Origin: Comamonadaceae bacterium
GTDB lineage: Bacteria > Pseudomonadota > Gammaproteobacteria > Burkholderiales > Burkholderiaceae_C
NCBI GenBank assembly: GCA_013297925.1
Contig: JAAFJC010000002.1
Coordinates: 1-64,000 of the forward strand
DNA length: 64,000 bases
Direction: 5' to 3'
Positions 1 to 64,000 of this stretch are shown piece after piece. The notes beneath the pieces were generated by a model. The model was not told where the DNA came from, searched no databases, and saw nothing but the letters and a program-made list of their open reading frames with translations. Positions within the stretch are counted from its first letter, which is position 1. Every line of letters starts with the position of its first letter. The translations under genes and the position numbers were made by a program.

Positions 1-19
1 AAACCCTAGGAGAATCATC

Positions 20-442
20 ATGGCAGCACTCAAAGGCTCCAAGACGGAAGAAAACCTGAAAGCCGCTTTCGCAGGCGAATCTCAGGCCAATCGTCGTTAT
101 CTGTATTTCGCAAACAAGGCCGACGTTGAAGGCCAAAACGATGTGGCAGCGCTGTTCCGCTCCACCGCTGAAGGCGAAACCGGCCACGCGCACGGTCACC
201 TTGAGTGGCTCGAGCAGTGCGGCGATCCAGCCACCGGTATGCCAATTGGCTCCAGCCGCCAGAATTTGGCAGCTGCAGTGGCTGGCGAAACCCATGAGTA
301 CACCGATATGTACCCAGGCATGGCCAAGACCGCTCGTGACGAAGGCCACGACGAAATCGCCGATTGGTTCGAGACTTTGGCCAAGGCTGAGCGTTCACAC
401 GCGAACCGGTATGCCAAGGCTCTGGCCGAACTCGTCGATTGA
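20..442 (+). CDS. Rubrerythrin family protein (diiron domain only)
   Basis: A 140-residue ferritin-like protein, expected to be a cytoplasmic diiron protein that protects against peroxide. The four-helix ligand pattern is visible: an early [17 protein letters not shown] helix, a second helix with [10 protein letters not shown], then [15 protein letters not shown] and a last helix with [11 protein letters not shown]. These give the repeated E...ExxH ligand sets of rubrerythrins. The C-terminal rubredoxin-like iron domain of classical rubrerythrin is absent, which is normal for this short subgroup. An AGGAG box lies just before the ATG. It is the first of a trio with the Fe-S protein and DUF3501 protein downstream, an order I know as recurrent in Burkholderiales. 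A strong hairpin separates it from gene two. Confidence 0.92.
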
Positions 443-585
443 TCAGCGGCTACTGCGCAGGCTTGATGCGTCGTTGGGCGGTGCTCTCAATCCTCACGTA
501 CGTTTCAGTACGTTCCGGTTGCTGCGCTCCGTCCGCCTAGCCTCAAGCCCGCTCGCTACGCCGCTTGATGCGATGTGGCGGGTTA
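443..585. repeat. Intergenic repeat-like segment with GTAC-N6-GTAC
   Basis: A G+C-rich spacer between the rubrerythrin and Fe-S protein genes. It contains GTAC-GTTTCA-GTAC at 498-511, followed by purine/pyrimidine-patterned sequence rich in GCTGCGCTCCG and GCTCGCTACGCC motifs. The style is that of a dispersed Burkholderiales repeat, not a promoter. No open reading frame here looks real. Confidence 0.4.
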
Positions 586-617
586 AAGAAAAGCTCTGAG
601 CAGTCAGAGCTTTTCTT
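586..617 (+). terminator. Strong hairpin, probable terminator or attenuator
   Basis: A perfect 14-bp stem, AAGAAAAGCTCTGA pairing with TCAGAGCTTTTCTT around a GCAG loop. The T-rich 3' arm acts as its own U-tract. It ends 19 bases before the ATG of the Fe-S protein gene, so it either terminates rubrerythrin transcription or attenuates read-through into the next two genes. Confidence 0.7.
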
Positions 618-636
618 CAACCCTTGGAGAACATAC

Positions 637-2013
637 ATGGCCCGTGAAGGCAGTCTAGAAGCACCCACCCGTCATCCGATTGACTGGAAGGGCGCAGACT
701 ATTACAACGAAGAATCGACCTTCAAGGAGATGGAGCGCATCTTCGATATTTGCCATGGCTGCCGCCGCTGCGTGAGCCTGTGCGGCTCGTTTCCCACGCT
801 GTTTGATCTGGTGGACAACAGCAAGACGATGGAAGTTGATGGCGTTGATAAGAAAGACTATTGGAAGGTGGTCGATCAGTGCTACCTGTGTGATCTGTGC
901 TACCTGACGAAATGCCCTTACGTGCCGCCGCATGAGTGGAATCTAGATTTCCCTCACACCATGCTGCGCGCCAAGGCGATTAAATTCAAAAAAGGCGAAG
1001 TCGGGTTCGGTGAAAAACTCCTCGCTTCGACCGATGTGCATGGCCAGTTTGCTGGCATTCCCATCGTCGTGCAAACCGTGAACGCGGTGAACAAAACCAA
1101 GCCTGCGCGCGCTGTGATGGAAAGCACTCTAGGCGTACACAAAGACGCTTGGCTGCCGGAGCTGGCCACCAAGAAATTTCGCCCCGCTGCTAAGAAGCTC
1201 GCCAAAGAATCTGTGATGAGCGCAGCTGTGAACGGCAAACTCACGCCCGGCAAAGTGGTGATTTTTGCCACCTGTTATGTGAACTACAACGAGCCCGGCA
1301 TCGGCCATGATTTGCTCAAAGTGCTCAAGCACAACAACATTCCCTACCAAATCGTTGAAAAAGAAAAATGCTGCGGCATGCCCAAGCTGGAGCTCGGTGA
1401 TTTGGAATCTGTGAATGCCAGCAAGGAAGCCAATATTCCTGTGCTCGCCCGCTATGCGAAAGAGGGCTATGCCATCCTCTCAGCTGTACCGAGCTGCACA
1501 CTGATGTTCAAGCAAGAAATCCCGCTGATGTATCCGCAAGAGACGGATGTGCAACTCGTCAAAGAAGCGATGTGGGACCCGTTTGAATACCTCTCGGCGC
1601 GCAAGAAAGATGGCTTGCTCAAAACCGAATTCCCCGTGAGCCTGGGCAAGATCAGCTACCAAATGCCTTGCCATGGCCGCGTGCAAAACATCGGCAAAAA
1701 GACAGAAGAAATTTTGAAGCTCGTGCCCGGCACCAGCGTTCACACCCACGAGCGCTGCAGCGGCCACGCGGGCACGTTCGGCGTGAAGAAAGACTATCAC
1801 GAGCAAGCCATGAAGATCGGCAAACCGCTTTTCAAGAAAATGGCCGAACACAAAGATGGCGGCTCGCCCGATGTAATCACCAGCGATTGCCCACTCGGTG
1901 GCCACCACATCGCCCAAGGTTTTGAAAACAACAAGCTCTACAACCCAGCAGGCGTCGTGCCTCCGCAAAAGCATCCGCTGACGCTGGTGCGTGAGGCTTA
2001 CGGATTGAGTTAA
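637..2013 (+). CDS. Iron-sulfur protein with heterodisulfide-reductase-type CCG domains
   Basis: A 458-residue soluble electron-transfer protein related to GlpC and HdrD. The N-terminal third holds two ferredoxin-type [4Fe-4S] motifs: CHGCRRCVSLC and CYLCDLCYLTKCPY. The C-terminal half has two cysteine-rich CCG-type domains, seen as EKCCGMP and later HERCSGHAGTFG with CPLGGHH. The ATG at 637 follows TTGGAGAACATAC, a good ribosome-binding site; a longer in-frame reading to 565 would run back through the hairpin and is unlikely. The DUF3501 gene starts two bases after the stop. The redox partner is unknown; the neighbouring rubrerythrin suggests it may feed electrons to peroxide reduction, which is inference. 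Confidence 0.88.
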   Translation: MAREGSLEAPTRHPIDWKGADYYNEESTFKEMERIFDICHGCRRCVSLCGSFPTLFDLVDNSKTMEVDGVDKKDYWKVVDQCYLCDLCYLTKCPYVPPHEWNLDFPHTMLRAKAIKFKKGEVGFGEKLLASTDVHGQFAGIPIVVQTVNAVNKTKPARAVMESTLGVHKDAWLPELATKKFRPAAKKLAKESVMSAAVNGKLTPGKVVIFATCYVNYNEPGIGHDLLKVLKHNNIPYQIVEKEKCCGMPKLELGDLESVNASKEANIPVLARYAKEGYAILSAVPSCTLMFKQEIPLMYPQETDVQLVKEAMWDPFEYLSARKKDGLLKTEFPVSLGKISYQMPCHGRVQNIGKKTEEILKLVPGTSVHTHERCSGHAGTFGVKKDYHEQAMKIGKPLFKKMAEHKDGGSPDVITSDCPLGGHHIAQGFENNKLYNPAGVVPPQKHPLTLVREAYGLS

Positions 2014-2015
2014 TC

Positions 2016-2606
2016 ATGCAAATCACCGGAAACATCACCCCCGAATCGCTCATGTCGCTGGAGCAGTATCACAAGTGGCGCAAAATTCATAAAGCGGATT
2101 TGCTGGCGCATCGCAAGCTCAGAAGCATCCATTTGGGCGAGCACATCACTCTGCAATTTGAAAGCGAGAAAACCATTCGCTATCAAATCCAAGAAATGCT
2201 GCGCATCGAGAAAATTTTCGATGAGGAAGGCATTGCGCAAGAGATTGAGGTGTATTCCGCGCTCGTGCCCAGCGGCAGCAACTGGAAGGCCACGATGCTG
2301 ATTGAATACCCGGATGTGAATGAACGCAAACGTGAGCTGGCAAGGCTGGTGGGTGTGGAGCATCGCATGTTTGTCGAAGTGGAAGGCCATGCGCGGGTGT
2401 ATGCGATTGCCGATGAGGATTTGGATCGCAGCACGGATGAGAAGACCTCTGCTGTGCATTTCATGCGCTTTGAACTGTCTGACGCGATGAAGGCCTCGCT
2501 CAAAGCAGGCGCGGCCACCAAGCTCGGCTGTGATCACACGAATTACCCGGCGCATATGAATATCTCTGAAGAAGCCTTGGCTTCATTGGCAAGCGATTTG
2601 CGCTGA
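2016..2606 (+). CDS. DUF3501 family protein
   Basis: A 196-residue soluble protein without signal or membrane segments. It begins MQITGNITPESLMSLEQYHKWR and carries the LRSIHLGEHITLQFE and TIRYQIQEMLRIEKI stretches that I recognise as DUF3501. Function is not established. It starts two bases after the Fe-S protein stop and is almost certainly co-translated. The constant pairing with the rubrerythrin and Fe-S protein suggests a small redox module, but that is association only. Confidence 0.85.
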   Translation: MQITGNITPESLMSLEQYHKWRKIHKADLLAHRKLRSIHLGEHITLQFESEKTIRYQIQEMLRIEKIFDEEGIAQEIEVYSALVPSGSNWKATMLIEYPDVNERKRELARLVGVEHRMFVEVEGHARVYAIADEDLDRSTDEKTSAVHFMRFELSDAMKASLKAGAATKLGCDHTNYPAHMNISEEALASLASDLR

Positions 2607-2638
2607 TCGTCAGCTCAGCTCGCGGTACAGTTCAGGCT

Positions 2639-3475
2639 ATGAGCCTGACGACCGCTGAATTACTTGCTTGTCCTAAGATCGATACGCACTGCCATGTGCT
2701 TGATCCTGCGCGCTTTCCGTATTCGCCTGATGTCGTCTATCGACCAGCAGGGCAGGAGATGGGTGAGCTGGCGGCATTGCATGCCGTGATGGATTTTCAT
2801 GGCGTGCGGCATGCGCTGCTGGTGGGACCGAATTCTGGCTATGGGTTGGATAACCGTTGCATGCTCGATGCAATTGCCCATGGCGGTGCGCGCTTCAAAG
2901 GCATTGCCGTGGTGCCCAACGATGCGAGCGATGAGTTGCTGAGCGAATTGCAGCAGCAAGGCGTAATCGGCGTGGCCTTCAATCCTTCGCTGCATGGCGC
3001 GGTTTACTACGCCGATATCGCACCGCTCCTGAAGCGCTTGGCTCAGCGCAAGATGTGGGCGCAGTTTCAAGTGCAAGATGATCAGTTGCTTGAACTGTTG
3101 CCGATGATTGAAGCCAGTGGGGCGCGCGTGATGTTTGATCATTGCGGTAGGCCAAAGATCAGTGAAGGCGTGCATCAAGGCGGCTTCCAAGCGCTTCTCG
3201 CGTTGGGGCGTGCAGGGCAAGCCGTCGTCAAGCTCTCGGGGTTTGCAAAGTTTTCCAACCAAGGGTTTCCGTTTGATGATGCCAAGCCTTTCGTTGAGGC
3301 GCTTGTTCGCGATTTCGGTTTGCATCAATGCATGTGGGCCTCCGATTGGCCCTATCTCAAAGCATCGCCTCGTTTAGACTACGGGCCTATGATGGCGCTG
3401 TATGCCGACATGTTTGGCGCGGCTGAATGCGAGCAAATCATGTGGCACTCGCCGAAATCTCTTCTTGGTTTTTAA
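2639..3475 (+). CDS. Amidohydrolase family protein (PDC-lactonase-like TIM barrel)
   Basis: A 278-residue metal-dependent hydrolase of the amidohydrolase-2 family, the group that holds 2-pyrone-4,6-dicarboxylate lactonase. The N-terminal metal motif is IDTHCHV (HxH), the second-shell FDHCGRP lies mid-protein, and the catalytic Asp is in MWASDWPY near the C-terminus. Members open lactones or decarboxylate aromatic acids. It lies five bases before a shikimate dehydrogenase gene and opens a long same-strand catabolic region, so a role in breaking down a hydroaromatic acid or its lactone is plausible. The exact substrate cannot be read from sequence. Confidence 0.82.
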   Translation: MSLTTAELLACPKIDTHCHVLDPARFPYSPDVVYRPAGQEMGELAALHAVMDFHGVRHALLVGPNSGYGLDNRCMLDAIAHGGARFKGIAVVPNDASDELLSELQQQGVIGVAFNPSLHGAVYYADIAPLLKRLAQRKMWAQFQVQDDQLLELLPMIEASGARVMFDHCGRPKISEGVHQGGFQALLALGRAGQAVVKLSGFAKFSNQGFPFDDAKPFVEALVRDFGLHQCMWASDWPYLKASPRLDYGPMMALYADMFGAAECEQIMWHSPKSLLGF

Positions 3476-3480
3476 AGTAA

Positions 3481-4320
3481 ATGACAACCGCCCCTGACCG
3501 TTATGCCGTGATCGGCAACCCGATTGTTCAATCCAAATCGCCCATCATCCACGGCTTGTTTGCAGCAGCCACCGGCCAGCAGATGGAATACACCAAGGTG
3601 GAAGGCCGCATCGGCGAGTTTGCCAAGCAGCTCGATGAGCTGCGCGCGGGCGGCATGCGCGGCATGAACGTCACTGCGCCTTTCAAGCTCGAAGCCTTTG
3701 CCTATGCCACGCATTTGTCGGAGTCAGCAAAGCTGGCCGGTGCTGTGAATGCGCTGAAATTTGAAGGTGGCGAAGTGCATGCGCAAAATTTTGATGGCGT
3801 GGGCTTGGTCAACGATATTGAGCGCAATCAAAAAACGCCGATGCGTGGCAAACGTGTGCTTCTGCTCGGCGCGGGAGGTGCGGTGCGCGGAGCGTTGTTG
3901 CCGTTTGCGCGCTCTGAGCCCGCTGTGCTCGTCGTGGCCAACCGCACCTTGGCGAAAGCTGAGGAGCTGGTGAGCATGCTGCGCACGCAATCAAGCGTGA
4001 ATGTGCAAGCATGCAGCTATGAAGATTTAAGCGAGCCGTTTGATGTGATCGTGAATGGCACTTCCGCTTCTCTTTTTGGCGAAGCGCCTCCTATTCCCAC
4101 AGCCGTGTATTCGCCAAGTGCTTTGGTCTATGAAATGGCCTACGGCAAAGGCGCGACGCCTTTCTTGCGCCAAGCCAAAGCTGCGGGAGCCACGCGCTTG
4201 GTGGATGGCGTGGGCATGCTGGTGGAGCAAGCGGCGCTGGCTTTTGAATGGTGGCGCGGCGTGCGCCCCAGCACCGAGCAGGCGATTGCGCAGCTTGCCA
4301 TCCCCATCGACTTTTCTTAA
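3481..4320 (+). CDS. aroE: Shikimate dehydrogenase
   Basis: A 279-residue NADP-dependent oxidoreductase interconverting 3-dehydroshikimate and shikimate. The N-terminal substrate domain has GNPIVQSKSPIIHG with both substrate-binding serines of the SxS motif, NVTAPFK with the catalytic lysine, and the AVNAL asparagine. The Rossmann domain has GAGGAVRGALLP and VANRTLAKAEEL, an NRT-type clamp that favours NADP. Length matches E. coli AroE. It sits between a lactonase-like hydrolase and an ABC importer and not in a typical aro operon, so it may serve catabolism as well as aromatic biosynthesis. A second, divergent family member is encoded at 16972. Confidence 0.93.
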   Translation: MTTAPDRYAVIGNPIVQSKSPIIHGLFAAATGQQMEYTKVEGRIGEFAKQLDELRAGGMRGMNVTAPFKLEAFAYATHLSESAKLAGAVNALKFEGGEVHAQNFDGVGLVNDIERNQKTPMRGKRVLLLGAGGAVRGALLPFARSEPAVLVVANRTLAKAEELVSMLRTQSSVNVQACSYEDLSEPFDVIVNGTSASLFGEAPPIPTAVYSPSALVYEMAYGKGATPFLRQAKAAGATRLVDGVGMLVEQAALAFEWWRGVRPSTEQAIAQLAIPIDFS

Positions 4321-4354
4321 ACAGCGATCAATACTGTCCGCATCGATCTAGCCC

Positions 4355-4410
4355 GTTCGGGCTGAGCTTGTCGAAGCCCTAGAGAGCCCTTCGACAAGCT
4401 CAGGGCGAAC
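4355..4410. repeat. Inverted REP-like pair (TTCGACAAGCTCAGG)
   Basis: Two inverted copies of a widespread proteobacterial palindromic repeat, core CCTTCGACAAGCTCAGGG, face each other across a six-base spacer and could form a long hairpin. Single copies recur at about 27330 and 28303. It lies after aroE and may also stop transcription before the ABC operon. Confidence 0.75.
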
Positions 4411-4518
4411 TGTCTGAAACGAGTATTCTTAGAACAGCTATCGCATAAACGCATAGCTGCTGGGCTCTCTCACTTGGCGCAGTAGGTACAAACCTCATGA
4501 ACTGCTGGTGCGCCAGTA

Positions 4519-4536
4519 ATGTACCATTTAGTACGT
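4519..4536. promoter_or_regulatory. Putative operator ATGTACC-ATTT-AGTACGT
   Basis: An imperfect palindrome with GTAC half-sites separated by six bases, 46 bases before the substrate-binding protein gene. An almost identical palindrome lies just before the TRAP transporter genes at 12451. Shared sequence and shared position suggest one dimeric repressor controls both uptake systems. No regulator gene for it is in the cluster. Confidence 0.55.
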
Positions 4537-4581
4537 TATTGCCGTTTTCCAACTCTTCCACACAACTTCCGGAGATTCACC

Positions 4582-5745
4582 ATGCAGCGTCGCACCACTT
4601 TGTCTGTCGCCCTCAAATCCGTTGCACTCGGTGCAATGCTTGCCACGGCCTCGATGGCTTTTGCGCAAAACACCATCAAGCTCGCTGCCGTAGTGGAGCT
4701 TTCCGGTGGTGGCGCGACTTCGGGCACCAACTTTAAAAACGGCGTCGAGCTCGCTGTGAAAGAGATCAATGCCGCAGGCGGCATCTTGGGCAAGAAGCTT
4801 GAGCTCACGATCAATGACACCACGACCAACCCTGGCGTGGCACTCGCACTCACCAAGAAGGCGATTGACAACGATGTGTTCGCCATCTTCGGCCCGGTGT
4901 TTTCCGGCTCCATCATCGTGAGCATGAAAGAAAGCCAAAAAGCCGAAGTGCCGAATTGGACGGGCGGCGAAGCAGCCAGCATCACCTTGCAAGGCAATCC
5001 CTACATTTTCCGCACCAGCTTCACGCAAGCTACGGCGATGCCGAAAATTGCGCGTTACATCAGCGATCAAGCCAAGGTGAAAAATCTCTCGATCATTTAT
5101 GTGAACAATGATTTTGGCAAAGGCGGCTTGGACATGATCAAAAAATCACTGGCCAGTTCCAACACAAAAATCGTGGACGAAATCTCCACCGATGCCGGCC
5201 AGGTGGATTTCTCCGCTGCTGTGCTCAAGGCGAAAAACAGTGGCTCGGATGCGCTCTTTGCTTATGTGAACGAAGACGAATCTGCCCGCTTGCTGCGTGA
5301 GCTGCGCAAGCAAGGCTTTAACAAACCCGTGATCGGCGAGACCACGCTCACTGGCCAAAAAGTGATCGAGCTCGCAGGCGAAGCCGCCAATGGCGCGATT
5401 GCTCACGTCGGCCTCACGATTGATGCGCCCAGCGCCGAAATGCTGAAGTTCAAAGCGCGCTTCTACCAAGACTACAAATACTTCCCCGATCACAACGGCC
5501 CTAAAGGCTACATCGGCGTATACACCATGAAAGCGGCAATCGAGAAAGCCGGCAAGATTGATCGCAAAGCGGTCGCGGCTGCGATGAAGGGCTTGGAGCT
5601 TGATGTGAAAAAGCAACCCGGCGTGTTGATGAATGGCCGCTTCGACGACAAGGGCGACGTCGATCGCGAGAGCTATCTGGTGCAGGTGAAAAATGGCAGA
5701 CAAGAAGTGATCTCGGTGTTGCCTGCTTTGTCGGCTAAAAAGTAA
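4582..5745 (+). CDS. ABC transporter substrate-binding protein, branched-chain type
   Basis: A 387-residue periplasmic type I binding protein of the LivK-like family, many of whose Burkholderiales members bind aromatic or hydroaromatic acids. A Sec signal peptide ends in MLATASMAFAQ. The mature start TIKLAAVVELSGGGATSG and later VKEINAAGGILGKKLEL are typical of the fold. The ATG at 4582 follows CCGGAGATTCACC; an in-frame start at 4519 would lie inside the operator and precede the signal peptide. It heads a unit with two permeases and two ATPases, but a long hairpin repeat separates it from the permease gene, which may lower expression of the membrane parts. Confidence 0.92.
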   Translation: MQRRTTLSVALKSVALGAMLATASMAFAQNTIKLAAVVELSGGGATSGTNFKNGVELAVKEINAAGGILGKKLELTINDTTTNPGVALALTKKAIDNDVFAIFGPVFSGSIIVSMKESQKAEVPNWTGGEAASITLQGNPYIFRTSFTQATAMPKIARYISDQAKVKNLSIIYVNNDFGKGGLDMIKKSLASSNTKIVDEISTDAGQVDFSAAVLKAKNSGSDALFAYVNEDESARLLRELRKQGFNKPVIGETTLTGQKVIELAGEAANGAIAHVGLTIDAPSAEMLKFKARFYQDYKYFPDHNGPKGYIGVYTMKAAIEKAGKIDRKAVAAAMKGLELDVKKQPGVLMNGRFDDKGDVDRESYLVQVKNGRQEVISVLPALSAKK

Positions 5746-5761
5746 TTTGAATACCGAATGC

Positions 5762-5932
5762 GAATACCGGACGCAGAAGACGCAAAGGTTTCGCAGAGGG
5801 TGCAAAAGAAGACAGAAGAGAAATACAAAACAAGAAACCAAAGAAAATCAGAAACTGAAATCAAGGTTTTCTGCATTTTTCTTTTTGGTATTCCCTCTGC
5901 GTAACCTTTGCGTCCTCTGCGTCCGGTATTTG
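5762..5932. repeat. Large inverted-repeat element (GGACGCAGAAGACGCAAAGG type), copy 1
   Basis: The left arm from about 5762 (ATACCGGACGCAGAAGACGC) is mirrored at 5884-5932 (GCGTCCTCTGCGTCCGGTAT), with an A/T-rich centre. It could fold into a hairpin of roughly 45 bp of stem. Similar elements are at 9392-9583 and 59996-60109, and one isolated arm at 30511. It fills the gap between the binding protein and permease genes. Confidence 0.85.
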
Positions 5933-5966
5933 AATTTGGATCTGTCCTCGCACCCGCGCTAAACCA

Positions 5967-6842
5967 ATGACTGATTTTTTCCAGCTCGTCTTCAGCGGCA
6001 TGGCCACCGGCAGTATTTATGCTTTGGTCGCTCTGGGATTCACGTTGCTCTGGCAAGCCGCTGGCACGATCAATTTTGCGCAGGGGGAGTTTGTGATGTT
6101 ACCGGCGTTTGGCATGCTGGCATTTATGGCTTGGGGTGCGCCGTTGCCGATTGCTTTTTTGCTCACTGTTATCGTTGCCACCGTGGTGCTCGGCTGGGCA
6201 TTCAAGCGCAGCGTCGTTGATCCGTTGTTCAAGCACGGCATGATGCAGATTGTGGTGGCGACGATTGGCTTGTCCATCGTGATGAAAAACAGCTTGCGCG
6301 CTGGCTACAGCGCAGAAGCGCATCCTTTCCCGAGTATTTTTGGCGACAAGCTGTTTCAGTCTGCAGGCGTGACCGTTTCGCTCGGCGATGTGGGCACGCT
6401 GGTGGCAGCGCTGGTGATTGTGTTTGCCACGCAAGCTTTTCTGGCGCAAACCATCACGGGCCGCGCGATGCAAGCCGTGGCGCAAAATACGGAGAGCGCG
6501 GCTGTGCTGGGCATCAATGTGCCGCGCATGATTTTTTATACCTTTGCGGTGAACGCGGCGCTGGCTTGCGCGGCGGCTGTTTTGGTCACGCCTACGTATC
6601 TCGCCAAATTCGACATGGGCGATTCACTGGGCACAAAAGCATTTTTTGCCGCCATCATCGGCGGGTTTAACAATTCTCGCGGCGCATTGCTCGGCGGCTT
6701 GATCGTCGGCGTGAGTGAGAATTTAGCTGCTGCTTATATCTCGCCGTCATACAAAGATGCCGTAGCCCTCGTCGTCTTCATGGTGGTGATTCTGTTTCGC
6801 CCTCAAGGCCTCCTGGGTCGTAAAGAGGAGCGCAAGGTATGA
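5967..6842 (+). CDS. ABC transporter permease, LivH type
   Basis: A 291-residue inner-membrane permease. The N-terminus FQLVFSGMATGSIYALVALG and TINFAQGEFVMLPAFG are hallmark LivH sequences, followed by several hydrophobic helices and a C-terminal FRPQGLLGRKEERKV tail. It pairs with the LivM-type permease; the genes overlap by four bases (ATGA), showing translational coupling. Substrate is not evident from the permease itself, and the context points to an aromatic or hydroaromatic acid. Confidence 0.93.
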   Translation: MTDFFQLVFSGMATGSIYALVALGFTLLWQAAGTINFAQGEFVMLPAFGMLAFMAWGAPLPIAFLLTVIVATVVLGWAFKRSVVDPLFKHGMMQIVVATIGLSIVMKNSLRAGYSAEAHPFPSIFGDKLFQSAGVTVSLGDVGTLVAALVIVFATQAFLAQTITGRAMQAVAQNTESAAVLGINVPRMIFYTFAVNAALACAAAVLVTPTYLAKFDMGDSLGTKAFFAAIIGGFNNSRGALLGGLIVGVSENLAAAYISPSYKDAVALVVFMVVILFRPQGLLGRKEERKV

Positions 6843-7882
6843 GCCCAAATAACAAGCTCACCGGCGTATTCCTTGCGCTGACTGCTCTTATTTTGATAGT
6901 GGTTCCGCCGTTTCTGAAAAACTACGGCGTGTATCTCTTCAGCCTCTGGCTTGTCTTCGTCGTCGCTACGATGGGGTTGAATCTCACGGTGGGCTATGCA
7001 GGGCAAAAGTCTTTAGGGCAGGCGGCCTTCTTCGGCATCGGCGCGTATGGCGTCGCGATTTTGATGAAGGCGGGGCTGTCGTGGTGGCTCGGTTTGCCGA
7101 TTGCGATGCTGGCTTGTTTCGTAGTGGGGCTCGCGGTGGGCTTTCCGGCGCTGCGGGTGCAAACGATTTATTTGGCCTTTGCCACGCTGGGCTTTAACAC
7201 GGCGATGTGGCTCGTCTTCCGCAATGAAGAGTGGCTCACCGGCGGCACGTTTGGCTTTAACGGTATCGCGCGGCCTGAGATTTTTGGCTTTTCGCTCAAA
7301 GGGCATTTGGCGTATTACTACTTCGTGCTCGCGATCTCTACCGCAGCGATTGCACTGCTCTGGGGCTTGCTGCGCTCGCCTTGGGGCAAAGCCTTCCAAG
7401 CGCTGCGCGATAACCCGATTCGTGCCGAGAGCTTGGGCATTGACACGCGTGCCTACACGCTGCTCAGTTTTGCCATTGGTGCGGTGTATGCCGGCTTAGC
7501 AGGCGCGCTTTATGCCTCGCTCACGGATTACATCGATCCCGCTTCATTCACCGTGGGGGCATCCATCACGATGTATTTGATGGTGGTGGTGGGCGGCGCG
7601 GGCTATTTCCTCGGGCCACTCGTGGGCGCATTGGTCGGCTTGATCTTGCCCGAATGGATTCGGGATGTTGCACCGGTTCTGGCCAATTGGTATCTGCCGG
7701 TGTTTGGCGCGATGGTGATTGCGATGCTAGTGTGGCTGCCTGATGGTTTGATGAGCTTGCCTGAAAAGCTATTTTCAAAGAGAAAAGTGCTGCAAGCCGG
7801 CATACCTTCTGCGCAAAGTGCTATGAAAGTAGGAGTCTCACCGAGTGTGACTGCAGAAGTAAATACGGGAGAAGTGAAATGA
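6839..7882 (+). CDS. ABC transporter permease, LivM type
   Basis: A 347-residue inner-membrane permease with the LivM signature GLNLTVGYAGQKSLGQAAFFGIGAY and a cytoplasmic loop RSPWGKAFQALRDNPIRAESLG that contacts the ATPases. Normal family members end shortly after the LPDGLM segment. Here an extra ~35-residue tail is encoded largely by a copy of the dispersed ~40-bp repeat (7796-7832) read in frame, so the C-terminus is probably an acquired extension. The gene overlaps its upstream and downstream partners by four bases each. Confidence 0.93.
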   Translation: MSPNNKLTGVFLALTALILIVVPPFLKNYGVYLFSLWLVFVVATMGLNLTVGYAGQKSLGQAAFFGIGAYGVAILMKAGLSWWLGLPIAMLACFVVGLAVGFPALRVQTIYLAFATLGFNTAMWLVFRNEEWLTGGTFGFNGIARPEIFGFSLKGHLAYYYFVLAISTAAIALLWGLLRSPWGKAFQALRDNPIRAESLGIDTRAYTLLSFAIGAVYAGLAGALYASLTDYIDPASFTVGASITMYLMVVVGGAGYFLGPLVGALVGLILPEWIRDVAPVLANWYLPVFGAMVIAMLVWLPDGLMSLPEKLFSKRKVLQAGIPSAQSAMKVGVSPSVTAEVNTGEVK

Positions 7883-8637
7883 CATCTCCTGTGCTGAAAG
7901 TGTCTGACATGAAGAAAGCCTACGGCGCGATTCAAGCCGTGGGCGGTGTGAGCTTTGAAGTGATGCCCGGCGAGATTTTCGGCGTGATCGGGCCCAATGG
8001 CTCGGGCAAGACGACGCTGTTTAACTCCATGCTCGGCCAGATCAAGCCCGATTCAGGCCGCATTGAATTCAAAGGCCAAGATGTGACGCAAGCCGGGCCG
8101 CTGGAGCTCTCGCGCTTAGGCGTAGGCCGTACCTTTCAAACCCTGCAAGTGTTTGGCAAGATGAGCGTGCGCGATAACTTGATCGTGGCCGCGCAAGAGC
8201 ATCAGGGCTCGAAATGGAGCCGGATGTTTGCGCCTTCTGATTCTGGCTTGGGTGCGAAAGCGGATGCACTGATTGATCAATTCCGCATCAATCATGTGGC
8301 GGATTTGAAGGCTGGCACGCTCTCCTACGGTCAGCAAAAGCTCGTGGATATCGCCATGGCCTTCATGCGCGAGCCGGATTTGGTCTTGCTCGATGAGCCT
8401 TGTGCAGGTGTGAATCCTTCTCTTGTTGGTGGCATTTCTTCGCTGCTCAAGCAGCTTAACGAAAAAGGCCTAGGTGGCAAGAAGAGCAGCTTCGTCGTGA
8501 TCGAACACAACATGGATTTCGTGATGAGCCTGTGCCACCGCATCATGGTGATGGTGGAAGGCAAGGTGCTCGCTGTGGGCACGCCTGCTGAGATTCGCGG
8601 CAACAAAGCCGTGCTTGATGCGTATTTGGGAGCGTGA
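7879..8637 (+). CDS. ABC transporter ATP-binding protein, LivG type
   Basis: A 252-residue cytoplasmic ATPase of the branched-chain type importer. Walker A is GPNGSGKTT, the signature-like segment is LSYGQQKLVDIA, Walker B is DLVLLDEPCAGVNP, and the switch histidine lies in VVIEHNMDFV. LivG-type features include the GRTFQTLQVF Q-loop region. The gene overlaps the permease gene by four bases and is followed at once by the LivF-type ATPase, giving the expected heterodimer. Confidence 0.94.
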   Translation: MTSPVLKVSDMKKAYGAIQAVGGVSFEVMPGEIFGVIGPNGSGKTTLFNSMLGQIKPDSGRIEFKGQDVTQAGPLELSRLGVGRTFQTLQVFGKMSVRDNLIVAAQEHQGSKWSRMFAPSDSGLGAKADALIDQFRINHVADLKAGTLSYGQQKLVDIAMAFMREPDLVLLDEPCAGVNPSLVGGISSLLKQLNEKGLGGKKSSFVVIEHNMDFVMSLCHRIMVMVEGKVLAVGTPAEIRGNKAVLDAYLGA

Positions 8638-8639
8638 TC

Positions 8640-9374
8640 ATGAATCCAGATATTGCCATCCAATTTGACAAAGTGCTCGCAGGCTACAAAGATTTGATGA
8701 TCCTGAATCATCTGGATTTGAGCATCAAACGCGCAGCGATCACGCTCTTGATCGGCCCCAATGGCGCAGGCAAATCCACCGTGCTCAAAACCCTCTTCGG
8801 CTTGCTCAAACCGCGCGAAGGCCGGGTATTGTTTGAAGGCGAAGATATTTCTGGCGCAACGCAAAAAGAGCTGCTCTGCAAAGGCATCGCTTTCGTGCCC
8901 CAAGGCCGCAACCTCTTTCCCCAGCTCTCCGTCTATCAAAACCTAGAGCTCGGCGGCATCACACTCGGCACGAAGCTCACGCATGAGCGCATTCCCGAAG
9001 TGCTCAAACATTTCCCACGCGTACAAGAGCGCATCCATTCGCAGGCGAGTGCCTTGAGTGGTGGTGAGCAAAAGCAATTAGAGATCGCGCGAGCCCTGTT
9101 GCTGCGCCCGAAAGTGCTGCTGATTGACGAGCCTTCGATTGGCCTCTCCCCCATCGTCGTACAAGACGTGTTCAAGCTCTTGCGCGATTTGGTGAGTCAA
9201 GGCACAACGATCCTGATGGTCGAGCAAAACGTGAAAAGCGCTTTGAAGATTTCCGACGAAGCCATCGCGCTGGAGTCTGGTCGATGCGTACTGCACCGCA
9301 AGGCTTCGGAGCTGTTGGCTGATCCAGATATCGAGAGACTGTTTCTGGGCGGGCATGTGGCTGCTTCTGTCTGA
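8640..9374 (+). CDS. ABC transporter ATP-binding protein, LivF type
   Basis: A 244-residue second ATPase of the importer. Walker A is GPNGAGKST, the signature is ALSGGEQKQLEIARAL, Walker B is VLLIDEPSIGLSP, and the H-loop is replaced by VEQNV as usual for LivF. A GTG six bases upstream is possible, but the ATG at 8640 matches the family length better. A long inverted-repeat element follows before the next gene, so this gene probably ends the importer unit or at least its highest expression. Confidence 0.93.
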   Translation: MNPDIAIQFDKVLAGYKDLMILNHLDLSIKRAAITLLIGPNGAGKSTVLKTLFGLLKPREGRVLFEGEDISGATQKELLCKGIAFVPQGRNLFPQLSVYQNLELGGITLGTKLTHERIPEVLKHFPRVQERIHSQASALSGGEQKQLEIARALLLRPKVLLIDEPSIGLSPIVVQDVFKLLRDLVSQGTTILMVEQNVKSALKISDEAIALESGRCVLHRKASELLADPDIERLFLGGHVAASV

Positions 9375-9391
9375 AGACTAAATACCACACC

Positions 9392-9583
9392 AATACCGGA
9401 CGCAAAAGACGCAAAAGTTGCGCAAAAGTTGCGCAAAAGACGCAAAAAAGACAAAAGACAAAAGACAAAAGAACAAAACGAAGGCGAAGAGAGTGATTTG
9501 AAACTTGAGTATTTTTTGAATTTATTTTGATTTTCTTTTTTGCGTCTTTTGCGTAACTTTTGCGCCCTTTGCGTCCGGTATTG
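9392..9583. repeat. Large inverted-repeat element, copy 2
   Basis: The left arm runs from 9392 (ATACCGGACGCAAAAGACGC) with extra GCAAAAGTTGC units, and the mirrored right arm is at about 9538-9583. The centre is A/T-rich. It sits between the importer ATPase gene and the HPPD-like gene and could act as a terminator or a transcript-processing signal. Confidence 0.85.
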
Positions 9584-9609
9584 GTATTCAGTTTTTCTTG
9601 GAGAAAGCA

Positions 9610-10530
9610 ATGAGTGACCTGTTGATGAAAGCGCCAGAGCGGGTAGATGGGCGCGAGCCTTTGCAGCATTCGTTTTCGGATGCGGCCAATCCGATTGGTT
9701 TGGATGGCATTGAGTTCATCGAATACGCCACATCCAAGCCGCAAGCGCTGGGCCAAGTGCTGGAGATGATGGGCTTTAAGCCTGTGGCTCGGCATCGCTC
9801 GCGTGAGGTGTTGTTGTATCGGCAGGGCGGGCTCAATATCGTTGTGAATGCGCATCCTGATGAAGTGCGCGGTGCATCGCATGGGCGGGAGGCTCCGGTG
9901 ATTGCTGCTGTGGCGCTGCGGGTGCGCGATGCGCGCTCGGCTCATGCCTATGTGCGCGAGCGAGGTGCTTGGGAAGTGCCTACGCATGCGCAGGTGATGG
10001 AGTTGAATATTCCGGCGATTCATGGCGCGGGTGGTAGCCGGATTTATTTTGTGGATCGGTATCGCGAGTTCAGCATTTACAGCGTGGATTTCGTGCCGAT
10101 TCCGGGTGTGGAGCAAGCACCGCCAGCGACTGCTTGTTTGCATTTCTTCGGCGTGGTGCAATACATCGGCGCGGAGCGCAGCAATGATTGGATCGCGTTT
10201 TACAAAGAACTATTTGGCTTTGATCTGATTCCTGATGAGGAGCGCTTTGGCATCATGCCCAAGGGCACGCTGATGAAGAGCCCGGCGCTCTCCGCCGGTG
10301 CTGGTTTCATGCTGCAAATGGTGGAGCCTGATGTGAACGTGCTCGATGGCGAGGAGCGCTTGCAACGTATTGGCCTCGGTGTGCCTGATGTGTTGGCGGC
10401 GGTGAATGCGTTACGCAAGCTGGGCATCGAGTTTGTAGAAACGGCTGCGGCGCACACTGAGCAGCGCGGCGCGATTACGAAGACATATCTGGGCGGCGTG
10501 GTGTTTGAACTAGTACAGAGCGCAGGCTAA
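9610..10530 (+). CDS. HPPD-like VOC protein, partner of the dehydroshikimate dehydratase
   Basis: A 306-residue protein with two vicinal-oxygen-chelate domains resembling 4-hydroxyphenylpyruvate dioxygenase. It begins the conserved part with NPIGLDGIEFIEYA and ends with GGVVFELVQ. In fused bacterial 3-dehydroshikimate dehydratases (QuiC1/QsuB) such a domain is the C-terminal half; here it is a separate gene placed just before the TIM-barrel half. By-eye alignment gives iron ligands His178 and Glu300, but the middle histidine of the facial triad is Arg253 (LQRIG in place of the usual QHxA). It is therefore probably not an active dioxygenase and may be a structural partner. The ATG at 9610 follows TTGGAGAAAGCA. 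Confidence 0.82.
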   Translation: MSDLLMKAPERVDGREPLQHSFSDAANPIGLDGIEFIEYATSKPQALGQVLEMMGFKPVARHRSREVLLYRQGGLNIVVNAHPDEVRGASHGREAPVIAAVALRVRDARSAHAYVRERGAWEVPTHAQVMELNIPAIHGAGGSRIYFVDRYREFSIYSVDFVPIPGVEQAPPATACLHFFGVVQYIGAERSNDWIAFYKELFGFDLIPDEERFGIMPKGTLMKSPALSAGAGFMLQMVEPDVNVLDGEERLQRIGLGVPDVLAAVNALRKLGIEFVETAAAHTEQRGAITKTYLGGVVFELVQSAG

Positions 10531-10534
10531 GACT

Positions 10535-11419
10535 ATGAAACTCATCCGCGAATTCGGTATGGACACGATCAGCCTGGCCGGGCCGATTGAAGCCAAGCTG
10601 GCCGCCATGAAAGCGGCTGGTTTTGATCAAGTGATGCTCAAAGCGAACGATTTGGTTGGGCATCCAGGCGGTTTGCAAGCGGCTGTGAACGCCTGCAATG
10701 CCAGCGGCTTGCGAGCCACGGGTTTTCAAGTGTTGCGCGATTTTGAAGGGCTCTCTGGCCATTTGCATGAGTACAAGATTGACATTGCCAAAAGCATGCT
10801 GCAGATGGCGCACAGCTTAGGCGCGAAAGTGTTGCTCGCTTGCTCGTCGGTCTCTGCGCATGCTACGCAGGATCTGGACAAAATCGCCGCTGATCTGCGC
10901 AAGCTCGCCATGCTCGCTGTGCCCTACGGCATCAAGATCGCCTACGAAGCTTTGAGCTGGGGGCGTACAGTCAATGAATTGCCGCAGAGCTGGGATGTGG
11001 TGTGCCGCGCCGATGCGCCCAATCTGGGCATCTGCGTGGATTCGTATCACGTGCTCGCGGCCAAGACCTCGCCGGAGGAAATCGACTACCTCGACGCTTC
11101 CAAAATCTTCCTCGTACAGCTTGCCGATTTCATGTGGGAAGAAACCAAGAGCTTTGAAGAGCGCATGACCACGGCGCGTACCTTCCGCGTGTTTCCCGGC
11201 GAAGGCGTGCATAACGATGCCTTGGTCGATATCGTGCTGCGGCTTGATAAGATTGGTTATCGCGGCGACTACAGCTTTGAAGTGTTCAACGACGACTATG
11301 TGAATCTGCCGCTGGAGCTGGTGTGCGAGCGCGCCAAGCGTAGCGCGCAATGGCTGGCTGAGGACGTGCTGCGCCGCTCTACGCCGCTGCCGGGGAGCAT
11401 GCGCTTGAAGGCGGCATAA
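10535..11419 (+). CDS. 3-dehydroshikimate dehydratase, TIM-barrel subunit
   Basis: A 294-residue sugar-phosphate-isomerase-like TIM barrel expected to dehydrate 3-dehydroshikimate to protocatechuate in the cytoplasm. It shares the landmarks of the QuiC1 N-terminal domain: QVLRDFEG, YEALSWGR, VDSYHVLA, IFLVQLADF, FRVFPGEG and FEVFNDDY. The four predicted metal ligands are Glu138, Asp169, Gln195 and Glu249. The usual C-terminal HPPD-like domain is missing and is encoded four bases upstream as its own gene. A close alternative is a general sugar phosphate isomerase, but the motif set and the dehydroquinase and AroE neighbours favour the dehydratase. Confidence 0.85.
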   Translation: MKLIREFGMDTISLAGPIEAKLAAMKAAGFDQVMLKANDLVGHPGGLQAAVNACNASGLRATGFQVLRDFEGLSGHLHEYKIDIAKSMLQMAHSLGAKVLLACSSVSAHATQDLDKIAADLRKLAMLAVPYGIKIAYEALSWGRTVNELPQSWDVVCRADAPNLGICVDSYHVLAAKTSPEEIDYLDASKIFLVQLADFMWEETKSFEERMTTARTFRVFPGEGVHNDALVDIVLRLDKIGYRGDYSFEVFNDDYVNLPLELVCERAKRSAQWLAEDVLRRSTPLPGSMRLKAA

Positions 11420-11465
11420 ATACTATTAATTTGATAGCGCTCTGCGCATATTCTATGCCGGCGAC
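11420..11465. repeat. Dispersed ~40-bp repeat (TAGCGCTCTGCGCA...ATGCCGGCGA)
   Basis: A clear copy of the repeat that recurs through the window: an A/T-rich lead, TAGCGCTCTGCGCA, six variable bases, then ATGCCGGCGAC. It fills the gap between the dehydratase and DapA-like genes. Confidence 0.8.
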
Positions 11466-11489
11466 TAGCCCAATTTTCTTTAAAGCACC

Positions 11490-12389
11490 ATGAAAACACC
11501 ATCACACGCCATCACCGGGCTTTGGCCAGCTCTGCTTACGCCTGTTCAAGTAGATGGGAGCGTGGATGTATGGCGCATGATCGCGCATGGCAAACGCATG
11601 CTCATAGCTGGAAGCGATGGCTTGACTCTTTTCGGAACAACCGGCGAGGGCACATCGTTTCCGGTGCAGCAGCGCATCGCCGTAGCTGATCAATTTATCG
11701 CAGCTGGCGTGCGCGGCGATCAGTTGGTGATCAACCTCACTGCGCTGGCGCGCGATGATGTGATTGCTTTGACAAGCCATGCAGTGAAGATTGGCGCAAA
11801 AGCTGGCCTCTTGATGCCGCCTTTTTATTACAACGGTCAGCATGATGCGGGGCTGATCAATTACGTGAGCGAGGTGATCAATGCCGGAACTGGCTTGCCC
11901 ATCATCCTGTATCACTTCCCAGGCCTCTCTGGCGTGGGCTGGAGTCAAGCAGCGATTACTGAGCTGATGCAAAAGCACCCCAAAGAAGTCATCGGCATCA
12001 AAGACAGCAGCGCGAATGTGGATCATTCCAAAATGCTGGCGCAGACCTTCCCCAAGCTCGCCGTGCTGGTAGGCTGCGAGCCCGATGTGATGCCAACGCA
12101 ACTGGTTGGCGGAGCAGGCTCGATCTGTGGCTTGGCCAACATCGCACCAGATTTGATGCGCCGCATGATGGATGTGCCTGCCGGCGTGAGCGCTGCAGAC
12201 GACAAACTCATGCGCGATCTGCTGGCATTGCTGTCGCTAGAGCCCGGCATGCCATTCGTGAGCGCCTACAAAGTGATGCTCGCCGAGCAGACGGGCGATG
12301 ATGCTTGGCTGCGCGTCCGCGCGCCGCTTACACCTTTGACCGAGCGCCAAGAGCAAGCGGTGCGCGAAGGCTATCGCAAGACACAATAG
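11490..12389 (+). CDS. Dihydrodipicolinate synthase family lyase/aldolase
   Basis: A 299-residue class I aldolase-type TIM barrel of the DapA/NanA superfamily. Visible landmarks are GTTGEG, the tyrosine in ILYHFPG and the Schiff-base lysine in VIGIKDSS. Such proteins cleave or form 2-keto acids and are common in sugar-acid and hydroxy-acid degradation clusters. Its place between the dehydratase and the TRAP transporter argues for a catabolic lyase and not the lysine pathway enzyme. The substrate is unknown. Confidence 0.85.
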   Translation: MKTPSHAITGLWPALLTPVQVDGSVDVWRMIAHGKRMLIAGSDGLTLFGTTGEGTSFPVQQRIAVADQFIAAGVRGDQLVINLTALARDDVIALTSHAVKIGAKAGLLMPPFYYNGQHDAGLINYVSEVINAGTGLPIILYHFPGLSGVGWSQAAITELMQKHPKEVIGIKDSSANVDHSKMLAQTFPKLAVLVGCEPDVMPTQLVGGAGSICGLANIAPDLMRRMMDVPAGVSAADDKLMRDLLALLSLEPGMPFVSAYKVMLAEQTGDDAWLRVRAPLTPLTERQEQAVREGYRKTQ

Positions 12390-12450
12390 CTGATGGCTGC
12401 GCAGCAATGACCGCGCTACGTAAAAACCCTTGCTGGAGTAGCTTTTAAAA

Positions 12451-12468
12451 ATGTACTGATTAGTACAT
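12451..12468. promoter_or_regulatory. Putative operator ATGTACT-GATT-AGTACAT
   Basis: A perfect palindrome with 7-bp arms ending one base before the TRAP small permease ATG. It matches the palindrome at 4519 before the ABC importer in half-sites and spacing. The site is so close to the start codon that bound protein would block transcription or initiation directly. There is no good ribosome-binding site for the ATG at 12470, so a later start at 12479 or a very short leader is possible. Confidence 0.6.
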
Positions 12469-12469
12469 A

Positions 12470-13009
12470 ATGCCAACCATGCTCAACAAATTCATCAATT
12501 CCTATTGCAGGCTGCTTGAATACGCCATGGCTCTATTCATGCTGCTGATGGTCATCATGGTCTTCGGTAATGTGGTGTTGCGCTATGGCTTCAATTCCGG
12601 CATCGCCATCAGCGAAGAGCTCTCGCGCTGGCTGTTTGTTTGGGTGACATTCATGGGATCGGTGGTGGCGCTGAATGAAAAAGGGCATTTGGGCACCGAT
12701 ATGTTGCTGGCTCGAATCGGCTTGCGCGGAAAAAAAATCTGCCTTGGTATCAGCTACATCCTCATGCTCGCTTTGTGTGGCGTGCTTTTCAAAGGCGCGT
12801 GGGAGCAAACCAAGATCAATGCGAGCTCCACAAGCGCTGCCATGGAAGTATCGATGGGCATTTTCTTTGCCACGGGTTTGATGTTTGCCGTGCTCGGAGG
12901 GCTCATCATTGCGCGCGATTTGTATCGGCTGCTGACAGGCCAAATGACGGAAGACGAACTCAATGCTGTGCGCGAATCTGAAGACACTCCGCATGGCTCA
13001 CACAAATAA
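12470..13009 (+). CDS. TRAP transporter small permease, DctQ type
   Basis: A 179-residue inner-membrane protein with four hydrophobic helices and the DctQ signature EELSRWLFVWVTFMGSVVAL, followed by HLGTDML. It is the small subunit of a tripartite ATP-independent transporter driven by an ion gradient. The C-terminus is a short cytoplasmic tail. It is followed by the large permease and the binding protein, giving the complete Q-M-P set. An alternative start at 12479 would shorten it by three residues. Confidence 0.93.
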   Translation: MPTMLNKFINSYCRLLEYAMALFMLLMVIMVFGNVVLRYGFNSGIAISEELSRWLFVWVTFMGSVVALNEKGHLGTDMLLARIGLRGKKICLGISYILMLALCGVLFKGAWEQTKINASSTSAAMEVSMGIFFATGLMFAVLGGLIIARDLYRLLTGQMTEDELNAVRESEDTPHGSHK

Positions 13010-13021
13010 CAGGCTGCTAGC

Positions 13022-14302
13022 ATGACCATTGCTATATTCTTGATTGCATTGCTAGGCGCCATGGCGCTGGGCATGCCCATTGCCTTCTCTTTGCTCTTCA
13101 CAGGCGCTGCACTCATGTGGCAGCTGGGCATGTGGGATTCTCAAATCCTCGCGCAAAACGTGATCGAGGGTGCCAACAGTTTCCCTCTGCTAGCCGTGCC
13201 ATTCTTCATGCTCGCGGGCGAGATCATGAATCAAGGCGGCTTGTCTAAGCGCATTGTGAACTTCGCGCTCGCACTTGTTGGGCACATTCCCGGCGGCTTG
13301 GGTTACGTGGCGATCGTGGCGGCCTGCATCATGGCGGCGCTCTCAGGCTCAGCAGTGGCCGACGCTGCTGCACTCTCAGCGCTCTTGCTGCCGATGATGA
13401 TTCGCGCGGGGCATGATCCTGCTCGCTCGGCCGGTTTGATTGCGTCTGCCGGCATCATTGCACCGATTATTCCGCCCAGTATTGCCTTCATCATCTTTGG
13501 TGTTGCAGCCAACGTGTCGATTTCCAAATTGTTTTTGGCAGGCATCGTGCCGGGTATTTTGCTGGGCGCATCGCTGTGGATCACATGGTGGATTTTGGTG
13601 CGCAAAGAAAAAATCACACCACCGCCGCGAGCCACACGCGCAGAGGTATGGAAGGCTTTGCGCGAAACGTCGCTTGCGCTCGGCATGCCCTTGATCGTGG
13701 TGGGTGGTTTGAAATTTGGTGTGTTCACGCCCACGGAGTCTGCTGTGGTGGCAGCCGTTTATGCGCTACTGATTTCGATTTTTGTGTACCGTGAAATCAA
13801 GATCAAGGATCTGCTGCCGATCTTTATTCAAGCGGCCAAAACGAGCGCCGTGGTGATGTTCTTGGTGGCGGCAGCCATGGTGTCGGCTTGGATGATCACG
13901 GTGGCGCAATTGCCTGCCCAACTCACCGCTCTTTTGCAGCCTTTGCTTGATAGCCCTCGTTTGCTGATGTTCACCATCATGGTGATCGTGATGATCGTGG
14001 GTACAGCGATGGATATGACGCCCACAATCCTGATCCTCACACCCGTACTCATGCCGCTGGTGAAAGCGGCTGGCATTGATCCGATTTATTTTGGTGTGCT
14101 CTTCATTATCAACAATGCCATTGGCCTGATCACGCCACCCGTGGGCACGGTGCTCAACACGGTGGCTGGGGTGGGTAAGATAAGCATGGATAAAGTGACT
14201 CGCGGCGTGCTGCCTTTCATGGTGGCGCAATTTGCGCTGCTCTTCTTGATGGTGCTGTTTCCACAAATCGTGATTTGGCCGGCGAAATTCTTGGGCGGCT
14301 AG
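13022..14302 (+). CDS. TRAP transporter large permease, DctM type
   Basis: A 426-residue inner-membrane protein with about twelve hydrophobic segments. Typical DctM sequences include VPFFMLAGEIMNQGGLSKRI, ALSGSAVADAAAL, IIPPSIAFIIFG and the late GLITPPVGTVLN. It carries the transport channel and works with the small permease and DctP protein encoded on either side. The gap to the small permease is 12 bases. Confidence 0.95.
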   Translation: MTIAIFLIALLGAMALGMPIAFSLLFTGAALMWQLGMWDSQILAQNVIEGANSFPLLAVPFFMLAGEIMNQGGLSKRIVNFALALVGHIPGGLGYVAIVAACIMAALSGSAVADAAALSALLLPMMIRAGHDPARSAGLIASAGIIAPIIPPSIAFIIFGVAANVSISKLFLAGIVPGILLGASLWITWWILVRKEKITPPPRATRAEVWKALRETSLALGMPLIVVGGLKFGVFTPTESAVVAAVYALLISIFVYREIKIKDLLPIFIQAAKTSAVVMFLVAAAMVSAWMITVAQLPAQLTALLQPLLDSPRLLMFTIMVIVMIVGTAMDMTPTILILTPVLMPLVKAAGIDPIYFGVLFIINNAIGLITPPVGTVLNTVAGVGKISMDKVTRGVLPFMVAQFALLFLMVLFPQIVIWPAKFLGG

Positions 14303-14391
14303 AGCTTTTTCGAACCGAAAGTGCGTGATCTGTACGCCATGCGCTTTCTCTCCATTTGCAGCGTACTGTGGTGAATTTCTAGGAGACTTGT

Positions 14392-15399
14392 ATGAAACGT
14401 TTGTTTGTAAAAACCATGATCGCTGCAGTAGCGATGATCGCTGCTGGTGTGGCCAGTGCACAAAACTATTCCGAGCGCACGATCAAATTCGGCACGCAAA
14501 ATCCCCTTGGCCATCCTATCGTGCAAGGCATGGATCGCTTCAAATCCATCGTCGAAACGAAATCTGGTGGCAAGATCAAGGTGAATCTCTTCCCAGCAGC
14601 TCAATTGGGCAACGATCAATTTCACGTGAGCGGCGTGCAAGGCGGCACCATTGAAATGTCTGTGATGAACAGCGGTATCTTGGCTTCTCAAGTGCCTGCC
14701 TTTGCGATTTTTGATTTTCCTTTCATGTTTGAAAGCGAAGCTGTGGCCGACAAGATCGTGGACGGTGGCTTTGGCAAGCGCATGCATGCTCGCCTCGAAG
14801 AAAAAGGCATCGTGGGCATCGCCTACTGGGAGCTGGGCTTCCGCAATATGACCAACAGCAAAAAGCCATTGAATAAAGTAGAAGACATTGCAGGCCTGAA
14901 GCTGCGCGTGATTCCTAATCCGATCAACTTGGATTGGGTGAGAGCACTCGATGCTAATCCAACGCCGCTGCCATTCCCAGAGCTTTATGGCGCGTTGGAA
15001 AACAAAGCAGTGGATGGTCAAGAAAACCCAATCCCCACGATCAAGGGCGCGAAATTCAACGAAGTGCAAAAGCATCTGGCGCTGACCAAGCACGTGTACA
15101 ACCCACAGTCTGTGATGGTCTCCAAGAAATTCTGGGACGGCTTGAACGCTGATGAGAAGAAATTACTCGCCGATGCCGCGCAAGAATCCGCTGTTTTCCA
15201 GCGCCAGACCAACCGTGCAGCGCTTACCAAAGATTTGGCTGATCTGAAGGCGGCTGGCATGTTGGTGACGGAATTCCCTGCAGCGGAGACCGCGAAATTC
15301 GTGGAAAAAATGAAACCTGTGATCACCAAATACGCGGCCAACGTGGGCGCCGAAGTGGTGACGGATTTCTTGTCAGCCGCGGAAGCAGCACGCAAGTAA
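14392..15399 (+). CDS. TRAP transporter substrate-binding protein, DctP type
   Basis: A 335-residue periplasmic binding protein. A Sec signal peptide ends around MIAAGVASAQ. The mature part shows IKFGTQNPLGHPIVQGMDRFK and the DctP hallmark GLKLRVIPNPINLDWVRALDA, where the arginine usually salt-bridges the substrate carboxylate. This supports a carboxylic acid ligand. AGGAGACTTGT precedes the ATG. In this context quinate, shikimate or a related hydroxy acid is a reasonable guess, in parallel with the ABC importer. Confidence 0.93.
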   Translation: MKRLFVKTMIAAVAMIAAGVASAQNYSERTIKFGTQNPLGHPIVQGMDRFKSIVETKSGGKIKVNLFPAAQLGNDQFHVSGVQGGTIEMSVMNSGILASQVPAFAIFDFPFMFESEAVADKIVDGGFGKRMHARLEEKGIVGIAYWELGFRNMTNSKKPLNKVEDIAGLKLRVIPNPINLDWVRALDANPTPLPFPELYGALENKAVDGQENPIPTIKGAKFNEVQKHLALTKHVYNPQSVMVSKKFWDGLNADEKKLLADAAQESAVFQRQTNRAALTKDLADLKAAGMLVTEFPAAETAKFVEKMKPVITKYAANVGAEVVTDFLSAAEAARK

Positions 15400-15406
15400 A
15401 CGAGTG

Positions 15407-16450
15407 ATGCAAACCACACGCATCGCCGTCGCAGGCGCGGGATACATCGGCCAGGCGCATATCACTGTGCTGCAATCGAGCAGCACAGTGAGCTTGTGTG
15501 CGGTGGTCGATCCCTCGCCGGCTGCGCAAGCCATTGCGGCAAGCGCAGGCGTGGCGTGGTTTGCTTCGCTGGATGATTTGCTGGCTGTGCAAAGGCCAGA
15601 TGGCATCGTATTGGCCACGCCGAATGCCTTGCATGAGTCGCATGCGCTGCAATGCATTACTGCGCGCGTGCCCATACTTTTGGAAAAGCCGATTGCGCCT
15701 ACTGTGAAAGAGGCTGAGCACATTGTCGCTTTGAGCGAGAAAAAAGGTACGCCCGTTTTGATCGGTCATCACCGGGCGCACAGCCCGATCATGGCCAAAG
15801 CGTGTGAGGTGGTGCACGGCGGGCAGCTTGGGCGCATTGTGGCAGTGCAGGGCAGTGCGATGTTTTACAAGCCGGATGAATATTTTGTGCAAGCCGCTTG
15901 GCGGCGCGAGCTAGGTGCAGGGCCGATACTCTTGAACATGATCCACGAAGTGCACAACCTGCGCATGCTCTGCGGCGAGATCGAAGCTGTGCAAGCGTTC
16001 AAAAGCCATGCAGTACGCGGCTTTGCTGTGGAAGATACTGTGGCGATCACACTGCAATTTGTTAGCGGCACGCTTGGCACTTTCATGCTGAGCGACACCG
16101 CAGCGAGCGCAAAAAGCTGGGAGCAGACTTCGCAGGAAAACAAAGCGTATCCGAGCTACAGCGATGAAGATTGCTATTGCGTTAGTGGCACAAAGGGCAG
16201 CTTGGCTGTACCCACGATGCGCTTGAAGACTTATGCGAGTGATGCAGATCGCTCTTGGTGGAAGCCGTTTGAGGTAAGCCAAGCAAGTGTCGCGCTTGAC
16301 GATCCGATCAAACTGCAAATGGCGCATTTCGGCGCAGTGGTGCGCGGGGAATGCGCGCCACTGGTGAGTGCGCGTGATGGCCTGCAAAACCTACGTGTCA
16401 CCGAAGCCATTGTGAAAGCTGCCCAAATGGGCAGTACTGTGAAACTTTAA
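15407..16450 (+). CDS. Gfo/Idh/MocA family NAD(P)-dependent oxidoreductase
   Basis: A 347-residue dehydrogenase. The N-terminal Rossmann fold shows IAVAGAGYIGQAH, and EKPIAPTVKEAE carries the catalytic-domain lysine typical of the family. The C-terminal domain has LLNMIHEVHNLRMLCG, an HxxN-type active-site segment. A GTG three bases before the chosen ATG is an alternative start. Family members oxidise hydroxyl groups on polyols and cyclitols, which fits a cluster handling hydroxylated cyclohexane acids, for example a quinate-dehydrogenase-like step. The gene starts eight bases after dctP and lies nine bases before the dehydroquinase. Confidence 0.88.
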   Translation: MQTTRIAVAGAGYIGQAHITVLQSSSTVSLCAVVDPSPAAQAIAASAGVAWFASLDDLLAVQRPDGIVLATPNALHESHALQCITARVPILLEKPIAPTVKEAEHIVALSEKKGTPVLIGHHRAHSPIMAKACEVVHGGQLGRIVAVQGSAMFYKPDEYFVQAAWRRELGAGPILLNMIHEVHNLRMLCGEIEAVQAFKSHAVRGFAVEDTVAITLQFVSGTLGTFMLSDTAASAKSWEQTSQENKAYPSYSDEDCYCVSGTKGSLAVPTMRLKTYASDADRSWWKPFEVSQASVALDDPIKLQMAHFGAVVRGECAPLVSARDGLQNLRVTEAIVKAAQMGSTVKL

Positions 16451-16459
16451 GGGGAAGCT

Positions 16460-16897
16460 ATGAAAATCTTAGTACTCAACGGTATCAATCTCAATATGTT
16501 TGGCAAGCGCGATGCGGCCACGTATGGCACAGCCACGCTTGACGATATCAATACAGCCTGCGTCGCGCTCGGCAAAGAGCTCGGCCACGAGGTGAGCTGC
16601 TACCAGACCAATATCGAAGGCGAGATGGCGCAACGCATTCATGCGGCGCATGGCGATGGCACGGCGGCTGTGGTGATCAATGCCGGCGCGTGGACGCACT
16701 ACAGCATTGGCCTGCGTGATGCGCTGGCAATCTTGAAATGCCCGATCATCGAAGTGCATATGAGCAACATCCATGCACGTGAAGAATTCCGCCATCATTC
16801 GGTGATTGCAGCGATTGCCAAAGGCCAGATTGCGGGCTTTGGTGTGGAGAGCTATTTGCTGGGTATTCGTGCTGCAGTCTCGGCTGCGAAAGCTTAA
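16460..16897 (+). CDS. aroQ: Type II 3-dehydroquinate dehydratase
   Basis: A 145-residue small dehydroquinase that interconverts 3-dehydroquinate and 3-dehydroshikimate. Landmarks are ILVLNGINLNMFGKRD, the catalytic tyrosine at Tyr22 in TYG, NAGAWTHYSIGLRDAL (usually NPAAYTHTSVALRDAL) and EVHMSNIHAREEFRHHS. Length is normal. The substitutions in the NPxAYTH region are mild but mark it as a divergent copy, consistent with a catabolic paralogue. A GGGGAAGCT box precedes the ATG. It supplies the link from quinate-derived dehydroquinate to the dehydratase encoded upstream. Confidence 0.92.
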   Translation: MKILVLNGINLNMFGKRDAATYGTATLDDINTACVALGKELGHEVSCYQTNIEGEMAQRIHAAHGDGTAAVVINAGAWTHYSIGLRDALAILKCPIIEVHMSNIHAREEFRHHSVIAAIAKGQIAGFGVESYLLGIRAAVSAAKA

Positions 16898-16945
16898 CTA
16901 TCAAATTTATAGCGCTTCCCGCATGTCTTATGCCAGCGAACTGCT
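16897..16945. repeat. Dispersed ~40-bp repeat
   Basis: A divergent copy (ATCAAATTTATAGCGCTTCC, then GCATGTCTTATGCCAGCGAA) between the dehydroquinase and second AroE-like gene. It begins at the aroQ stop codon. Confidence 0.75.
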
Positions 16946-16971
16946 TAAATCGTTCATAAAAACCTATAAAA

Positions 16972-17802
16972 ATGCGTATTGACGGAAACACCGAGCTCAT
17001 CGCCCATATCGGCTGGCCAACCTACAGCTTCAAAGCGCCGCTCATCTACAACCCGTATTTTGAGCAAGCGGGGATCAATGCCATGGTCACGCCCATGGGT
17101 TGCAAGCGAGAGCACTTTGCAGAATTTTTGCGGAACGTCTTCAACTTGGAAAACGTGCGCGGCGCTCTGATCACCATGCCGCATAAGGTGAGCGTGCTGA
17201 GCCTGCTCGATGTCGTGTCGCCCGCCGTCCGCGTGGCAGGTGCTTGCAATGCCGTGAAGCGCGGCGCGGATGGCAAGTTGTATGGCGATATGTTTGATGG
17301 CGAAGGCTTTGTGCGCGGCGTGCAGCGTAAGGGCTTTGAAGTCTCAGGCAAACGCGCGCTCGTCGTCGGCGCAGGCGGTGTAGGTAGCGCGATTGCTGCA
17401 TCACTGGCGGGTGCTGGCGTGAGCGAGTTGGCTTTGTTTGATCTGAATGCCGCAAGTTGCGATGCGCTTGCAAGCCGAATCAGCGCGAACTATCCAGACG
17501 TCAAGATCAGCAAAGGAAGCAATGATCCATCTGGTTTTGATCTTGTAGTGAACGCAACGCCACTTGGCATGAAAGAAGGCGATCAACTTTCTATCGATGT
17601 TAGCCGCTTGGACGCCAACACTTTCGTCGGGGAAGTCGTGATGACCACAGAAGTGACAGCCTTCTTGGCCGCTGCGAAAGCGCGCGGCTGCCGCACACAG
17701 ATCGGCACCGACATGCTCTACGAGCAAATCCCCGCCTACCTCGAATACTTCAATCTACCTAGCACGACTGCAGAGCATCTGCGTGAAGTATCGCTTGCTT
17801 GA
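16972..17802 (+). CDS. Shikimate dehydrogenase family protein, divergent substrate site
   Basis: A 276-residue AroE-family oxidoreductase. The catalytic lysine (ITMPHKVSVL), the AGACNAVKR asparagine and the FDGEGFVRG aspartate are present, as is the Rossmann GAGGVGSAIAASL. The substrate SxSP motif is altered: SFKAPLIYN puts Phe and Ala where the two shikimate-binding serines normally sit, and Tyr replaces the following His. It follows SELALFDLNAASCDAL, an acidic clamp suggesting NAD and not NADP. These changes point to a substrate other than plain shikimate, such as quinate or a derivative. It is the last gene of the catabolic run. Confidence 0.85.
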   Translation: MRIDGNTELIAHIGWPTYSFKAPLIYNPYFEQAGINAMVTPMGCKREHFAEFLRNVFNLENVRGALITMPHKVSVLSLLDVVSPAVRVAGACNAVKRGADGKLYGDMFDGEGFVRGVQRKGFEVSGKRALVVGAGGVGSAIAASLAGAGVSELALFDLNAASCDALASRISANYPDVKISKGSNDPSGFDLVVNATPLGMKEGDQLSIDVSRLDANTFVGEVVMTTEVTAFLAAAKARGCRTQIGTDMLYEQIPAYLEYFNLPSTTAEHLREVSLA

Positions 17803-17804
17803 AC

Positions 17805-17830
17805 ATTAACTGGGTTCTGACCCAATTAAT
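17805..17830. terminator. Bidirectional hairpin terminator
   Basis: An 11-bp stem (ATTAACTGGGT with ACCCAATTAAT, one wobble) around TCTG, followed by TTTT on the plus side and A-rich sequence on the other. It lies between the convergent AroE-like and SRPBCC genes and overlaps the latter's stop codon, so it likely serves both. Confidence 0.75.
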
Positions 17831-18302
17831 TTTCGATTTCACCGCCAAACTCTCCAATCAAATTGGCGATGTATTGATCCAGCAATTTCTCAAATTCAGA
17901 AGATACAACAGGCTGCACAATGGCTTGCATGAGATCGGGCAAGGGCACAAACACCGTGGCTTGCACCACCAGCTTGAGTGCAGTTGATTTCTTCTGATCG
18001 AGGATTGTCCAGCTGCCCGAGACTTGCGCATTGCCAGTGCCTTTCACGGGTGCCCAGCTCACGATGCCTTTTTTCGCATCTGCTTTGTATTTGCTCGCGT
18101 AAACGGTCTGAACATTCACTTGCGGCGTGCCAACTTTTTGCATCTCCCACTGAAACACGCCCTTGCCCAAATCTGTCACAGCATCCACCTTCGGAAAATG
18201 GCTGGCCGATGCCGGCACATCCGACAAAAGCGCAAACACTTTGGCAGCTTTGGCCTTCACAGAGAATTCATATTCCAAATCAACTTCTGCCGTTACCGTC
18301 AT
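17826..18302 (-). CDS. SRPBCC (START-like) domain protein
   Basis: A 158-residue protein with one helix-grip fold, seen from YEFSVKAKAAKVFALLSDVPASASHFPKV and the C-terminal helix PVVSSEFEKLLDQYIANLIGEF. No signal peptide. Such folds bind lipids or hydrophobic ligands; the ligand is unknown. It sits ten bases downstream of the YqhA-family gene and shares its strand, probably one transcript. Confidence 0.8.
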   Translation of the reverse strand: MTVTAEVDLEYEFSVKAKAAKVFALLSDVPASASHFPKVDAVTDLGKGVFQWEMQKVGTPQVNVQTVYASKYKADAKKGIVSWAPVKGTGNAQVSGSWTILDQKKSTALKLVVQATVFVPLPDLMQAIVQPVVSSEFEKLLDQYIANLIGEFGGEIEN

Positions 18303-18311
18303 GGCGATTCC

Positions 18312-18887
18312 TCAGTGTGTATTTTTTTCGTGAACATCTGGTTTCGCCGAATGATCTGGGCTCGATGTGTATGGTTTATCCCGAGTTAACCGCTCAGCAA
18401 AAGAGATGCCAATGGCAGACAGCACAAAGGTGAAGTGAATGATCGCCACCATCGTCACGATTTGAATATTCTCCAAGGTGAGATCTCCACTGAGATACGT
18501 CTTCAACGCATGGACGCCAGAGATGGAAATGATCGCAAAGGCCAGCTTGAGCTTCAGGTTGTAGGTGTTAACGTGATCCAGCCAATCGGGCTTTTTCATA
18601 TCCTTCTTGTCAAAGTGCCCGGTGGTTACGAAGAGCGACACACCGGCCAATGCCACCACCCACACCAGCTGCGCCACCATGGTCATATCGACCAGCTCCA
18701 GTACCTTGATGATGAGGCCGATCTTCTCCAGCTCACCAAAAATCAGCGTGTTCATCAGCTTGTAGGTCTCATAGAGAAACTTGCCAAGAATGCCGAAAAT
18801 AATCGCGACCAAACCCACATAAAAGAACAGCATGATGATGCGCATGCCATACAAAAGTGAGCCGACGCTTGCGAGGAGTTTTTCCAT
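18312..18887 (-). CDS. UPF0114 (YqhA) family inner-membrane protein
   Basis: A 191-residue membrane protein with about four hydrophobic segments, the first LLYGMRIIMLFFYVGLVAII. The middle TTGHFDKKDMKKPDWLDHV and LKLKLAFAIISISGVHALK match the family. An upstream in-frame extension is out of character; the ATG at 18887 follows TAGGGAAAAT and gives the usual length. Function is unknown. Confidence 0.87.
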   Translation of the reverse strand: MEKLLASVGSLLYGMRIIMLFFYVGLVAIIFGILGKFLYETYKLMNTLIFGELEKIGLIIKVLELVDMTMVAQLVWVVALAGVSLFVTTGHFDKKDMKKPDWLDHVNTYNLKLKLAFAIISISGVHALKTYLSGDLTLENIQIVTMVAIIHFTFVLSAIGISFAERLTRDKPYTSSPDHSAKPDVHEKNTH

Positions 18888-18922
18888 ATTTTCCCTAGAA
18901 AACCATTCAAACGCACATCGCG

Positions 18923-19735
18923 TTATCGGTTGTTGCCACCCAGAATACCACCAAGCAAGCCGCCAGCGCTCAAAAGCGATCCTTCTTCGCTGCTGCCACC
19001 TTGCTGTGGTGCCGAAGCAAACACGCGGCTGGCCAAGCGAGAGAAAGGCAAGCTTTGCAGCCACACGGTGCCGCCAGATGGGCCGCCAGTTAGTTTGGCG
19101 AAGAACAAACCCTCGCCGCCAAACAGCGCTGTCTTGATCTTGCCAACATACTGGATTTCAAAATTCACATTGGGCGTGTAGGCCACCAAACAACCGGTGT
19201 CCACCATCAGCGTCTGCCCAGGCGCGAGCTCGCGCTTGACCACGGTGCCGCCCGCATGCACGAATGCCAATCCATCGCCATCAAGCTTTTGCATGATGAA
19301 GCCCTCGCCGCCGAAAAAGCCCACACCAATCTTTCTCTGAAAGGCGATGCCCAGACTCACGCCCCGTGCAGCAGCCAAGAAAGCGTCTTTCTGGCAGATC
19401 AAAGTGCCGCCCAGCTCACGCAGATTCATGGGCAAAATCTTGCCAGGGTAGGGTGCGGCAAAGGCTACGCGCTGCTTGCCTTGGGCTTGATTGGTGTAGA
19501 TCGTGGTGAAGAGTGATTCGCCCGTCACGAGGCGTTTGCCAGCGCCCAGCAGCTTGCCAAAGATGCCGCCTGTTTGCGCGCCGCCATCGCCAAACACTGT
19601 GTCCATGCTGATGCCAGCATCCATAAACATCATGCTGCCCGCCTCGCCAATCGCTGCCTCGCCGGGATCAAGCTCAATCTCCACGAACTGCATTTCCGCG
19701 CCGCGAATGTCGTAATCAATCACATCCATTGCCAT
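18923..19735 (-). CDS. AIM24 family protein
   Basis: A 270-residue soluble beta-rich protein of the AIM24/TIGR00266 family. Landmarks are FVEIELDPGEAAIGEAGSMM, GESLFTTIYTN, GFFGGEGFIMQKLDG and LFFAKLTGGPSGGTVWLQSL. It ends with a glycine-rich tail (GGLLGGILGGN). The ATG at 19735 follows GGAGAGACAC. The bacterial role is not established. It is divergent from the alpha/beta hydrolase gene, with 69 bases between. Confidence 0.9.
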   Translation of the reverse strand: MAMDVIDYDIRGAEMQFVEIELDPGEAAIGEAGSMMFMDAGISMDTVFGDGGAQTGGIFGKLLGAGKRLVTGESLFTTIYTNQAQGKQRVAFAAPYPGKILPMNLRELGGTLICQKDAFLAAARGVSLGIAFQRKIGVGFFGGEGFIMQKLDGDGLAFVHAGGTVVKRELAPGQTLMVDTGCLVAYTPNVNFEIQYVGKIKTALFGGEGLFFAKLTGGPSGGTVWLQSLPFSRLASRVFASAPQQGGSSEEGSLLSAGGLLGGILGGNNR

Positions 19736-19804
19736 GTGTCTCTCCAATTCAAAAGCCGCATTGTGCCAGCCGAATATGACCATGCGACGCACTATGATGG
19801 CAGC

Positions 19805-20563
19805 ATGATTCATAGCCTCAAAATCATCGCGGGCCTGCTGCTTGGTGGCTATGCCTTGATTTGCCTGCTGCTGTATTTAGGGCAGCGCCAGATGATTTAT
19901 CACCCGCAGCCACGTGGTTTGGGCAGTGTGCCCCTTTTTCATATAAAGAGCGATGGTCTTGCGCTTACCATCTCTCATAGGTCCAAGGCATCAGAACGTG
20001 CGGTGATTTATTTTGGCGGCAATGCAGAAGATGTGTCGGTGAGTGTGCCGCAGTTGGCAGCCGCTTTTCCAGATGCCGCTGTCTATGCGCTGCATTACCG
20101 GGGCTATGGCGGCAGCGAAGGCAAGCCCAGCGAATCAGCTTTGTATGCCGATGCCGTGGCTTTGCATGCTATCGTGCAAAAAGATCATCGCCAAATCGTC
20201 GTGATCGGGCGCAGCCTGGGCTCTGGTGTGGCCACGTATCTGGGCAGCCAGCGCGCGGTAGAGCGCTTGATCTTGATCACGCCGTATTCCAGCATTGCAG
20301 ACATTGCTGCGGCGCAGTTTCCTTGGGTCCCTGTGCGCTGGTTGCTCAAGGATCCATTTGAATCAGCTCTGCATGTTGCCAGGAGCAGCTCACCCGTGCG
20401 CATCATTTCCGCGCAACGCGACGAAGTGATTCCCGCTTGGAGCACGCAGCGCTTGTTTGAAGCGATTCCGCCCGCGCTGGCCTCGCAGCATGTCATCTCT
20501 GGCTTGGGGCACAATGACATCAGTCTCAGCCCCGTTTATTGGGATTTGTTACGCAAACCGTGA
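19805..20563 (+). CDS. Alpha/beta hydrolase, BEM46-like, membrane-anchored
   Basis: A 252-residue hydrolase with an N-terminal membrane anchor (IIAGLLLGGYALICLLLYLG) followed by QRQMIYHP, typical of this group. The nucleophile elbow is GRSLGSG, the acid lies near SAQRDEVIP and the catalytic His in GLGHNDI. The active domain should face the periplasm. The substrate is unknown. The start at 19805 places the anchor at the N-terminus; upstream in-frame codons overlap the AIM24 gene and are not used. Confidence 0.86.
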   Translation: MIHSLKIIAGLLLGGYALICLLLYLGQRQMIYHPQPRGLGSVPLFHIKSDGLALTISHRSKASERAVIYFGGNAEDVSVSVPQLAAAFPDAAVYALHYRGYGGSEGKPSESALYADAVALHAIVQKDHRQIVVIGRSLGSGVATYLGSQRAVERLILITPYSSIADIAAAQFPWVPVRWLLKDPFESALHVARSSSPVRIISAQRDEVIPAWSTQRLFEAIPPALASQHVISGLGHNDISLSPVYWDLLRKP

Positions 20564-20651
20564 AAACAAAATACCATCATGTCATGAACTTTTGCGTGAT
20601 GTTTGAATCTTTTGGAATGGCCAATTAAACACAACTCACTAGGAGAAAGCC

Positions 20652-21557
20652 ATGACACCCATCACCCCCGGTTCGCGCCTTACAGCCGCTGATTTTGACC
20701 AAGAGCTGCTCATCTTGTTTGACGCCTATGTGCATGGCGATATGGATCGGCGCGGCTTTTTGCAACGCGCTGAAAAGTTTGCCAAAGGCGGCATCACAGC
20801 CGCAGCCATTCTGGCCTCTTTGCAGCCCAATTTCGCCGCAGCGCAAATCGTGCCCAAAGACGATGCGCGGCTGAAAACTGAAACCGTTACTATTGCTTCG
20901 CCTGATGGCTCGGGCAGCATCAAAGCCTATGTGGCCAAACCAGCTAATGCATCTGGCAAGCTACCCGCTGTGTTGGTGATTCATGAAAACCGTGGCCTCA
21001 ATCCCCATATCGAAGACATCACCCGCCGCATTGCACTTGATGGCTACGTGGCCTTCGCCCCCGATGCGCTCACAGCTCTGGGTGGCTATCCTGGCGATGA
21101 AGACAAAGCCCGCGCCGAGTTCGCTAAACTTGATCAAGCCAAAATTCGCACCGATTTCCTGAGCTGCTATGCCGCGCTCAAAGCCCGAGCCGATGTGACC
21201 GGCAAAACCGGTGCTGTGGGCTTTTGCTATGGCGGCGGCATGGTGCATTTCCTCTCTACCCGCCTGCCTGATCTGGCCGCTGGCGTGCCTTTCTATGGCA
21301 ACCATCCCGCAGCAGAAGAGGCGGTAAAGGTCAAAGCACCGCTACAAATCCATTTTGCAGGGATTGACGAGCGCATCAATGCTGCCTGGCCAACGTATGA
21401 AGCTGCGTTAAAGGCCGCCAACGTGCGCCACATTGCGCATATTTATCCCAATACCCAACACGGCTTTAATAACGACACCACGCCGCGCTTTGATGCCGCT
21501 GCTGCCAAGCTCGCGTGGGAGCGCACGATGGGCTTTTTCAAGCAGCACTTAAGCTAA
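20652..21557 (+). CDS. Dienelactone hydrolase family protein, possibly Tat-exported
   Basis: A 301-residue alpha/beta hydrolase. The nucleophile is cysteine in VGFCYGGGM, the other triad members lie near [13 protein letters not shown] (Asp) and NTQHGFNND (His), as in dienelactone hydrolase. An N-terminal stretch of ~60 residues contains [16 protein letters not shown] then [16 protein letters not shown], resembling a displaced twin-arginine leader. AGGAGAAAGCC precedes the ATG. The 3' end overlaps the end of the convergent LLM gene by nine bases. Confidence 0.88.
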
Positions 21558-22568
21558 TGCGGACTCCGCTTCGCGCACCACCTGCGCAGCAATATCGAGC
21601 GAGCGCAAGCGCAGAGCTGGATCATGCACATCACAGACAAACATGATCTCGTCGGCTTGGGTTTCATTGAGCAAGTCTTGCAGGCCGCTACGCACGGTCT
21701 CGGGTGAGCCAATCACACCAGCTGCTAAAAACTCTTGAATGGCAGCACGGCCCTGTGGCTCTATCCGTGCCATGAAGCTGGCATCTGGTAGTGGCAGCAA
21801 GCCTCGCCGCCCAGTAAGAATGCCATAAACGCGCTGATAGACGCTGCTGGCCAGATATTGTGCTTCTTCATCCGTGGGCGCGGCGATCAAAGGCACGCCG
21901 ATGATGGCGTAGGGCTTGGCCAGCTGTGCAGAGGGCCTGAAGGTGCGGCGATAAATATCCAAAGCTTGCAAAAGCATCGCGGGAGCAAAGTGCGAGGCAA
22001 ATGCATAGGGCAAACCCATTTGCGCAGCAAGCTGTGCTGAGAAGAGGCTAGAGCCCAGCAGCCAGATCGGCACTTGCGTGCCTGCACCCGGATGAGCCGT
22101 GATGCGCTGGCCTTCGCTGGCGGGTGCGAGGTAGCTCATGAGCTCAGACACTTCGCGCGGGAAATCATCGGCGCTCTCGGTATTGTGGCGGCGCAGGGCA
22201 CGCATGGTGTATTGATCCGTGCCGGGCGCTCTGCCCAAGCCGAGATCAATACGGCCTGGATAGAGCTCAGCCAGTGTGCCAAACGCCTCAGCCACCACGA
22301 GCGGCGCATGGTTAGGCAGCATGATGCCGCCCGAGCCCACGCGAATCGTTTTTGTGCCGCCAGCGATGTGGCTAACCAGCACGGCAGTGGACGAGCTCGC
22401 CACGCCCGCCATGTTGTGATGCTCAGCCAGCCAATAGCGCTTGAATCCCAAGCGCTCCACATGCTGGGCGGTTTGCAACGCAATCTGCAAAGCCTGTGCC
22501 GTCGTGCCACCTTCGCGCACGGCCACGAGATCGAGCATGGAAAAAGCGGTGCTTGAGAGGGTTTTCAT
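21549..22568 (-). CDS. LLM class flavin-dependent oxidoreductase
   Basis: A 339-residue luciferase-like monooxygenase. Landmarks are [40 protein letters not shown] and [15 protein letters not shown], all typical of the MsnO8-type subgroup. It would use reduced flavin from a partner reductase to oxidise an unknown substrate. No flavin reductase is adjacent. A dispersed repeat copy lies at 22586-22628, just upstream of the start. Confidence 0.88.
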
Positions 22569-22585
22569 GGTGTTTTGATCATATG

Positions 22586-22628
22586 GCCGGCATAAACACT
22601 GCGCGAACAGCTATCAAATCGATAGTAC
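22586..22628. repeat. Dispersed ~40-bp repeat, inverted orientation
   Basis: GCCGGCATAAACACTGCGCG followed by AACAGCTATCAAATCGATAG is the reverse orientation of the repeat seen at 11420. It fills most of the gap between the LLM gene start and smpB stop. Confidence 0.78.
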
Positions 22629-22634
22629 TGAAGC

Positions 22635-23111
22635 TTAGCGATTGTTCACCTTCATCGCCCGTTCCACCTCTCGCTTGCCTTCGCGATCAGCCACAGTGTT
22701 GCGTTTATCGTGCTCGCCTTTGCCTTTAGCCAGCGCGATTTCGCATTTCACGCGGCCGCTTTTCCAATGTAGATTCACGGCGACCAGCGTGTAGCCTTTT
22801 TGCTCCACTTTGCCGATCAAGCGGCGGATATCGTCTTTCTTCATCAGTAGCTTGCGGCTGCGCAGGGCATCGGGGTGCACGTGGGTGGAGGCGGTTTTGA
22901 GCGGGTTGATCTGGCAGCCCATCACGAAGAGCTCGCCATTGCGGATGAGTACGTAGCCGTCGGTGAGCTGCACCTTGCCATTGCGCACCGCTTTCACTTC
23001 CCAGCCTTCCAGCACCATGCCGCACTCATACCGCTCCTCGAAGAAGTAGTTGAACGATGCTTTTTTGTTTTCGGCAATGCGGCCAGGGGGATCGGACTTG
23101 GGTTTGGCCAT
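22635..23111 (-). CDS. smpB: SsrA-binding protein
   Basis: A 158-residue tmRNA-binding protein of trans-translation, which rescues stalled ribosomes. Landmarks: [57 protein letters not shown] and the basic C-terminal tail beginning [11 protein letters not shown]. The ATG at 23111 gives the family length. It is divergent from ratA, a common Burkholderiales arrangement. The tmRNA gene itself is not in the window. Confidence 0.97.
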
Positions 23112-23176
23112 GAAATGGAGATGGGGAGGTTGCGAGAAATTACAATGCAGCCCATGATTGTAAGAGCGCACCGATT

Positions 23177-23629
23177 TTGAACCGCGTCCACAAATCCGTG
23201 CTGATTTGGTACAGCGCCCAGCAGATGTTTGATCTTGTCTCGGATGTGAGCCTTTATCCGAAGTTTTTGCCTTGGTGTGACAAAGCGCAGGTGCTGCAAA
23301 AACATCCGGATGGGCAAACGGCTGAGATCAGCCTGAATTTTAAAGGCCTGCGCCAGAGCTTCTCGACGCGTAACACGCACATTCGCCATGCAGACGGTAC
23401 GCTGGAAGATCGCCTGAAGCTCGTGAGCGGCCCGTTTTCTCAGCTCGATGGCATGTGGCGCTTCTCGCCCGTGGGCGATATTTCTCTCTCCTCGTGCAAG
23501 ATTGAATTGGAATTGGCCTACGACTTTGACAACGCCGCCATGGCCGCGCTGGTGGGCCCGGTGTTTAACAAGATTGCAAAGAGCTTGGTGGATGCTTTCG
23601 TGAAGCGGGCGGAGAGTGTGTATGGCTGA
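23177..23629 (+). CDS. ratA: RatA/Coq10-like START domain protein
   Basis: A 150-residue SRPBCC protein of the RatA/YfjG family, related to ubiquinone-binding Coq10. Landmarks: [22 protein letters not shown] and [21 protein letters not shown]. The start appears to be TTG at 23177; a later GTG at 23201 would cut into the conserved region. Its 3' end overlaps rnfH by eight bases. Coq10-like quinone chaperoning is the likeliest role in this group, though the E. coli homologue was named as a toxin affecting ribosome assembly. Confidence 0.9.
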
Positions 23630-23957
23630 GATCGCCGTGATATTGGTTTACTCGCCTGCTCCTAGGGTTGTGCATGAGCTCACGCTGCGCTTGCCTGCGG
23701 GTGCGCTTGTTAGCGATGCATTGGCCGCTGCTGCGGCAGACGTGCGCTTTGCCCATCCGCCCGTTGACGCGAGCTTTGGGCTTTGGAATCGCAAAGTCAC
23801 GGTCAAGTACCATCTCTCGCATGAAGACCGCGTGGAAATCTACCGCCCCTTACGCGTCGATCCGAAAGTCGCCCGCCGCGAGCGTTTCAAAAAGCAAGGG
23901 GCAAAATCCGCTGGCCTCTTTGCCAAGCGCAGGCCGGGCGCGAAAGCCGGTTATTGA
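23622..23957 (+). CDS. RnfH family protein
   Basis: A 111-residue ubiquitin-like-fold protein of the RnfH/RatB family. It begins [23 protein letters not shown], with FGLWNRKVTVKYHLSHEDRVEIYRPL in the middle, and a basic tail. The ATG at 23622 is preferred over the GTG two codons upstream. Overlap with ratA shows translational coupling. The role is unclear despite the name. Confidence 0.9.
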   Translation: MAEIAVILVYSPAPRVVHELTLRLPAGALVSDALAAAAADVRFAHPPVDASFGLWNRKVTVKYHLSHEDRVEIYRPLRVDPKVARRERFKKQGAKSAGLFAKRRPGAKAGY

Positions 23958-24052
23958 TGCATCCCAACAAGCTCTAGCAAATCTCTGCTTGCCAAATAGC
24001 TAGAGGCGGTTTATGGTCTGGTTTCCGTTAACTTATCCCTATGGAGGCTTCC

Positions 24053-24277
24053 ATGACCGTCGCGAAAATCATTGAAATTAGCTCAAGCAGCAAAAAAAGC
24101 TTTGAAGATGCGATCAACGTAGGCATAGCCCGCGCCGCTGAATCGGTGGACGATATTCAGGGCGCTTGGGTTCAAGAGCAAAAGGTGGTGATCTCTAAAG
24201 GCAAGGTGGTGGAATACCGCGTGCAGATGAAGGTGACTTTTGTGTTGCAGGGCAAGTCTGCTGCGAAGAAGAAATAA
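24053..24277 (+). CDS. Dodecin family flavin-storage protein
   Basis: A 74-residue small protein that forms hollow dodecamers binding flavin or coenzyme A. Landmarks: VAKIIEISSSSKKSFEDAINVGIARAAES and the tryptophan in IQGAWVQEQ that stacks on flavin. The ATG at 24053 is chosen because GGAGG lies seven bases upstream; the ATG at 24041 overlaps that site. Confidence 0.93.
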   Translation: MTVAKIIEISSSSKKSFEDAINVGIARAAESVDDIQGAWVQEQKVVISKGKVVEYRVQMKVTFVLQGKSAAKKK

Positions 24278-24289
24278 GCCCGTAGGCAC

Positions 24290-26143
24290 TCAATCGGGCG
24301 CTAAAAAGCCACCCGATTGCCGCTTCCACAGCATCGCGTAATGCCCATCCTGTGCCAGCAGCTCAGCATGCGAGCCTTGCTCAATGATCCGCCCTGCATC
24401 CATCACGATCAGGCGATCCATTTTGGCAATCGTGGATAAGCGATGCGCAATCGCGATCACGGTTTTGCCTTGCATGAGCGATTCAAGCTGCTCTTGAATG
24501 GCGGCTTCGATTTCGCTATCCAGCGCGGAGGTGGCTTCATCGAGCACGAGAATCGGCGCGTTTTTCAGCACCACTCTAGCGAGCGCCACCCGCTGGCGCT
24601 GGCCGCCGGAGAGCTTCACGCCGCGCTCGCCCGCATGCGCTTCGTAGCCCGCGTTGCCTTTGTAATCGCGCAGGCTGAGGATGAATTCATGCGCCTGCGC
24701 TTGGCGAGCGGCTTGCTCAATCTCGGCCTGCGAGGCCTGCGGGCGGCCATAGCGGATGTTGGCCGCTATCGAGCGATGCAGCAGCGAAGTATCTTGCGTG
24801 ACCATGCCAATCGCCGCGCGCAAGCTCTCCTGCGTCACCTCGCGCACATCTTGCCCATCAATCAAAATGCGCCCCGATTCCACATCAAAAAAGCGCAGCA
24901 GCAGATTCACCAGCGTGGATTTCCCCGCACCCGAGCGCCCCACAATGCCCACGCGTTCGCCCGCTTGAATGTCCAGCGAGAGATCGTCAATCACGGGTTT
25001 AATGCCCGCTTCATTGCCGCGCCCATACGCAAAGCGAACGCCTTCAAATGCAATTGCAGAGCGCGCTACAACTAGCTCGCGCGCCTGCGGTGCATCCAGC
25101 ATGCGGCGTGGCACGGCCAGCGTCTCCATGCCTTCTTGCACGGTGCCCACGTTTTCAAAAATCCCGCTCACCTCCCAGCTCACCCAGCCCGCCATATTCG
25201 CAATCTGCCACACCAGCGGCAGCGCCGTGGCCACTATCGCCGGGCTGATATCGCCGCGCAGCCAGAGCCACACGCTGATCCCCGCCGTGCCCACCAGCAG
25301 CAGCGCATTCATGATCGTGAGCGTGAGCATGAAGCCGGTGATCATGCGCATGTGATCCGCAATGCGCACGCGATGCTCATCAATCGAATCGCGCACATAA
25401 GCGTCTTCATCGCGCGAGCGCGCGAAGAGCTTCACGGTGAGGATATTCGTATAACTATCCACCACGCGCCCCATCACCGCCGAGCGCGCCTCGCTGCTCA
25501 CCTTGGAAAGATCGCGCAAGCGCGGCACAAAGTAGCGCAGAAAAAGCGCATAGCCCGTGATCCACAGCAGCATGGGAATCGCCAGCCGCGCATCGGTAGC
25601 CAGCATCAGCGCCAGCGCGCTTAGGCCATACACCAAGATATACCAAACCGCCCGAATGCTCGCCACTACGCTCTCGCGCAGCGAATTGGCCGTGTTCATC
25701 ACGCGGTTGGCAATGCGCCCCGCAAAATCATTCTGAAAAAACGCCCAGCTCTGCCGCAGCACATGCCAATGGCTCTGCCAGCGAATCAGCGTCGTCACGC
25801 CTGGAATCACCGCGCTGTTGCGCACCAAGCTATCGAGCAGCATCACAAAAGGCCGCCCCACCAGAATCAGCAGCGCCATCCCCACGAGCCAAGGCATTTG
25901 CTCGGCGAGCGCTGCCGTGCGATCAGCCGCCGTCATCAAGCTCACCATGCGCCCAATAGACACCGGAATCAACAAATCCACCAGCGCCACACACAAACCC
26001 GTGAGCAGCATGGAGATATAGAGCCACTTGGTTTGGCGCACAAAGTGCCAGTAAAACCCCATCAGCGAAGGCGGCGGGCCAGTTTCAGCCGTTTCAACGG
26101 GAGCGTCAACGCGATTGACGAGATTTTCAAATCGTTTGAACAT
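24290..26143 (-). CDS. ABC transporter, fused permease and ATPase (MsbA/MdlB type)
   Basis: A 617-residue half-transporter exporter. The N-terminal ~340 residues hold about six membrane helices (for example WLYISMLLTGLCVALVDLLIP). The C-terminal ATPase has Walker A GRSGAGKST, signature KLSGGQRQRVALARV, Walker B ILVLDEATSALDSE and H-loop AIAHRLSTI. It would act as a homodimer in the inner membrane. The substrate is unknown; lipid or drug export is typical. Confidence 0.93.
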   Translation of the reverse strand: MFKRFENLVNRVDAPVETAETGPPPSLMGFYWHFVRQTKWLYISMLLTGLCVALVDLLIPVSIGRMVSLMTAADRTAALAEQMPWLVGMALLILVGRPFVMLLDSLVRNSAVIPGVTTLIRWQSHWHVLRQSWAFFQNDFAGRIANRVMNTANSLRESVVASIRAVWYILVYGLSALALMLATDARLAIPMLLWITGYALFLRYFVPRLRDLSKVSSEARSAVMGRVVDSYTNILTVKLFARSRDEDAYVRDSIDEHRVRIADHMRMITGFMLTLTIMNALLLVGTAGISVWLWLRGDISPAIVATALPLVWQIANMAGWVSWEVSGIFENVGTVQEGMETLAVPRRMLDAPQARELVVARSAIAFEGVRFAYGRGNEAGIKPVIDDLSLDIQAGERVGIVGRSGAGKSTLVNLLLRFFDVESGRILIDGQDVREVTQESLRAAIGMVTQDTSLLHRSIAANIRYGRPQASQAEIEQAARQAQAHEFILSLRDYKGNAGYEAHAGERGVKLSGGQRQRVALARVVLKNAPILVLDEATSALDSEIEAAIQEQLESLMQGKTVIAIAHRLSTIAKMDRLIVMDAGRIIEQGSHAELLAQDGHYAMLWKRQSGGFLAPD

Positions 26144-26594
26144 GGGAAATGCCTAGGCTAGCTGGCGCGGCTTGTGGCTGCGCTGGCCGGTGAATGTGAT
26201 CAAGGGGATGCTTGATTCTACGGGCGCGGGGTCGGTGAACCTTAATGGGGGCTAAAGGTTGTTGTGGTGATTCGCTTGCGATTTCTATTTGCTATGTATT
26301 CAGTAGCACTCTGCGCAGCGAACATGCCGGCTATATGCCATTTTTCTTCTTAAATTTGTGTATTTGTGGCGCTCGAAGCGTTGCACTCCACCTTGTGTAT
26401 CTGCGTCGTACCATCGGGCAGTTGCCTCATAAATCTTTTTGAGAACACACGCGATTCAGGCCATAGAAATTTTAAGATGATCTCCGCGCACCTTCCAAAA
26501 AATTTCTGATTCAACCGCCCAATGGTTTCCGCTTCGAACAGATTGGCGATTGATTGTTCTAGCTTTCAAGCGCCTCTTGAAAGACCGAAAGATG
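26144..26594. repeat. Gene-free stretch with inverted copy of a long composite repeat
   Basis: No convincing gene. Positions 26296-26332 hold the ~40-bp repeat. Positions 26374-26535 hold, inverted, a ~160-bp sequence that recurs directly at 27161 and 28130; its landmarks are GCGTCGTACCATCGGGCA, CTCATAAATCTTTTTGA and CCAAAAAATTTCTGATTCAA. Confidence 0.8.
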
Positions 26595-27074
26595 TTAATT
26601 TTTTACTCTGAGCTTAGGATTTTGATTGAGATAGTTTTCGTGGGTACACGCGGGAGAAAACCCGTATGCGCCAGTGCCCAAATCTGCCAAGAGCGTGGCT
26701 CGTACTTTAGGCTCCCACTCTTCCAATATGACCCAAATTTCGTAATCCATTTTTCCAACGTATTCGAGTGGTGTTGCGAGATTGGAAGCTTGCTCAAGCG
26801 GGTACGGATATGAACGTAGTTTTTTAGCTATCAACGGCAGCGGTCCATCGCAAGAAATCAAGTAATTTCGATACAGAATCTCAAACTGCATCCTAATGTC
26901 AGCTTGTTCGCCAACCGAGGTGCCTTGTAGTTTGCTAGTTGAATCTCGATACAGCTTGGTCGACAGTCGACCGGCCAAATGCCAAACAAACTCTTCTGAG
27001 TAAGCGAGGTTTGCTTGCGCAAATGTAAACCCGTTTAAAAACAATGTGAGTATGCAGATTACAAAGTGCTTCAA
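26595..27074 (-). CDS. Hypothetical exported protein
   Basis: A 159-residue protein I do not recognise. A clear Sec signal peptide (KHFVICILTLFLNGFTFAQA) predicts export to the periplasm. The mature part is mixed, with RDSTSKLQGTSVGEQADIRM and a Cys near residues 75 and 146 that could form a disulfide. It stands alone between copies of the composite repeat in A+T-richer DNA, suggesting acquired or degenerating material. A start upstream is not available. Confidence 0.6.
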   Translation of the reverse strand: MKHFVICILTLFLNGFTFAQANLAYSEEFVWHLAGRLSTKLYRDSTSKLQGTSVGEQADIRMQFEILYRNYLISCDGPLPLIAKKLRSYPYPLEQASNLATPLEYVGKMDYEIWVILEEWEPKVRATLLADLGTGAYGFSPACTHENYLNQNPKLRVKN

Positions 27075-27160
27075 ATGTTTTTCTCTTTCAATTTCTGGGA
27101 AACGCGTTGGCCAACAGTTTTAGCTCAATATTTTATATTTCTGAGTTCTTGACCCCTACC

Positions 27161-27413
27161 CAGCGGAAACCATTGGGCGTTTGAATCAGAAATTTTTTGG
27201 AAGGCGTGCGGGGAGAGGGTTGGATTGTGACTACCTTTATCGCGTGTGTTTTCAAAAAGATTTATGAGGCAAATGCCCGATGGTACGACGCAGGCGAGCG
27301 GGTGGAGCGTAACGCTTAGCGTGCTAGAACCCTTCGACAAGCTCAGAGTGAATGGGGTCAAACACTACAAATTTAGTAGCACTCTACGCAATAAATATGC
27401 CGGCGAGATGGTG
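27161..27413 (+). repeat. Composite repeat, direct copy (left of MNT/HEPN pair)
   Basis: About 250 bases built from: CGGAAACCATTGGGCG then AATCAGAAATTTTTTGGAAG, a G-rich piece, TTTCAAAAAGATTTATGAGG, GATGGTACGACGCAG, a CCTTCGACAAGCTCAG palindrome and finally the ~40-bp repeat at 27370-27407. The same order recurs at 28130. It abuts the HepT stop codon. Confidence 0.85.
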
Positions 27414-27420
27414 ATTTGAC

Positions 27421-27768
27421 TCAAGAAATCGCAGTTTTAACGAGACGATAAAGCTCTGGAAGATCACGCTGGATGGTTTTCCAGACGATTTCCATGTCGA
27501 TCTTGTCATAGGCATGCGAGAGGCGGTTGCGCATGGCGTACATGACTTGCCATGGGATGTCAGCATGCTTTGAAGCAAAGCTGGCATTTTCTCGCAAGAC
27601 GTTGTTGGCGGCTTCACCGATGACTTCTAGGTTGCGGATTACGGCATCTTGGATCAGCTCACTGGCTAGAAACTTGACTTCATCCACGTCATCAACGTGC
27701 CGCTCAATGCGCTCAATGGCCTGCAAGATGTGGCCGAGATAGTCTGGGATGCGAGATGTCTCGCTCAT
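27421..27768 (-). CDS. hepT: HEPN-domain toxin (DUF86, HepT family)
   Basis: A 115-residue helical protein. The RX4HXY motif is visible as RNRLSHAY, the RNase active site of HepT toxins and the tyrosine that the partner can AMPylate. The preceding helix DAVIRNLEVIGEAANNV is family-typical. Its start overlaps the stop of the nucleotidyltransferase gene by four bases. By family knowledge it is a growth-arresting ribonuclease held in check by MntA. Confidence 0.93.
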   Translation of the reverse strand: MSETSRIPDYLGHILQAIERIERHVDDVDEVKFLASELIQDAVIRNLEVIGEAANNVLRENASFASKHADIPWQVMYAMRNRLSHAYDKIDMEIVWKTIQRDLPELYRLVKTAIS

Positions 27769-28055
27769 ACCGGCACAGCTTGCGCTAAAACGGCATGGCG
27801 GAATTTTTCGGGTAGTGCGTTGGGCGTTAACACATCCACTGGCACGCCAAGGAGTTTTTCGAGCTCCACTTGAATGGCTGCTACGTCCATCAAGCTGGTT
27901 TCAGGCGTTGGATCGATGAGGATATCTAGATCGCTGCCATCCACATCTTTGCCGCTGAGCGCCGAGCCAAACACGCGAGCATTGCGCGCGCGATGCGATT
28001 CCACCACGCCACGAATGGCGATGCGGTGTGTTTGCAGGGCGATGGTCGGTCTCAT
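27765..28055 (-). CDS. mntA: MNT-type nucleotidyltransferase antitoxin
   Basis: A 96-residue minimal nucleotidyltransferase. The GSX10DXD motif is intact in FGSALSGKDVDGSDLDILI. The ATG at 28055 (MRPTIALQ) gives the usual length; ten further in-frame residues upstream are unlikely. In characterised pairs this enzyme adds AMP to the HepT tyrosine and so neutralises the toxin. Antitoxin precedes toxin with coupled translation. Confidence 0.92.
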   Translation of the reverse strand: MRPTIALQTHRIAIRGVVESHRARNARVFGSALSGKDVDGSDLDILIDPTPETSLMDVAAIQVELEKLLGVPVDVLTPNALPEKFRHAVLAQAVPV

Positions 28056-28129
28056 GATGTGCAAATCATACCGTGCTATGAACAAAACATCAAAGCAAGC
28101 GCCAACCGATGAGCACCAACAGCCTAAGC

Positions 28130-28380
28130 AGCGGAAACCATTGGGCGTTTGAATCAGAAATTTTTTGGAAGGCGCGCGGGGAGAGGATTAGCTTGTGATG
28201 ATCTCAGTCGCGTGTGTTTTCAAAAAGATTTATGAGGCAAATGCCCGATGGTACGACGCAGGTGTGCGGGTAGAGCGAAACGCTGAGTGCGCCAGTACCC
28301 TTCGACAAGCTCAGGGTGAACGGGTTGACACACTATGAATTCAGTAGCGCTCTGCGCAATAAATACGCCGGCGACTGACC
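28130..28380 (+). repeat. Composite repeat, direct copy (right of MNT/HEPN pair)
   Basis: Second direct copy of the ~250-base composite repeat, in the same order as at 27161 and again ending with the ~40-bp repeat (28334-28375). Together the two copies bracket the MNT/HEPN pair exactly. It ends five bases before the PIN gene stop codon. Confidence 0.87.
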
Positions 28381-28385
28381 AAATA

Positions 28386-28805
28386 CTATGCCAAATACAG
28401 CGCAACGCGATCTGTTGTCCAAGTGGCGATGCCTGAGCCGAAGAAGTCTGCGTCTTCTGTCCAGACCGGGCATTTGAGCGCCATGGCGCAGGCCAATACG
28501 GGCCAGTCGTCTGCGTCTCGCGCGGCGATCCGCTGTAGCGCGGCTTCTTGGTGCGAGGCATACAACTCTAAAGCCATGGGGCGAACGATGGGCTCCAGAA
28601 GATCGAGGACTTGCAGAGCGGCTTCGGGTGATACGCCGCGCTTTTGCAGGAGCGCGGGAAGGTATTTTCTGGCGTCGGCATAAGCCACATCTGGCGCGAA
28701 GAAACTCACTTCACTCGCATGCGCGAGGATGAGTTGGCGCACGCGCTGCCCTAGCACAGCGCGAATCAGGATATTCGCATCGAGAACGATGGTTTTGCTG
28801 ATCAT
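28386..28805 (-). CDS. PIN-domain toxin (VapC-like)
   Basis: A 139-residue PIN-domain protein, expected to be a metal-dependent endoribonuclease toxin. The first acidic residue is in VLDANILIRAV, and the late acidic cluster is ARDADDWPVLACA and VWTEDADFF. Its start overlaps the antitoxin stop by four bases (ATGA). The combination of a PIN toxin with a Phd/YefM-like antitoxin is common. Confidence 0.88.
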   Translation of the reverse strand: MISKTIVLDANILIRAVLGQRVRQLILAHASEVSFFAPDVAYADARKYLPALLQKRGVSPEAALQVLDLLEPIVRPMALELYASHQEAALQRIAARDADDWPVLACAMALKCPVWTEDADFFGSGIATWTTDRVALYLA

Positions 28806-29092
28806 GCCGCTTTGGCTTTTGATTTGCTGGCGGGCACAGTGATGGCTTTTCTGCGTTGTGCTTTGAAGTCTGAGACGACGGCTTCAACCTCGATGCCATG
28901 CGCGACCATGAGTTGATCGAGGGTTTGGCTGGCTTTTTTCAAGGCCGCCACATCCGCTTCCATCTGGCCTTGCGTGGGGATGAAGTAGCCCACCGTTTGT
29001 CCATGCCGCGTGATGGCCACTGGTGTGCTGGATGCAATGTATTCCGCTAAATCGCTGCGGAATTCTCGAATACCAACTTTGAGGGTTTCCAT
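28802..29092 (-). CDS. Phd/YefM-type antitoxin
   Basis: A 96-residue DNA-binding antitoxin. The N-terminal fold is seen in KVGIREFRSDLAEYIASS and VAITRHGQTVGYFIP; the C-terminus is a flexible basic tail that should wrap the toxin. It probably represses its own operon. It precedes the PIN gene with translational coupling. Confidence 0.86.
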   Translation of the reverse strand: METLKVGIREFRSDLAEYIASSTPVAITRHGQTVGYFIPTQGQMEADVAALKKASQTLDQLMVAHGIEVEAVVSDFKAQRRKAITVPASKSKAKAA

Positions 29093-29177
29093 AGGACGCT
29101 CCGTGAATGTGAATCAATGTGTACACATTTTAGCGCAGACTGGATGTAGGCGCTCGTGCATCCATCTGTGAATTAGG

Positions 29178-29231
29178 TGAATACTACTAATTCAATAGCG
29201 CTCCGCGCAGTATCTATGATGGCTACTGACC
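29178..29231. repeat. Dispersed ~40-bp repeat
   Basis: A copy reading TTCAATAGCGCTCCGCGCAG then TATCTATGATGGCTACTGAC, between the antitoxin start and the aminotransferase terminator. Confidence 0.78.
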
Positions 29232-29240
29232 AAAAAGGCA

Positions 29241-29270
29241 TAAAAAAACGCCCCGAAGGGCGTTTCACTG
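29241..29270 (-). terminator. Rho-independent terminator of the aminotransferase gene
   Basis: On the minus strand an 8-bp stem AAACGCCC / GGGCGTTT closed by a TTCG tetraloop is followed by a run of T. It begins 20 bases after the aminotransferase stop. Confidence 0.92.
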
Positions 29271-29284
29271 AGCACGGCAAAGAG

Positions 29285-30481
29285 TCAAAGCACTTTCGCA
29301 ATACTCGCGCACACGTGATCAATGTTTTTGCTGTTGAGCGCAGCCACGCACATGCGGCCTGTGTCTGTGCCGTAGACGCCGAATTCATTGCGCAGGCGCA
29401 CCATTTGGTCTTTGCTGAGGCCGCTGTAGCTGAACATGCCGATTTGCGTGGTGATGAAGCTCATGTCTTGCTTGACGCCGGCGGCTTTGAGTTTTTCGAC
29501 GAAGCTGCTGCGCATGGCTTTGATGCGGACACGCATCTCGGCCAACTCGCCTTCCCACATCGCGCGCAGCTCGGGCGTGTTCAGCACCATGGCGCAGACT
29601 GTGCCGCCGTGGGTGGGTGGGTTGGAGTAGTTGGTGCGGATCATGATTTTGAGCTGGGAGAGCACGCGATCGCACTCTTCTTTGCTCGCGCAAGCAACGC
29701 TCAATGCGCCGACGCGCTCACCATACAAGCTGAAGCTCTTGGAGAAGCTGGTAGACACGAAGAAATTCAGGCCGGCGGCCACGAATTTGCCGATCACTGC
29801 GCCATCTTCCGCGATGCCGTAGCCGAAGCCTTGGTAGGCCATATCGAGGAAAGGCGTGAGGTTGTTGGCCTTGACGGCGGCGATCACTTGATCCCAATCA
29901 GCTGCGGAGATGTCGTAGCCCGTTGGGTTGTGGCAGCAGGCATGCAGCACGACGATGGTGCCGGGGGCTGCGGCTTTCAACGCGGCGAGCATGCCTTCGA
30001 AATTCACGCCTCTTTTCGCTGCGTCGTAATACGGATAGCTCTCGACCACGAAGCCGGCTTGCGCGAACAGGGCTCGGTGGTTTTCCCAGCTAGGGTCAGA
30101 GATCAAAACCTTCGCATTGGGCGAGACTTTCTTCAAAAAGTCTGCGCCGATTTTCAGGCCACCCGTGCCGCCAATGCCTTGCACTGTGGCGACGCGGCCG
30201 GATTTGACCATGTCTGAATCTGCGCCAAACACGAGGCCTTTGACGGCGCTGTCGTAAGCGGCAATGCCGTCAATCGGCAGGTAGCCACGCGCTTTGGGGG
30301 CGGCGGCCATTTGTCTTTCGGCTTCTTGCACGCATTTCAGGAGGGGCAGCTTGCCGTTGTCGTCGTAATACACGCCTACGCCGAGGTTGACTTTGGCAGG
30401 GTTGGTGTCGGCATTGAATTGCTCGTTCAAACCCAAAATCGGGTCGCGTGGGGCCATTTCGACGGCGGAGAAGAGGCTCAT
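29285..30481 (-). CDS. tyrB: Aromatic/aspartate aminotransferase (class I PLP)
   Basis: A 398-residue cytoplasmic transaminase acting on aromatic amino acids and aspartate. Landmarks: MSLFSAVEMAPRDPILGLNE, NLGVGVYYDDNGKLPLL, HACCHNPTGYD and the PLP lysine in STSFSKSFSLYGERVG. Length equals E. coli TyrB/AspC. The ATG at 30481 is preferred because upstream codons run into a repeat arm. Divergent from uvrB, a typical beta-proteobacterial neighbourhood. AspC-type specificity cannot be excluded. Confidence 0.92.
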   Translation of the reverse strand: MSLFSAVEMAPRDPILGLNEQFNADTNPAKVNLGVGVYYDDNGKLPLLKCVQEAERQMAAAPKARGYLPIDGIAAYDSAVKGLVFGADSDMVKSGRVATVQGIGGTGGLKIGADFLKKVSPNAKVLISDPSWENHRALFAQAGFVVESYPYYDAAKRGVNFEGMLAALKAAAPGTIVVLHACCHNPTGYDISAADWDQVIAAVKANNLTPFLDMAYQGFGYGIAEDGAVIGKFVAAGLNFFVSTSFSKSFSLYGERVGALSVACASKEECDRVLSQLKIMIRTNYSNPPTHGGTVCAMVLNTPELRAMWEGELAEMRVRIKAMRSSFVEKLKAAGVKQDMSFITTQIGMFSYSGLSKDQMVRLRNEFGVYGTDTGRMCVAALNSKNIDHVCASIAKVL

Positions 30482-30510
30482 TGGATCGTCCAAAAGTTGA
30501 AGAAAAAAGA

Positions 30511-30555
30511 CAGGGACGCGAAAGACGCAAAAGTTACGCGAAAGACGCGAAAAGA
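30511..30555. repeat. Single arm of the large inverted-repeat element
   Basis: GGGACGCGAAAGACGCAAAA followed by GTTACGCGAAAGACGCGAAA matches one arm of the elements at 5762, 9392 and 59996. No mirrored partner is nearby, so this is a half copy in the tyrB-uvrB spacer. Confidence 0.8.
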
Positions 30556-30664
30556 CTTCAGATGAGGTTTTTCGCATTGTCAGTAGCTCTTTTTGGCTAA
30601 AGCGTTCAAAATACTTGGTTGCCCATTATTTTATCGCTGCACCGCAGCATTGCCCGGAAAAGTC

Positions 30665-32755
30665 ATGCCAGAAGTCTTAGAAGTTATTCCTGAAACGAAA
30701 CCCGGTCAGTTTGTGAGCTATCCGGGTTCGCCGTTTGAGCTGTTTATGCCTTACCAGCCTGCTGGCGATCAGCCCACCGCGATTGCGCAGCTGGTGGATG
30801 GCATTAACGATGGTGAGGTGTTTCAAACGCTGTTGGGCGTGACGGGTTCGGGCAAGACGTTTACGATGGCCAATGTGATTGCGCAGATGGGGCGGCCAGC
30901 GATTGTGTTTGCGCCGAACAAGACTTTGGCGGCGCAGCTGTATTCGGAGTTTCGTGAGTTTTTTCCGAAGAATGCTGTGGAATATTTCGTGAGCTATTAC
31001 GATTATTACCAGCCAGAGGCTTATGTGCCGCAGCGGGATTTGTTCATTGAGAAGGATTCGGCGATCAATGAGCATATTGAGCAGATGCGGCTCTCGTGCA
31101 CCAAGAGCATTCTGGAGCGGCGCGATGTGATCATCGTGGCCACGGTGTCTGCGATTTACGGCATTGGCGAGCCCGAGAGCTATCACCAAATGATCATGAC
31201 GCTGCGCGTGGGCGATAAGCTCGGGCAGCGCGATGTGATTGGGCAGCTCATTCGCATGCAATACCAGCGCAATGAGCAAGATTTTTCGCGTGGGAAGTTT
31301 CGTGTGCGCGGGGATACGATTGATGTGTTTCCGGCTGAGCATTCGGAGCTGGCGATTCGGATTGAATTGTTTGATGACGAGATTGAAACGCTCTCGCTTT
31401 TTGATCCGCTCACAGGCCGCGTGCGCCAAAAGATTCCGCGCTTTACTGTGTATCCGAGCAGCCATTACGTGACGCCGCGCGACAAGGTGCTGATGGCTGT
31501 GGAGACGATCAAGCTGGAGCTTGACAGTCGATTGAAAGAGCTGGTGGGCATGGGCAAATTGGTGGAGGCGCAGCGCCTAGAGCAGCGCACGCGCTTTGAT
31601 CTGGAAATGCTTAGCGAAGTGGGCCACTGCAAAGGCATTGAGAATTACACGCGCCATCTCTCCGGCGCTCCCGTGGGCGCGCCGCCATCCACGCTCACGG
31701 ATTACATGCCCAAAGACGCGCTGATGTTTTTGGATGAGAGCCACCAGATGATTGGGCAGCTTAATGCGATGTACAACGGTGACCGCTCGCGCAAGACGAC
31801 GCTGGTGGAATATGGCTTTCGCCTGCCTTCTGCTTTGGACAATCGCCCTCTCAAATTTGAAGAGTTTGAAAAGCGTATGCGCCAGTGCATCTTCGTGAGC
31901 GCCACGCCGGCTGCTTATGAGAAAGAGCATGCGGGGCAGGTGGTGGAGCAAGTGGTGCGGCCTACGGGCTTGGTTGACCCGGAAGTAGAAGTGCGCCCGG
32001 CCACGCATCAGGTGGACGATGTGCTGCAAGAGATTCGGATTCGCGTGGAGAAGAATGAGCGTGTGTTGATCACGACTTTGACGAAGCGGATGGCCGAGCA
32101 GCTTACGGATTACTTGAGCGACAACGGCGTGAAAGTGCGCTATCTGCACAGCGATGTGGATACCGTGGAGCGCGTAGAGATTCTGCGCGATTTGCGCTTG
32201 GGCGCATTCGATGTGCTGGTGGGTATCAACTTGCTACGCGAAGGCTTGGACATCCCTGAAGTCTCACTCGTGGCGATTTTAGATGCAGACAAAGAGGGTT
32301 TTCTCAGGGCAGAGCGCTCTTTGATTCAAACCATTGGCCGCGCCGCGCGAAACTTGAATGGCCGTGCGATTTTGTATGCCGATCGCATCACCGATTCCAT
32401 GAAAAAAGCGATGGACGAGACCGAGCGCCGCCGCATCAAACAAACGCAGTTCAATCTGGATAACGGCATCACGCCGATGAGCATCGTGAAGAAAGTGCGC
32501 GATCTGATCGACGGCGTGTACAGCGAAAAAGCCAGCAAAGCCGCCGAGCAACGCGAGATGGATCGCGCCAAGGTGGAAGACATGAACGAGCGCGATGTTG
32601 GCAAACGCATCAAGCAGCTTGAAAAACAAATGCTCGATCACGCGAAAAACCTAGAGTTCGAAAAAGCCGCCCGCGTGCGCGATCAGCTTGCGCTGCTGCG
32701 CGAGCAAATGTTTGGCGCAACGGGGACGGACAATATCGTGCCGTTTAAGGCTTGA
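30665..32755 (+). CDS. uvrB: Excinuclease ABC subunit B
   Basis: A 696-residue damage-recognition helicase-like subunit of nucleotide excision repair. Walker A is GVTGSGKTF; the beta-hairpin is [25 protein letters not shown]-box-like DESH appears in FLDESHQM; motif VI is QTIGRAARN; and the C-terminal UVR motif ([21 protein letters not shown]) is present. The ATG at 30665 fits the family start [28 protein letters not shown] region; codons upstream are not needed. Confidence 0.98.
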
Positions 32756-32756
32756 A

Positions 32757-33067
32757 TCAGGCCAAGGCCGTCAGTGGCCAGTCGGTCAGCTTTCCCATTG
32801 CATTGGTCGGCAAGTTAGCACCAAAGCTCAAATGCTTGGGCATCGCAGTGTGCGGCAAATGAGTGCGGATCAGAAAAGCCATGTCATGGCGATGCGTTTG
32901 CGTGTCTTCATGCAAGACGAGGAAGGCTTTGAGGAAGCAGTTTGCGCCCTGACCATGCGCTCTGACTGAGCAATCTTTGACATTAGGGAGCGTTCGAATT
33001 TCATCGGCGACCCATTGAAGCGAAGCATTGTTTCCGCCAACTTGTATGGTGTGATCGCGCGCATCAC
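32757..33067 (-). pseudogene. 3' remnant of an AMP-binding acyl-CoA ligase gene
   Basis: Reading the minus strand gives about 100 residues that match the C-terminal domain of AMP-dependent acyl-CoA ligases: DHTIQVGGNNASLQWVADEI, then TLPNVKDCSVRAHGQG, LKAFLVLHED, and near the end HLPHTAMPKHLSFG and LPTNAMGKLTDW, with the conserved catalytic lysine. Upstream the frame is closed by a stop a few codons before the DHTIQVGG segment, and the large N-terminal domain is absent. It ends two bases from the convergent uvrB stop. I read it as a truncated, dead gene. Confidence 0.82.
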
Positions 33068-33340
33068 AGTTTGAATGCTATACCTTCAACACGTCGGCTG
33101 AGTCGGTCTTCATTTGCACCTTTGATTCATGACGGCAAGATTACCATCCGTATGAAAATAATGTAAATCATTGTCAATGCATGTGGCTTTGTCAGGCTGC
33201 TGCGATTTTTTTGACTACAGTTTGTGTATTCAATAGACACGCATAGCAAATCCTAACGACTAGATGCTGCGTATCGTTTACTTGGCTTAGTTTTTGCTAG
33301 TCCCATACACAGTTTTTATGAATTAAGAGCAATACTCAAA
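33068..33340. other. A+T-rich spacer upstream of the G8 lipoprotein gene
   Basis: No gene. Marks the change from G+C-rich core DNA to the more A+T-rich 33-51 kb segment. A weak promoter-like pair (TTGACT at about 33211, then TAGACA 17 bases on) is present, but I would not rely on it. Confidence 0.4.
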
Positions 33341-36300
33341 ATGATCAACGTATTCAAGTCTCATGTTGGTTTCAAGTTTTCAGGTGTTTTTCTCGCATCG
33401 GTTTTATCTGGATGTGGAGGGGGAGGTATGTCAACCACAGCAGGTGGCAGCAATGCTAATTTGGTGCTGTCTGGTCATGCCGCCACTGGATTAGCTTTAA
33501 CAAACGCAAAAGTCCAAATCAAGTGCAACGGAGGCTTCGTTGCTTCTGGGGTAACGTCAGATTTGGGCGCGTACACCGTTGCTATGCCGGCAGGCGCGAG
33601 TTTGCCTTGTGTCATACGCGTGACCGGCGCTTCGGTTTCGCTGCATGCTGTGACTGGCGGCTCTGTTTTGTCAGCAGAGACAAACGTTACACCTCTATCT
33701 GAATTGGTTCTTACCAGTGCAGCCAATAGAAACGCAGCAATAGCGTTTGATCAGTTTAGTAATGCCCAGTTCGAATACCTATCACCAGCGCAAATTTCTG
33801 TCGCTCATAAAGAGGTTGTAGACTTATTTCGTCCTCTAGTCAATCTTTCGGGCATTCGTGATTTTGTAAGCGAGCCGCTGATTCCAGCCGTGCCATCGAA
33901 AGGTCAGCTTGGAAACTATTTTGATCAACTTTTGGACGGCCTTAACGCGCAGATTGCCGCCAAGAAGTTCACGTATGCCCAAATAGCCACAGCTTTGCTG
34001 ACCCATAAAACGGGTGTTCTAGCGTCGAGCGCACTTTGGGGCGATGGCGGGCAAGGCCCAGTTGGAGCTCCTAGCCCGCCTCCAGCACCACCAGCACCAC
34101 CAGCACCACCAGCACCACCAGCACCACCAGCACCACCAGCGCCGCCAGCGCCTCCAGCACCGGCTCCTATCCTGAGCCTGTCCACCACCGCGATTACATT
34201 TGGTGCTCAACAAAACGCAGTTGCTTCCGCGCCAAGAAGTTTTACGATTTCCAACTCGGGAAATGCTGATCTCCTGCTGACCGCTTTAACGCTGAGCGGC
34301 AATCATCTAGGAGATTTTCTTAGAAATGGCAGTGCAACGAGCTGTGTCAACGGCATAAAACTTGTGCCTCAGGCATCTTGTACTTACAGCGTCGTTTTTC
34401 ATCCTACAGCCCTTGGCGCTCGGCAAGCGAGTGTTGCCATTGCGCATAATGGAAGCTCAAGCCCAAGCCCAGTGAGCTTGTCGGGTACTTCACAAGCGCA
34501 GCCAGCCTCCGAGTTGGATGCTGCAATTGCTTATGCGCAGAATGCTGCGACCGCTGCATTCACAACAGTGCAGAATTTCATCACTCAAACCTACAGCGCG
34601 ATAAGCAATTTGATGGTGAGAGATATAGGCGTAGAAACCTCTCTTCCTGCTGCACCAGCCAGCACAGCTAATACATCGAATTCGCAAAACTGGTCGGATG
34701 CTTCACTATGGGGCGGAACATTGCCCCTGAATGGATCTGGGGTCGTGATTCCAGCTGGTAAAACTGTGATCTTGGACACCGATACCACCAATCTTGGTGA
34801 TGTCACAATTAATGGTACTTTAAAATTCGCTGACAAAAATGTCAGACTTACAGCCAATAAAGTGACAATTAGCGGCACTGGTGCTCTAATGGTGGGGGAG
34901 CCTTCTAAGCCTTATGCACACAAAGCCATCATTACATTAACCGGAGCACGCCCTAATTTTCCTGCTGATCGAATTATTACCAATACACGTGGTATCACAG
35001 TGCTAGATGGTGGAAAGTTTGAGCTTTACGGCGCTTCACCATCTCCGGTATGGACGCAACTCAATGACCACGCCGCAGCCGGAACCAAGGCGCTCACCTT
35101 GAAAGATACAGTCAATTGGAAGGCTGACGATACGATTATTGTTGGACCTACCGACTTCTACGGCGTTAATCCTACCGAACGTATGGCTTTGGCAACTGCT
35201 GCCAATGGCACTTCGCTAGAGACGAAAACTGCCCTAGCAAAATTTCGCTGGGGCAAGATGCAATACATGACAAATGACGGGTTGAGCTTGACTCCAGGTG
35301 TCTACACACCTCCAGTTGAGCCAGCGCCGCGTCAGCTTGATCAACGCGCTGCAGTGGGCAATTTGAGTCGCAATATCGTGATCCAAGGTGCAGATGATGC
35401 CGATTGGACTGGTAAAGGATTCGGTGCGCATGTCATGGTCATGGGCCTGAGCTCGAAAGTGTTCGTGGATGGAGTTGAGTTCAGGCGCGTGGGGCAAGCT
35501 GGTGCTATGGCGCGTTATCCGTTCCATTGGCACATGCTTAGTTATGATCAAGCAACGGGCGCTTTCAAGGGAAATGCAACAGGCCATGAAATTCGCAACA
35601 GCGCCATTTGGGATTCTGCGCAGCGATGCATTGTTGTGCATGGTACTAGTGGCGTTCGCGTGGTCAACAATATTTGCCACAACATTACAGGGCATGCCAT
35701 GTTTTTGGAAGATGCTGTTGAACGCAAAAACATCTTCGAAGGCAATTTGGTCTTAACTGTTAAGCGACCGACCAACGAAAATTTGATTCTCCTGCATGAA
35801 GGTGATATGCATCTGTCCGGCTCATCTGGCTTTTGGATCACCAATCCCGATAACATCATCCGTCACAACGTAGTGGGCGATGTCATCGGTAACGCATATT
35901 GGAATTCTTTTCCCACCAGCGGCGTGGGCTTGAGTCGTAAAGCTAAAAATCCTGATTTAGCAGGCACTCAATGGGCAAATCTACAAATGAATCCGCGAAG
36001 TATGCCCCACGGTATCTTTGACAACAACGTCGGCTACTCAACGGGGGAGTCTGGCATCAATACAGACATGATGCTCGCCGGTGGCGGCCCAATAGGGGAT
36101 GACAGGGGTGATGCTGGTAACGCCACTTACGAACCTACGATTGATGGAAGGCCATGGGATATCAATGGCGCTGTAAATGGCGGCGCGCCTGGCAGTGCCA
36201 ACGCCAGAGCCACATTCTCCAGAGTTACACTTTACAAAACCAATACTGGCTATGCAAACCGTGTGACTGCACCAGACTATCCGCAATGGCTGATGTCAGA

Positions 36301-37663
36301 TATAGCTGGCATTTACGCGCGCGGTTCAGGTAACGATGGAGCATTCTTCCGTGGTTTGTTCATCGGGCGCAGCCTCAACGACAAGGTGGGAGGCATCAAT
36401 ACTTATCCAAGTGATGCGGATTCGCAGTCTTTCTTTGCAACTTATCACTCGACTTTCCAGATGCGGGACAACACTTTTGCCCACATCAGCTTTGAAGAGC
36501 GGGTCCCCCGCCAAGGTGCTAGCCAGCGAGAAATCATTAATGATTTGGAGCGCAACGAAAGTGGCGTTTTCAAATCGGATGATTACTACACCGAACAAAT
36601 GGAGCGCGGTACGGTGCTAAATGGCAACAATAAGTTGATCAAAGCATTTGCTGGCGCTCGCTCCATGCCCGCAAACTTGCTGACATACAACCAGAGGGAT
36701 GAGAACAATCCTAATGGAGTGGAAAACTTTTCTTTAGCAGGAGCTATTTGGGATCCGCACGGCTATTGGGGTAACAAAGGCTATTACTGGACATATGACA
36801 CACCGTTTTACACCTCAGGTGGCGGATGTCAGCCATCACTGTTCCCCACGGCCAATGGCAAAAACTCATTAGGGCGATATAACGGTCAGTCTTGTTCTGG
36901 TGAATTCTATGGCTTGAGTTTCCAAAGCGATACCGACTTTATGGATGAGCCCACCCGAGAAAACGCTTCTTATTGGCCTATGGATGTGGAGCGCGTTGAT
37001 TGCAACAGCGCGGCGTACAGCAACGCCAGCTGGGGGACGCAAGCCAGAGCTTGCAGGCAGGTGGTTGGCAGTGGCTGGAACTCTTGGAAACTTGGACAGA
37101 TGCGAGGAGCTAGCTTGCGCGCCGGAGGAAAATATATTCTTCGCTTCCCAAATCCTACTGGGCCAGTGATCAACGGCAGTGGCCCCAAATATCTAGCTGG
37201 CATCAAACAAGGCAATATGGTCAACGCTGAAGGTCAAACGGTGGCCATGATGATTCCAAAAATTGTGTCTGTGAACTTTACCAACGTGACCAAGGCATCT
37301 GACAGCTTCGTTTTTGCGGTGAGCTTTGATGGCAGCAAGAATCCAGCGGGAGTCATAGGACGATCAGGTAATGCCAAGCGCTTTCAGTGGTTACTCGGCC
37401 CCAACCCTAACCCAGACTTCCAACCTCCCAGCGATCAAGCTCGGAAATTGGTATTGGTCAACACCCGTGCTGAGGTTGAAGCCGACACCACCGGCACAAA
37501 AATGTGGCAAGACAGAGCCAACAACTTAGTTTGGGTGAAGGTGATGGGTGGATTGCGGGTTGATCCTTGGTATCGGATCGTGAATTTCACGGCTCCCTTC
37601 GGTGCTGATCTGTACAACGTAATGGGCCTTTATATCAAAGACGAGACCATTCCTAACCAATGA
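33341..37663 (+). CDS. CEMIP-like G8-domain lipoprotein with beta-helix
   Basis: A 1440-residue surface or periplasmic lipoprotein. Residues 12-25 form a lipoprotein signal ending in LSGC (Cys25). After a ~200-residue region comes a proline-alanine linker of repeated PPA units, then an ASH-like choice-of-anchor domain (ITFGAQQNAVASAPRSFTIS to VSLSGT). Around residues 450-540 is a G8 domain: NWSDASLWGGTLP, GSGVVIPAGKTVILD and TINGTLKFAD. The rest is a long right-handed beta-helix with HWHM and VVHGTSGVRVVNNICHNITG segments as in CEMIP/TMEM2-type proteins. Animal CEMIP depolymerises hyaluronan; the bacterial substrate is unknown. A small membrane protein gene overlaps its stop by four bases. 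Confidence 0.82.
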   Translation: MINVFKSHVGFKFSGVFLASVLSGCGGGGMSTTAGGSNANLVLSGHAATGLALTNAKVQIKCNGGFVASGVTSDLGAYTVAMPAGASLPCVIRVTGASVSLHAVTGGSVLSAETNVTPLSELVLTSAANRNAAIAFDQFSNAQFEYLSPAQISVAHKEVVDLFRPLVNLSGIRDFVSEPLIPAVPSKGQLGNYFDQLLDGLNAQIAAKKFTYAQIATALLTHKTGVLASSALWGDGGQGPVGAPSPPPAPPAPPAPPAPPAPPAPPAPPAPPAPAPILSLSTTAITFGAQQNAVASAPRSFTISNSGNADLLLTALTLSGNHLGDFLRNGSATSCVNGIKLVPQASCTYSVVFHPTALGARQASVAIAHNGSSSPSPVSLSGTSQAQPASELDAAIAYAQNAATAAFTTVQNFITQTYSAISNLMVRDIGVETSLPAAPASTANTSNSQNWSDASLWGGTLPLNGSGVVIPAGKTVILDTDTTNLGDVTINGTLKFADKNVRLTANKVTISGTGALMVGEPSKPYAHKAIITLTGARPNFPADRIITNTRGITVLDGGKFELYGASPSPVWTQLNDHAAAGTKALTLKDTVNWKADDTIIVGPTDFYGVNPTERMALATAANGTSLETKTALAKFRWGKMQYMTNDGLSLTPGVYTPPVEPAPRQLDQRAAVGNLSRNIVIQGADDADWTGKGFGAHVMVMGLSSKVFVDGVEFRRVGQAGAMARYPFHWHMLSYDQATGAFKGNATGHEIRNSAIWDSAQRCIVVHGTSGVRVVNNICHNITGHAMFLEDAVERKNIFEGNLVLTVKRPTNENLILLHEGDMHLSGSSGFWITNPDNIIRHNVVGDVIGNAYWNSFPTSGVGLSRKAKNPDLAGTQWANLQMNPRSMPHGIFDNNVGYSTGESGINTDMMLAGGGPIGDDRGDAGNATYEPTIDGRPWDINGAVNGGAPGSANARATFSRVTLYKTNTGYANRVTAPDYPQWLMSDIAGIYARGSGNDGAFFRGLFIGRSLNDKVGGINTYPSDADSQSFFATYHSTFQMRDNTFAHISFEERVPRQGASQREIINDLERNESGVFKSDDYYTEQMERGTVLNGNNKLIKAFAGARSMPANLLTYNQRDENNPNGVENFSLAGAIWDPHGYWGNKGYYWTYDTPFYTSGGGCQPSLFPTANGKNSLGRYNGQSCSGEFYGLSFQSDTDFMDEPTRENASYWPMDVERVDCNSAAYSNASWGTQARACRQVVGSGWNSWKLGQMRGASLRAGGKYILRFPNPTGPVINGSGPKYLAGIKQGNMVNAEGQTVAMMIPKIVSVNFTNVTKASDSFVFAVSFDGSKNPAGVIGRSGNAKRFQWLLGPNPNPDFQPPSDQARKLVLVNTRAEVEADTTGTKMWQDRANNLVWVKVMGGLRVDPWYRIVNFTAPFGADLYNVMGLYIKDETIPNQ
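34081..34166 (+). repeat. In-frame 9-base tandem repeat (CCAGCACCA)n
   Basis: About seven near-perfect copies of CCAGCACCA, degenerating at the 3' end, encode the PAP linker of the G8 lipoprotein. The unit length keeps the frame, so copy number can vary linker length without breaking the gene. Confidence 0.9.
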
Positions 37664-38064
37664 TCAGAGCTACGAATGTGAGAAGAATCTGGAAGTACAC
37701 ACTAGCCCTCAGCTTGTTGACTTTGTTTCTTGTATTCGGGCTTATTTTTTGGGATCAGCGAGGCTCAAATCAATCTTTGTTTTCAGCCTCGGAGCGTGTA
37801 GAGCCCTTAAAAGTTTTGCACGCGCGTTGTGTCCAAGATATGTTGTCCAACACTTGCAAAGTCATGGGGTCTGCGGCGAATCAAGTGTCTGCGCAGCCTG
37901 GAGAGCTAGTCTTTATTGCGGGAGTAGGTACTGTTGACGCAGTTGAGTACGCAGCGCTGCACGCGGCTGGGGAAGCAATGTGCTCGGTGGTAACTAACGC
38001 ATGTATAAACAATTGGGAAGGTGCCCAGTGCCGCACTGGGCGGCGGCTTTATCTCGCTGATTAA
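37660..38064 (+). CDS. Hypothetical single-span membrane protein
   Basis: A 134-residue protein I do not recognise. One membrane segment (residues ~12-31, KYTLALSLLTLFLVFGLIFW) is followed by a periplasmic domain with several cysteines (ARCVQDM, NTCKVMG, AMCSVV, NACINNW, AQCRTG), likely disulfide-bonded. Its ATG overlaps the G8 gene stop (ATGA), so the two are co-translated and may act together at the envelope. It is convergent with the bilin operon, the stop codons lying next to each other. Confidence 0.7.
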   Translation: MIRATNVRRIWKYTLALSLLTLFLVFGLIFWDQRGSNQSLFSASERVEPLKVLHARCVQDMLSNTCKVMGSAANQVSAQPGELVFIAGVGTVDAVEYAALHAAGEAMCSVVTNACINNWEGAQCRTGRRLYLAD

Positions 38065-38790
38065 TTAGCGAGTTTGGATTGCAGAAACTTCAAAGAAGTT
38101 TTGCATAAACTCTCGAGTCCAGTTTTCGCCAAATAGGCGACTCAAAAGAGGCAGGCCTGGAGAGTTGTCGCGGTGATGCTCCATGTAGGCTTCCAACCAA
38201 ACATGATGATCTTGGGTTTGTTCTCGATTAGCCAACGAGTTTAAGGCGCTCTTAGAGGCCCACTCATTGATGCACATCGTGACGGATTGCCAATAAGCAG
38301 TCATTGCAAGTTCGTGCGGTTTTCTCAAAAAAATCTCGTGTCCGCTTGCGCAGCTTTCGAACCAACCGGGTAGTTCTTTGTCGTGAAAGGGCCGTGTACG
38401 ATTCAGCGCGCATTGCCAAGCACGGGTGGATATGGTGGGCGGTGCGACCACATCTAGCACGGCGACCTGCAAGGTGTTTCCAAGCACCACGGTTTCAGCC
38501 GCTAGGGTTGGCCAATCGTAGGAAGTGTTTGGAAGCAGGAACAATGACTCTACGGATACCTTCGCGCCGTGCAACGTCATAAGCCGTACTTGCCCGCGTT
38601 GGCTCGTCCAGCATCGATAACTTAGTTCCACTGGGCCAGAGGGCAACTGAGCAGCCTGCAAATGCCAAGGAGCGGTATCAATGTTGATCCAACCTGAATC
38701 TTGGGCGACCGTGGATTCACCAAAAAATCTTAGGCTAAGGGCATGTTGCAAAGGTGTCGCTTCGATCAAAGCTTGCGCTCCCAGCACCAT
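38065..38790 (-). CDS. HY2-family ferredoxin-dependent bilin reductase, divergent
   Basis: A 241-residue protein, the normal length for ferredoxin-dependent bilin reductases (PcyA/PebA/PebB/PcyX), which reduce biliverdin to phycobilins. The core FLLPNTSYDWPTLAAETVVL aligns with the family's P..xYDLPxxGxDxV, followed by LQVAVLDVVAP; the C-terminus HHRDNSPGLPLLSRLFGENW matches the NDPxxxMLxRLFGxxWT block. By-eye alignment puts Glu99 where the catalytic Asp (PcyA Asp105) usually lies and Ser210 where the C-terminal Asp of PebS-type enzymes lies. Product chemistry may therefore differ. It is the last gene of a ten-gene operon with ferredoxin and a phycobiliprotein-like protein, and overlaps the phosphatase gene by 25 bases. 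Confidence 0.8.
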   Translation of the reverse strand: MVLGAQALIEATPLQHALSLRFFGESTVAQDSGWINIDTAPWHLQAAQLPSGPVELSYRCWTSQRGQVRLMTLHGAKVSVESLFLLPNTSYDWPTLAAETVVLGNTLQVAVLDVVAPPTISTRAWQCALNRTRPFHDKELPGWFESCASGHEIFLRKPHELAMTAYWQSVTMCINEWASKSALNSLANREQTQDHHVWLEAYMEHHRDNSPGLPLLSRLFGENWTREFMQNFFEVSAIQTR

Positions 38791-39305
38791 TGAGCCGCGC
38801 TTAAACTCAACTCTGAAATATGAGCTTGCGGCCGTATGATTTTTATCAATTCCACAGCGTCAGAAAGTGGAAGATTCCATGCACACCTAAGCGCCGCCAA
38901 GGTCACCGCAGGCGCGCGGCCAACGCCGTGAAAACAAAATACTCTTCCGCAGGATCCCGTGCGCAAAATGTCGCAAGCGGCGCTGACAGCTAATTTGAAA
39001 GCCATCTGCTGCTCAAGAGGGAAGCACCTAACGAAATCAACGGAAGACGGATGACTCATCCTATCAATCATGGGATGCTGAGTGAATAAATCCGAAAATG
39101 TCGTTTCGGTTAACTCAAAGCCATGCAAGTTCAGCTCGGGATAAATTTCTAATAGACTGTTACCGCTCACGTTAACGAGATGTAGCCTTCCCGTTTTGGC
39201 AAGGCGTGCTAACTCATCAGGATATGGCAATCCTTGTATGTCCAAGATCCGCAACAACGCATCGGATCGGATCAATCGCTGATCGAAGAGTGCGAGGGTA
39301 GTCAT
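38766..39305 (-). CDS. Cysteine-based protein phosphatase-like protein (CX5R)
   Basis: A 179-residue protein. The P-loop CX5R motif of dual-specificity/tyrosine phosphatases appears as VFCFHGVGRAPAV, with Cys124 and Arg130; the usual His before the Cys is Phe and the Ser/Thr after the Arg is Ala, so activity may be weak. An upstream acidic region could supply the general acid but I cannot assign it. Lying two genes after a Ser/Thr kinase in one operon, it may reverse or read phosphorylation. It overlaps its neighbours by 4 and 25 bases. Confidence 0.65.
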   Translation of the reverse strand: MTTLALFDQRLIRSDALLRILDIQGLPYPDELARLAKTGRLHLVNVSGNSLLEIYPELNLHGFELTETTFSDLFTQHPMIDRMSHPSSVDFVRCFPLEQQMAFKLAVSAACDILRTGSCGRVFCFHGVGRAPAVTLAALRCAWNLPLSDAVELIKIIRPQAHISELSLSAAQWCWERKL

Positions 39306-39886
39306 TGATTCAAAAGCGTTGCAAATGAGTTGCGCAGCTCTTGTTCATCTTGGACAGGGCGGCGCGCATCTGTGTAAAGATGAAAACCACCCCACTGACC
39401 AGGCTGCATAAGGCGCTGCTGTGTGAGCGCCTCGCCTGTCTGCGACAACGCTTTGCTTGGGGCATCCGCTAAGTCCCAGAGCACATGAAAGCGATCAGCC
39501 TGCGACAGCGCTGCATGCAGTTGCAGAGCCTCCATACAATGCACCATGATGATCACTTGATCGAAGCTACCGGGCGCTGTTGATAAAAGGCCTATAGAAG
39601 ACGACAGCGCTCCAACAGGTATAGGAGGTCTTGGCGCGAAGGCAATGGATAGCTTCGGATCGTCCAGTAACTCTGAAATATCGTTAAGGGTCACGTGGCG
39701 GCGCAGTAGCCCTCCAACGCCCACCCGATGTTTCATCGAATCTGGATAAGCTGCGCTCAGGTTAGAGTTGATTGCAAGTTCAACAACCAAGGTGGAATCA
39801 AGTGGGCGATCTAACGGCAAAACACTCAAGTGTTGGAGCGCCCAAATATGGGAATAGATGACAGCATGTACATTGCGACGGGTCAT
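39302..39886 (-). CDS. Unknown protein of the bilin operon
   Basis: A 194-residue soluble protein that I do not recognise. Visible parts are HAVIYSHIWALQHLSVLPL, HRVGVGGLLRRHVTLNDIS and FDQVIIMVHCMEALQLHAAL. No signal peptide or membrane helix. The ATG at 39886 lies ten bases after the kinase stop; an ATG at 39922 would overlap the kinase gene and add twelve residues. Its 3' end overlaps the phosphatase gene by four bases, so it belongs to the same translationally coupled block. Kinase substrate or bilin-handling protein are equally open. Confidence 0.6.
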   Translation of the reverse strand: MTRRNVHAVIYSHIWALQHLSVLPLDRPLDSTLVVELAINSNLSAAYPDSMKHRVGVGGLLRRHVTLNDISELLDDPKLSIAFAPRPPIPVGALSSSIGLLSTAPGSFDQVIIMVHCMEALQLHAALSQADRFHVLWDLADAPSKALSQTGEALTQQRLMQPGQWGGFHLYTDARRPVQDEQELRNSFATLLNQ

Positions 39887-39896
39887 GGCTCTACTT

Positions 39897-41747
39897 TCAA
39901 AGAATAAACTCATGCGCATCAACAGATGCCATTTTGAAACGCTGCAAGCTCATCGTATTTCGATCTCGATCATGATTTTGAACAATCACAGCGCCTTGCA
40001 TCTCGCCGTGGGCATTTAATGCAATGAGAAGAGGCTTATCCGAGATACAAATCACCTTATGACACGATGCGTTGCTATAGTCTTGTCGAATCAAGCAGTT
40101 TTGAATTGCATCAAAGCCAATCCAAGAATTCTGTCCTAAAGCGACAATCAAGCTGCCATTTTGTTGACCAACTTGGATCGGTTGCCGTCCAGGCTCCAAG
40201 GTCCAAATGCAAACACCTTTACCGTTGACAAGCGCAACACTTGCGTAACAGCGACCACGATGCAAGCGCAGTTCCAGCACCGGCCCGTCAGTACGCCAGT
40301 GCATCAGTAAATCACCATCAAAGTTGCGCCACCAAATTTCTTGATTGGCCAGGCCACCACTCACAACAAAACTATTTGTATCAACGGCTACCGCAGGCTG
40401 CATGGCATAGTGTTTATGCCGCACTGCAATGATCACTTCATCTTTAAGTAAATCCAATATCAACACGCGCCGAGCCTGCGCAACTGCAAGATATTTACCA
40501 TTGTAGGCAAACGAGAGAATAGTTTCGCCAAAGTTCGTATCTGAAAGTCTGTGCCGTTTTCGCGTTAAGGGGTCAACAACCAGTAATTGACCTTCAGATA
40601 TGAAAGCTACTCCGCTGGAATGTAGAAAAAAGGGTGCAACGGAGGCAGTGAGTGCAACGGGCGTCTTAACCGAAGGCCACCAACACCAAATACCGCTGCT
40701 CATTCCTAAAAACACTCCACGCTCATCCACGCTGACCTGCTCTGGTTCCTCTGTAAAAGAAATGCCATCAAATTTAGTCCCGTTTACAAATTTATCGAAC
40801 TGTTCAGGCTCAGAAAAAAATGTAGAGCTCTGATAAGTTGTCTTGTCGGTTGCTATGCTCAATATGTCATGGACTGAAGTGCTAAGCGCATTCGTCGGTA
40901 AAACAGCAATTGCCTGCTGAACACTTGGGAATCGATCCTGTGGGCGCTTGGCGCAAGCTCTAGCGATCCATTCTCGCCACGCTTTAGATTCAATTTCCTC
41001 CAACGGTAGCGGCCTTGCTAAATGCGCACGATAAATTTCCTCCACCGAGCCAATAAATGGCAACTGACCATAGAGTAATTCAAATGCAATGATGCCCAGA
41101 CTATAAATATCGCTGCTGGCATCAAAGCCTCCATGAAGCCTTTCCGGCGCAGAGTACGCGGGGCTACCATTCGTATGAATCCCTGCTCTTGCTTCCCTGA
41201 ATGCAGCGACCGAACCCAAATCAGCAATTTTGAAAGACCAGTTATCGTTGAGTGCGTCTGCTGTACACAGAATATTACTAGGTTTGATGTCGCAATGAAT
41301 GTAACCGTGTTCATGCAGATCAATCAACCCATACAAACAATGCGCCAAGATTCGGTGGACAATATTTTCTTGTAGCAAGCCCGCGGTGCAAAGACCGGAC
41401 ACACTGCCGCCATTCATATACTCATAAATTAATACGCTATGGCCACTGGAAAGTATGCGGGTGTCAAGGCACTTGATGACGTAGGGCGATCTTAGATGCA
41501 AGGCAACTGCGGCCTCGCGTCTGTAAGCCGCTTGTCTGTGTGGTCCGAAGACTTTAGCAACACACCGTCCATGATTAGCACCGGCTTCACCTTGTTTGAT
41601 TTTCCAAACGGATGTGCCGTCGCCACTATGGATGAGTTGAGTATCTGCAAATAATTCAAGCAAACGCAATTCAACTTCTGCTGAATCGGAGAACTCAATG
41701 TGTGCGTCATCCTCGGAGCGCTTAAAAATCACGGTCGCTTCGGTCAC
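39897..41747 (-). CDS. Ser/Thr protein kinase with C-terminal beta-propeller-like sensor
   Basis: A 616-residue Hanks-type kinase. Catalytic residues are present: Lys65 in CVAKVFG, Glu78 in the C-helix, HCDIKPSN with Asp153 and Asn158, DLG at 176-178 in place of DFG, and the APE-like SAPE at 199-202. Residues ~330-616 lack membrane helices and read as repeated four-strand units (for example GVFLGMSSGIWCWWPSV and ILSFAYNGKYLAVAQARRVL), a probable WD40-like propeller. It is thus cytoplasmic. Its start overlaps the V4R gene stop by four bases. Its place among bilin genes suggests it transduces the state of the bilin protein. Confidence 0.88.
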   Translation of the reverse strand: MTEATVIFKRSEDDAHIEFSDSAEVELRLLELFADTQLIHSGDGTSVWKIKQGEAGANHGRCVAKVFGPHRQAAYRREAAVALHLRSPYVIKCLDTRILSSGHSVLIYEYMNGGSVSGLCTAGLLQENIVHRILAHCLYGLIDLHEHGYIHCDIKPSNILCTADALNDNWSFKIADLGSVAAFREARAGIHTNGSPAYSAPERLHGGFDASSDIYSLGIIAFELLYGQLPFIGSVEEIYRAHLARPLPLEEIESKAWREWIARACAKRPQDRFPSVQQAIAVLPTNALSTSVHDILSIATDKTTYQSSTFFSEPEQFDKFVNGTKFDGISFTEEPEQVSVDERGVFLGMSSGIWCWWPSVKTPVALTASVAPFFLHSSGVAFISEGQLLVVDPLTRKRHRLSDTNFGETILSFAYNGKYLAVAQARRVLILDLLKDEVIIAVRHKHYAMQPAVAVDTNSFVVSGGLANQEIWWRNFDGDLLMHWRTDGPVLELRLHRGRCYASVALVNGKGVCIWTLEPGRQPIQVGQQNGSLIVALGQNSWIGFDAIQNCLIRQDYSNASCHKVICISDKPLLIALNAHGEMQGAVIVQNHDRDRNTMSLQRFKMASVDAHEFIL

Positions 41748-42451
41748 GATGCGAGCACTTCTTTATAGACTTCATCGTACGCTTTACCTTCGTCTACGAG
41801 ACTTTGCCCCCAACGAATTCGGTCAGGACCTGAGATAAGAAAGCGGCACAGTGGAGCGCTGCCAGCTTGCCTCTCTTCAATCATCAAGCAATCCAATTCC
41901 GCTTGAGCAAGGGATTCAAAAATTCCTCGCAGCATTCCAGCAATCAGTTGATCAACGCAAGTATCTACATTCGGCAATGCATAGCGAAAGACACTGTCTG
42001 TTAATTCTGCAACCAATACGCCATGCGATTCAATGCCATCCATCCTCATGCTGAGTTTGCCCCAGCCGTGATGCGAAAAATAAGACTCAACCATCTCTTT
42101 GTATTCGATGACTGTCAGGGCGTCAATGCGGCGATTGGCAGCGACGCGCAACTCACGTTCAAATGATGTCGCAACCTTTCTCCCCCAGCGAAGGCCACAT
42201 GAGTTGAAAATAACTTGCCATGCCTCGCCCGCTTCGTACTCAATCGCTTTGTGAATACCTACGATTAAATCAGTAGAAAGATAGATAATTTTTGTGCCTG
42301 CGGCACTACTCGCCGTACCTTCATACAAATCGAAGGACTGAGATGAATCGGAGAACATCCGGCGATAGACGTCATCCACCATGGACTGTGTCATTGTGCT
42401 GTCTGTATCGAATGGAGGGGTGTTGTTCATATCGGGTCGTCCAAGCAACAT
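41744..42451 (-). CDS. V4R-domain protein 1
   Basis: A 235-residue soluble protein with a C-terminal V4R (4-vinyl-reductase-type) small-molecule-binding domain, as in BchJ and the sensor domains of XylR/DmpR. Landmarks are LIVGIHKAIEYEAGEAWQVI, CGLRWG, then CVDQLIAGMLRGIFESL and APLCRFLISG, the late Cys of the family. It is a paralogue of the protein at 43873. V4R domains bind hydrophobic ligands including tetrapyrrole precursors, so bilin binding, loading or sensing is a reasonable guess. The start shares one base with the preceding stop (TGATG); an ATG at 42430 is possible. Confidence 0.75.
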   Translation of the reverse strand: MLLGRPDMNNTPPFDTDSTMTQSMVDDVYRRMFSDSSQSFDLYEGTASSAAGTKIIYLSTDLIVGIHKAIEYEAGEAWQVIFNSCGLRWGRKVATSFERELRVAANRRIDALTVIEYKEMVESYFSHHGWGKLSMRMDGIESHGVLVAELTDSVFRYALPNVDTCVDQLIAGMLRGIFESLAQAELDCLMIEERQAGSAPLCRFLISGPDRIRWGQSLVDEGKAYDEVYKEVLAS

Positions 42452-43035
42452 CAGCCTGCAGTTAGAGTGTCAATAGCTAGCTGTATGTATGGCTCAAAAA
42501 GTGCGTTGGATTCTTCATCTAATTTGTCTTTGAAGCCATTCCTCAGCTTGCTGTAAGTCTCCCATATAGCGCGTGCATTGACTGGTACGCCTTCTGGCAC
42601 CGCTTGTGATTGACTGGCAAACAAGGCACGTTTGCGCGTCGTTTCACGGTCAGGAAAATACAGCGCCTGTAGGATCGTACGTAGCCACAATAGTTGTTTG
42701 TCTCGAAACCATGCGGGATCGTTCATCAGCATGCACAGAGTAGCGAAAGCGCTCACGCTACTGATATCGCGCACGCATTTTGTGCGCGCATAGGCATGCC
42801 TGTCTTCAAAAGGATAGTGCACAAGTATTTCATTGACAACATTTTCGACAATACCTTGCTCTGCAGCGGCAATTGCTCGCGCTGCGTTCGCGCGTGCTTG
42901 CATAGCGGGAAAGTTGCGTTCATACAGCGCGAGTTCTTCTTCTGTTAAATGCCTGTTCTCGGCAGTCTTAAATACTTCGGCAGCATTGGGATGCAGTCGT
43001 AAGCTCGATGTTGGCGCAATGGAGGGAATAGGCAT
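42451..43035 (-). CDS. Phycobilisome-family (phycobiliprotein-like) protein
   Basis: A 194-residue helical globin-fold protein resembling phycocyanin and allophycocyanin subunits. The first helices carry ALYERNFPAMQARANAARAI and VENVVNEILVHYP. The key block TKCVRDISSVSAFATLCMLM matches the alpha-84 region of phycobiliproteins (KCARDIGYYLRMVTYCL), keeping Cys87, Arg89 and Asp90, that is, the bilin-attachment cysteine and its two chromophore contacts. LLWLRTILQALYFP follows, where cyanobacterial subunits have LREVYRALGLP. A ~20-residue N-terminal extension is extra. Rods, linkers and other phycobilisome parts are absent, so light harvesting is unlikely. Confidence 0.78.
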   Translation of the reverse strand: MPIPSIAPTSSLRLHPNAAEVFKTAENRHLTEEELALYERNFPAMQARANAARAIAAAEQGIVENVVNEILVHYPFEDRHAYARTKCVRDISSVSAFATLCMLMNDPAWFRDKQLLWLRTILQALYFPDRETTRKRALFASQSQAVPEGVPVNARAIWETYSKLRNGFKDKLDEESNALFEPYIQLAIDTLTAG

Positions 43036-43074
43036 AACGATCCTCTAAAAATTCAATAAAAATGTTGATGCGGC

Positions 43075-43857
43075 TTAAGCCGCAGCTGCGGGTTGATTTC
43101 GAGCCTTCGCGTTCGTCCAAGGAATTTTTTCAAAAAAGCTGAATACGGTTTGCGTGCTGACACTGCGCCAGTCTGCAGCAGGAGAAACCCGACCCAGACG
43201 ATCGCTGAGCTCATACGCTTTCGCTAGATGATTCTGTCCAGCGCCAATCGACAGTTTGGTCGCCTTGCTCGTGAGCCATGGCAATTGACTAAAAAAACCA
43301 ACAGCTTTTTCGTCATGACGAGCGGGTAACACATGCATGATGCGCTGAGGTATATCCAGCGCTTCGTCTATGGACTTGCTGATCCAAGGTAATACCCTGA
43401 AAAAATCGGCAGCTTTTATGGTGGTCAGTGACATAACGGCTTTGTTTGTCTTGACGTCCTGATGTCTTGCCTGCTCATGAGCCTGCTTTTCCATAGCGTG
43501 CCCGATTTCTGTGTTCTTGGAAATATGAGGTGTATCCACATCAATATCCAAATCGGTGTCTGCTTTGGTTGTTTGCGTCTGCGCGATAGCACTACTTTCA
43601 ACTGAATTCGTAGTCACATGATCGGCTTGTATTTGCGGCGCAGAGACATCCAAAACCTTCAAACTAGGCATGGGTCTCAGAGCTTCTAGCTTGACGCCTT
43701 GCGACGCAAACTGCCAAAACAAGGTCGAATTTGATAGCTGGCGATGGATCGATTTGGCATCAGCCAGCGGTCGATATGCGGAAACACCGACATGCGCCAT
43801 CGCCACAAGATTGGCGAAGCGCTGCACGTGTTTGGCTTGTACAGGGTCGATTAGCAT
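43075..43857 (-). CDS. Protein with three FFxx[LI]PW motifs
   Basis: A 260-residue protein I do not recognise. The N-terminal ~60 residues look helical; residues ~75-140 are polar and probably disordered. The C-terminal half carries three copies of a short motif: DFFRVLPW (151-158), GFFSQLPW (187-194) and SFFEKIPW (240-247), each followed by a small polar/lysine patch. Such spaced aromatic motifs in a flexible chain are typical of linkers or scaffolds that dock on a repeated partner. Between the phycobiliprotein-like and V4R genes, a linker or adaptor role is attractive but unproven. Confidence 0.65.
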   Translation of the reverse strand: MLIDPVQAKHVQRFANLVAMAHVGVSAYRPLADAKSIHRQLSNSTLFWQFASQGVKLEALRPMPSLKVLDVSAPQIQADHVTTNSVESSAIAQTQTTKADTDLDIDVDTPHISKNTEIGHAMEKQAHEQARHQDVKTNKAVMSLTTIKAADFFRVLPWISKSIDEALDIPQRIMHVLPARHDEKAVGFFSQLPWLTSKATKLSIGAGQNHLAKAYELSDRLGRVSPAADWRSVSTQTVFSFFEKIPWTNAKARNQPAAAA

Positions 43858-43872
43858 GTTGCTAGATTGCGC

Positions 43873-44580
43873 TTAAGCGTCCATATGAGCCAAAATCTCT
43901 GAAGAATTAGCGCCCTCCTGCCTCCAAAAATCGGCAGCATTGACTTTCTTCTCATCGCCCACAAGAAACTTACATACATCATTGCCCATGGAATAACACT
44001 GAATCTCAATGCTTTGCCTCTCAATGCGCTCGTAGTAGCTGAAAGCGCCAGCAAACAGGCCCGCATACAAATGACATACAGGTTTCCCGAGCAGTTTCAT
44101 GGAACGTGCTACGGCAGAGTTTCGAATCTCCACGACAGTCAAGCCTTTTTCGCCGAAAGACAAATCGAGATGCCACCCACCGAATCCAGTGATTGTCAGC
44201 GGCCACCACCAGCATTCCCAAACAAACCGCGGATTCATTTGCCAAATCTCTCGCTTGCCGCCACCAAACTCTTGACGCATACGATTGGCAAAACGGTGCA
44301 TATCTTGCTCTGCCCAGGTTTTGCCACATTGATACATCATCAATGCACCTGCAGAACCCACTTCGTCTTCAATGCCTTGATGCAAACCAGCAATAAATGC
44401 ATCTGTGACTTTGGCGGCACGCTGACCATCTCGCAAAAAGATAGCGCCTCTTTGCGGGTCGTGCGCAAAAAATTCCTCAGGCACAAAATAATTGTGATAA
44501 CCCCTGTAGCCACCTTGAACGGGGTCGATGCCGTCTGCTGGCGAGGTGGAGCTTGATGGTGTGGCTATTTGTGATGACAT
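43873..44580 (-). CDS. V4R-domain protein 2
   Basis: A 235-residue soluble protein, paralogue of the V4R protein at 41744. It has DAFIAGLHQGIEDEVGSAGA, YQCGKTWA, an unusual tryptophan-rich WECWWWPL, then VCHLYAGLFAGAFSYY and CYSMGNDVCKFLVG, the Cys...Cys-x-Phe end of V4R domains. The ATG at 44580 is chosen because GGAGATATAAAC precedes it; 14 further upstream residues overlap the ferredoxin gene. The ligand may be a bilin by context. It starts two bases after the ferredoxin stop. Confidence 0.77.
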   Translation of the reverse strand: MSSQIATPSSSTSPADGIDPVQGGYRGYHNYFVPEEFFAHDPQRGAIFLRDGQRAAKVTDAFIAGLHQGIEDEVGSAGALMMYQCGKTWAEQDMHRFANRMRQEFGGGKREIWQMNPRFVWECWWWPLTITGFGGWHLDLSFGEKGLTVVEIRNSAVARSMKLLGKPVCHLYAGLFAGAFSYYERIERQSIEIQCYSMGNDVCKFLVGDEKKVNAADFWRQEGANSSEILAHMDA

Positions 44581-44582
44581 GT

Positions 44583-45065
44583 TTATATCTCCGATGCAGA
44601 ACGCGTATTGATTTTTTGCCAATCGAAATCGACAGATTTGAGCTCATTGACGACTGAGCGGGTAATGATCTTTCCCTCTTGAATCAAAACACGAGCATCA
44701 AGTGGGTGCAAAACAGGCTGCTGCGCCCGCTTGCCAATCAGCTGCTCCAATTGAGCGAATGATTCAACATACAAACCCTTAGGTAATTCAACATGAATCC
44801 CTTCGCCAAGGACTTGTGCCTGGCATGCCAACCTGCTGTTTGCTTTAGCACCCGTTAGTACGGCAAGTGTTAGCTTTTCACGGTCGGTTTGTGGGGTAAG
44901 CTGGCTACTTCCTTCCACCACATGGACATGACAGGTTGCGCACAGACCACGTCCCCCACAAAGCATTTGCACAGGAACTTGACGCACCAGCATGGCATCA
45001 AGCAGTCTTTGCTTGGTTTGAATGATCGCCGGCTGGCTATCGTGCTTAAATTTGATGGTTTTCAT
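44583..45065 (-). CDS. [2Fe-2S] ferredoxin
   Basis: A 160-residue protein with an N-terminal plant-type/adrenodoxin-like [2Fe-2S] domain: CGGRGLCATCHVHV gives Cys36, Cys42 and Cys45, and LACQ gives Cys81. The C-terminal ~65 residues are an extra, unassigned domain. Bilin reductases of the HY2 family take electrons from ferredoxin, and heme oxygenases can too, so a dedicated ferredoxin in the operon fits both steps. It lies 24 bases after the large helical protein gene. Confidence 0.9.
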   Translation of the reverse strand: MKTIKFKHDSQPAIIQTKQRLLDAMLVRQVPVQMLCGGRGLCATCHVHVVEGSSQLTPQTDREKLTLAVLTGAKANSRLACQAQVLGEGIHVELPKGLYVESFAQLEQLIGKRAQQPVLHPLDARVLIQEGKIITRSVVNELKSVDFDWQKINTRSASEI

Positions 45066-45089
45066 GGTTACAAAACGCCAAGCTCAAGG

Positions 45090-48000
45090 TCAAACCATTT
45101 GTAGCAGAGCATTGGTTTTATTGCCGGCAGCAATGGGCATGGCCTGAGTCGCTGATTTGATGGCCATTGTCAATTTTGTCATGAGTACGTTTTGCTTTGA
45201 TTCATCCAATAAATTAGTTTCGCTCATGCTTTTGAACATAAGTAATAGAGGTGTTGCATCCATGTCGCCGTACATCAGAATTCGCGTCACTTTCCAATAA
45301 AGACTGATTTCATCGCTTGAATCGGAGATTTTGTTGCGTGTCGCATGATTAAGCATGAGAGCTATCCATGCATCCGACCAATCTGAAACTGCCAGCGACC
45401 AACTTGGTATCTTTTCCAGTTGCTCTTTGTGTTGATCGAGCCATAAACGGATGTTGTCTTGCTGGCTAGGATCGAGCAAGCACTGTTTTGCTAAATCATG
45501 CGCTGCTTCTTTGCGAGCCAGTCCATCATCCAGCATGGCAACGCAGCTTGCGCGGATCAATTTCGTAAGCGAGCGGTACGTGAGCTTATCGATTTGCACC
45601 TTGGCAGTCGTCATGAATTTCTTCTTGGAAACTTCAGACGAAAACGACTGCTCCATGGCTTTCTGTACCGCAAGGAATTGCTGTTCAAGCTGTGAACTGT
45701 TCAGACCGAATAGCGTAGCGACAATGGGTGTCTCCATGACTGCGCTGTCGTTGTTGTGCTCGTGGCTGCTCGTAATTCTGCAGAGCTTGAGCATCGCCTG
45801 TACAAAGCGCCCACGCCTAATCGCGGCGAAGCGATTCACCGATTCAGATAATTTGGCTGCACGCGCGCGATCACGCTCAGCAAGCTGGAGGCTCATCAAG
45901 GCGCAAGCACCGCCGAAGTCATCCAAAACGCTCTTGGATATTCCAGAATCCAAAACTGACAGAAGTGAGCGCGATCTTTCGTTCCAGTTTTGCGGACTTT
46001 CATTTACCCAAACCGAGCTTGACGTGATGCAAGCAGAGATCAAATCGCGTTTGTTAAACATCAGTGCATTTTTACAAGCGCTTGCGCACATCAAGCCCTC
46101 GATAGCGATTCGCCACTCTAATTCTTCTTGAAGATTTTCAGCCAAAACAAAATCAGCGCCGGAATGCAAAATGTTTGCCAATTCTTCGAATCGCACCAAG
46201 CGTTCTGTCCCGCAAATGAAGTGAGTGAACCACGTATAGCAAGCGCGCTGTCGCAACGAGCTTGCATTTTGCGTAGCATGAACCTCCAAGTAGCGTATGA
46301 GCTGAAGCCAGGCCTTTGCATTCAGTGCCATATCGGGCTGTGAGCTATCTGTCAATAGATATGAAATTAGTCGCAGGGAGTCCAGTGCTGCATGTTCATG
46401 AGGGCGCGACAAAAGTATCATGCCAAGCTGAGTTAAAAACCATTGGGTCGCATCAACGTAGCCGTTCTTCAACTTACTACTCTGCGGGCTTGAGATTGAT
46501 TGATGGCCACTCTTAAAGCTGATGTGGTGGTTGTCGAGTAAATAGATTCCTAAGCTAACTTGCTCTGCTTGCTTTCTCAAACGGTGTATGAGTAATCCCA
46601 ACTTCAGCGTATGCTTATCGGATAAGGTTTCGGCCGCTGATTGCTCCCAAGCCGACAGCAAATCCTCTATCGCACCCTCGCCAAGTTCGCGCAGTAGCGA
46701 AAAAGTGACTGGCATCAATTGTGCTAAGGCCAAATCTGAATCAGGCTGCGTCGTATGCAGGCGCATGGCTTCGTTTGCCCAAGAATGCAGCGCATCAGGG
46801 CAGGCCAGTAGCAACTCATCTGGGCTCAATACTTGCCAAGAGTAGTTTTTGTTGGCTGAACCGCATTCCTTTTTCCAAGAATCTGTTCTGATGGGTGTCA
46901 CGCCAAATTTGGTTAATTCGGCCTGGCCTTGATTAGATCCGATTGCAAAGTTTCTCTTGTACTGTAGCAAGATAGGTTCAAAGATTGAGCGATATGCCTC
47001 AGCATCGAGCAAATCTGCCAATGCATCTGATAGATGTTGCAAGTAAGTGCTGACAAATTCCACAGGGACTGCAGCGATATTCTTGCCAACAACCGTTTGC
47101 CACCACCAAGCGTAGTTGTCGATTGCAGAATAAGGTGCTTGCATGAGCTCGTCACACATTTTAAGCAACGACCATCGACAGTCCATTCGACCGAGAAACC
47201 ATGCCTGATGATTGCCTTGTGGAGGTTCCGAGGCCAATCCCCTTTGAATTCTTCCAGCGTAATCTGATTCTCCCGCTGTGATAACGTAATCAACAAGTTT
47301 GTCAATTTCAACTCTAATCATCGTAGCCGCTTGACTTGATGCAAAGCTTTTTAGCCAAATTTGAAAGCCCGATTGAATGGAATCGCTCATGGATGCTGAA
47401 TTGTTAATCGCGACGAGTCGAAACAGCGCATCCCGTAGTTGCCTGTGATCAGCAGCCACGGGCAAACCCAGCATCCACCTTGATGCCCAATTTCGCATTG
47501 CATAAGCAGCACGATCCTCACCAATGCTCCTACTCAATGCGGAAAATCGCGCACTAAACACTAGGGCATCGCTACTAATTAAGCTTTTCTGGGGGGACTG
47601 TTCTGGAAGCTTTGCCCAATGGATTTGGGATTTCATTTGAGCATTGAGACATTGCTCAAGAATAGCTGCACTTTTGCGCATGGTCTCGGAAATGTTCGGA
47701 TGCTTCTTGCTATCCCACTGGGAAAAAGCAGCGATGATTTGTTTGTAGCGCTTCCAAACCGGCAGGTCAAGACTGTAGTTCAAGTGCTGGGAGACAGACC
47801 ACCACATCACGCCAGCAGCAACTCTTGAGTCGTCACTGATTGCATGGGCTTCCACTGCTAAGGTGAGCACAGCATTGAGTTGCCTGATAAGTCGTTGGTG
47901 GCTGCTTGTATCTGCGGCACCTTCCACCATGCTAGAGGCAAGCAAGCTGAGGTTTTGCCTGGTTTCCTCAATGCAACTTTGTGCCTCGATTCTTGCTTCT

Positions 48001-49163
48001 GACCATTGTGCAAGCCGATTCATCGATTGTTCAACGCGATCAAGCTCGTGTCTTTCAACGGACGGCCTGATCAATTCAATGAGGTCTTTGCAAGTGCTGC
48101 GAATCCTGCTTCCCGTCCAGCCGGCGCGATACAAGGCCGCAATATCAATGCTTTTGGCCCATTCCATTGAGATCGTGCTTAACGGCTTTTGCGCGATGGC
48201 CATTTGCAGCAGTGCCACCATATGGAGCTGCTTAACCGACGCAGATTGGTGTGCTGAATGGGTCAACCACACCCGAATAACATTAAAGAGTGGCACGCTA
48301 CTGATGAGAATTTCATAGGCCGTACCAATATCGCTCACATTCTTATGATGAGAACGTGAAGCATGGTGATGCTCTAAAGCAATAAGCAGTCGCTCCCATT
48401 GAATGGATTGCAAATTATTTTTCGCAACAACGTGGCTTAGAAATCCAAGCACGTACATGGAATACACATGAGCCGCTTTGCCGGGAGGTGTTCTGGCCCA
48501 CTCTGAAAGCCATTGCTCCAAGGATGCTCGCAATTCTTCTTCATTGTCGCCAAGCTTCGCAGCACGCAACGTCGATTTGGCCTGCGTCAATGCAGGATCG
48601 ATGATCGCTCTTTCTTGATTACTGGTGCGATTTTGTAAAACATACAAGCGTAAGCTGTGTTGAATGGCATCAAACGCATTAGTCAACCGGGTGTAGGTTT
48701 GATCCCCGACTTGGCTTGAGAATTTTAAAAGCAGCGCTTCAATGAGGCGTGCAGAATTGTTATTTGCTGTTGAGCTTGAAATTTTGTTGAGCAATGTGAA
48801 CCAACTCGCCAGCCCTTTGCCAGATTGGACGATCTTCAATACCGATTGGTAGATTTCATTGAGCTTTGTTTGTCGCTCAGTTAATACGCCAGGGAAAGCG
48901 GACACAACATGAGGGTCCTGGCTTAGCTGCTGAATTAGCTCTTGCCCACATGCTTCAAGCCGCTTGGCAGTTTCTGCTTTTGAATTTTGTATTTCAAGTT
49001 CGGAAATTTGCGAAAAATCCGTCGCGAAAATATGATGAACCAAAGCCGTACTGGTTGCAAACTCGCTGATGGGTTTCTGATTGCCAAACGAACTGTCGTG
49101 CGAAAAGTCACTGGTTTTGAAGCCTGATGTTGTTGAATCTTGAATTGCGACTGGTGCGTTCAT
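45090..49163 (-). CDS. Giant helical protein of unknown function
   Basis: A 1357-residue protein, first gene of the bilin operon. I recognise no domain. It has no signal peptide and no membrane helices, and is helix-rich throughout, suggesting an alpha-solenoid or scaffold. Examples of the helical texture are ELRASLEQWLSEWARTP, RLIRQLNAVLTLAVEAHAI and SLTKLIRASCVAMLDDGLAR. Many tryptophans occur in the middle (NYAWWWQTVVG). Its size and first position suggest a structural platform or a lyase-like loading factor, but there is no direct evidence. The G+C content and codon use look lower than in the flanking core genes. Confidence 0.7.
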   Translation of the reverse strand: MNAPVAIQDSTTSGFKTSDFSHDSSFGNQKPISEFATSTALVHHIFATDFSQISELEIQNSKAETAKRLEACGQELIQQLSQDPHVVSAFPGVLTERQTKLNEIYQSVLKIVQSGKGLASWFTLLNKISSSTANNNSARLIEALLLKFSSQVGDQTYTRLTNAFDAIQHSLRLYVLQNRTSNQERAIIDPALTQAKSTLRAAKLGDNEEELRASLEQWLSEWARTPPGKAAHVYSMYVLGFLSHVVAKNNLQSIQWERLLIALEHHHASRSHHKNVSDIGTAYEILISSVPLFNVIRVWLTHSAHQSASVKQLHMVALLQMAIAQKPLSTISMEWAKSIDIAALYRAGWTGSRIRSTCKDLIELIRPSVERHELDRVEQSMNRLAQWSEARIEAQSCIEETRQNLSLLASSMVEGAADTSSHQRLIRQLNAVLTLAVEAHAISDDSRVAAGVMWWSVSQHLNYSLDLPVWKRYKQIIAAFSQWDSKKHPNISETMRKSAAILEQCLNAQMKSQIHWAKLPEQSPQKSLISSDALVFSARFSALSRSIGEDRAAYAMRNWASRWMLGLPVAADHRQLRDALFRLVAINNSASMSDSIQSGFQIWLKSFASSQAATMIRVEIDKLVDYVITAGESDYAGRIQRGLASEPPQGNHQAWFLGRMDCRWSLLKMCDELMQAPYSAIDNYAWWWQTVVGKNIAAVPVEFVSTYLQHLSDALADLLDAEAYRSIFEPILLQYKRNFAIGSNQGQAELTKFGVTPIRTDSWKKECGSANKNYSWQVLSPDELLLACPDALHSWANEAMRLHTTQPDSDLALAQLMPVTFSLLRELGEGAIEDLLSAWEQSAAETLSDKHTLKLGLLIHRLRKQAEQVSLGIYLLDNHHISFKSGHQSISSPQSSKLKNGYVDATQWFLTQLGMILLSRPHEHAALDSLRLISYLLTDSSQPDMALNAKAWLQLIRYLEVHATQNASSLRQRACYTWFTHFICGTERLVRFEELANILHSGADFVLAENLQEELEWRIAIEGLMCASACKNALMFNKRDLISACITSSSVWVNESPQNWNERSRSLLSVLDSGISKSVLDDFGGACALMSLQLAERDRARAAKLSESVNRFAAIRRGRFVQAMLKLCRITSSHEHNNDSAVMETPIVATLFGLNSSQLEQQFLAVQKAMEQSFSSEVSKKKFMTTAKVQIDKLTYRSLTKLIRASCVAMLDDGLARKEAAHDLAKQCLLDPSQQDNIRLWLDQHKEQLEKIPSWSLAVSDWSDAWIALMLNHATRNKISDSSDEISLYWKVTRILMYGDMDATPLLLMFKSMSETNLLDESKQNVLMTKLTMAIKSATQAMPIAAGNKTNALLQMV

Positions 49164-49283
49164 GTGATGGCTTGGCCCTGATATTTTGTTGCTTGTATTG
49201 TTTTCAATTGAAAGTTTATTGAATGATAATAAAAGATGAATAATTCAGAGTTTCTAATAAATATTATTTGAAAGACCAACAAC
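49164..49283. promoter_or_regulatory. Divergent promoter region of the bilin operon and heme oxygenase gene
   Basis: 120 very A+T-rich bases between the start codons of the giant protein gene (left) and the heme oxygenase gene (right). All control of the ten-gene operon and of hmuO-like expression must lie here. TTTCAATTGAAA at about 49201-49212 is a 12-base palindrome and a candidate operator. I cannot assign -35/-10 boxes with confidence. Confidence 0.55.
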
Positions 49284-49880
49284 GTGCAATTACTGAGCCA
49301 ACTTCGCATTCATACTTCCAATGCACATCAAAGACTTGATCAGCAATCGATTCTTACTCCGGTCATGAGCGGCGACGTTAAGCCCTTGGATATCTATAAA
49401 GGTCTTGTCGCGCTGAATCATGCCCATCATGTGGTTCACAGCGCGCTGAAAAACTTGTCGCTTGAAAAGCAATCTATTTGGGAGATTTTCGATGGTCGCA
49501 CGCATTTGGTGCGTGATGCTGCGTATTGGCGCGAGCAAGTTCAGAAATTTCAAACTATTGAAACTGCTGACCCTATCAAGATCAACGCAATTGATTTGCA
49601 TCAACTGTCGCATTACATGGGCGTGGCTTATGTGATGGAGGGTTCTGCTTTGGGCGGTTTGAAGCTGGCTAGGCACGTGAGTGATGCCCTGGGTGCGAAT
49701 CATCAAGCGGGATTGTCTTTTTGGCTCGCGGCGGATGCTGATCGTACGCGGTGGCCAAGATTTCTTCGTGTTTTGGAGAGCGCTTTGGGCATGCAACCAG
49801 AACATTTCCAATCGACCATCGATGCAGCCAACGCATGCTTTGGAATATTTGAAAAGGCGCTCAACCCAGCTAGTAATTGA
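49284..49880 (+). CDS. Biliverdin-producing heme oxygenase
   Basis: A 198-residue soluble heme oxygenase of the HO-1 family, cleaving heme to biliverdin, CO and iron. The proximal ligand is His15 in HTSNAHQRLDQ; the distal helix is GVAYVMEGSALGGLKLARHV, matching the family's LYVxEGSxLGG. The start is a GTG with a weak ribosome-binding site. It is divergent from the bilin operon and shares its promoter region. No TonB heme receptor or phytochrome gene is next to it, so biliverdin supply for the phycobiliprotein-like protein is the likely purpose. Confidence 0.92.
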   Translation: MQLLSQLRIHTSNAHQRLDQQSILTPVMSGDVKPLDIYKGLVALNHAHHVVHSALKNLSLEKQSIWEIFDGRTHLVRDAAYWREQVQKFQTIETADPIKINAIDLHQLSHYMGVAYVMEGSALGGLKLARHVSDALGANHQAGLSFWLAADADRTRWPRFLRVLESALGMQPEHFQSTIDAANACFGIFEKALNPASN

Positions 49881-49894
49881 CCAATTGGCGGCGC

Positions 49895-50464
49895 TCATAC
49901 CGTTGTCGCCTCCAACATTTGGCGTAGTTCGACGAGATGGGCTGCTGCATTGGGTGTGTTGTTTTTGATCATGAGCTCGTAAGCGCCCAAACTGGCTTGC
50001 AATTGGCTCATTGTTGTGATTTCTTCGATGTCGCCAAGCATTGTCATGGCCAGAGAAGGTGCTTCTTGCAGTAAGAAATTCTCCATCAGCGTTTTTGCAT
50101 CGTTTAGAGCGGATGCAGTCTTCTCTGGCGGCAGCATGTGCTGCGAGTTAGTGACCGTAAATGGCTGCGAAAAAGCCCCAAACGCTGGTAATTGCGCGGG
50201 CAAGGTTTCTGAATACGCTTCAATGACAGAATCTTTTTTAGTTTGCTCCATGATGGAATCAAGGATCGATGTGACCAATCCTAGGTCGATCAGGCGCTGT
50301 ATTTTTTCGGGTGCACAGATATGCGGCTTGAGCACGCGCTGCAAGTCAACTTCATTGCGCTTTCCATCGATGAATTTCAATAGCATTCTCAAGTCGTCAG
50401 GGAGCGACGAGTGCGAGTTGAAGGCTTCCAGCCTCCCTTGATTGGTGCGTATCAGTGGAGCCAT
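49895..50464 (-). CDS. Unknown protein with LPxxLRxLLxxIDGKR region
   Basis: A 189-residue soluble protein. The first ~75 residues (LPDDLRMLLKFIDGKRNEVD then IQRLIDLGLVTSI) look like a winged-helix-type module that I have seen in effector proteins of Burkholderiales, but I cannot name it. The rest is helical. The ATG at 50464 follows AGGGGATGT. It overlaps the upstream gene at 50452 by 13 bases and is convergent with the heme oxygenase gene, 14 bases away. Confidence 0.6.
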   Translation of the reverse strand: MAPLIRTNQGRLEAFNSHSSLPDDLRMLLKFIDGKRNEVDLQRVLKPHICAPEKIQRLIDLGLVTSILDSIMEQTKKDSVIEAYSETLPAQLPAFGAFSQPFTVTNSQHMLPPEKTASALNDAKTLMENFLLQEAPSLAMTMLGDIEEITTMSQLQASLGAYELMIKNNTPNAAAHLVELRQMLEATTV

Positions 50465-50835
50465 ACATCCCCTAAGGTTTGTTTGAGGCTCTGATCTGAT
50501 ACTTTCCATTCTGTGTGCATGATCTCCAAAACACCTCTGCGTTCTAAGTATTGCAGCAGATAAACCGTATCTGAGACGTTCCCGCGCATGCAGCGCTTGA
50601 GATTCTCAAAGCTCACTGGCCCGTGGCTTAGCAGAGACAGCGCCCGGTAGTTATTGGCATTTTTCAGCTTTGTGTTAATTTCTGGCCAGCGCTTCAAAGA
50701 ATAAGCAGTTTTCTGCTGCGCATCCCCTTTTTGCCCTGGCATAGGCCACTTGTCCTGTAAGGTCTTCGTGTCCCACAGATAAGACGATTTTTGTAATAGA
50801 TGATGAATACCAAATTGACGAAAAATATGTAACAT
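50452..50835 (-). CDS. Small winged-helix-like unknown protein
   Basis: A 127-residue protein I do not recognise. The segment YRALSLLSHGPVSFENLKRC, followed by GNVSDTVYLLQYLERRGVLE, resembles a winged-helix DNA-binding or protein-interaction module. No membrane segment. It overlaps the next gene by 13 bases, so the two form a coupled pair. As a pair next to the bilin genes they may be regulators, but no direct sign of this is visible. Confidence 0.6.
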   Translation of the reverse strand: MLHIFRQFGIHHLLQKSSYLWDTKTLQDKWPMPGQKGDAQQKTAYSLKRWPEINTKLKNANNYRALSLLSHGPVSFENLKRCMRGNVSDTVYLLQYLERRGVLEIMHTEWKVSDQSLKQTLGDVWLH

Positions 50836-51261
50836 TTATTTAAACACCGCAGACTAAAGGTAAAAATTAATACATAAGTGCTATTTAATTAAGCTTTTTT
50901 TGAAAAATGAATAAAAAGCGTTAATCTTTTTTTAGAAATATGTTGTGTTTTGTTAGCTCTTTGTCTACTCAGACTTGTCATGGAATAATACAAAAGTGTG
51001 CAGTAGTTCACGATAAGTAACTTAATTCTCAGATGCTGCCTAAGCGCTGTCAATGCAAAAAATTGCAAAACAAAATTGCAAATTTGCTTGAATAAAGCTG
51101 TTGCGAAAAAGGGCGCTTCATATACATTGAAATAAATAGAAAACAACTAGATGTGCTTTGGCTTGCGGTAACGCAATGTCGAGACCTCTCATGTTGAGGG
51201 GGGCAGTCATCATCCGATGACTGCAGAGCAATGGTCAAGAACCAAGAGCATATTGAGTCAA
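50836..51261. other. A+T-rich spacer between the two-gene unit and the LysR gene
   Basis: Over 400 bases with no convincing gene. It must hold the divergent promoters of the 50452 gene and the LysR gene. A GAGGGGGG stretch at about 51196 precedes a possible earlier LysR start at 51217. A 85-codon minus-strand reading frame within it has no family features and I do not call it. Confidence 0.5.
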
Positions 51262-52227
51262 ATGGCAATCGATCCCGCGCTTATCAGCTACTTCACGGCA
51301 GTAGCTCAATGTGAAAGTATTTCGCGTGCAGCAGACAAGATGGCAGTCAGCGGCAGTACAGTCAGCCGAAAAATTGATGAGATCGAAGATGTCTTGGGAG
51401 TTCGTCTCTTCGAGCGCGACACGAGGCATCTACGTTTGACAGAAGCGGGAAACGATTTCTTGTACTATGCGCAACAAGCCATCCACCTACTCGGACAAGG
51501 TGAGCAGGCGATGGCCAGCTACAACAAAGAGGTAAGAGGCTCCCTAAGAATTTGGTGTCCACCTGCATTTGGGCGGGAGTTTCTAGCCAGTACGGTGGCA
51601 CATTTTGGGGCGGCACACCCGCTTCTCAACATTTCATTGCAGTTGGAGGCTAGGCCTTTTGCACTCGGCTCATCGGAATTTGACATTGGCATTTGCGTAG
51701 GAATGCCAACTGAAGGACGAGTGGTGATATCTCGTGTTTGTAGTTTTCAAAGTAGTTATGTGGCCACTCCCAAGTTTTTCAAAAAACATGGAATTCCGCA
51801 AACAATGCATGATTTGGTGAGGATGCCCATCGTTACAGTGTTTCACGAACAAGAGATGAATGAGCGCTGCGTTATTCAATCTCCATGCGGGCAACAGGTG
51901 AGTTATGTATCAAAGTTAGCTGTGAATGATTCCGAACTAGCTATGAAGGCTATTCTGAGCGGGGAATACATTGGCAAGGTAATGCATTGGTATGCTCAAT
52001 GCGAGTTGCTGAATGCAACGATCTACAAAGTTTTGCCAGAACTTATTGAAGAGAAGAACGTTTACGCGATGGTTCAGGGGCGCAAAGGCAATCCTCGCAA
52101 GGTGCAATTATTTATTGATTTTTTTAAGAGCCACATGCAGCCAACTATTGCTGATCTTGAGCGGCGCACGGCTTGCCTGCCTTACTGGGAAAAGGTGGTG
52201 GAAGGGGGGGGGGGCGATTACGCCTAA
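51262..52227 (+). CDS. LysR family transcriptional regulator with poly-G tract
   Basis: A 321-residue regulator. The N-terminal winged helix is ISYFTAVAQCESISRAADKM and AVSGSTVSRKIDEIEDVLGV, then RLFERDTRHLRLTEAG. The effector-binding domain follows. The start at 51262 gives the usual distance to the helix; 51217 would add 15 residues. A run of eleven G (52204-52214) just before the stop encodes EGGGGDYA, a possible slippage site. Lying next to the bilin locus and in similar DNA, it is a candidate regulator of it. Confidence 0.87.
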   Translation: MAIDPALISYFTAVAQCESISRAADKMAVSGSTVSRKIDEIEDVLGVRLFERDTRHLRLTEAGNDFLYYAQQAIHLLGQGEQAMASYNKEVRGSLRIWCPPAFGREFLASTVAHFGAAHPLLNISLQLEARPFALGSSEFDIGICVGMPTEGRVVISRVCSFQSSYVATPKFFKKHGIPQTMHDLVRMPIVTVFHEQEMNERCVIQSPCGQQVSYVSKLAVNDSELAMKAILSGEYIGKVMHWYAQCELLNATIYKVLPELIEEKNVYAMVQGRKGNPRKVQLFIDFFKSHMQPTIADLERRTACLPYWEKVVEGGGGDYA

Positions 52228-52254
52228 GCAGCCTTACCGCGCGATTGTATGATT

Positions 52255-53085
52255 TTAGGCAATGAACGAATGGATAGCTTGCTGCACTCTCATGGATTGT
52301 TCCTTCTGCGGCGAATGCCCACACTGCTCTAGTTTTAATAGCGCTCTGCGCAGATTCCTTGCCGGGGGTAGGCCGATTTGGCTTGAAGAATCGTGCCCAG
52401 TGCCGCCAAGAGCGTTGATTTGGGCTAGGCTTCCGTAGGGATCGTCTTGGCCTTGGATGGCGAGAAGCGGGCAGGTGATTTGCTCGCATTCGGCTTCGAT
52501 GTTGAAGCTGCGGAATTCTGGGCTCAGCCAAATATCGTTCCACTGCCAGAAGGCGCAGTCAACGTCTGCATGGTATTTGGCCAGGCGCGCTCGTAGATCG
52601 CCGCTCTCGTAAGCTTCGCGAGCTTGGGCGATGGCTGAGATGCTGATGTCTTCCACGAAAAGATGCGGGGCCATCACGATGCAAGCTTGCACATCGAAGC
52701 GCGCAGCATGGAGCAGGGCAATCGTGCCGCCATCGGAATGGCCGAGCAAGACTGGCTGGGCGATGCCTTCCATGCGCAGCAGCTCGGGGAGCACTTGCCA
52801 AGCCTCGTGGTGCATGTAATGAGGCTTTAAGCGATTCGCGCCGCGCACATCGGCAATGGCATCGCTTTGGCCATAGCCACGCCGGGAATACACGAGGCCA
52901 GCGCGGCCTGTGGCGGCGCACAGCGCTTTAGGAAAATCTCGCCACATGGCGACTGAACCCAAGCCCTCATGCAAGAAGATGATGGGGCTTGCATCCGGGC
53001 GCGTAGAAGCCGGTAGGCGCAAAATTTCCAGATTCACGCCCAGAACGCTCAGTTTTTCACTTTTGGTAGCAACGGAATCAGTCAT
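52255..53085 (-). CDS. Alpha/beta hydrolase with repeat-derived insert
   Basis: A 276-residue hydrolase. The oxyanion loop is FLHEGLGSVAMWRDFP, the nucleophile elbow GHSDGGT, the acid lies in QGQDDPYG and the catalytic His in QCGHSPQKE. Between acid and histidine about 15 residues (IGLPPARNLRRALLKL) come from an in-frame, inverted copy of the ~40-bp dispersed repeat at 52330-52372. All triad residues remain, so the enzyme may still work. The family includes MhpC-like and pimeloyl-like esterases; the substrate is unknown. Confidence 0.87.
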   Translation of the reverse strand: MTDSVATKSEKLSVLGVNLEILRLPASTRPDASPIIFLHEGLGSVAMWRDFPKALCAATGRAGLVYSRRGYGQSDAIADVRGANRLKPHYMHHEAWQVLPELLRMEGIAQPVLLGHSDGGTIALLHAARFDVQACIVMAPHLFVEDISISAIAQAREAYESGDLRARLAKYHADVDCAFWQWNDIWLSPEFRSFNIEAECEQITCPLLAIQGQDDPYGSLAQINALGGTGHDSSSQIGLPPARNLRRALLKLEQCGHSPQKEQSMRVQQAIHSFIA

Positions 53086-53156
53086 GGCCTGATTTTGAAG
53101 GGGTTTTTGGCCGATGCCGCTGAGGGGAGCGGGTAAAATTAAGGGTTAATTCTGAG

Positions 53157-54194
53157 TTGAAAGCCCTTGTTTTGAAGCGTTCGCATTTTTTAGCTGGCTT
53201 GCTCAGCTCCGCCGGTGTCTCTTTTCTGCCAGCTTGGGCGCAAGTGGCGGCAGGCAAGCCCCAGGCACTGCCCCCCATCTTCGTGCTCAACTCACTTGAC
53301 GCCAAAGTGAGTGTGATTGACCCCGCCACGTGGCAAGAGAAGCAGCGCATTCCTACTGGCAAAGAGCCGCACCATTTGTATCTCACGCCTGATGAAAAAT
53401 CACTCATCGTGGCCAATGCAGGCGGCGATTCACTCACTTTTTTTGATCCGCGCACTGCGGCGGTGCAGCGCACGGTTCGCGGCATCATTGATCCTTATCA
53501 CCTGCGCTTCTCGCCAGATATGAAATGGTTCGTCACAGCGGCGAATCGTCTGAACCATGTGGATGTGTACCAATGGCAGCCGCAGGCCGAGCCGCCGCTC
53601 AAGCTGATGAAGCGCATCGCCACGGCCAAAACGCCCAGCCATATGTGGATTGACAGCAAATCCACCACCGCTTACGTGACGATGCAGGACAGCGACGAAT
53701 GGATTGCTGTGGATCTGGCCACGCAAAGCATCCGCTGGCGCATGCCCACAGGCGATATGCCGGCCGATATTTATATGACGCCTGACGATAAATTTGCCTA
53801 CATTGGCCTCACGGCCAGCGATGGCGTGCAGGTGTTTGATACGTCGAAAGGCAGCGCTGAGCCTGCCAAGCTGGTGAAGACGATCCCGACAGGCAAAGGC
53901 GCGCATGCCTTCCGCGCGGCGGGCGATAAGCGGCATATTTTCGTGAGCAATCGCGTGGCCAACACGATCAGCAAGATCGATACGCAAACGCAAAGCGTGG
54001 TGCAGAGCTTTCCCGCACCGGGCGGGCCCGATTGCATGGACATCTCTTCTGATGGAAAATTGCTCTACGTTACCTCTCGCTGGGCGAAGAAGCTCACGGT
54101 CATTGATCTGCAAACGGGCAAAATCGCTCGCCAGATCAACGTAGGCCGCTCACCGCATGGGGTTTGGACGCTGGATCATGCGCCTCGTGAATAA
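53157..54194 (+). CDS. YncE-like seven-bladed beta-propeller, exported
   Basis: A 345-residue periplasmic protein. It starts with TTG; an N-terminal signal (FLAGLLSSAGVSFLPAWA) precedes the propeller. Repeated blade motifs are seen: VSVIDPATWQEKQRIPTG, LTFFDPRTAAVQ, IAVDLATQSIRW and LTVIDLQTGKIARQINVG. Such proteins act in protein interaction or in PQQ-type dehydrogenase contexts. Its last 17 bases overlap the deacetylase gene, so the two are co-expressed. Confidence 0.85.
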   Translation: MKALVLKRSHFLAGLLSSAGVSFLPAWAQVAAGKPQALPPIFVLNSLDAKVSVIDPATWQEKQRIPTGKEPHHLYLTPDEKSLIVANAGGDSLTFFDPRTAAVQRTVRGIIDPYHLRFSPDMKWFVTAANRLNHVDVYQWQPQAEPPLKLMKRIATAKTPSHMWIDSKSTTAYVTMQDSDEWIAVDLATQSIRWRMPTGDMPADIYMTPDDKFAYIGLTASDGVQVFDTSKGSAEPAKLVKTIPTGKGAHAFRAAGDKRHIFVSNRVANTISKIDTQTQSVVQSFPAPGGPDCMDISSDGKLLYVTSRWAKKLTVIDLQTGKIARQINVGRSPHGVWTLDHAPRE

Positions 54195-55053
54195 AATCCC
54201 TTTGTTAAACGCTCTCTTTTTGATAGCTGCTTGCGCAGTATCTATGCCGGCCAGTGCCCAATTAGGTGCTCTTTTCGGTAAAAAACCAGCCCTGGTAGCC
54301 GCAGCACCTGCCATCCCGCCGCCTGCGCTGTGCGACAAGCCGGTCTACCTCACGTTTGACACCGGCCACATGGATGTGGCGCAATACATTGCCGATACGC
54401 TGAATAAACACAATGTGAAGGTGACTTTCTTCGCCGCGAACGAGAAGACGAAGGATGAGAGCACTTCGCTTGCGAAAAACTGGGGCGAGAAATTCTGGGC
54501 GGCGCGCGGCAAGGAAGGCCATGAATTTGCTTCCCACACTTGGGATCATCCAGTGCTGCAAGGTGATGCCAAAGGCGTTGAGACGAAATTCATCGTGAAG
54601 CCGACACAAGGCGCATTTGCAGGCCGAAGCTTCACTTGGGAGCCCAAGAAATATTGCGAGCAATTGGATTTAGCCAAAGAGCGGCTGGAGTTTTATACCG
54701 GGAAAAAGGCCTTGCCTATCTTCCGCGCCCCCGGCGGCAAGACGAGTGCCAAGCTCTTGGCCGAAGCTGAGAAATGCGGCTACAAACACGTCGGCTGGGC
54801 ACCTGCAGGCTTTTTGGGCGATGAGCTGCCCAGCGAGCGCGCCTCCAACGATGCGCTGCTGAAAAAAGCCTTGAAAGACATCAAGCCCGGCGACATTCTC
54901 ATGGCGCATCTGGGCATCTGGAGCCGCAAAGATCCGTGGGCGCCTGCTGTGCTAGAGCCATTGATCGTGGGGCTGAAAGAGCAGGGCTTTTGCTTTAACA
55001 CCATGCGCCAGCATCCAGCTTACAAAGACTGGATTGCGGCGAATGGGGGTTAG
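54178..55053 (+). CDS. Polysaccharide deacetylase (NodB) family protein
   Basis: A 291-residue exported protein. NodB motifs: YLTFDTGHMD (MT1, with Thr replacing the second Asp of TFDDG), ASHTWDH (MT2, metal histidines), FRAPGGK (MT3) and DILMAHLGIW (late motif). It removes acetyl groups from a cell-wall or exopolysaccharide sugar. The signal peptide core, residues 13-27 (LFLIAACAVSMPASA), is encoded by a copy of the ~40-bp repeat (54214-54260). The ATG at 54178 is chosen as it keeps a short basic N-region before it. The altered MT1 could change activity. Confidence 0.86.
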   Translation: MRLVNKIPLLNALFLIAACAVSMPASAQLGALFGKKPALVAAAPAIPPPALCDKPVYLTFDTGHMDVAQYIADTLNKHNVKVTFFAANEKTKDESTSLAKNWGEKFWAARGKEGHEFASHTWDHPVLQGDAKGVETKFIVKPTQGAFAGRSFTWEPKKYCEQLDLAKERLEFYTGKKALPIFRAPGGKTSAKLLAEAEKCGYKHVGWAPAGFLGDELPSERASNDALLKKALKDIKPGDILMAHLGIWSRKDPWAPAVLEPLIVGLKEQGFCFNTMRQHPAYKDWIAANGG

Positions 55054-55151
55054 TTTTTCGATCAATATCGCTTTATAGCCGGCGTATTTGTTGCGCAAGG
55101 CGCTATTCAATTTGTAGCGGTCTGGAGATTCTTCTCCGGTTAAGGTCGGCT

Positions 55152-55225
55152 GCGAGTTTGAAGCATTTCGCTCGCCTTCATGGTGGAGTACCACAAATCA
55201 GTCGAGCGAAATGCCCCAAACTCGC
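55152..55225. terminator. Large imperfect hairpin
   Basis: GCGAGTTTGAAGCATTTCGC (left arm, ends CTCG at 55174) pairs with CGAGCGAAATGC and AAACTCGC (55203-55225), giving a stem of about 20 bp; a smaller TGGTGGAGTACCAC hairpin lies in the loop. It sits after the deacetylase gene and may terminate it, though it lacks a clear T-run. Confidence 0.55.
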
Positions 55226-55364
55226 GGCCTGTTAGCTATCCTGACAATCTATGCGCGAAATGGTGGCTCCTTCCAGAGCGCTCAGCGCTCTCAGATTGGA
55301 ACTCTCCGCACTCATACCGGCCTTAGTGCGCCAACAACCCAACACGCTCAGATTCCAATGCAAC

Positions 55365-55393
55365 TTGCCAAACAGAAGTAAATATTCTATAAT
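55365..55393 (+). promoter_or_regulatory. Sigma-70-type promoter of the GbsR-cydAB unit
   Basis: TTGCCA (55365-55370) and a perfect TATAAT (55388-55393) are separated by 17 bases. This is the best promoter match I noticed in the window. Confidence 0.8.
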
Positions 55394-55412
55394 TTCAGTA
55401 ATTCCTGAAAAT
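55392..55412. promoter_or_regulatory. Palindrome overlapping the -10 box, probable autoregulatory operator
   Basis: ATTTCAG-TAATTC-CTGAAAAT is an inverted repeat with 7-bp arms that begins within the TATAAT box. AGTAATTCC is then repeated directly eight bases before the ATG. A MarR/GbsR dimer bound here would block its own promoter and that of cydAB. Confidence 0.6.
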
Positions 55413-55423
55413 CAAGTAATTCC

Positions 55424-56026
55424 ATGAAACTCACCCCCCTTGCCCAAAGCTTTGTCCTCCATTTCGGCGAAATGGGTAGCCGCTGGGGCATCAACCGCAC
55501 GGTGGGGCAGATTTATGCGCTGCTCTTTGTGAGTGAGCGCCCACTAAACGCGGATGAGATTGCCGAGGCGCTGGATTTTTCGCGTTCGAATGTGAGCATG
55601 GGTTTGAAAGAGCTGGATTCTTGGCGGCTGGTGAAGCTACAGCATTTGCCCAGCGATCGGCGCGAGTATTTCAGTGCACCGGATGATGTGTGGCTGATTT
55701 TTCGCACGCTGGCCGATGAACGAAAAAAGCGCGAAATTGATCCAACGCTCTCCATGCTTCGCGACTCGCTGCTCGTGACGCCCACGAATCCCGAAGATAT
55801 ACATGCACAAAAGCGCATGGCGCAAATGCATGAGCTGATTGAATTGGTGACGACTTGGTTCACCGACATTCAGCGGCTTGACGAGCAGACCCTGCGCCAG
55901 CTCATGAAGATGGGCGCGGCGGCGCAGAAGCTGCTGGAATTCAAAGACATGATGCTTTTCAAAAGCAAAGATAAAAACACAACGAAAGAGACAGCGCCTG
56001 AAGACTTGATCCCACCGATTTACTAG
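55424..56026 (+). CDS. GbsR/MarR family transcriptional regulator
   Basis: A 200-residue winged-helix regulator. The DNA-binding region is GINRTVGQIYALLFVSERPL, then NADEIAEALDFSRSNVSMGLKEL and the wing RREYF. It ends nine bases before cydA and is surely in its transcript. Likely it represses the operon through the palindrome at 55392. The signal is unknown; redox or respiratory stress is a natural guess. Confidence 0.9.
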   Translation: MKLTPLAQSFVLHFGEMGSRWGINRTVGQIYALLFVSERPLNADEIAEALDFSRSNVSMGLKELDSWRLVKLQHLPSDRREYFSAPDDVWLIFRTLADERKKREIDPTLSMLRDSLLVTPTNPEDIHAQKRMAQMHELIELVTTWFTDIQRLDEQTLRQLMKMGAAAQKLLEFKDMMLFKSKDKNTTKETAPEDLIPPIY

Positions 56027-56035
56027 GAGCTAGCC

Positions 56036-57400
56036 ATGAGCGACACTTTCGATCCCCTGATCTTGCACCGCATTCAATTCGCGGCCAACATCAGTTTTCA
56101 CATCCTCTTTCCCACGATCACGATTGCGCTCGCGTGGGTGTTGGTGTTTTTCAAGCTGCGCTTTGCGCGCACGCAAGATGCCAAATGGATGGAGGCGTAT
56201 TTCTTCTGGGTGAAAGTGTTTGCGCTGACCTTTGCGCTCGGCGTGGTGAGCGGCATCACGATGAGCTTTCAGTTTGGCACGAACTGGCCGGGCTTTATGA
56301 ACACCGTGGGCAATATCGCGGGGCCGCTGCTGGCTTATGAAGTGATGACGGCCTTCTTCTTAGAGGCCAGCTTCCTGGGCGTGATGTTGTTTGGCCTACA
56401 GCGCGTCGGGCATCGCTGGCATACGGTGGCTACGCTGCTGGTCGCCTTCGGCACGAGCCTTTCTGCCTTTTGGATCCTCGCGCTCAACTCTTGGATGCAA
56501 ACGCCTGCGGGCTTTGAGATGCGGCCCAATGCAGCTGGCGCAATGGTGGCGCATGTGACGGATTGGTGGGCGGTGATTTTTAATCCATCGTTCCCCTACA
56601 AGCTCTCGCACATGATGATGGCTTGCTTTGTGACCGTCTCGTTTCTACTTGCGGGCATCAGCGCTTATCGCTGGCTGCGGGGTGATCGCGCACCAAGTGT
56701 GCTCGCTACCTTGCGCGTGGGCGTGGTGATGGCTGCGGTGTGCGTGCCACTACAAATCTTCTTGGGCGATCTGCATGGCCTCTCTACCTTCAAGCATCAG
56801 CCTGCAAAACTCGCTGCGATGGAAGGCATTTGGGAAACTCAGCGCGGCGCGCCTGCGGTGCTGTTTGGCATGCCCGATGAAAAAGCGCGGGAAAACAAAT
56901 ACGAGATCAAGATTCCTAAGCTCGCCTCGCTATATCTGACGCACGATATCAATGGCGAAGTTAAAGGCCTCAATGATTTCAAAGGCGCGCATCCACCTGT
57001 TGCACCCGTCTTCTGGGGCTTTCGCATCATGGTGGGCACGGGGCTGCTGATGCTGGCTGTGGGTTGGCTTGCATTGTGGCAGCAGCGTAAGGGCAGGCAG
57101 ATCAAGCCGTGGCTGGGCAAAGTGTTGGTGGGTATGACGTTTTCTGGTTGGGTGGCCACGCTCGCTGGCTGGTACGTCACAGAAATTGGCCGCCAGCCTT
57201 GGCTCGTCACCGGTGTGCTCTCAACCAAGCAAGCCGCCGCGACGATTCCCACGCCGATGCTAGCAGGCACGCTGGCGATGTATATCACGGTGTATTTAAT
57301 GCTGCTCGTGGCCTATATCTCGGTGCTGTTTTATCTAGCGCGAAAAGCCGGTGCTCCTGAAGCTACCGCTTCGCCAAAACTCGCAGGGAGCCCAGCATGA
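56036..57400 (+). CDS. cydA: Cytochrome bd ubiquinol oxidase subunit I
   Basis: A 454-residue inner-membrane subunit that binds the three hemes and oxidises ubiquinol. Landmarks: HRIQFAANISFHILFPTITI (heme b595 ligand His), ALGVVSGITMSFQFGTNWPG, the GWxxTEIGRQPW quinol/heme region as GWYVTEIGRQPWLVTGVL. At 454 residues it has the short Q-loop of cyanide-insensitive (CIO-type) bd oxidases. GGAGCTAGCC precedes the ATG. It overlaps cydB by four bases. Confidence 0.96.
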   Translation: MSDTFDPLILHRIQFAANISFHILFPTITIALAWVLVFFKLRFARTQDAKWMEAYFFWVKVFALTFALGVVSGITMSFQFGTNWPGFMNTVGNIAGPLLAYEVMTAFFLEASFLGVMLFGLQRVGHRWHTVATLLVAFGTSLSAFWILALNSWMQTPAGFEMRPNAAGAMVAHVTDWWAVIFNPSFPYKLSHMMMACFVTVSFLLAGISAYRWLRGDRAPSVLATLRVGVVMAAVCVPLQIFLGDLHGLSTFKHQPAKLAAMEGIWETQRGAPAVLFGMPDEKARENKYEIKIPKLASLYLTHDINGEVKGLNDFKGAHPPVAPVFWGFRIMVGTGLLMLAVGWLALWQQRKGRQIKPWLGKVLVGMTFSGWVATLAGWYVTEIGRQPWLVTGVLSTKQAAATIPTPMLAGTLAMYITVYLMLLVAYISVLFYLARKAGAPEATASPKLAGSPA

Positions 57401-58422
57401 ACGAACTGCTCACTTTCAACGACTGGCTGCCCGTGATCTTCCTCGCCGTGATGGGCTTGGCGATGCTGGCCTATGTGGTGCTTGATGGCTATGACCTCGG
57501 CGTGGGCATCTTGCTGCGCAGAGCAGGGCAAGCTGATAAAGACATGATGGTCAGCAGCATCGGCCCGTTTTGGGATGCGAACGAAACTTGGCTCGTGCTC
57601 GGCGTGGGCATCTTGCTCACATGCTTTCCCGCAGCGCATGGCATCATTTTGGGTGAGCTGTATTTGCCGGTCGCGATCATGCTGGTCGCACTGATTCTGC
57701 GCGGCGTGGCCTTTGAATTTCGCGTGAAAGCGCAAGCGGCTTATCGGCCGTGGTGGGATAGAGCGTTTTACGCAGGCTCCCTACTTGCTGCACTGTCGCA
57801 AGGCTGGATGCTGGGCAGCTACATCATCGGCTTTGAAAGCGGTTGGGAAAGCAATGTGTTTGCGGCGCTGATCGCGCTGTGCTTGGCCGCAGGCTATGCG
57901 CTCTTGGGTGCAACCTGGCTCGTCTTCAAAACCGAAGGCAGCTTGCAACTACAAGCCGTGAAATGGGCACGCGGCGCACTGCTGCTCACAGCGCTTGGCG
58001 TGCTCGCCATCTCCGTGGCCACGCCCTATGTGAGCGAGCGGATTTTTGACAAATGGTTCAGCCTGCCCTTCATCGTGTTGCTCGCGCCCGTGCCAATCAT
58101 GACAGCGTTGCTTTTTTTCATCATCTATCGCAGCCTCAATCGCCTGCCAATGCGTTTGGCGCAGGGCAACGTCTATGGCGACTGGGTGCCGTTTGCAGCC
58201 ACAGTTGGCATCTTCATCCTCGCCTTCTACGGCCTGGCCTACAGCCTCTTCCCCTATTTGGTGATCGACAAAATGACCATCTGGCAAGCCGCCACCTCAC
58301 CCGAATCGCTCAAGATCATCTTGGTCGGCGCACTCATCGTGCTCCCCATGATCATCGCCTACACCGTCATTGTTTACCGCATCTTCTCCGGCAAAACACG
58401 AGCCATGAGCTACGGAAATTAA
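57397..58422 (+). CDS. cydB: Cytochrome bd ubiquinol oxidase subunit II
   Basis: A 341-residue inner-membrane partner of CydA with about eight helices. Landmarks: YVVLDGYDLGVGILL, SIGPFWDANETWLVLGVG and GVAFEFRVKA. It completes the oxidase. I see no small CydX-type gene after it; the sequence goes directly into repeat-like DNA. Confidence 0.96.
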   Translation: MNELLTFNDWLPVIFLAVMGLAMLAYVVLDGYDLGVGILLRRAGQADKDMMVSSIGPFWDANETWLVLGVGILLTCFPAAHGIILGELYLPVAIMLVALILRGVAFEFRVKAQAAYRPWWDRAFYAGSLLAALSQGWMLGSYIIGFESGWESNVFAALIALCLAAGYALLGATWLVFKTEGSLQLQAVKWARGALLLTALGVLAISVATPYVSERIFDKWFSLPFIVLLAPVPIMTALLFFIIYRSLNRLPMRLAQGNVYGDWVPFAATVGIFILAFYGLAYSLFPYLVIDKMTIWQAATSPESLKIILVGALIVLPMIIAYTVIVYRIFSGKTRAMSYGN

Positions 58423-58969
58423 ATGGGGTCAGATCCCAATTAATTTGGCGCTTTTCGCCTTTAGTTGATTGGCGGTTCTCGCGGAGGGCTACAGCCTGTG
58501 CGCACTCGCCCAGAGCAATGGCCCCTTCGGGGGAGCATCTGCAGTACTCAAAATCGAGGCACGGTGCCCAAACTCGCTGCGCTCAGACAAGGGCACCTCT
58601 GCGGCCTCAATTTTTCCGTGCTTCGAGCCCACTGCTCAATCGGGCCAGTGCGCACAGGCCGTAGCCCACCGCGAGAGCTTGTAATATTGGCGCGCAAATA
58701 CTCCGAGCGCCCAAAGCGCGATGTGACAGTGCCGTGGCCGTGCAGCACAATCAGAGCCCCGGGCTGGAAGCACGGAGGAATTTGGTATTTAACTCGATCA
58801 AAAGCCAACAGTGCGAGATCAAATTCTGAGTACTGCACAGGCTAACCGCGAAGCGGGCCGGGGCTCGTGCGGCATGGTTACGGCGCTGGCGCAGCGTGCG
58901 TTCTAAACAAGAAAATAGCAGATCGCCGGCATAGAATCTGCGCGAGCAGCTATTGAATTTATAGCGATT
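58423..58969. repeat. Gene-free stretch with a long imperfect inverted repeat
   Basis: After cydB a GGGGTCAGATCCCAATTAAT motif echoes the hairpin at 17805. Arms at about 58481-58523 and 58629-58672 (sharing GCCTGTGCGCACT) are inverted to each other across ~105 bases, so a large structured element is likely. 58925-58969 is an inverted copy of the ~40-bp repeat reaching the LysR stop. Several overlapping reading frames in this region lack family features and I do not call them genes. Confidence 0.6.
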
Positions 58970-59917
58970 TCAGTGCTTGAACAGCAAAGCCTCACGCGTC
59001 TTCGGCTGTGCGAGTTGAGCAAGCCACCACGAAAGAGCCTTGCCCAAAGTTCCACGCGCAGGGGTGTGCCAAGCGTAGTTGACCTTGGGCGCGCGCGGGA
59101 TGCGCTCGGTGGCAAGGAGCACCAGTCTGCCCGTTTCCACATAAGGCCGCGCGATGCAATGCGGCACGAAGCCGCAGCCCAAGCCACGCAGTTGCGCATC
59201 GAGCTTATCGGGCATCGTGCTCACGGTGAGTACGTCTTGGCCGGGTAGGATGCCGACTGTCACAGACTGCTTGCGCCGTGTGGAATCAGCCACGGCGACA
59301 ATGCGATGCTCTTGGATCACCTTATCTTGCAGCGGCTGCTTTGCTAAGGCCAACGGATGATGCGGTGCGACGGCAAAGACGAAAGGCACATCGCCGAGCG
59401 GCTTGGCTTGGATGCCGGTTTGCGTGACGCTCTCAATGCTGCCGCCAATGGCTAAATCGGCTTGGCCATCAAGCAGGGCATGCCATGTGCCAGAGAGCGT
59501 CTCGCCTTGGATGCGCAGGCGCGTGGGTGGGGCTGTATTTTTCTCACCGCTGACAAAAAACGCCTCACACAACTCAAACATCGTGCGCTTGGAAATCAAG
59601 CTGTCCACCGCAATGGTCAACTGAGGCTCCCAGCCCGTGGCCACGCGCTGCACACGCCGCGCCACGGCATCGAGCGCTTGCAACACATGTTCGCCGCCTT
59701 GCAGCAGTTCCTCGCCAGCGGGCGTGATGCGGGCTTGCTTGGCGCTGCGATCAAACAGAAGCACATCCAGCGCATCTTCAATTTGCCGCACCCGATAGGT
59801 GACGGCGCTGGGCACCAGCCCCATCTCCCGCGCCGCAGCGGCCATGCTGCCTTGGGTGGCGACGCTGCGGATGAGGGCAAGGGCTTCAGGGGTGATGAGG
59901 TCTCGAACGTTCTTCAT
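58970..59917 (-). CDS. LysR family transcriptional regulator
   Basis: A 315-residue regulator with N-terminal winged helix LITPEALALIRSVATQGSMA and GLVPSAVTYRVRQIEDALDV, then LLFDRSAKQARITPAG. Its C-terminal effector domain begins around WEPQLTIAVDSLISK. It is divergent from the pirin genes, with a hairpin element in the spacer, and is the natural regulator of the pirin-pirin-flavodoxin unit. The ~40-bp repeat meets its 3' end. Confidence 0.92.
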   Translation of the reverse strand: MKNVRDLITPEALALIRSVATQGSMAAAAREMGLVPSAVTYRVRQIEDALDVLLFDRSAKQARITPAGEELLQGGEHVLQALDAVARRVQRVATGWEPQLTIAVDSLISKRTMFELCEAFFVSGEKNTAPPTRLRIQGETLSGTWHALLDGQADLAIGGSIESVTQTGIQAKPLGDVPFVFAVAPHHPLALAKQPLQDKVIQEHRIVAVADSTRRKQSVTVGILPGQDVLTVSTMPDKLDAQLRGLGCGFVPHCIARPYVETGRLVLLATERIPRAPKVNYAWHTPARGTLGKALSWWLAQLAQPKTREALLFKH

Positions 59918-59995
59918 TTTTGAATGATGACATCAAAATCGTTCGATTGCAAATCCTGCTTCAAGGCATAAAGTTCAATTCAAGAGAACAAACAG

Positions 59996-60109
59996 CCGGA
60001 CGCAGAAGACGCAAAAGTTACGCAGAAGACGCAAAAAAGTCAAAACAGCCTTTTTCTCTTCTTTGGTATTTTGTTCTGCGTAACTTTTGCGTATTCTGCG
60101 TCCGGAATT
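59996..60109. repeat. Large inverted-repeat element, copy 3
   Basis: CCGGACGCAGAAGACGCAAA at 59996 is mirrored by TTTTGCGTATTCTGCGTCCGG ending at 60106. It lies between the LysR gene and the first pirin gene. The short centre (~35 bases) makes it the most compact copy. Confidence 0.86.
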
Positions 60110-60141
60110 TTGAATTTGAATTTGAATTTGAATTTGAATTT
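60107..60141. repeat. Hexamer tandem repeat (TTTGAA)n before pirin gene
   Basis: About five copies of TTTGAA lie just 5' of the AGGAGTC ribosome-binding site of the first pirin gene. Copy changes would alter the promoter-to-start distance and could tune expression. Confidence 0.85.
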
Positions 60142-60155
60142 TTAGGAGTCTCATC

Positions 60156-60857
60156 ATGATCACCCTTCGCAAATCCCAAGAGCGCGGCTATGCAGACCAT
60201 GGCTGGCTCAAGAGTTATCACTCGTTTTCCTTCGCCGGCTACTACGATGAAGCCAATATGGGCTGGGGCAATCTGCGTGTGATCAATGAAGACCGCATTG
60301 CGCCCGGCACGGGCTTTGGCACGCATGGGCATCGCGATATGGAGATCATCTCGTATGTGCTCTCCGGCAATCTTGCGCACAAAGACAGCATGGGCAATGT
60401 GAAAGGCATTCCACCGGGCGATGTGCAGCGCATGAGCGCGGGCAAGGGCGTGATGCACAGTGAATTCAACCATGCGCAAGGCCAAGAGACGCATTTTTTG
60501 CAGATTTGGATTGAGCCGAACGTGACGGGGATTTCTCCCAGCTATGAGCAGAAAACCGTGCCATCCGCTGAGAAGCAAGGCGTGTTGAAATTGGTCGCAG
60601 CGCCTGTTGGTGAGGAAGCCAGCATCAGCCTGTATGCCGATGCGCGGATCTACGCCGGTCTTCTGAATGGCAGCGATAGCGCCAGCGTCATGCTCGATCC
60701 GAAGCGCAAAGCTTATGTGCATTTGATTCGTGGTAGCTTGGTCGTCAACGGCCAAGAACTCAGTGGCGGCGATGCTGCGAAGATTCAAGGCGAATCCCTG
60801 CTCACGCTGAACGCTGCGAATGATGCAGAAGTGCTCGTATTTGATTTGGCCGCGTAA
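60156..60857 (+). CDS. Pirin family protein 1
   Basis: A 233-residue bicupin. The metal ligands are GTHGHRDME (two His) and VMHSEFNH (His and Glu), matching the pirin iron site. The N-terminus YADHGWLKSYHSFSFAGYYD is typical of the YhhW/quercetinase-like branch. Some members have quercetin 2,3-dioxygenase activity; others act as redox-sensing cofactors. AGGAGTCTCATC precedes the ATG. It is followed by a second pirin gene 20 bases on. Confidence 0.92.
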   Translation: MITLRKSQERGYADHGWLKSYHSFSFAGYYDEANMGWGNLRVINEDRIAPGTGFGTHGHRDMEIISYVLSGNLAHKDSMGNVKGIPPGDVQRMSAGKGVMHSEFNHAQGQETHFLQIWIEPNVTGISPSYEQKTVPSAEKQGVLKLVAAPVGEEASISLYADARIYAGLLNGSDSASVMLDPKRKAYVHLIRGSLVVNGQELSGGDAAKIQGESLLTLNAANDAEVLVFDLAA

Positions 60858-60877
60858 CTTGAAAGAAGGAGCACATC

Positions 60878-61756
60878 ATGTGTGGATCTGAACTTCGCCC
60901 GTTATTGGCTGTGAAAGCCGTGGTCGAGATGCCTTATCACAGCTTCGATGGCATCTCGGGTGCCAACATGCTGCGGGTAGATAGCCGCTGGATCGATCCC
61001 TTTATCGGTGTGGACAGCTACACCTTGCGCTCCAATCCTTTTGGCCCGCATCCGCATGCCGGCATGAGCGCTGTCTCGCTGACTTTGCCTGAATCCGAAG
61101 CGGGCACGATCAACCGGGACACCATGGGCGATCACAGCCTGATCTCGCCCGGTGATTTGCATTGGTTTCAAGCCGGGCGCGGTGCGATGCATGAAGAGAC
61201 GCCGGCTGCACCGGCTAAGACGGAGCAGGGGCTGCAAATCTTTGTGAATCTGAGCCGCGCCAATAAAGGCGCTGACCCCGTGGGTTTGCGCGTCAAGCAT
61301 GCCGATATGCCAAATGTGAATTTTGAAGGCGGTAGTTTGAGAGTGGTCGCTGGCGAATTTGATGGTCAGCGATCGCCGATCACACAAGATGCCCGCTGGC
61401 TCACACGCGTGAACATGCTGGATGTGACGTTGCAAGCGGGCGCCAGTGTTGATATTCCTGTGAACTCGGGTGACAACGCCTTTTTTGTCATTCGTTCAGG
61501 CACTTTTGAGCATGTAGCCGGCGTAGATATTGCGGGAGCAGCTATCATTTTTGAAGCATCCGATGTGGCTGGAGCAAGTGCTGCTCGTATCAAAGCGGGT
61601 AGCCAAAGGCTTCGCGGCGTGTTCTTTAGCGGCACGCCGATCAACGAACCCATGTTCTCTGGCGGCCCTTTCATGGGCAATACAGCGGACGACATCATGG
61701 CCTACAAACGTGCCTTCTCACGCGGTGAGATGGGGCATCTGGAAGCTTCGGTTTAA
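60878..61756 (+). CDS. Pirin family protein 2 with repeat-derived segment
   Basis: A 292-residue bicupin. Metal ligands are GPHPHAGMS and AMHEETPA. The C-terminal half has the usual late motif RGVFFSGTPINEPMFSGGPF and ends with FMGNTADDIMAYKRAFSRGEMG. Residues ~213-225 (AGVDIAGAAIIFE) are encoded by an in-frame inverted copy of the ~40-bp repeat at 61516-61552. GAAGGAGCACATC precedes the ATG. The pair of pirins and a flavodoxin-like enzyme suggests a quinone or flavonoid redox role. Confidence 0.9.
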   Translation: MCGSELRPLLAVKAVVEMPYHSFDGISGANMLRVDSRWIDPFIGVDSYTLRSNPFGPHPHAGMSAVSLTLPESEAGTINRDTMGDHSLISPGDLHWFQAGRGAMHEETPAAPAKTEQGLQIFVNLSRANKGADPVGLRVKHADMPNVNFEGGSLRVVAGEFDGQRSPITQDARWLTRVNMLDVTLQAGASVDIPVNSGDNAFFVIRSGTFEHVAGVDIAGAAIIFEASDVAGASAARIKAGSQRLRGVFFSGTPINEPMFSGGPFMGNTADDIMAYKRAFSRGEMGHLEASV

Positions 61757-61788
61757 ATTTTTTATCAACGCCTATAAGGAGAAATCTC

Positions 61789-62322
61789 ATGGCAAAAGTC
61801 GCAGTTGTTTATCACTCAGGTTATGGTCACACCCAACGCGTGGCAGATTTTGTGGCCAAAGGCGCGGGCGCTGAGCTCGTTGCTATCGATGCAGAGGGCA
61901 ACCTCACCGATGCGCAATGGGCTACGCTCGATGCAGCGGACGCGATCATCATGGGCAGCCCCACCTACATGGGCATGGCCAGCTGGCAGTTCAAAAAATT
62001 CGCCGATGCCACCAGCAAAAAATGGTTCACCAGCGCCTGGAAAGACAAAGTGGCTGGCGGCTTCACAGTATCTGCCAGCCCCAGCGGCGACAAACTCTCC
62101 ACCCTTCAATACTTCATCACGCTTTCTATGCAACAAGGCATGATCTGGGTCGGCCAACCTGCGATGAACGATGGCAACATCAATCGCATCGGTTCTAACA
62201 GCGGCGTGATGGCGCAATGCGGCCCGCAAGACCCGGCCGACAAGATCCCACAAGGCGATTTGGATACGGCACAAGCTTATGGCAAGCGTGTGACAGAAGT
62301 TGCTAATAAGCTACGCGGCTGA
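61789..62322 (+). CDS. Flavodoxin-like NAD(P)H-quinone oxidoreductase (WrbA-like)
   Basis: A 177-residue FMN-binding protein. The phosphate loop is VVYHSGYGHTQRVADFV and the second FMN contact is MGSPTYMGMASWQFK, with FTVSASPSGDK for the third. Shorter than classical WrbA but of the same fold. It probably reduces quinones with NAD(P)H. AGGAGAAATCTC precedes the ATG, 32 bases after the second pirin stop, so it is the third gene of that unit. Confidence 0.88.
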   Translation: MAKVAVVYHSGYGHTQRVADFVAKGAGAELVAIDAEGNLTDAQWATLDAADAIIMGSPTYMGMASWQFKKFADATSKKWFTSAWKDKVAGGFTVSASPSGDKLSTLQYFITLSMQQGMIWVGQPAMNDGNINRIGSNSGVMAQCGPQDPADKIPQGDLDTAQAYGKRVTEVANKLRG

Positions 62323-62416
62323 TCAGTTTTGCCGTTCGTCGATCTATATAGACCGTAGGAATTTAGAAATCTAGTCTAAATAGTTCATTTGTAAAAAATG
62401 TGTAAGATGAAGCGAT

Positions 62417-63109
62417 ATGCAGGTGCTGTCGCTTCTTCCGTGGCCAGACTGGCTGGCTTTGGTGTGGTTTTTTGCCGCATGGATGGCCTATTCTTGGTTC
62501 ACCAAGACGCAGGGTGACAAGCGCAATTCCCTGATCGCTACGACCAATCGATACAGAAGTCTGTGGATGCAGGTGGCCACCAGCCGCGACCCGCGTGTGC
62601 TGGATGGCATCATCACGCAAAACCTTTCCACAACACCTGCTTTCTTCAGTTCAACCACGATCATCGTGATTGGTGGTTTATTTGCGCTTTTGGGCAGCAC
62701 GGACAAAGCCACAGAACTGGTGCGAGACATACCGTTTGCGCAACGCACCTCGGTGCTGATTTTTGATCTCAAAGTGCTGATCATGATCGGCATTTTCGTA
62801 TTTTCATTTTTCCGCTTTTCTTGGAGCATGCGGCAATACACTTTCGTAGCTCTTCTGATTGGCTCGATGCCTGATCCAAAAGAATTTGAAGCGGGTAAAT
62901 TTGATCGCGAGCAATTTTCCCAGCGCGCTGGCCGCATGCTTGGCATGGCCGCAGAGACGTTCAACGATGGCTTGCGAGGCTATTACTTTGCATTCGCTGT
63001 TATCGCTTGGTTTTTCTCACCCTTGGCGTTTGCATGCGCTACGGCATTCGTTTTGATCATTCTCTATAGCAGGGAGTTTCGATCCGATGTCTTGGAAGTG
63101 CTGGCGTGA
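62417..63109 (+). CDS. DUF599 family membrane protein
   Basis: A 230-residue inner-membrane protein with about four hydrophobic segments (DWLALVWFFAAWMAYSWF; FFSSTTIIVIGGLFALLG; SVLIFDLKVLIMIGIFVFSF; GYYFAFAVIAWFFSPLAFA). AYSWFTKTQGDKRNSLIATT and MQVATSRDPRVLDGIITQNL match DUF599. Function unknown. Its stop overlaps the next gene start (GTGA). Confidence 0.9.
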   Translation: MQVLSLLPWPDWLALVWFFAAWMAYSWFTKTQGDKRNSLIATTNRYRSLWMQVATSRDPRVLDGIITQNLSTTPAFFSSTTIIVIGGLFALLGSTDKATELVRDIPFAQRTSVLIFDLKVLIMIGIFVFSFFRFSWSMRQYTFVALLIGSMPDPKEFEAGKFDREQFSQRAGRMLGMAAETFNDGLRGYYFAFAVIAWFFSPLAFACATAFVLIILYSREFRSDVLEVLA

Positions 63110-64000
63110 AGCGCTGGATGCTTCATGCGCGGCGCTTCTTGCTTTTGGGGGCATGGTTCCTCAGCATATCGCTTGCACAAGCAGCGCCGCAAATCGATTG
63201 GGGCGACATGCTCCAGCGCCTGCCGGATCAGTCTGCTGGCGCTAAATTGGAGATTGATTTGCGAGGGCGCTGGGAGCGCACCTTGGTGGGCAGCGTGGAG
63301 GAGTCCAACGAAAAACCCATCGATCCCGCTTTGATCTGGGCTTGGCCTGCTCAGCGTTTTTCGGCCAAGCCTGATCTGCAGCCCTTCATTTTGCGCAGTG
63401 GTGAGCGCATGGTAGCTCGCTGGACGGTGTTTAATGAAAAACTGGCCAGCGATTTTTTGTTGACGGTGAAGATGCCTCGGCTGGATGTCGTGCACGTTTC
63501 CTATCGCTACGATTTTGGGAGTTGGACAACGCTCACCGCAGGTGACCGCATCCCCATGCGCAACTGGTCACTGGCTGATCGCCAGCCCAGCTTTAATCTG
63601 CCGTTACCTCCGGGGCAGATGGATGTTGTGGTGCAGTTTGCGCATCGCGGCGTGGTCGATGCACCGATGTATTTGCAAAACCACCGCGCATTTTTAGAGG
63701 CGCGTATGGCTAATGTTTTGCCTGTGGGTATTTTTGTTGGTATCAATTTAGTGATGGCCTTGATGGGCGTGCTAATGACACTGAACTTTCATAAAACTGG
63801 GTTCTTGTCGGTTGCGGTGATGAGCCTGGTTGTGTCTATGGCCTTGTTGTTTGGCAGCGGCTTGGGTGGCTTACTGGTCGGCACAAGCAGCCCGCAATTC
63901 AATGATGAAGCCAAGATGCTTATCAATATGAGCTGGGCCGTATTGCTGCCCTCAATAGCTGCGATGGCTTTGAGCATTCGCCTGTACTCGCGAGCGTGGT
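63106..64000 (+). CDS. 7TM-DISM-type sensor protein, cut off by the window edge
   Basis: 298 residues are visible and the frame is open to the last base. It starts with GTG, overlapping the DUF599 stop. A signal peptide (FLLLGAWFLSISLAQA) is followed by a periplasmic domain resembling 7TMR-DISM extracellular regions (QPFILRSGERMVARWTVFNE, FNLPLPPGQM), then the first of several membrane helices (VLPVGIFVGINLVMALMGVL). The output domain, usually a histidine kinase or GGDEF, lies beyond the window. Confidence 0.8.
   Translation, partial: MKRWMLHARRFLLLGAWFLSISLAQAAPQIDWGDMLQRLPDQSAGAKLEIDLRGRWERTLVGSVEESNEKPIDPALIWAWPAQRFSAKPDLQPFILRSGERMVARWTVFNEKLASDFLLTVKMPRLDVVHVSYRYDFGSWTTLTAGDRIPMRNWSLADRQPSFNLPLPPGQMDVVVQFAHRGVVDAPMYLQNHRAFLEARMANVLPVGIFVGINLVMALMGVLMTLNFHKTGFLSVAVMSLVVSMALLFGSGLGGLLVGTSSPQFNDEAKMLINMSWAVLLPSIAAMALSIRLYSRAW

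Follow-up and report, generated by a model that had tools for sequence, protein, structure and literature searches.

A bilin-biosynthesis and phycobiliprotein-like globin cluster in a Comamonadaceae bacterium, with a recurrent kinase, an FFxxLPW-repeat protein and a predicted multi-globin giant

What might an apparently non-photosynthetic bacterium do with genes for making a bilin and for a phycobiliprotein-family globin that could carry it? The question is raised by a compact locus in the window analyzed here, the first 64,000 nucleotides of contig JAAFJC010000002.1 of a Comamonadaceae bacterium. A preliminary description of this DNA had reported a tightly packed minus-strand operon of ten genes with a divergent heme oxygenase in a non-photosynthetic host, with no phytochrome gene present. 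We find eleven real genes, namely ten minus-strand ORFs at 38065-49163 and the divergent heme oxygenase at 49284-49880, all of them intact; within the operon, neighboring genes are separated by no more than 39 nt or overlap by up to 40 nt. The assembly, which is 97% complete, was searched for photosystems with the Photo_RC profile and gave no match, and this supports the non-photosynthetic character of the host. It also has no PHY-domain match and hence no phytochrome-type photoreceptor by that measure. The genes for bilin synthesis and the putative core are:

49284..49880, plus strand: heme oxygenase (heme to biliverdin), PF01126 E 4.6e-12, over cut-off
38065..38790, minus strand: ferredoxin-dependent bilin reductase with pre-1-type residues, PF05996 E 1.5e-11, over cut-off
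44583..45065, minus strand: [2Fe-2S] ferredoxin related to Fd5/Slr0148, the ferredoxin of the cyanobacterial cluster, PF00111 E 2.5e-9
42451..43035, minus strand: BBAG, globin of the phycobiliprotein family, CVRD (Cys87) being its predicted bilin site, PF00502 E 3.7e-12
42775..42777, minus strand: codon of the predicted bilin-attachment Cys87 (profile column 84)
43873..44622, minus strand: V4R-A protein, PF02830 E 5.7e-14
41744..42451, minus strand: V4R-B protein, V4R-A profile match E 1.6e-43

When the eleven proteins were compared with Pfam profiles, Heme_oxygenase, Fe_bilin_red, Fer2, Phycobilisome and Pkinase all scored above their cut-offs, so that the previously recognized heme oxygenase, HY2-family reductase, ferredoxin and phycobilisome-family protein with a Cys-x-Arg-Asp site all stand. 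The heme oxygenase and BBAG furnish the only PF01126 and PF00502 matches in the assembly. As for the two V4R proteins proposed earlier, V4R-A (58-78% identical to the other 28 rows of alignment A1) is recognized by Pfam, whereas V4R-B has no Pfam V4R match, its homologue in locus L001 likewise having none at E 0.01, and is assigned to the family by the V4R-A profile. The best PDB matches of the reductase are PcyA entries, and in a pairwise alignment with Synechocystis PcyA the residues Glu76, His88 and Asp105 are replaced by His, Ser and Glu, respectively. Absence of these three residues in a ferredoxin-dependent bilin reductase (FDBR) of the PcyA/pre-PcyA branch is a mark of the pre-1 type, and the window shares synteny with the strain from which the published pre-1 enzyme comes. 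A pre-1 enzyme is reported to be weakly active (PMC10151467).

BBAG denotes the bilin biosynthesis-associated globin (PNAS 2023, PMC10151467); our alignment of these proteins includes 57 ORFs of 140-260 aa out of 61 listed as BBAG. The published pre-1/BBAG-1 cluster combines a heme oxygenase, a pre-PcyA bilin reductase, an Fe-S protein, two V4R proteins and a bilin globin (PMC10151467), and heme oxygenase, Fe-S protein, two V4R proteins and phycobiliprotein-like globin occur together here as well. Judged by its predicted proteins, the locus is in kind such a cluster and thus of an already described type. The view that no system of this make-up had been described is wrong, because PMC10151467 reports such clusters, with beta- and gammaproteobacteria among their hosts. 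The accompanying suggestion that a bilin is made and loaded on a carrier agrees with the predicted bilin synthesis and CxRD globin. The pre-1/BBAG-1 organism Methylovulum psychrotolerans Sph1 shares the heme oxygenase, FDBR, Fe-S protein, both V4R proteins and a CxRD BBAG, and its 20.7-kb locus (L015) has the core in the same order as the window. Both also have the kinase, motif protein, ParA-like protein and phosphatase discussed below; in contrast to the window, no match to the giant protein was found in L015.

Three further genes of the operon extend this set:

39897..41747, minus strand: Ser/Thr kinase whose conserved C-terminal domain may be a propeller, PF00069 E 2.4e-32
38766..39305, minus strand: CX5R phosphatase-like protein, DSPc E 0.0074, below cut-off
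39302..39922, minus strand: 206-aa protein with a ParA/MinD fold by prediction (AF2, Foldseek) but no Walker A

The kinase retains the motifs HCDIKPSN and IADLG. The propeller formerly assigned to it is less secure than the kinase domain, as the tail profile retrieved two sub-threshold PDB matches, both RACK1 (E 0.16 and 0.29). Similarly, the phosphatase is not secured by DSPc, although the CX5R signature is present in all six homologues found.

The gene set recurs in other genomes, as seen in a sample of 61 public loci from 58 assemblies (with the pairs L020/L061, L027/L028 and L047/L048), several of which end at contig ends. Ferredoxin, V4R-A, motif protein, BBAG, V4R-B and kinase follow one another in this order across phyla, and six loci (L003, L004, L011, L014, L015, L018) have the core together with kinase, ParA-like protein, phosphatase and reductase. 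A kinase, counted by domain coordinates as any kinase-domain match on either strand within 7 kb of V4R-A, accompanies 29 of the 37 loci that belong neither to cyanobacteria nor to Pirellula-type planctomycetes (L036-L038 and L040-L045, from records titled Pirellula, Planctomycetaceae or Planctomycetota); six of the eight misses are contig ends. None of the 15 cyanobacterial loci, which do not include Synechocystis and some of which are cut by contig ends, has a kinase in this range. Across 22 loci and the window, L022 being left out, kinase distances track those of the core proteins (Mantel r 0.43-0.71, 0/999 permutations as high). We did not find the kinase, the motif protein, the ParA-like protein or the phosphatase named in the text of PMC10151467; its supplement may mention the kinase, motif protein or giant. 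Beyond the published cluster, the recurrent kinase, the FFxxLPW-repeat protein, the multi-globin giant family and the ParA/MinD-like fold are features that we have not found in print.

What the kinase acts upon is hinted at by single ORFs in the planctomycete loci L034 and L060 in which the ferredoxin domain of the cluster recurs joined to a kinase domain, with Fer2 and Pkinase both above cut-offs. Together with the recurrence of the kinase they support the link to phosphorylation drawn in the preliminary description. The Fd5 of Synechocystis, which is Slr0148 (PMC7363133), is no longer phosphorylated when SpkG, the kinase of a related operon, is lost (PMC11863333). In the ferredoxin alignment of 47 rows, C36, C42, C45 and C81 are kept in 24/24 kinase-bearing rows, including the window, and 11/11 cyanobacterial rows. 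Conserved Ser/Thr positions name no phosphosite, because they are about as frequent in the kinase-free cyanobacterial rows. The scan for fused ORFs also bears on the reading favored previously, a photosensory system in which the BBAG-bound bilin would be switched by light and would signal through the kinase. Such a sensor would account for predicted bilin synthesis, a covalent-site globin and a kinase in one operon of an assembly with one PF00502 protein and no PHY match; however, the fusions listed by the scan join the kinase to ferredoxin, and none joins it to BBAG. Light sensing is further weakened because the one BBAG-1 tested in PMC10151467 binds bilin but is photoinactive, and we regard it as unlikely.

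The related operon, slr0144-slr0152 of Synechocystis, resembles the window in gene content, with Fd5 as its Fe-S protein, SpkG as its Ser/Thr kinase, and genes for V4R proteins and BBAG, but cyanobacterial clusters of this kind are reported to lack heme oxygenase and FDBR (PMC10151467). A physical interaction of Slr0144-Slr0149 has been reported, in Synechocystis only (PMC9880817). The operon has been tied to photosystem assembly and repair (PMC10151467; PMC13174344), which lends some weight to the proposal that the products of the locus help to assemble or repair membrane redox complexes, the same role, but older, that is proposed for slr0144-slr0152 in photosystem assembly. Against this, Photo_RC is absent here and the Synechocystis effects may stem from the adjacent slr0150-slr0152 (PMC10151467), making such a role distinctly improbable.

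The two remaining genes encode proteins of unusual architecture:

43075..43857, minus strand: FFxxLPW-repeat protein, putative linker/scaffold (three motifs, enrichment over shuffles and background)
43384..43404, minus strand: motif 1, FFRVLPW (residues 152-158)
43276..43296, minus strand: motif 2, FFSQLPW (residues 188-194)
43117..43137, minus strand: motif 3, FFEKIPW (residues 241-247, starting 19 residues before the C-terminus)
45090..49163, minus strand: giant 1357-aa protein, predicted multi-globin (phycobiliprotein-like), without CxRD (family profile, AF2 and VIA)
46938..47555, minus strand: first globin-like segment of the giant (residues 537-742)
46203..46580, minus strand: second globin-like segment of the giant (residues 862-987)

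The repeat protein is of low complexity and its gene sits between those for V4R-A and BBAG. Its triple motif, spotted earlier, is real: 20 of 23 spacer proteins at this position contain 45 motifs of the FFxxLPW type, as against a shuffle mean of 0.017 and three motifs in 932 other ORFs (297,941 aa); the truncated spacer of L024 was left out of this strict count. Like phycobilisome linkers it has a repeat design, but no Pfam or PHROG family matched it. Among five proteins compared with PHROGs there was one weak match, for the upstream 204-aa protein.

The giant, noted before as a large helical protein, is an intact ORF now predicted to be multi-globin by profile and AF2. Phycobiliproteins make up 12 of the 13 PDB matches of its family profile at E<=10 (best E 0.0071), pointing to phycobiliprotein-type globin folds in the family, and the window giant is predicted to hold at least two such light-harvesting-type domains. 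An iterated profile reached 51 loci including BBAG matches and was dropped as drift; relatives were identified with a four-sequence profile in its place. With about 8,000 candidates scored in each case, protein-database searches found only the query for the window giant, and the query plus one relative for an Opitutales giant. Homologous giants of other loci keep up to four CxRD bilin-site motifs (four in giants of the L007 or L010 type), while the window giant has none, the two aligned Cys positions being Gly and Tyr, and carriage of bilins by it through CxRD is ruled out. A protein of eight tandem globins in L026 also lacks CxRD.

The globin fold is thus common to phycobiliproteins, BBAG and, by prediction, the giant segments, but the window differs in having several globins per chain in the giant and a single PF00502 match in the assembly. 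With that single match and no Photo_RC, it does not encode a phycobilisome, that is, rods and core harvesting light next to photosystems. The earlier remark that rod and linker genes are missing holds insofar as no homology to known linkers was found for the repeat protein, but not for the predicted phycobiliprotein-fold domains of the giant or the linker-like design of the triple-motif protein. Multi-globin proteins, several bilin sites in relatives' giants and a motif-repeat linker do recall an antenna, and BBAG and giant might be a primitive one. The lack of Photo_RC, the absence of CxRD from the window giant and L026 protein, and quantum yields of 3-7% for BBAG-3 and BBAG-2 (PMC10151467) make light capture very unlikely. 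A further alternative is a metabolic role, in which bilin is made or degraded for heme disposal, as an antioxidant or for iron release; the V4R proteins and the ferredoxin would then be accessory parts of the enzymes, and kinase and giant regulatory extras. It would fit the presence of the assembly's only PF01126 and PF00502 proteins in this cluster and the pairing of a ferredoxin gene with a ferredoxin-dependent reductase. Yet a covalent-type carrier and giants with up to four CxRD suggest that bilins are held and not just processed, and cyanobacterial clusters keep the core without heme oxygenase and reductase (PMC10151467), so that this role is, like light sensing, unlikely.

We consider it about an even chance that the pre-1/BBAG-1 cluster instead specifies one scaffolded bilin-[2Fe-2S] ferredoxin complex, likely under its own kinase and phosphatase and related to Slr0144-Slr0149. 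Heme oxygenase would yield biliverdin, which the pre-1 reductase, supplied by a ferredoxin, would reduce; by analogy with tested relatives, the reduced bilin would attach to Cys87 of BBAG. A core of BBAG, V4R-A, V4R-B and ferredoxin is proposed because their cyanobacterial relatives are reported to interact. The FFxxLPW-repeat protein may tether core units through its motifs, and the giant may serve as scaffold, with bilin-site motifs of its own in other lineages and here probably without bilin. The kinase might phosphorylate the ferredoxin or read its redox state, and the CX5R protein would reverse its effect; complex, tethering, phosphorylation target and purpose are all put forward conditionally.

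A bolder and fairly unlikely extension is that heterotroph BBAG clusters encode a pre-photosynthetic phycobilisome-like body, in which multi-bilin tandem-globin polyproteins are tethered by FFxxLPW linkers and a phosphorylation-switched ferredoxin drives a bilin-dependent redox reaction, perhaps light-driven. If so, the way in which scaffold, linker and kinase work together in phycobilisomes and slr0144-slr0152 would be older than oxygenic photosynthesis. The operon itself may reveal what purpose such pigment assemblies had before they were adopted for photosynthesis. The giants, motif-repeat protein and ferredoxin-kinase fusions are concrete parts open to testing, and through them the unexplained slr0144-slr0152 operon can be approached directly. 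They raise the questions of which protein binds FFxxLPW, whether CxRD-giants carry several bilins per chain, and whether ferredoxin is a target of the kinase here, as Fd5 appears to be of SpkG.

The 206-aa protein, left as unknown in the preliminary description, is now assigned a predicted ParA/MinD fold (AF2 pLDDT 92.7; Foldseek 5if9_A E 3.0e-5, prob 1.00). It would share this fold with ParA/MinD ATPases such as McdA, but the Walker A motif is absent from all 15 members of its family, so that the fold alone matches and not the ATPase. A comparison by hhalign with the genuine ParA genes in L027 and L029 gave P 0.55, which does not establish homology to them. A start at 39886 would suit the family better.

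The operon is intact, its ten minus-strand genes lying no more than 39 nt apart or overlapping by at most 40 nt, in line with the short gaps and overlaps noted in the preliminary description, and it is accompanied by a divergent heme oxygenase gene that is likewise intact and confirmed by Pfam:

49163 down to 38065, minus strand, ten-gene operon
49284-49880, divergent from the minus-strand operon, heme oxygenase

Pfam searches also bore out the earlier assignments of the bilin reductase, the phycobilisome-family protein, the ferredoxin and the kinase. One of the two proposed V4R proteins is confirmed by Pfam and the other is matched by the V4R-A profile (1.6e-43). The phosphatase falls below its Pfam cut-off, with the CX5R signature present in 6/6 homologues, and the kinase tail bears a weak likeness to the propeller ascribed to it.

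The earlier statement that no system of this make-up had been described does not hold, as such clusters figure in the work of Rockwell, Martin and Lagarias, where pre-PcyA clusters comprise a heme oxygenase, an Fe-S protein, two V4R proteins and a globin termed BBAG, and are shown to be ancestral to cyanobacterial clusters such as slr0144-slr0149 (PMC10151467). In that work, pre-1 sequences are known from beta- and gammaproteobacteria, among others, a pre-1 enzyme displayed weak activity, and a BBAG-1 bound bilin poorly and was photoinactive. Aligned to Synechocystis PcyA, the window reductase has Glu76 replaced by His, His88 by Ser and Asp105 by Glu, the same pattern as in the pre-1 enzymes of that study, and a locus from the strain used there (L015) shares the core gene order of the window. 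By sequence and gene order, the window locus is of the described pre-PcyA/BBAG kind.

A scan of public genomes with the V4R-A family recovered 61 related loci, and mapping them with a profile for each window gene showed the set recurring in other genomes. Outside the cyanobacterial loci and those of the planctomycete Pirellula type, 29 of 37 have a kinase domain no more than 7 kb from V4R-A; of the eight lacking it, six have contig ends within 2.5 kb and two (L012 and L033) look real. None was found within that distance in the 9 Pirellula-type or 15 cyanobacterial loci. Across 22 loci and the window, sequence distances of the kinase correlate with the core-protein distances (Mantel r 0.43-0.71; 0/999 permutations as high). 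All 23 of these kinases have HxDxKxxN, and most, including the window's, have HCD, HGD, HND or HSD instead of HRD, a feature of non-RD kinases. In the available text of PMC10151467 the sole occurrence of the word kinase is in the title of a cited work, and phosphatase does not appear; the main texts of two other papers using "pre-PcyA", "BBAG-1" or the name BBAG in full are without the word kinase.

In two planctomycete loci (L034 and L060) a single ORF combines a cluster-type ferredoxin domain with a kinase domain, both above Pfam cut-offs, alongside a separate ferredoxin gene. These ORFs agree with the situation in Synechocystis, where loss of SpkG, encoded by the last gene of slr0144-slr0152 and with kinase activity of its own unverified, abolishes phosphorylation of Fd5 (PMC11863333), which is Slr0148 (PMC7363133). 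From both we infer, by analogy, that the window kinase would act on the window ferredoxin.

Eight Pirellula-type loci (L036, L037, L038, L040, L041, L042, L043 and L045) have a giant of 763-819 aa directly after V4R-B, in the kinase's place in other clusters; their globins called BBAG lack the bilin-site motif CxRD and each giant has two, as if the site had shifted from BBAG to the giant. A trypsin-like PDZ protease immediately follows the kinase in two acidobacterial clusters (L023 14606-15643; L025 14716-15735), two deltaproteobacterial ones (L027 12921-13700; L029 12578-13396) encode true ParA-type ATPases with KGGVGK[ST] between V4R-B and the kinase, and an Opitutales locus has an HHH-domain protein between giant and ferredoxin (L007 8788-9504).

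The gene between V4R-A and BBAG is highly divergent across loci, and in most of them its product is of low complexity. In the main group (the window and 22 loci), the motif F[FYL]xx[LIVMF][PSN]W, like the looser patterns picked after the sequences had been inspected, occurs in 45 copies in 20/23 proteins (shuffle mean 0.017), against 3 in the remaining 932 ORFs, one being in a truncated copy of this gene, and none in the 10 planctomycete and 12 cyanobacterial counterparts. When the motif is relaxed slightly, its final copy starts 6-13 residues before the C-terminus in 17/23. A still looser pattern gives 65 copies in 23/23 (shuffle mean 1.85), 21 in 12/12 of the closely related cyanobacterial proteins (shuffle mean 1.76) and 1 in the 10 planctomycete ones. 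Since short motifs recur along a low-complexity chain, this suggests a multivalent linker. Slr0144-Slr0149 are reported to interact, from co-fractionation and tagged Slr0149 (PMC9880817). On the preferred reading, the operon products would form a scaffolded bilin-ferredoxin complex controlled by the kinase, the assembly, tethering, phosphorylation target and biological purpose of which we infer.

Searches of the assembly (97% complete) gave one match each to PF00502 and PF01126 and none to the PHY domain or to the reaction centre Photo_RC (PF00124). A phytochrome-like light sensor, a light-sensing role having been entertained earlier, and an antenna are both less likely than the kinase-controlled complex, because the BBAG-1 tested in PMC10151467 was photoinactive and the reaction centre is missing from these matches.

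Among 399 genomes of the order, V4R-A reaches E 1e-20 or better in one alone, that of the window. G+C, mostly 0.52-0.59 along the window, is 0.50-0.51 at 32-38 kb and 0.45-0.51 over 38-52 kb; the operon was presumably gained horizontally. Two overlapping small ORFs past the heme oxygenase (49895-50509 and 50452-50835, minus strand) lie in the same low-GC stretch, have no counterparts among the 61 related loci and may be lineage-specific regulators; the 204-aa product of one weakly matches a PHROG family of unknown function. Adjoining the operon, 33341-37663 (plus strand) encodes a 1440-aa protein with a G8 domain, a CEMIP-type beta-helix and a long proline-alanine repeat.
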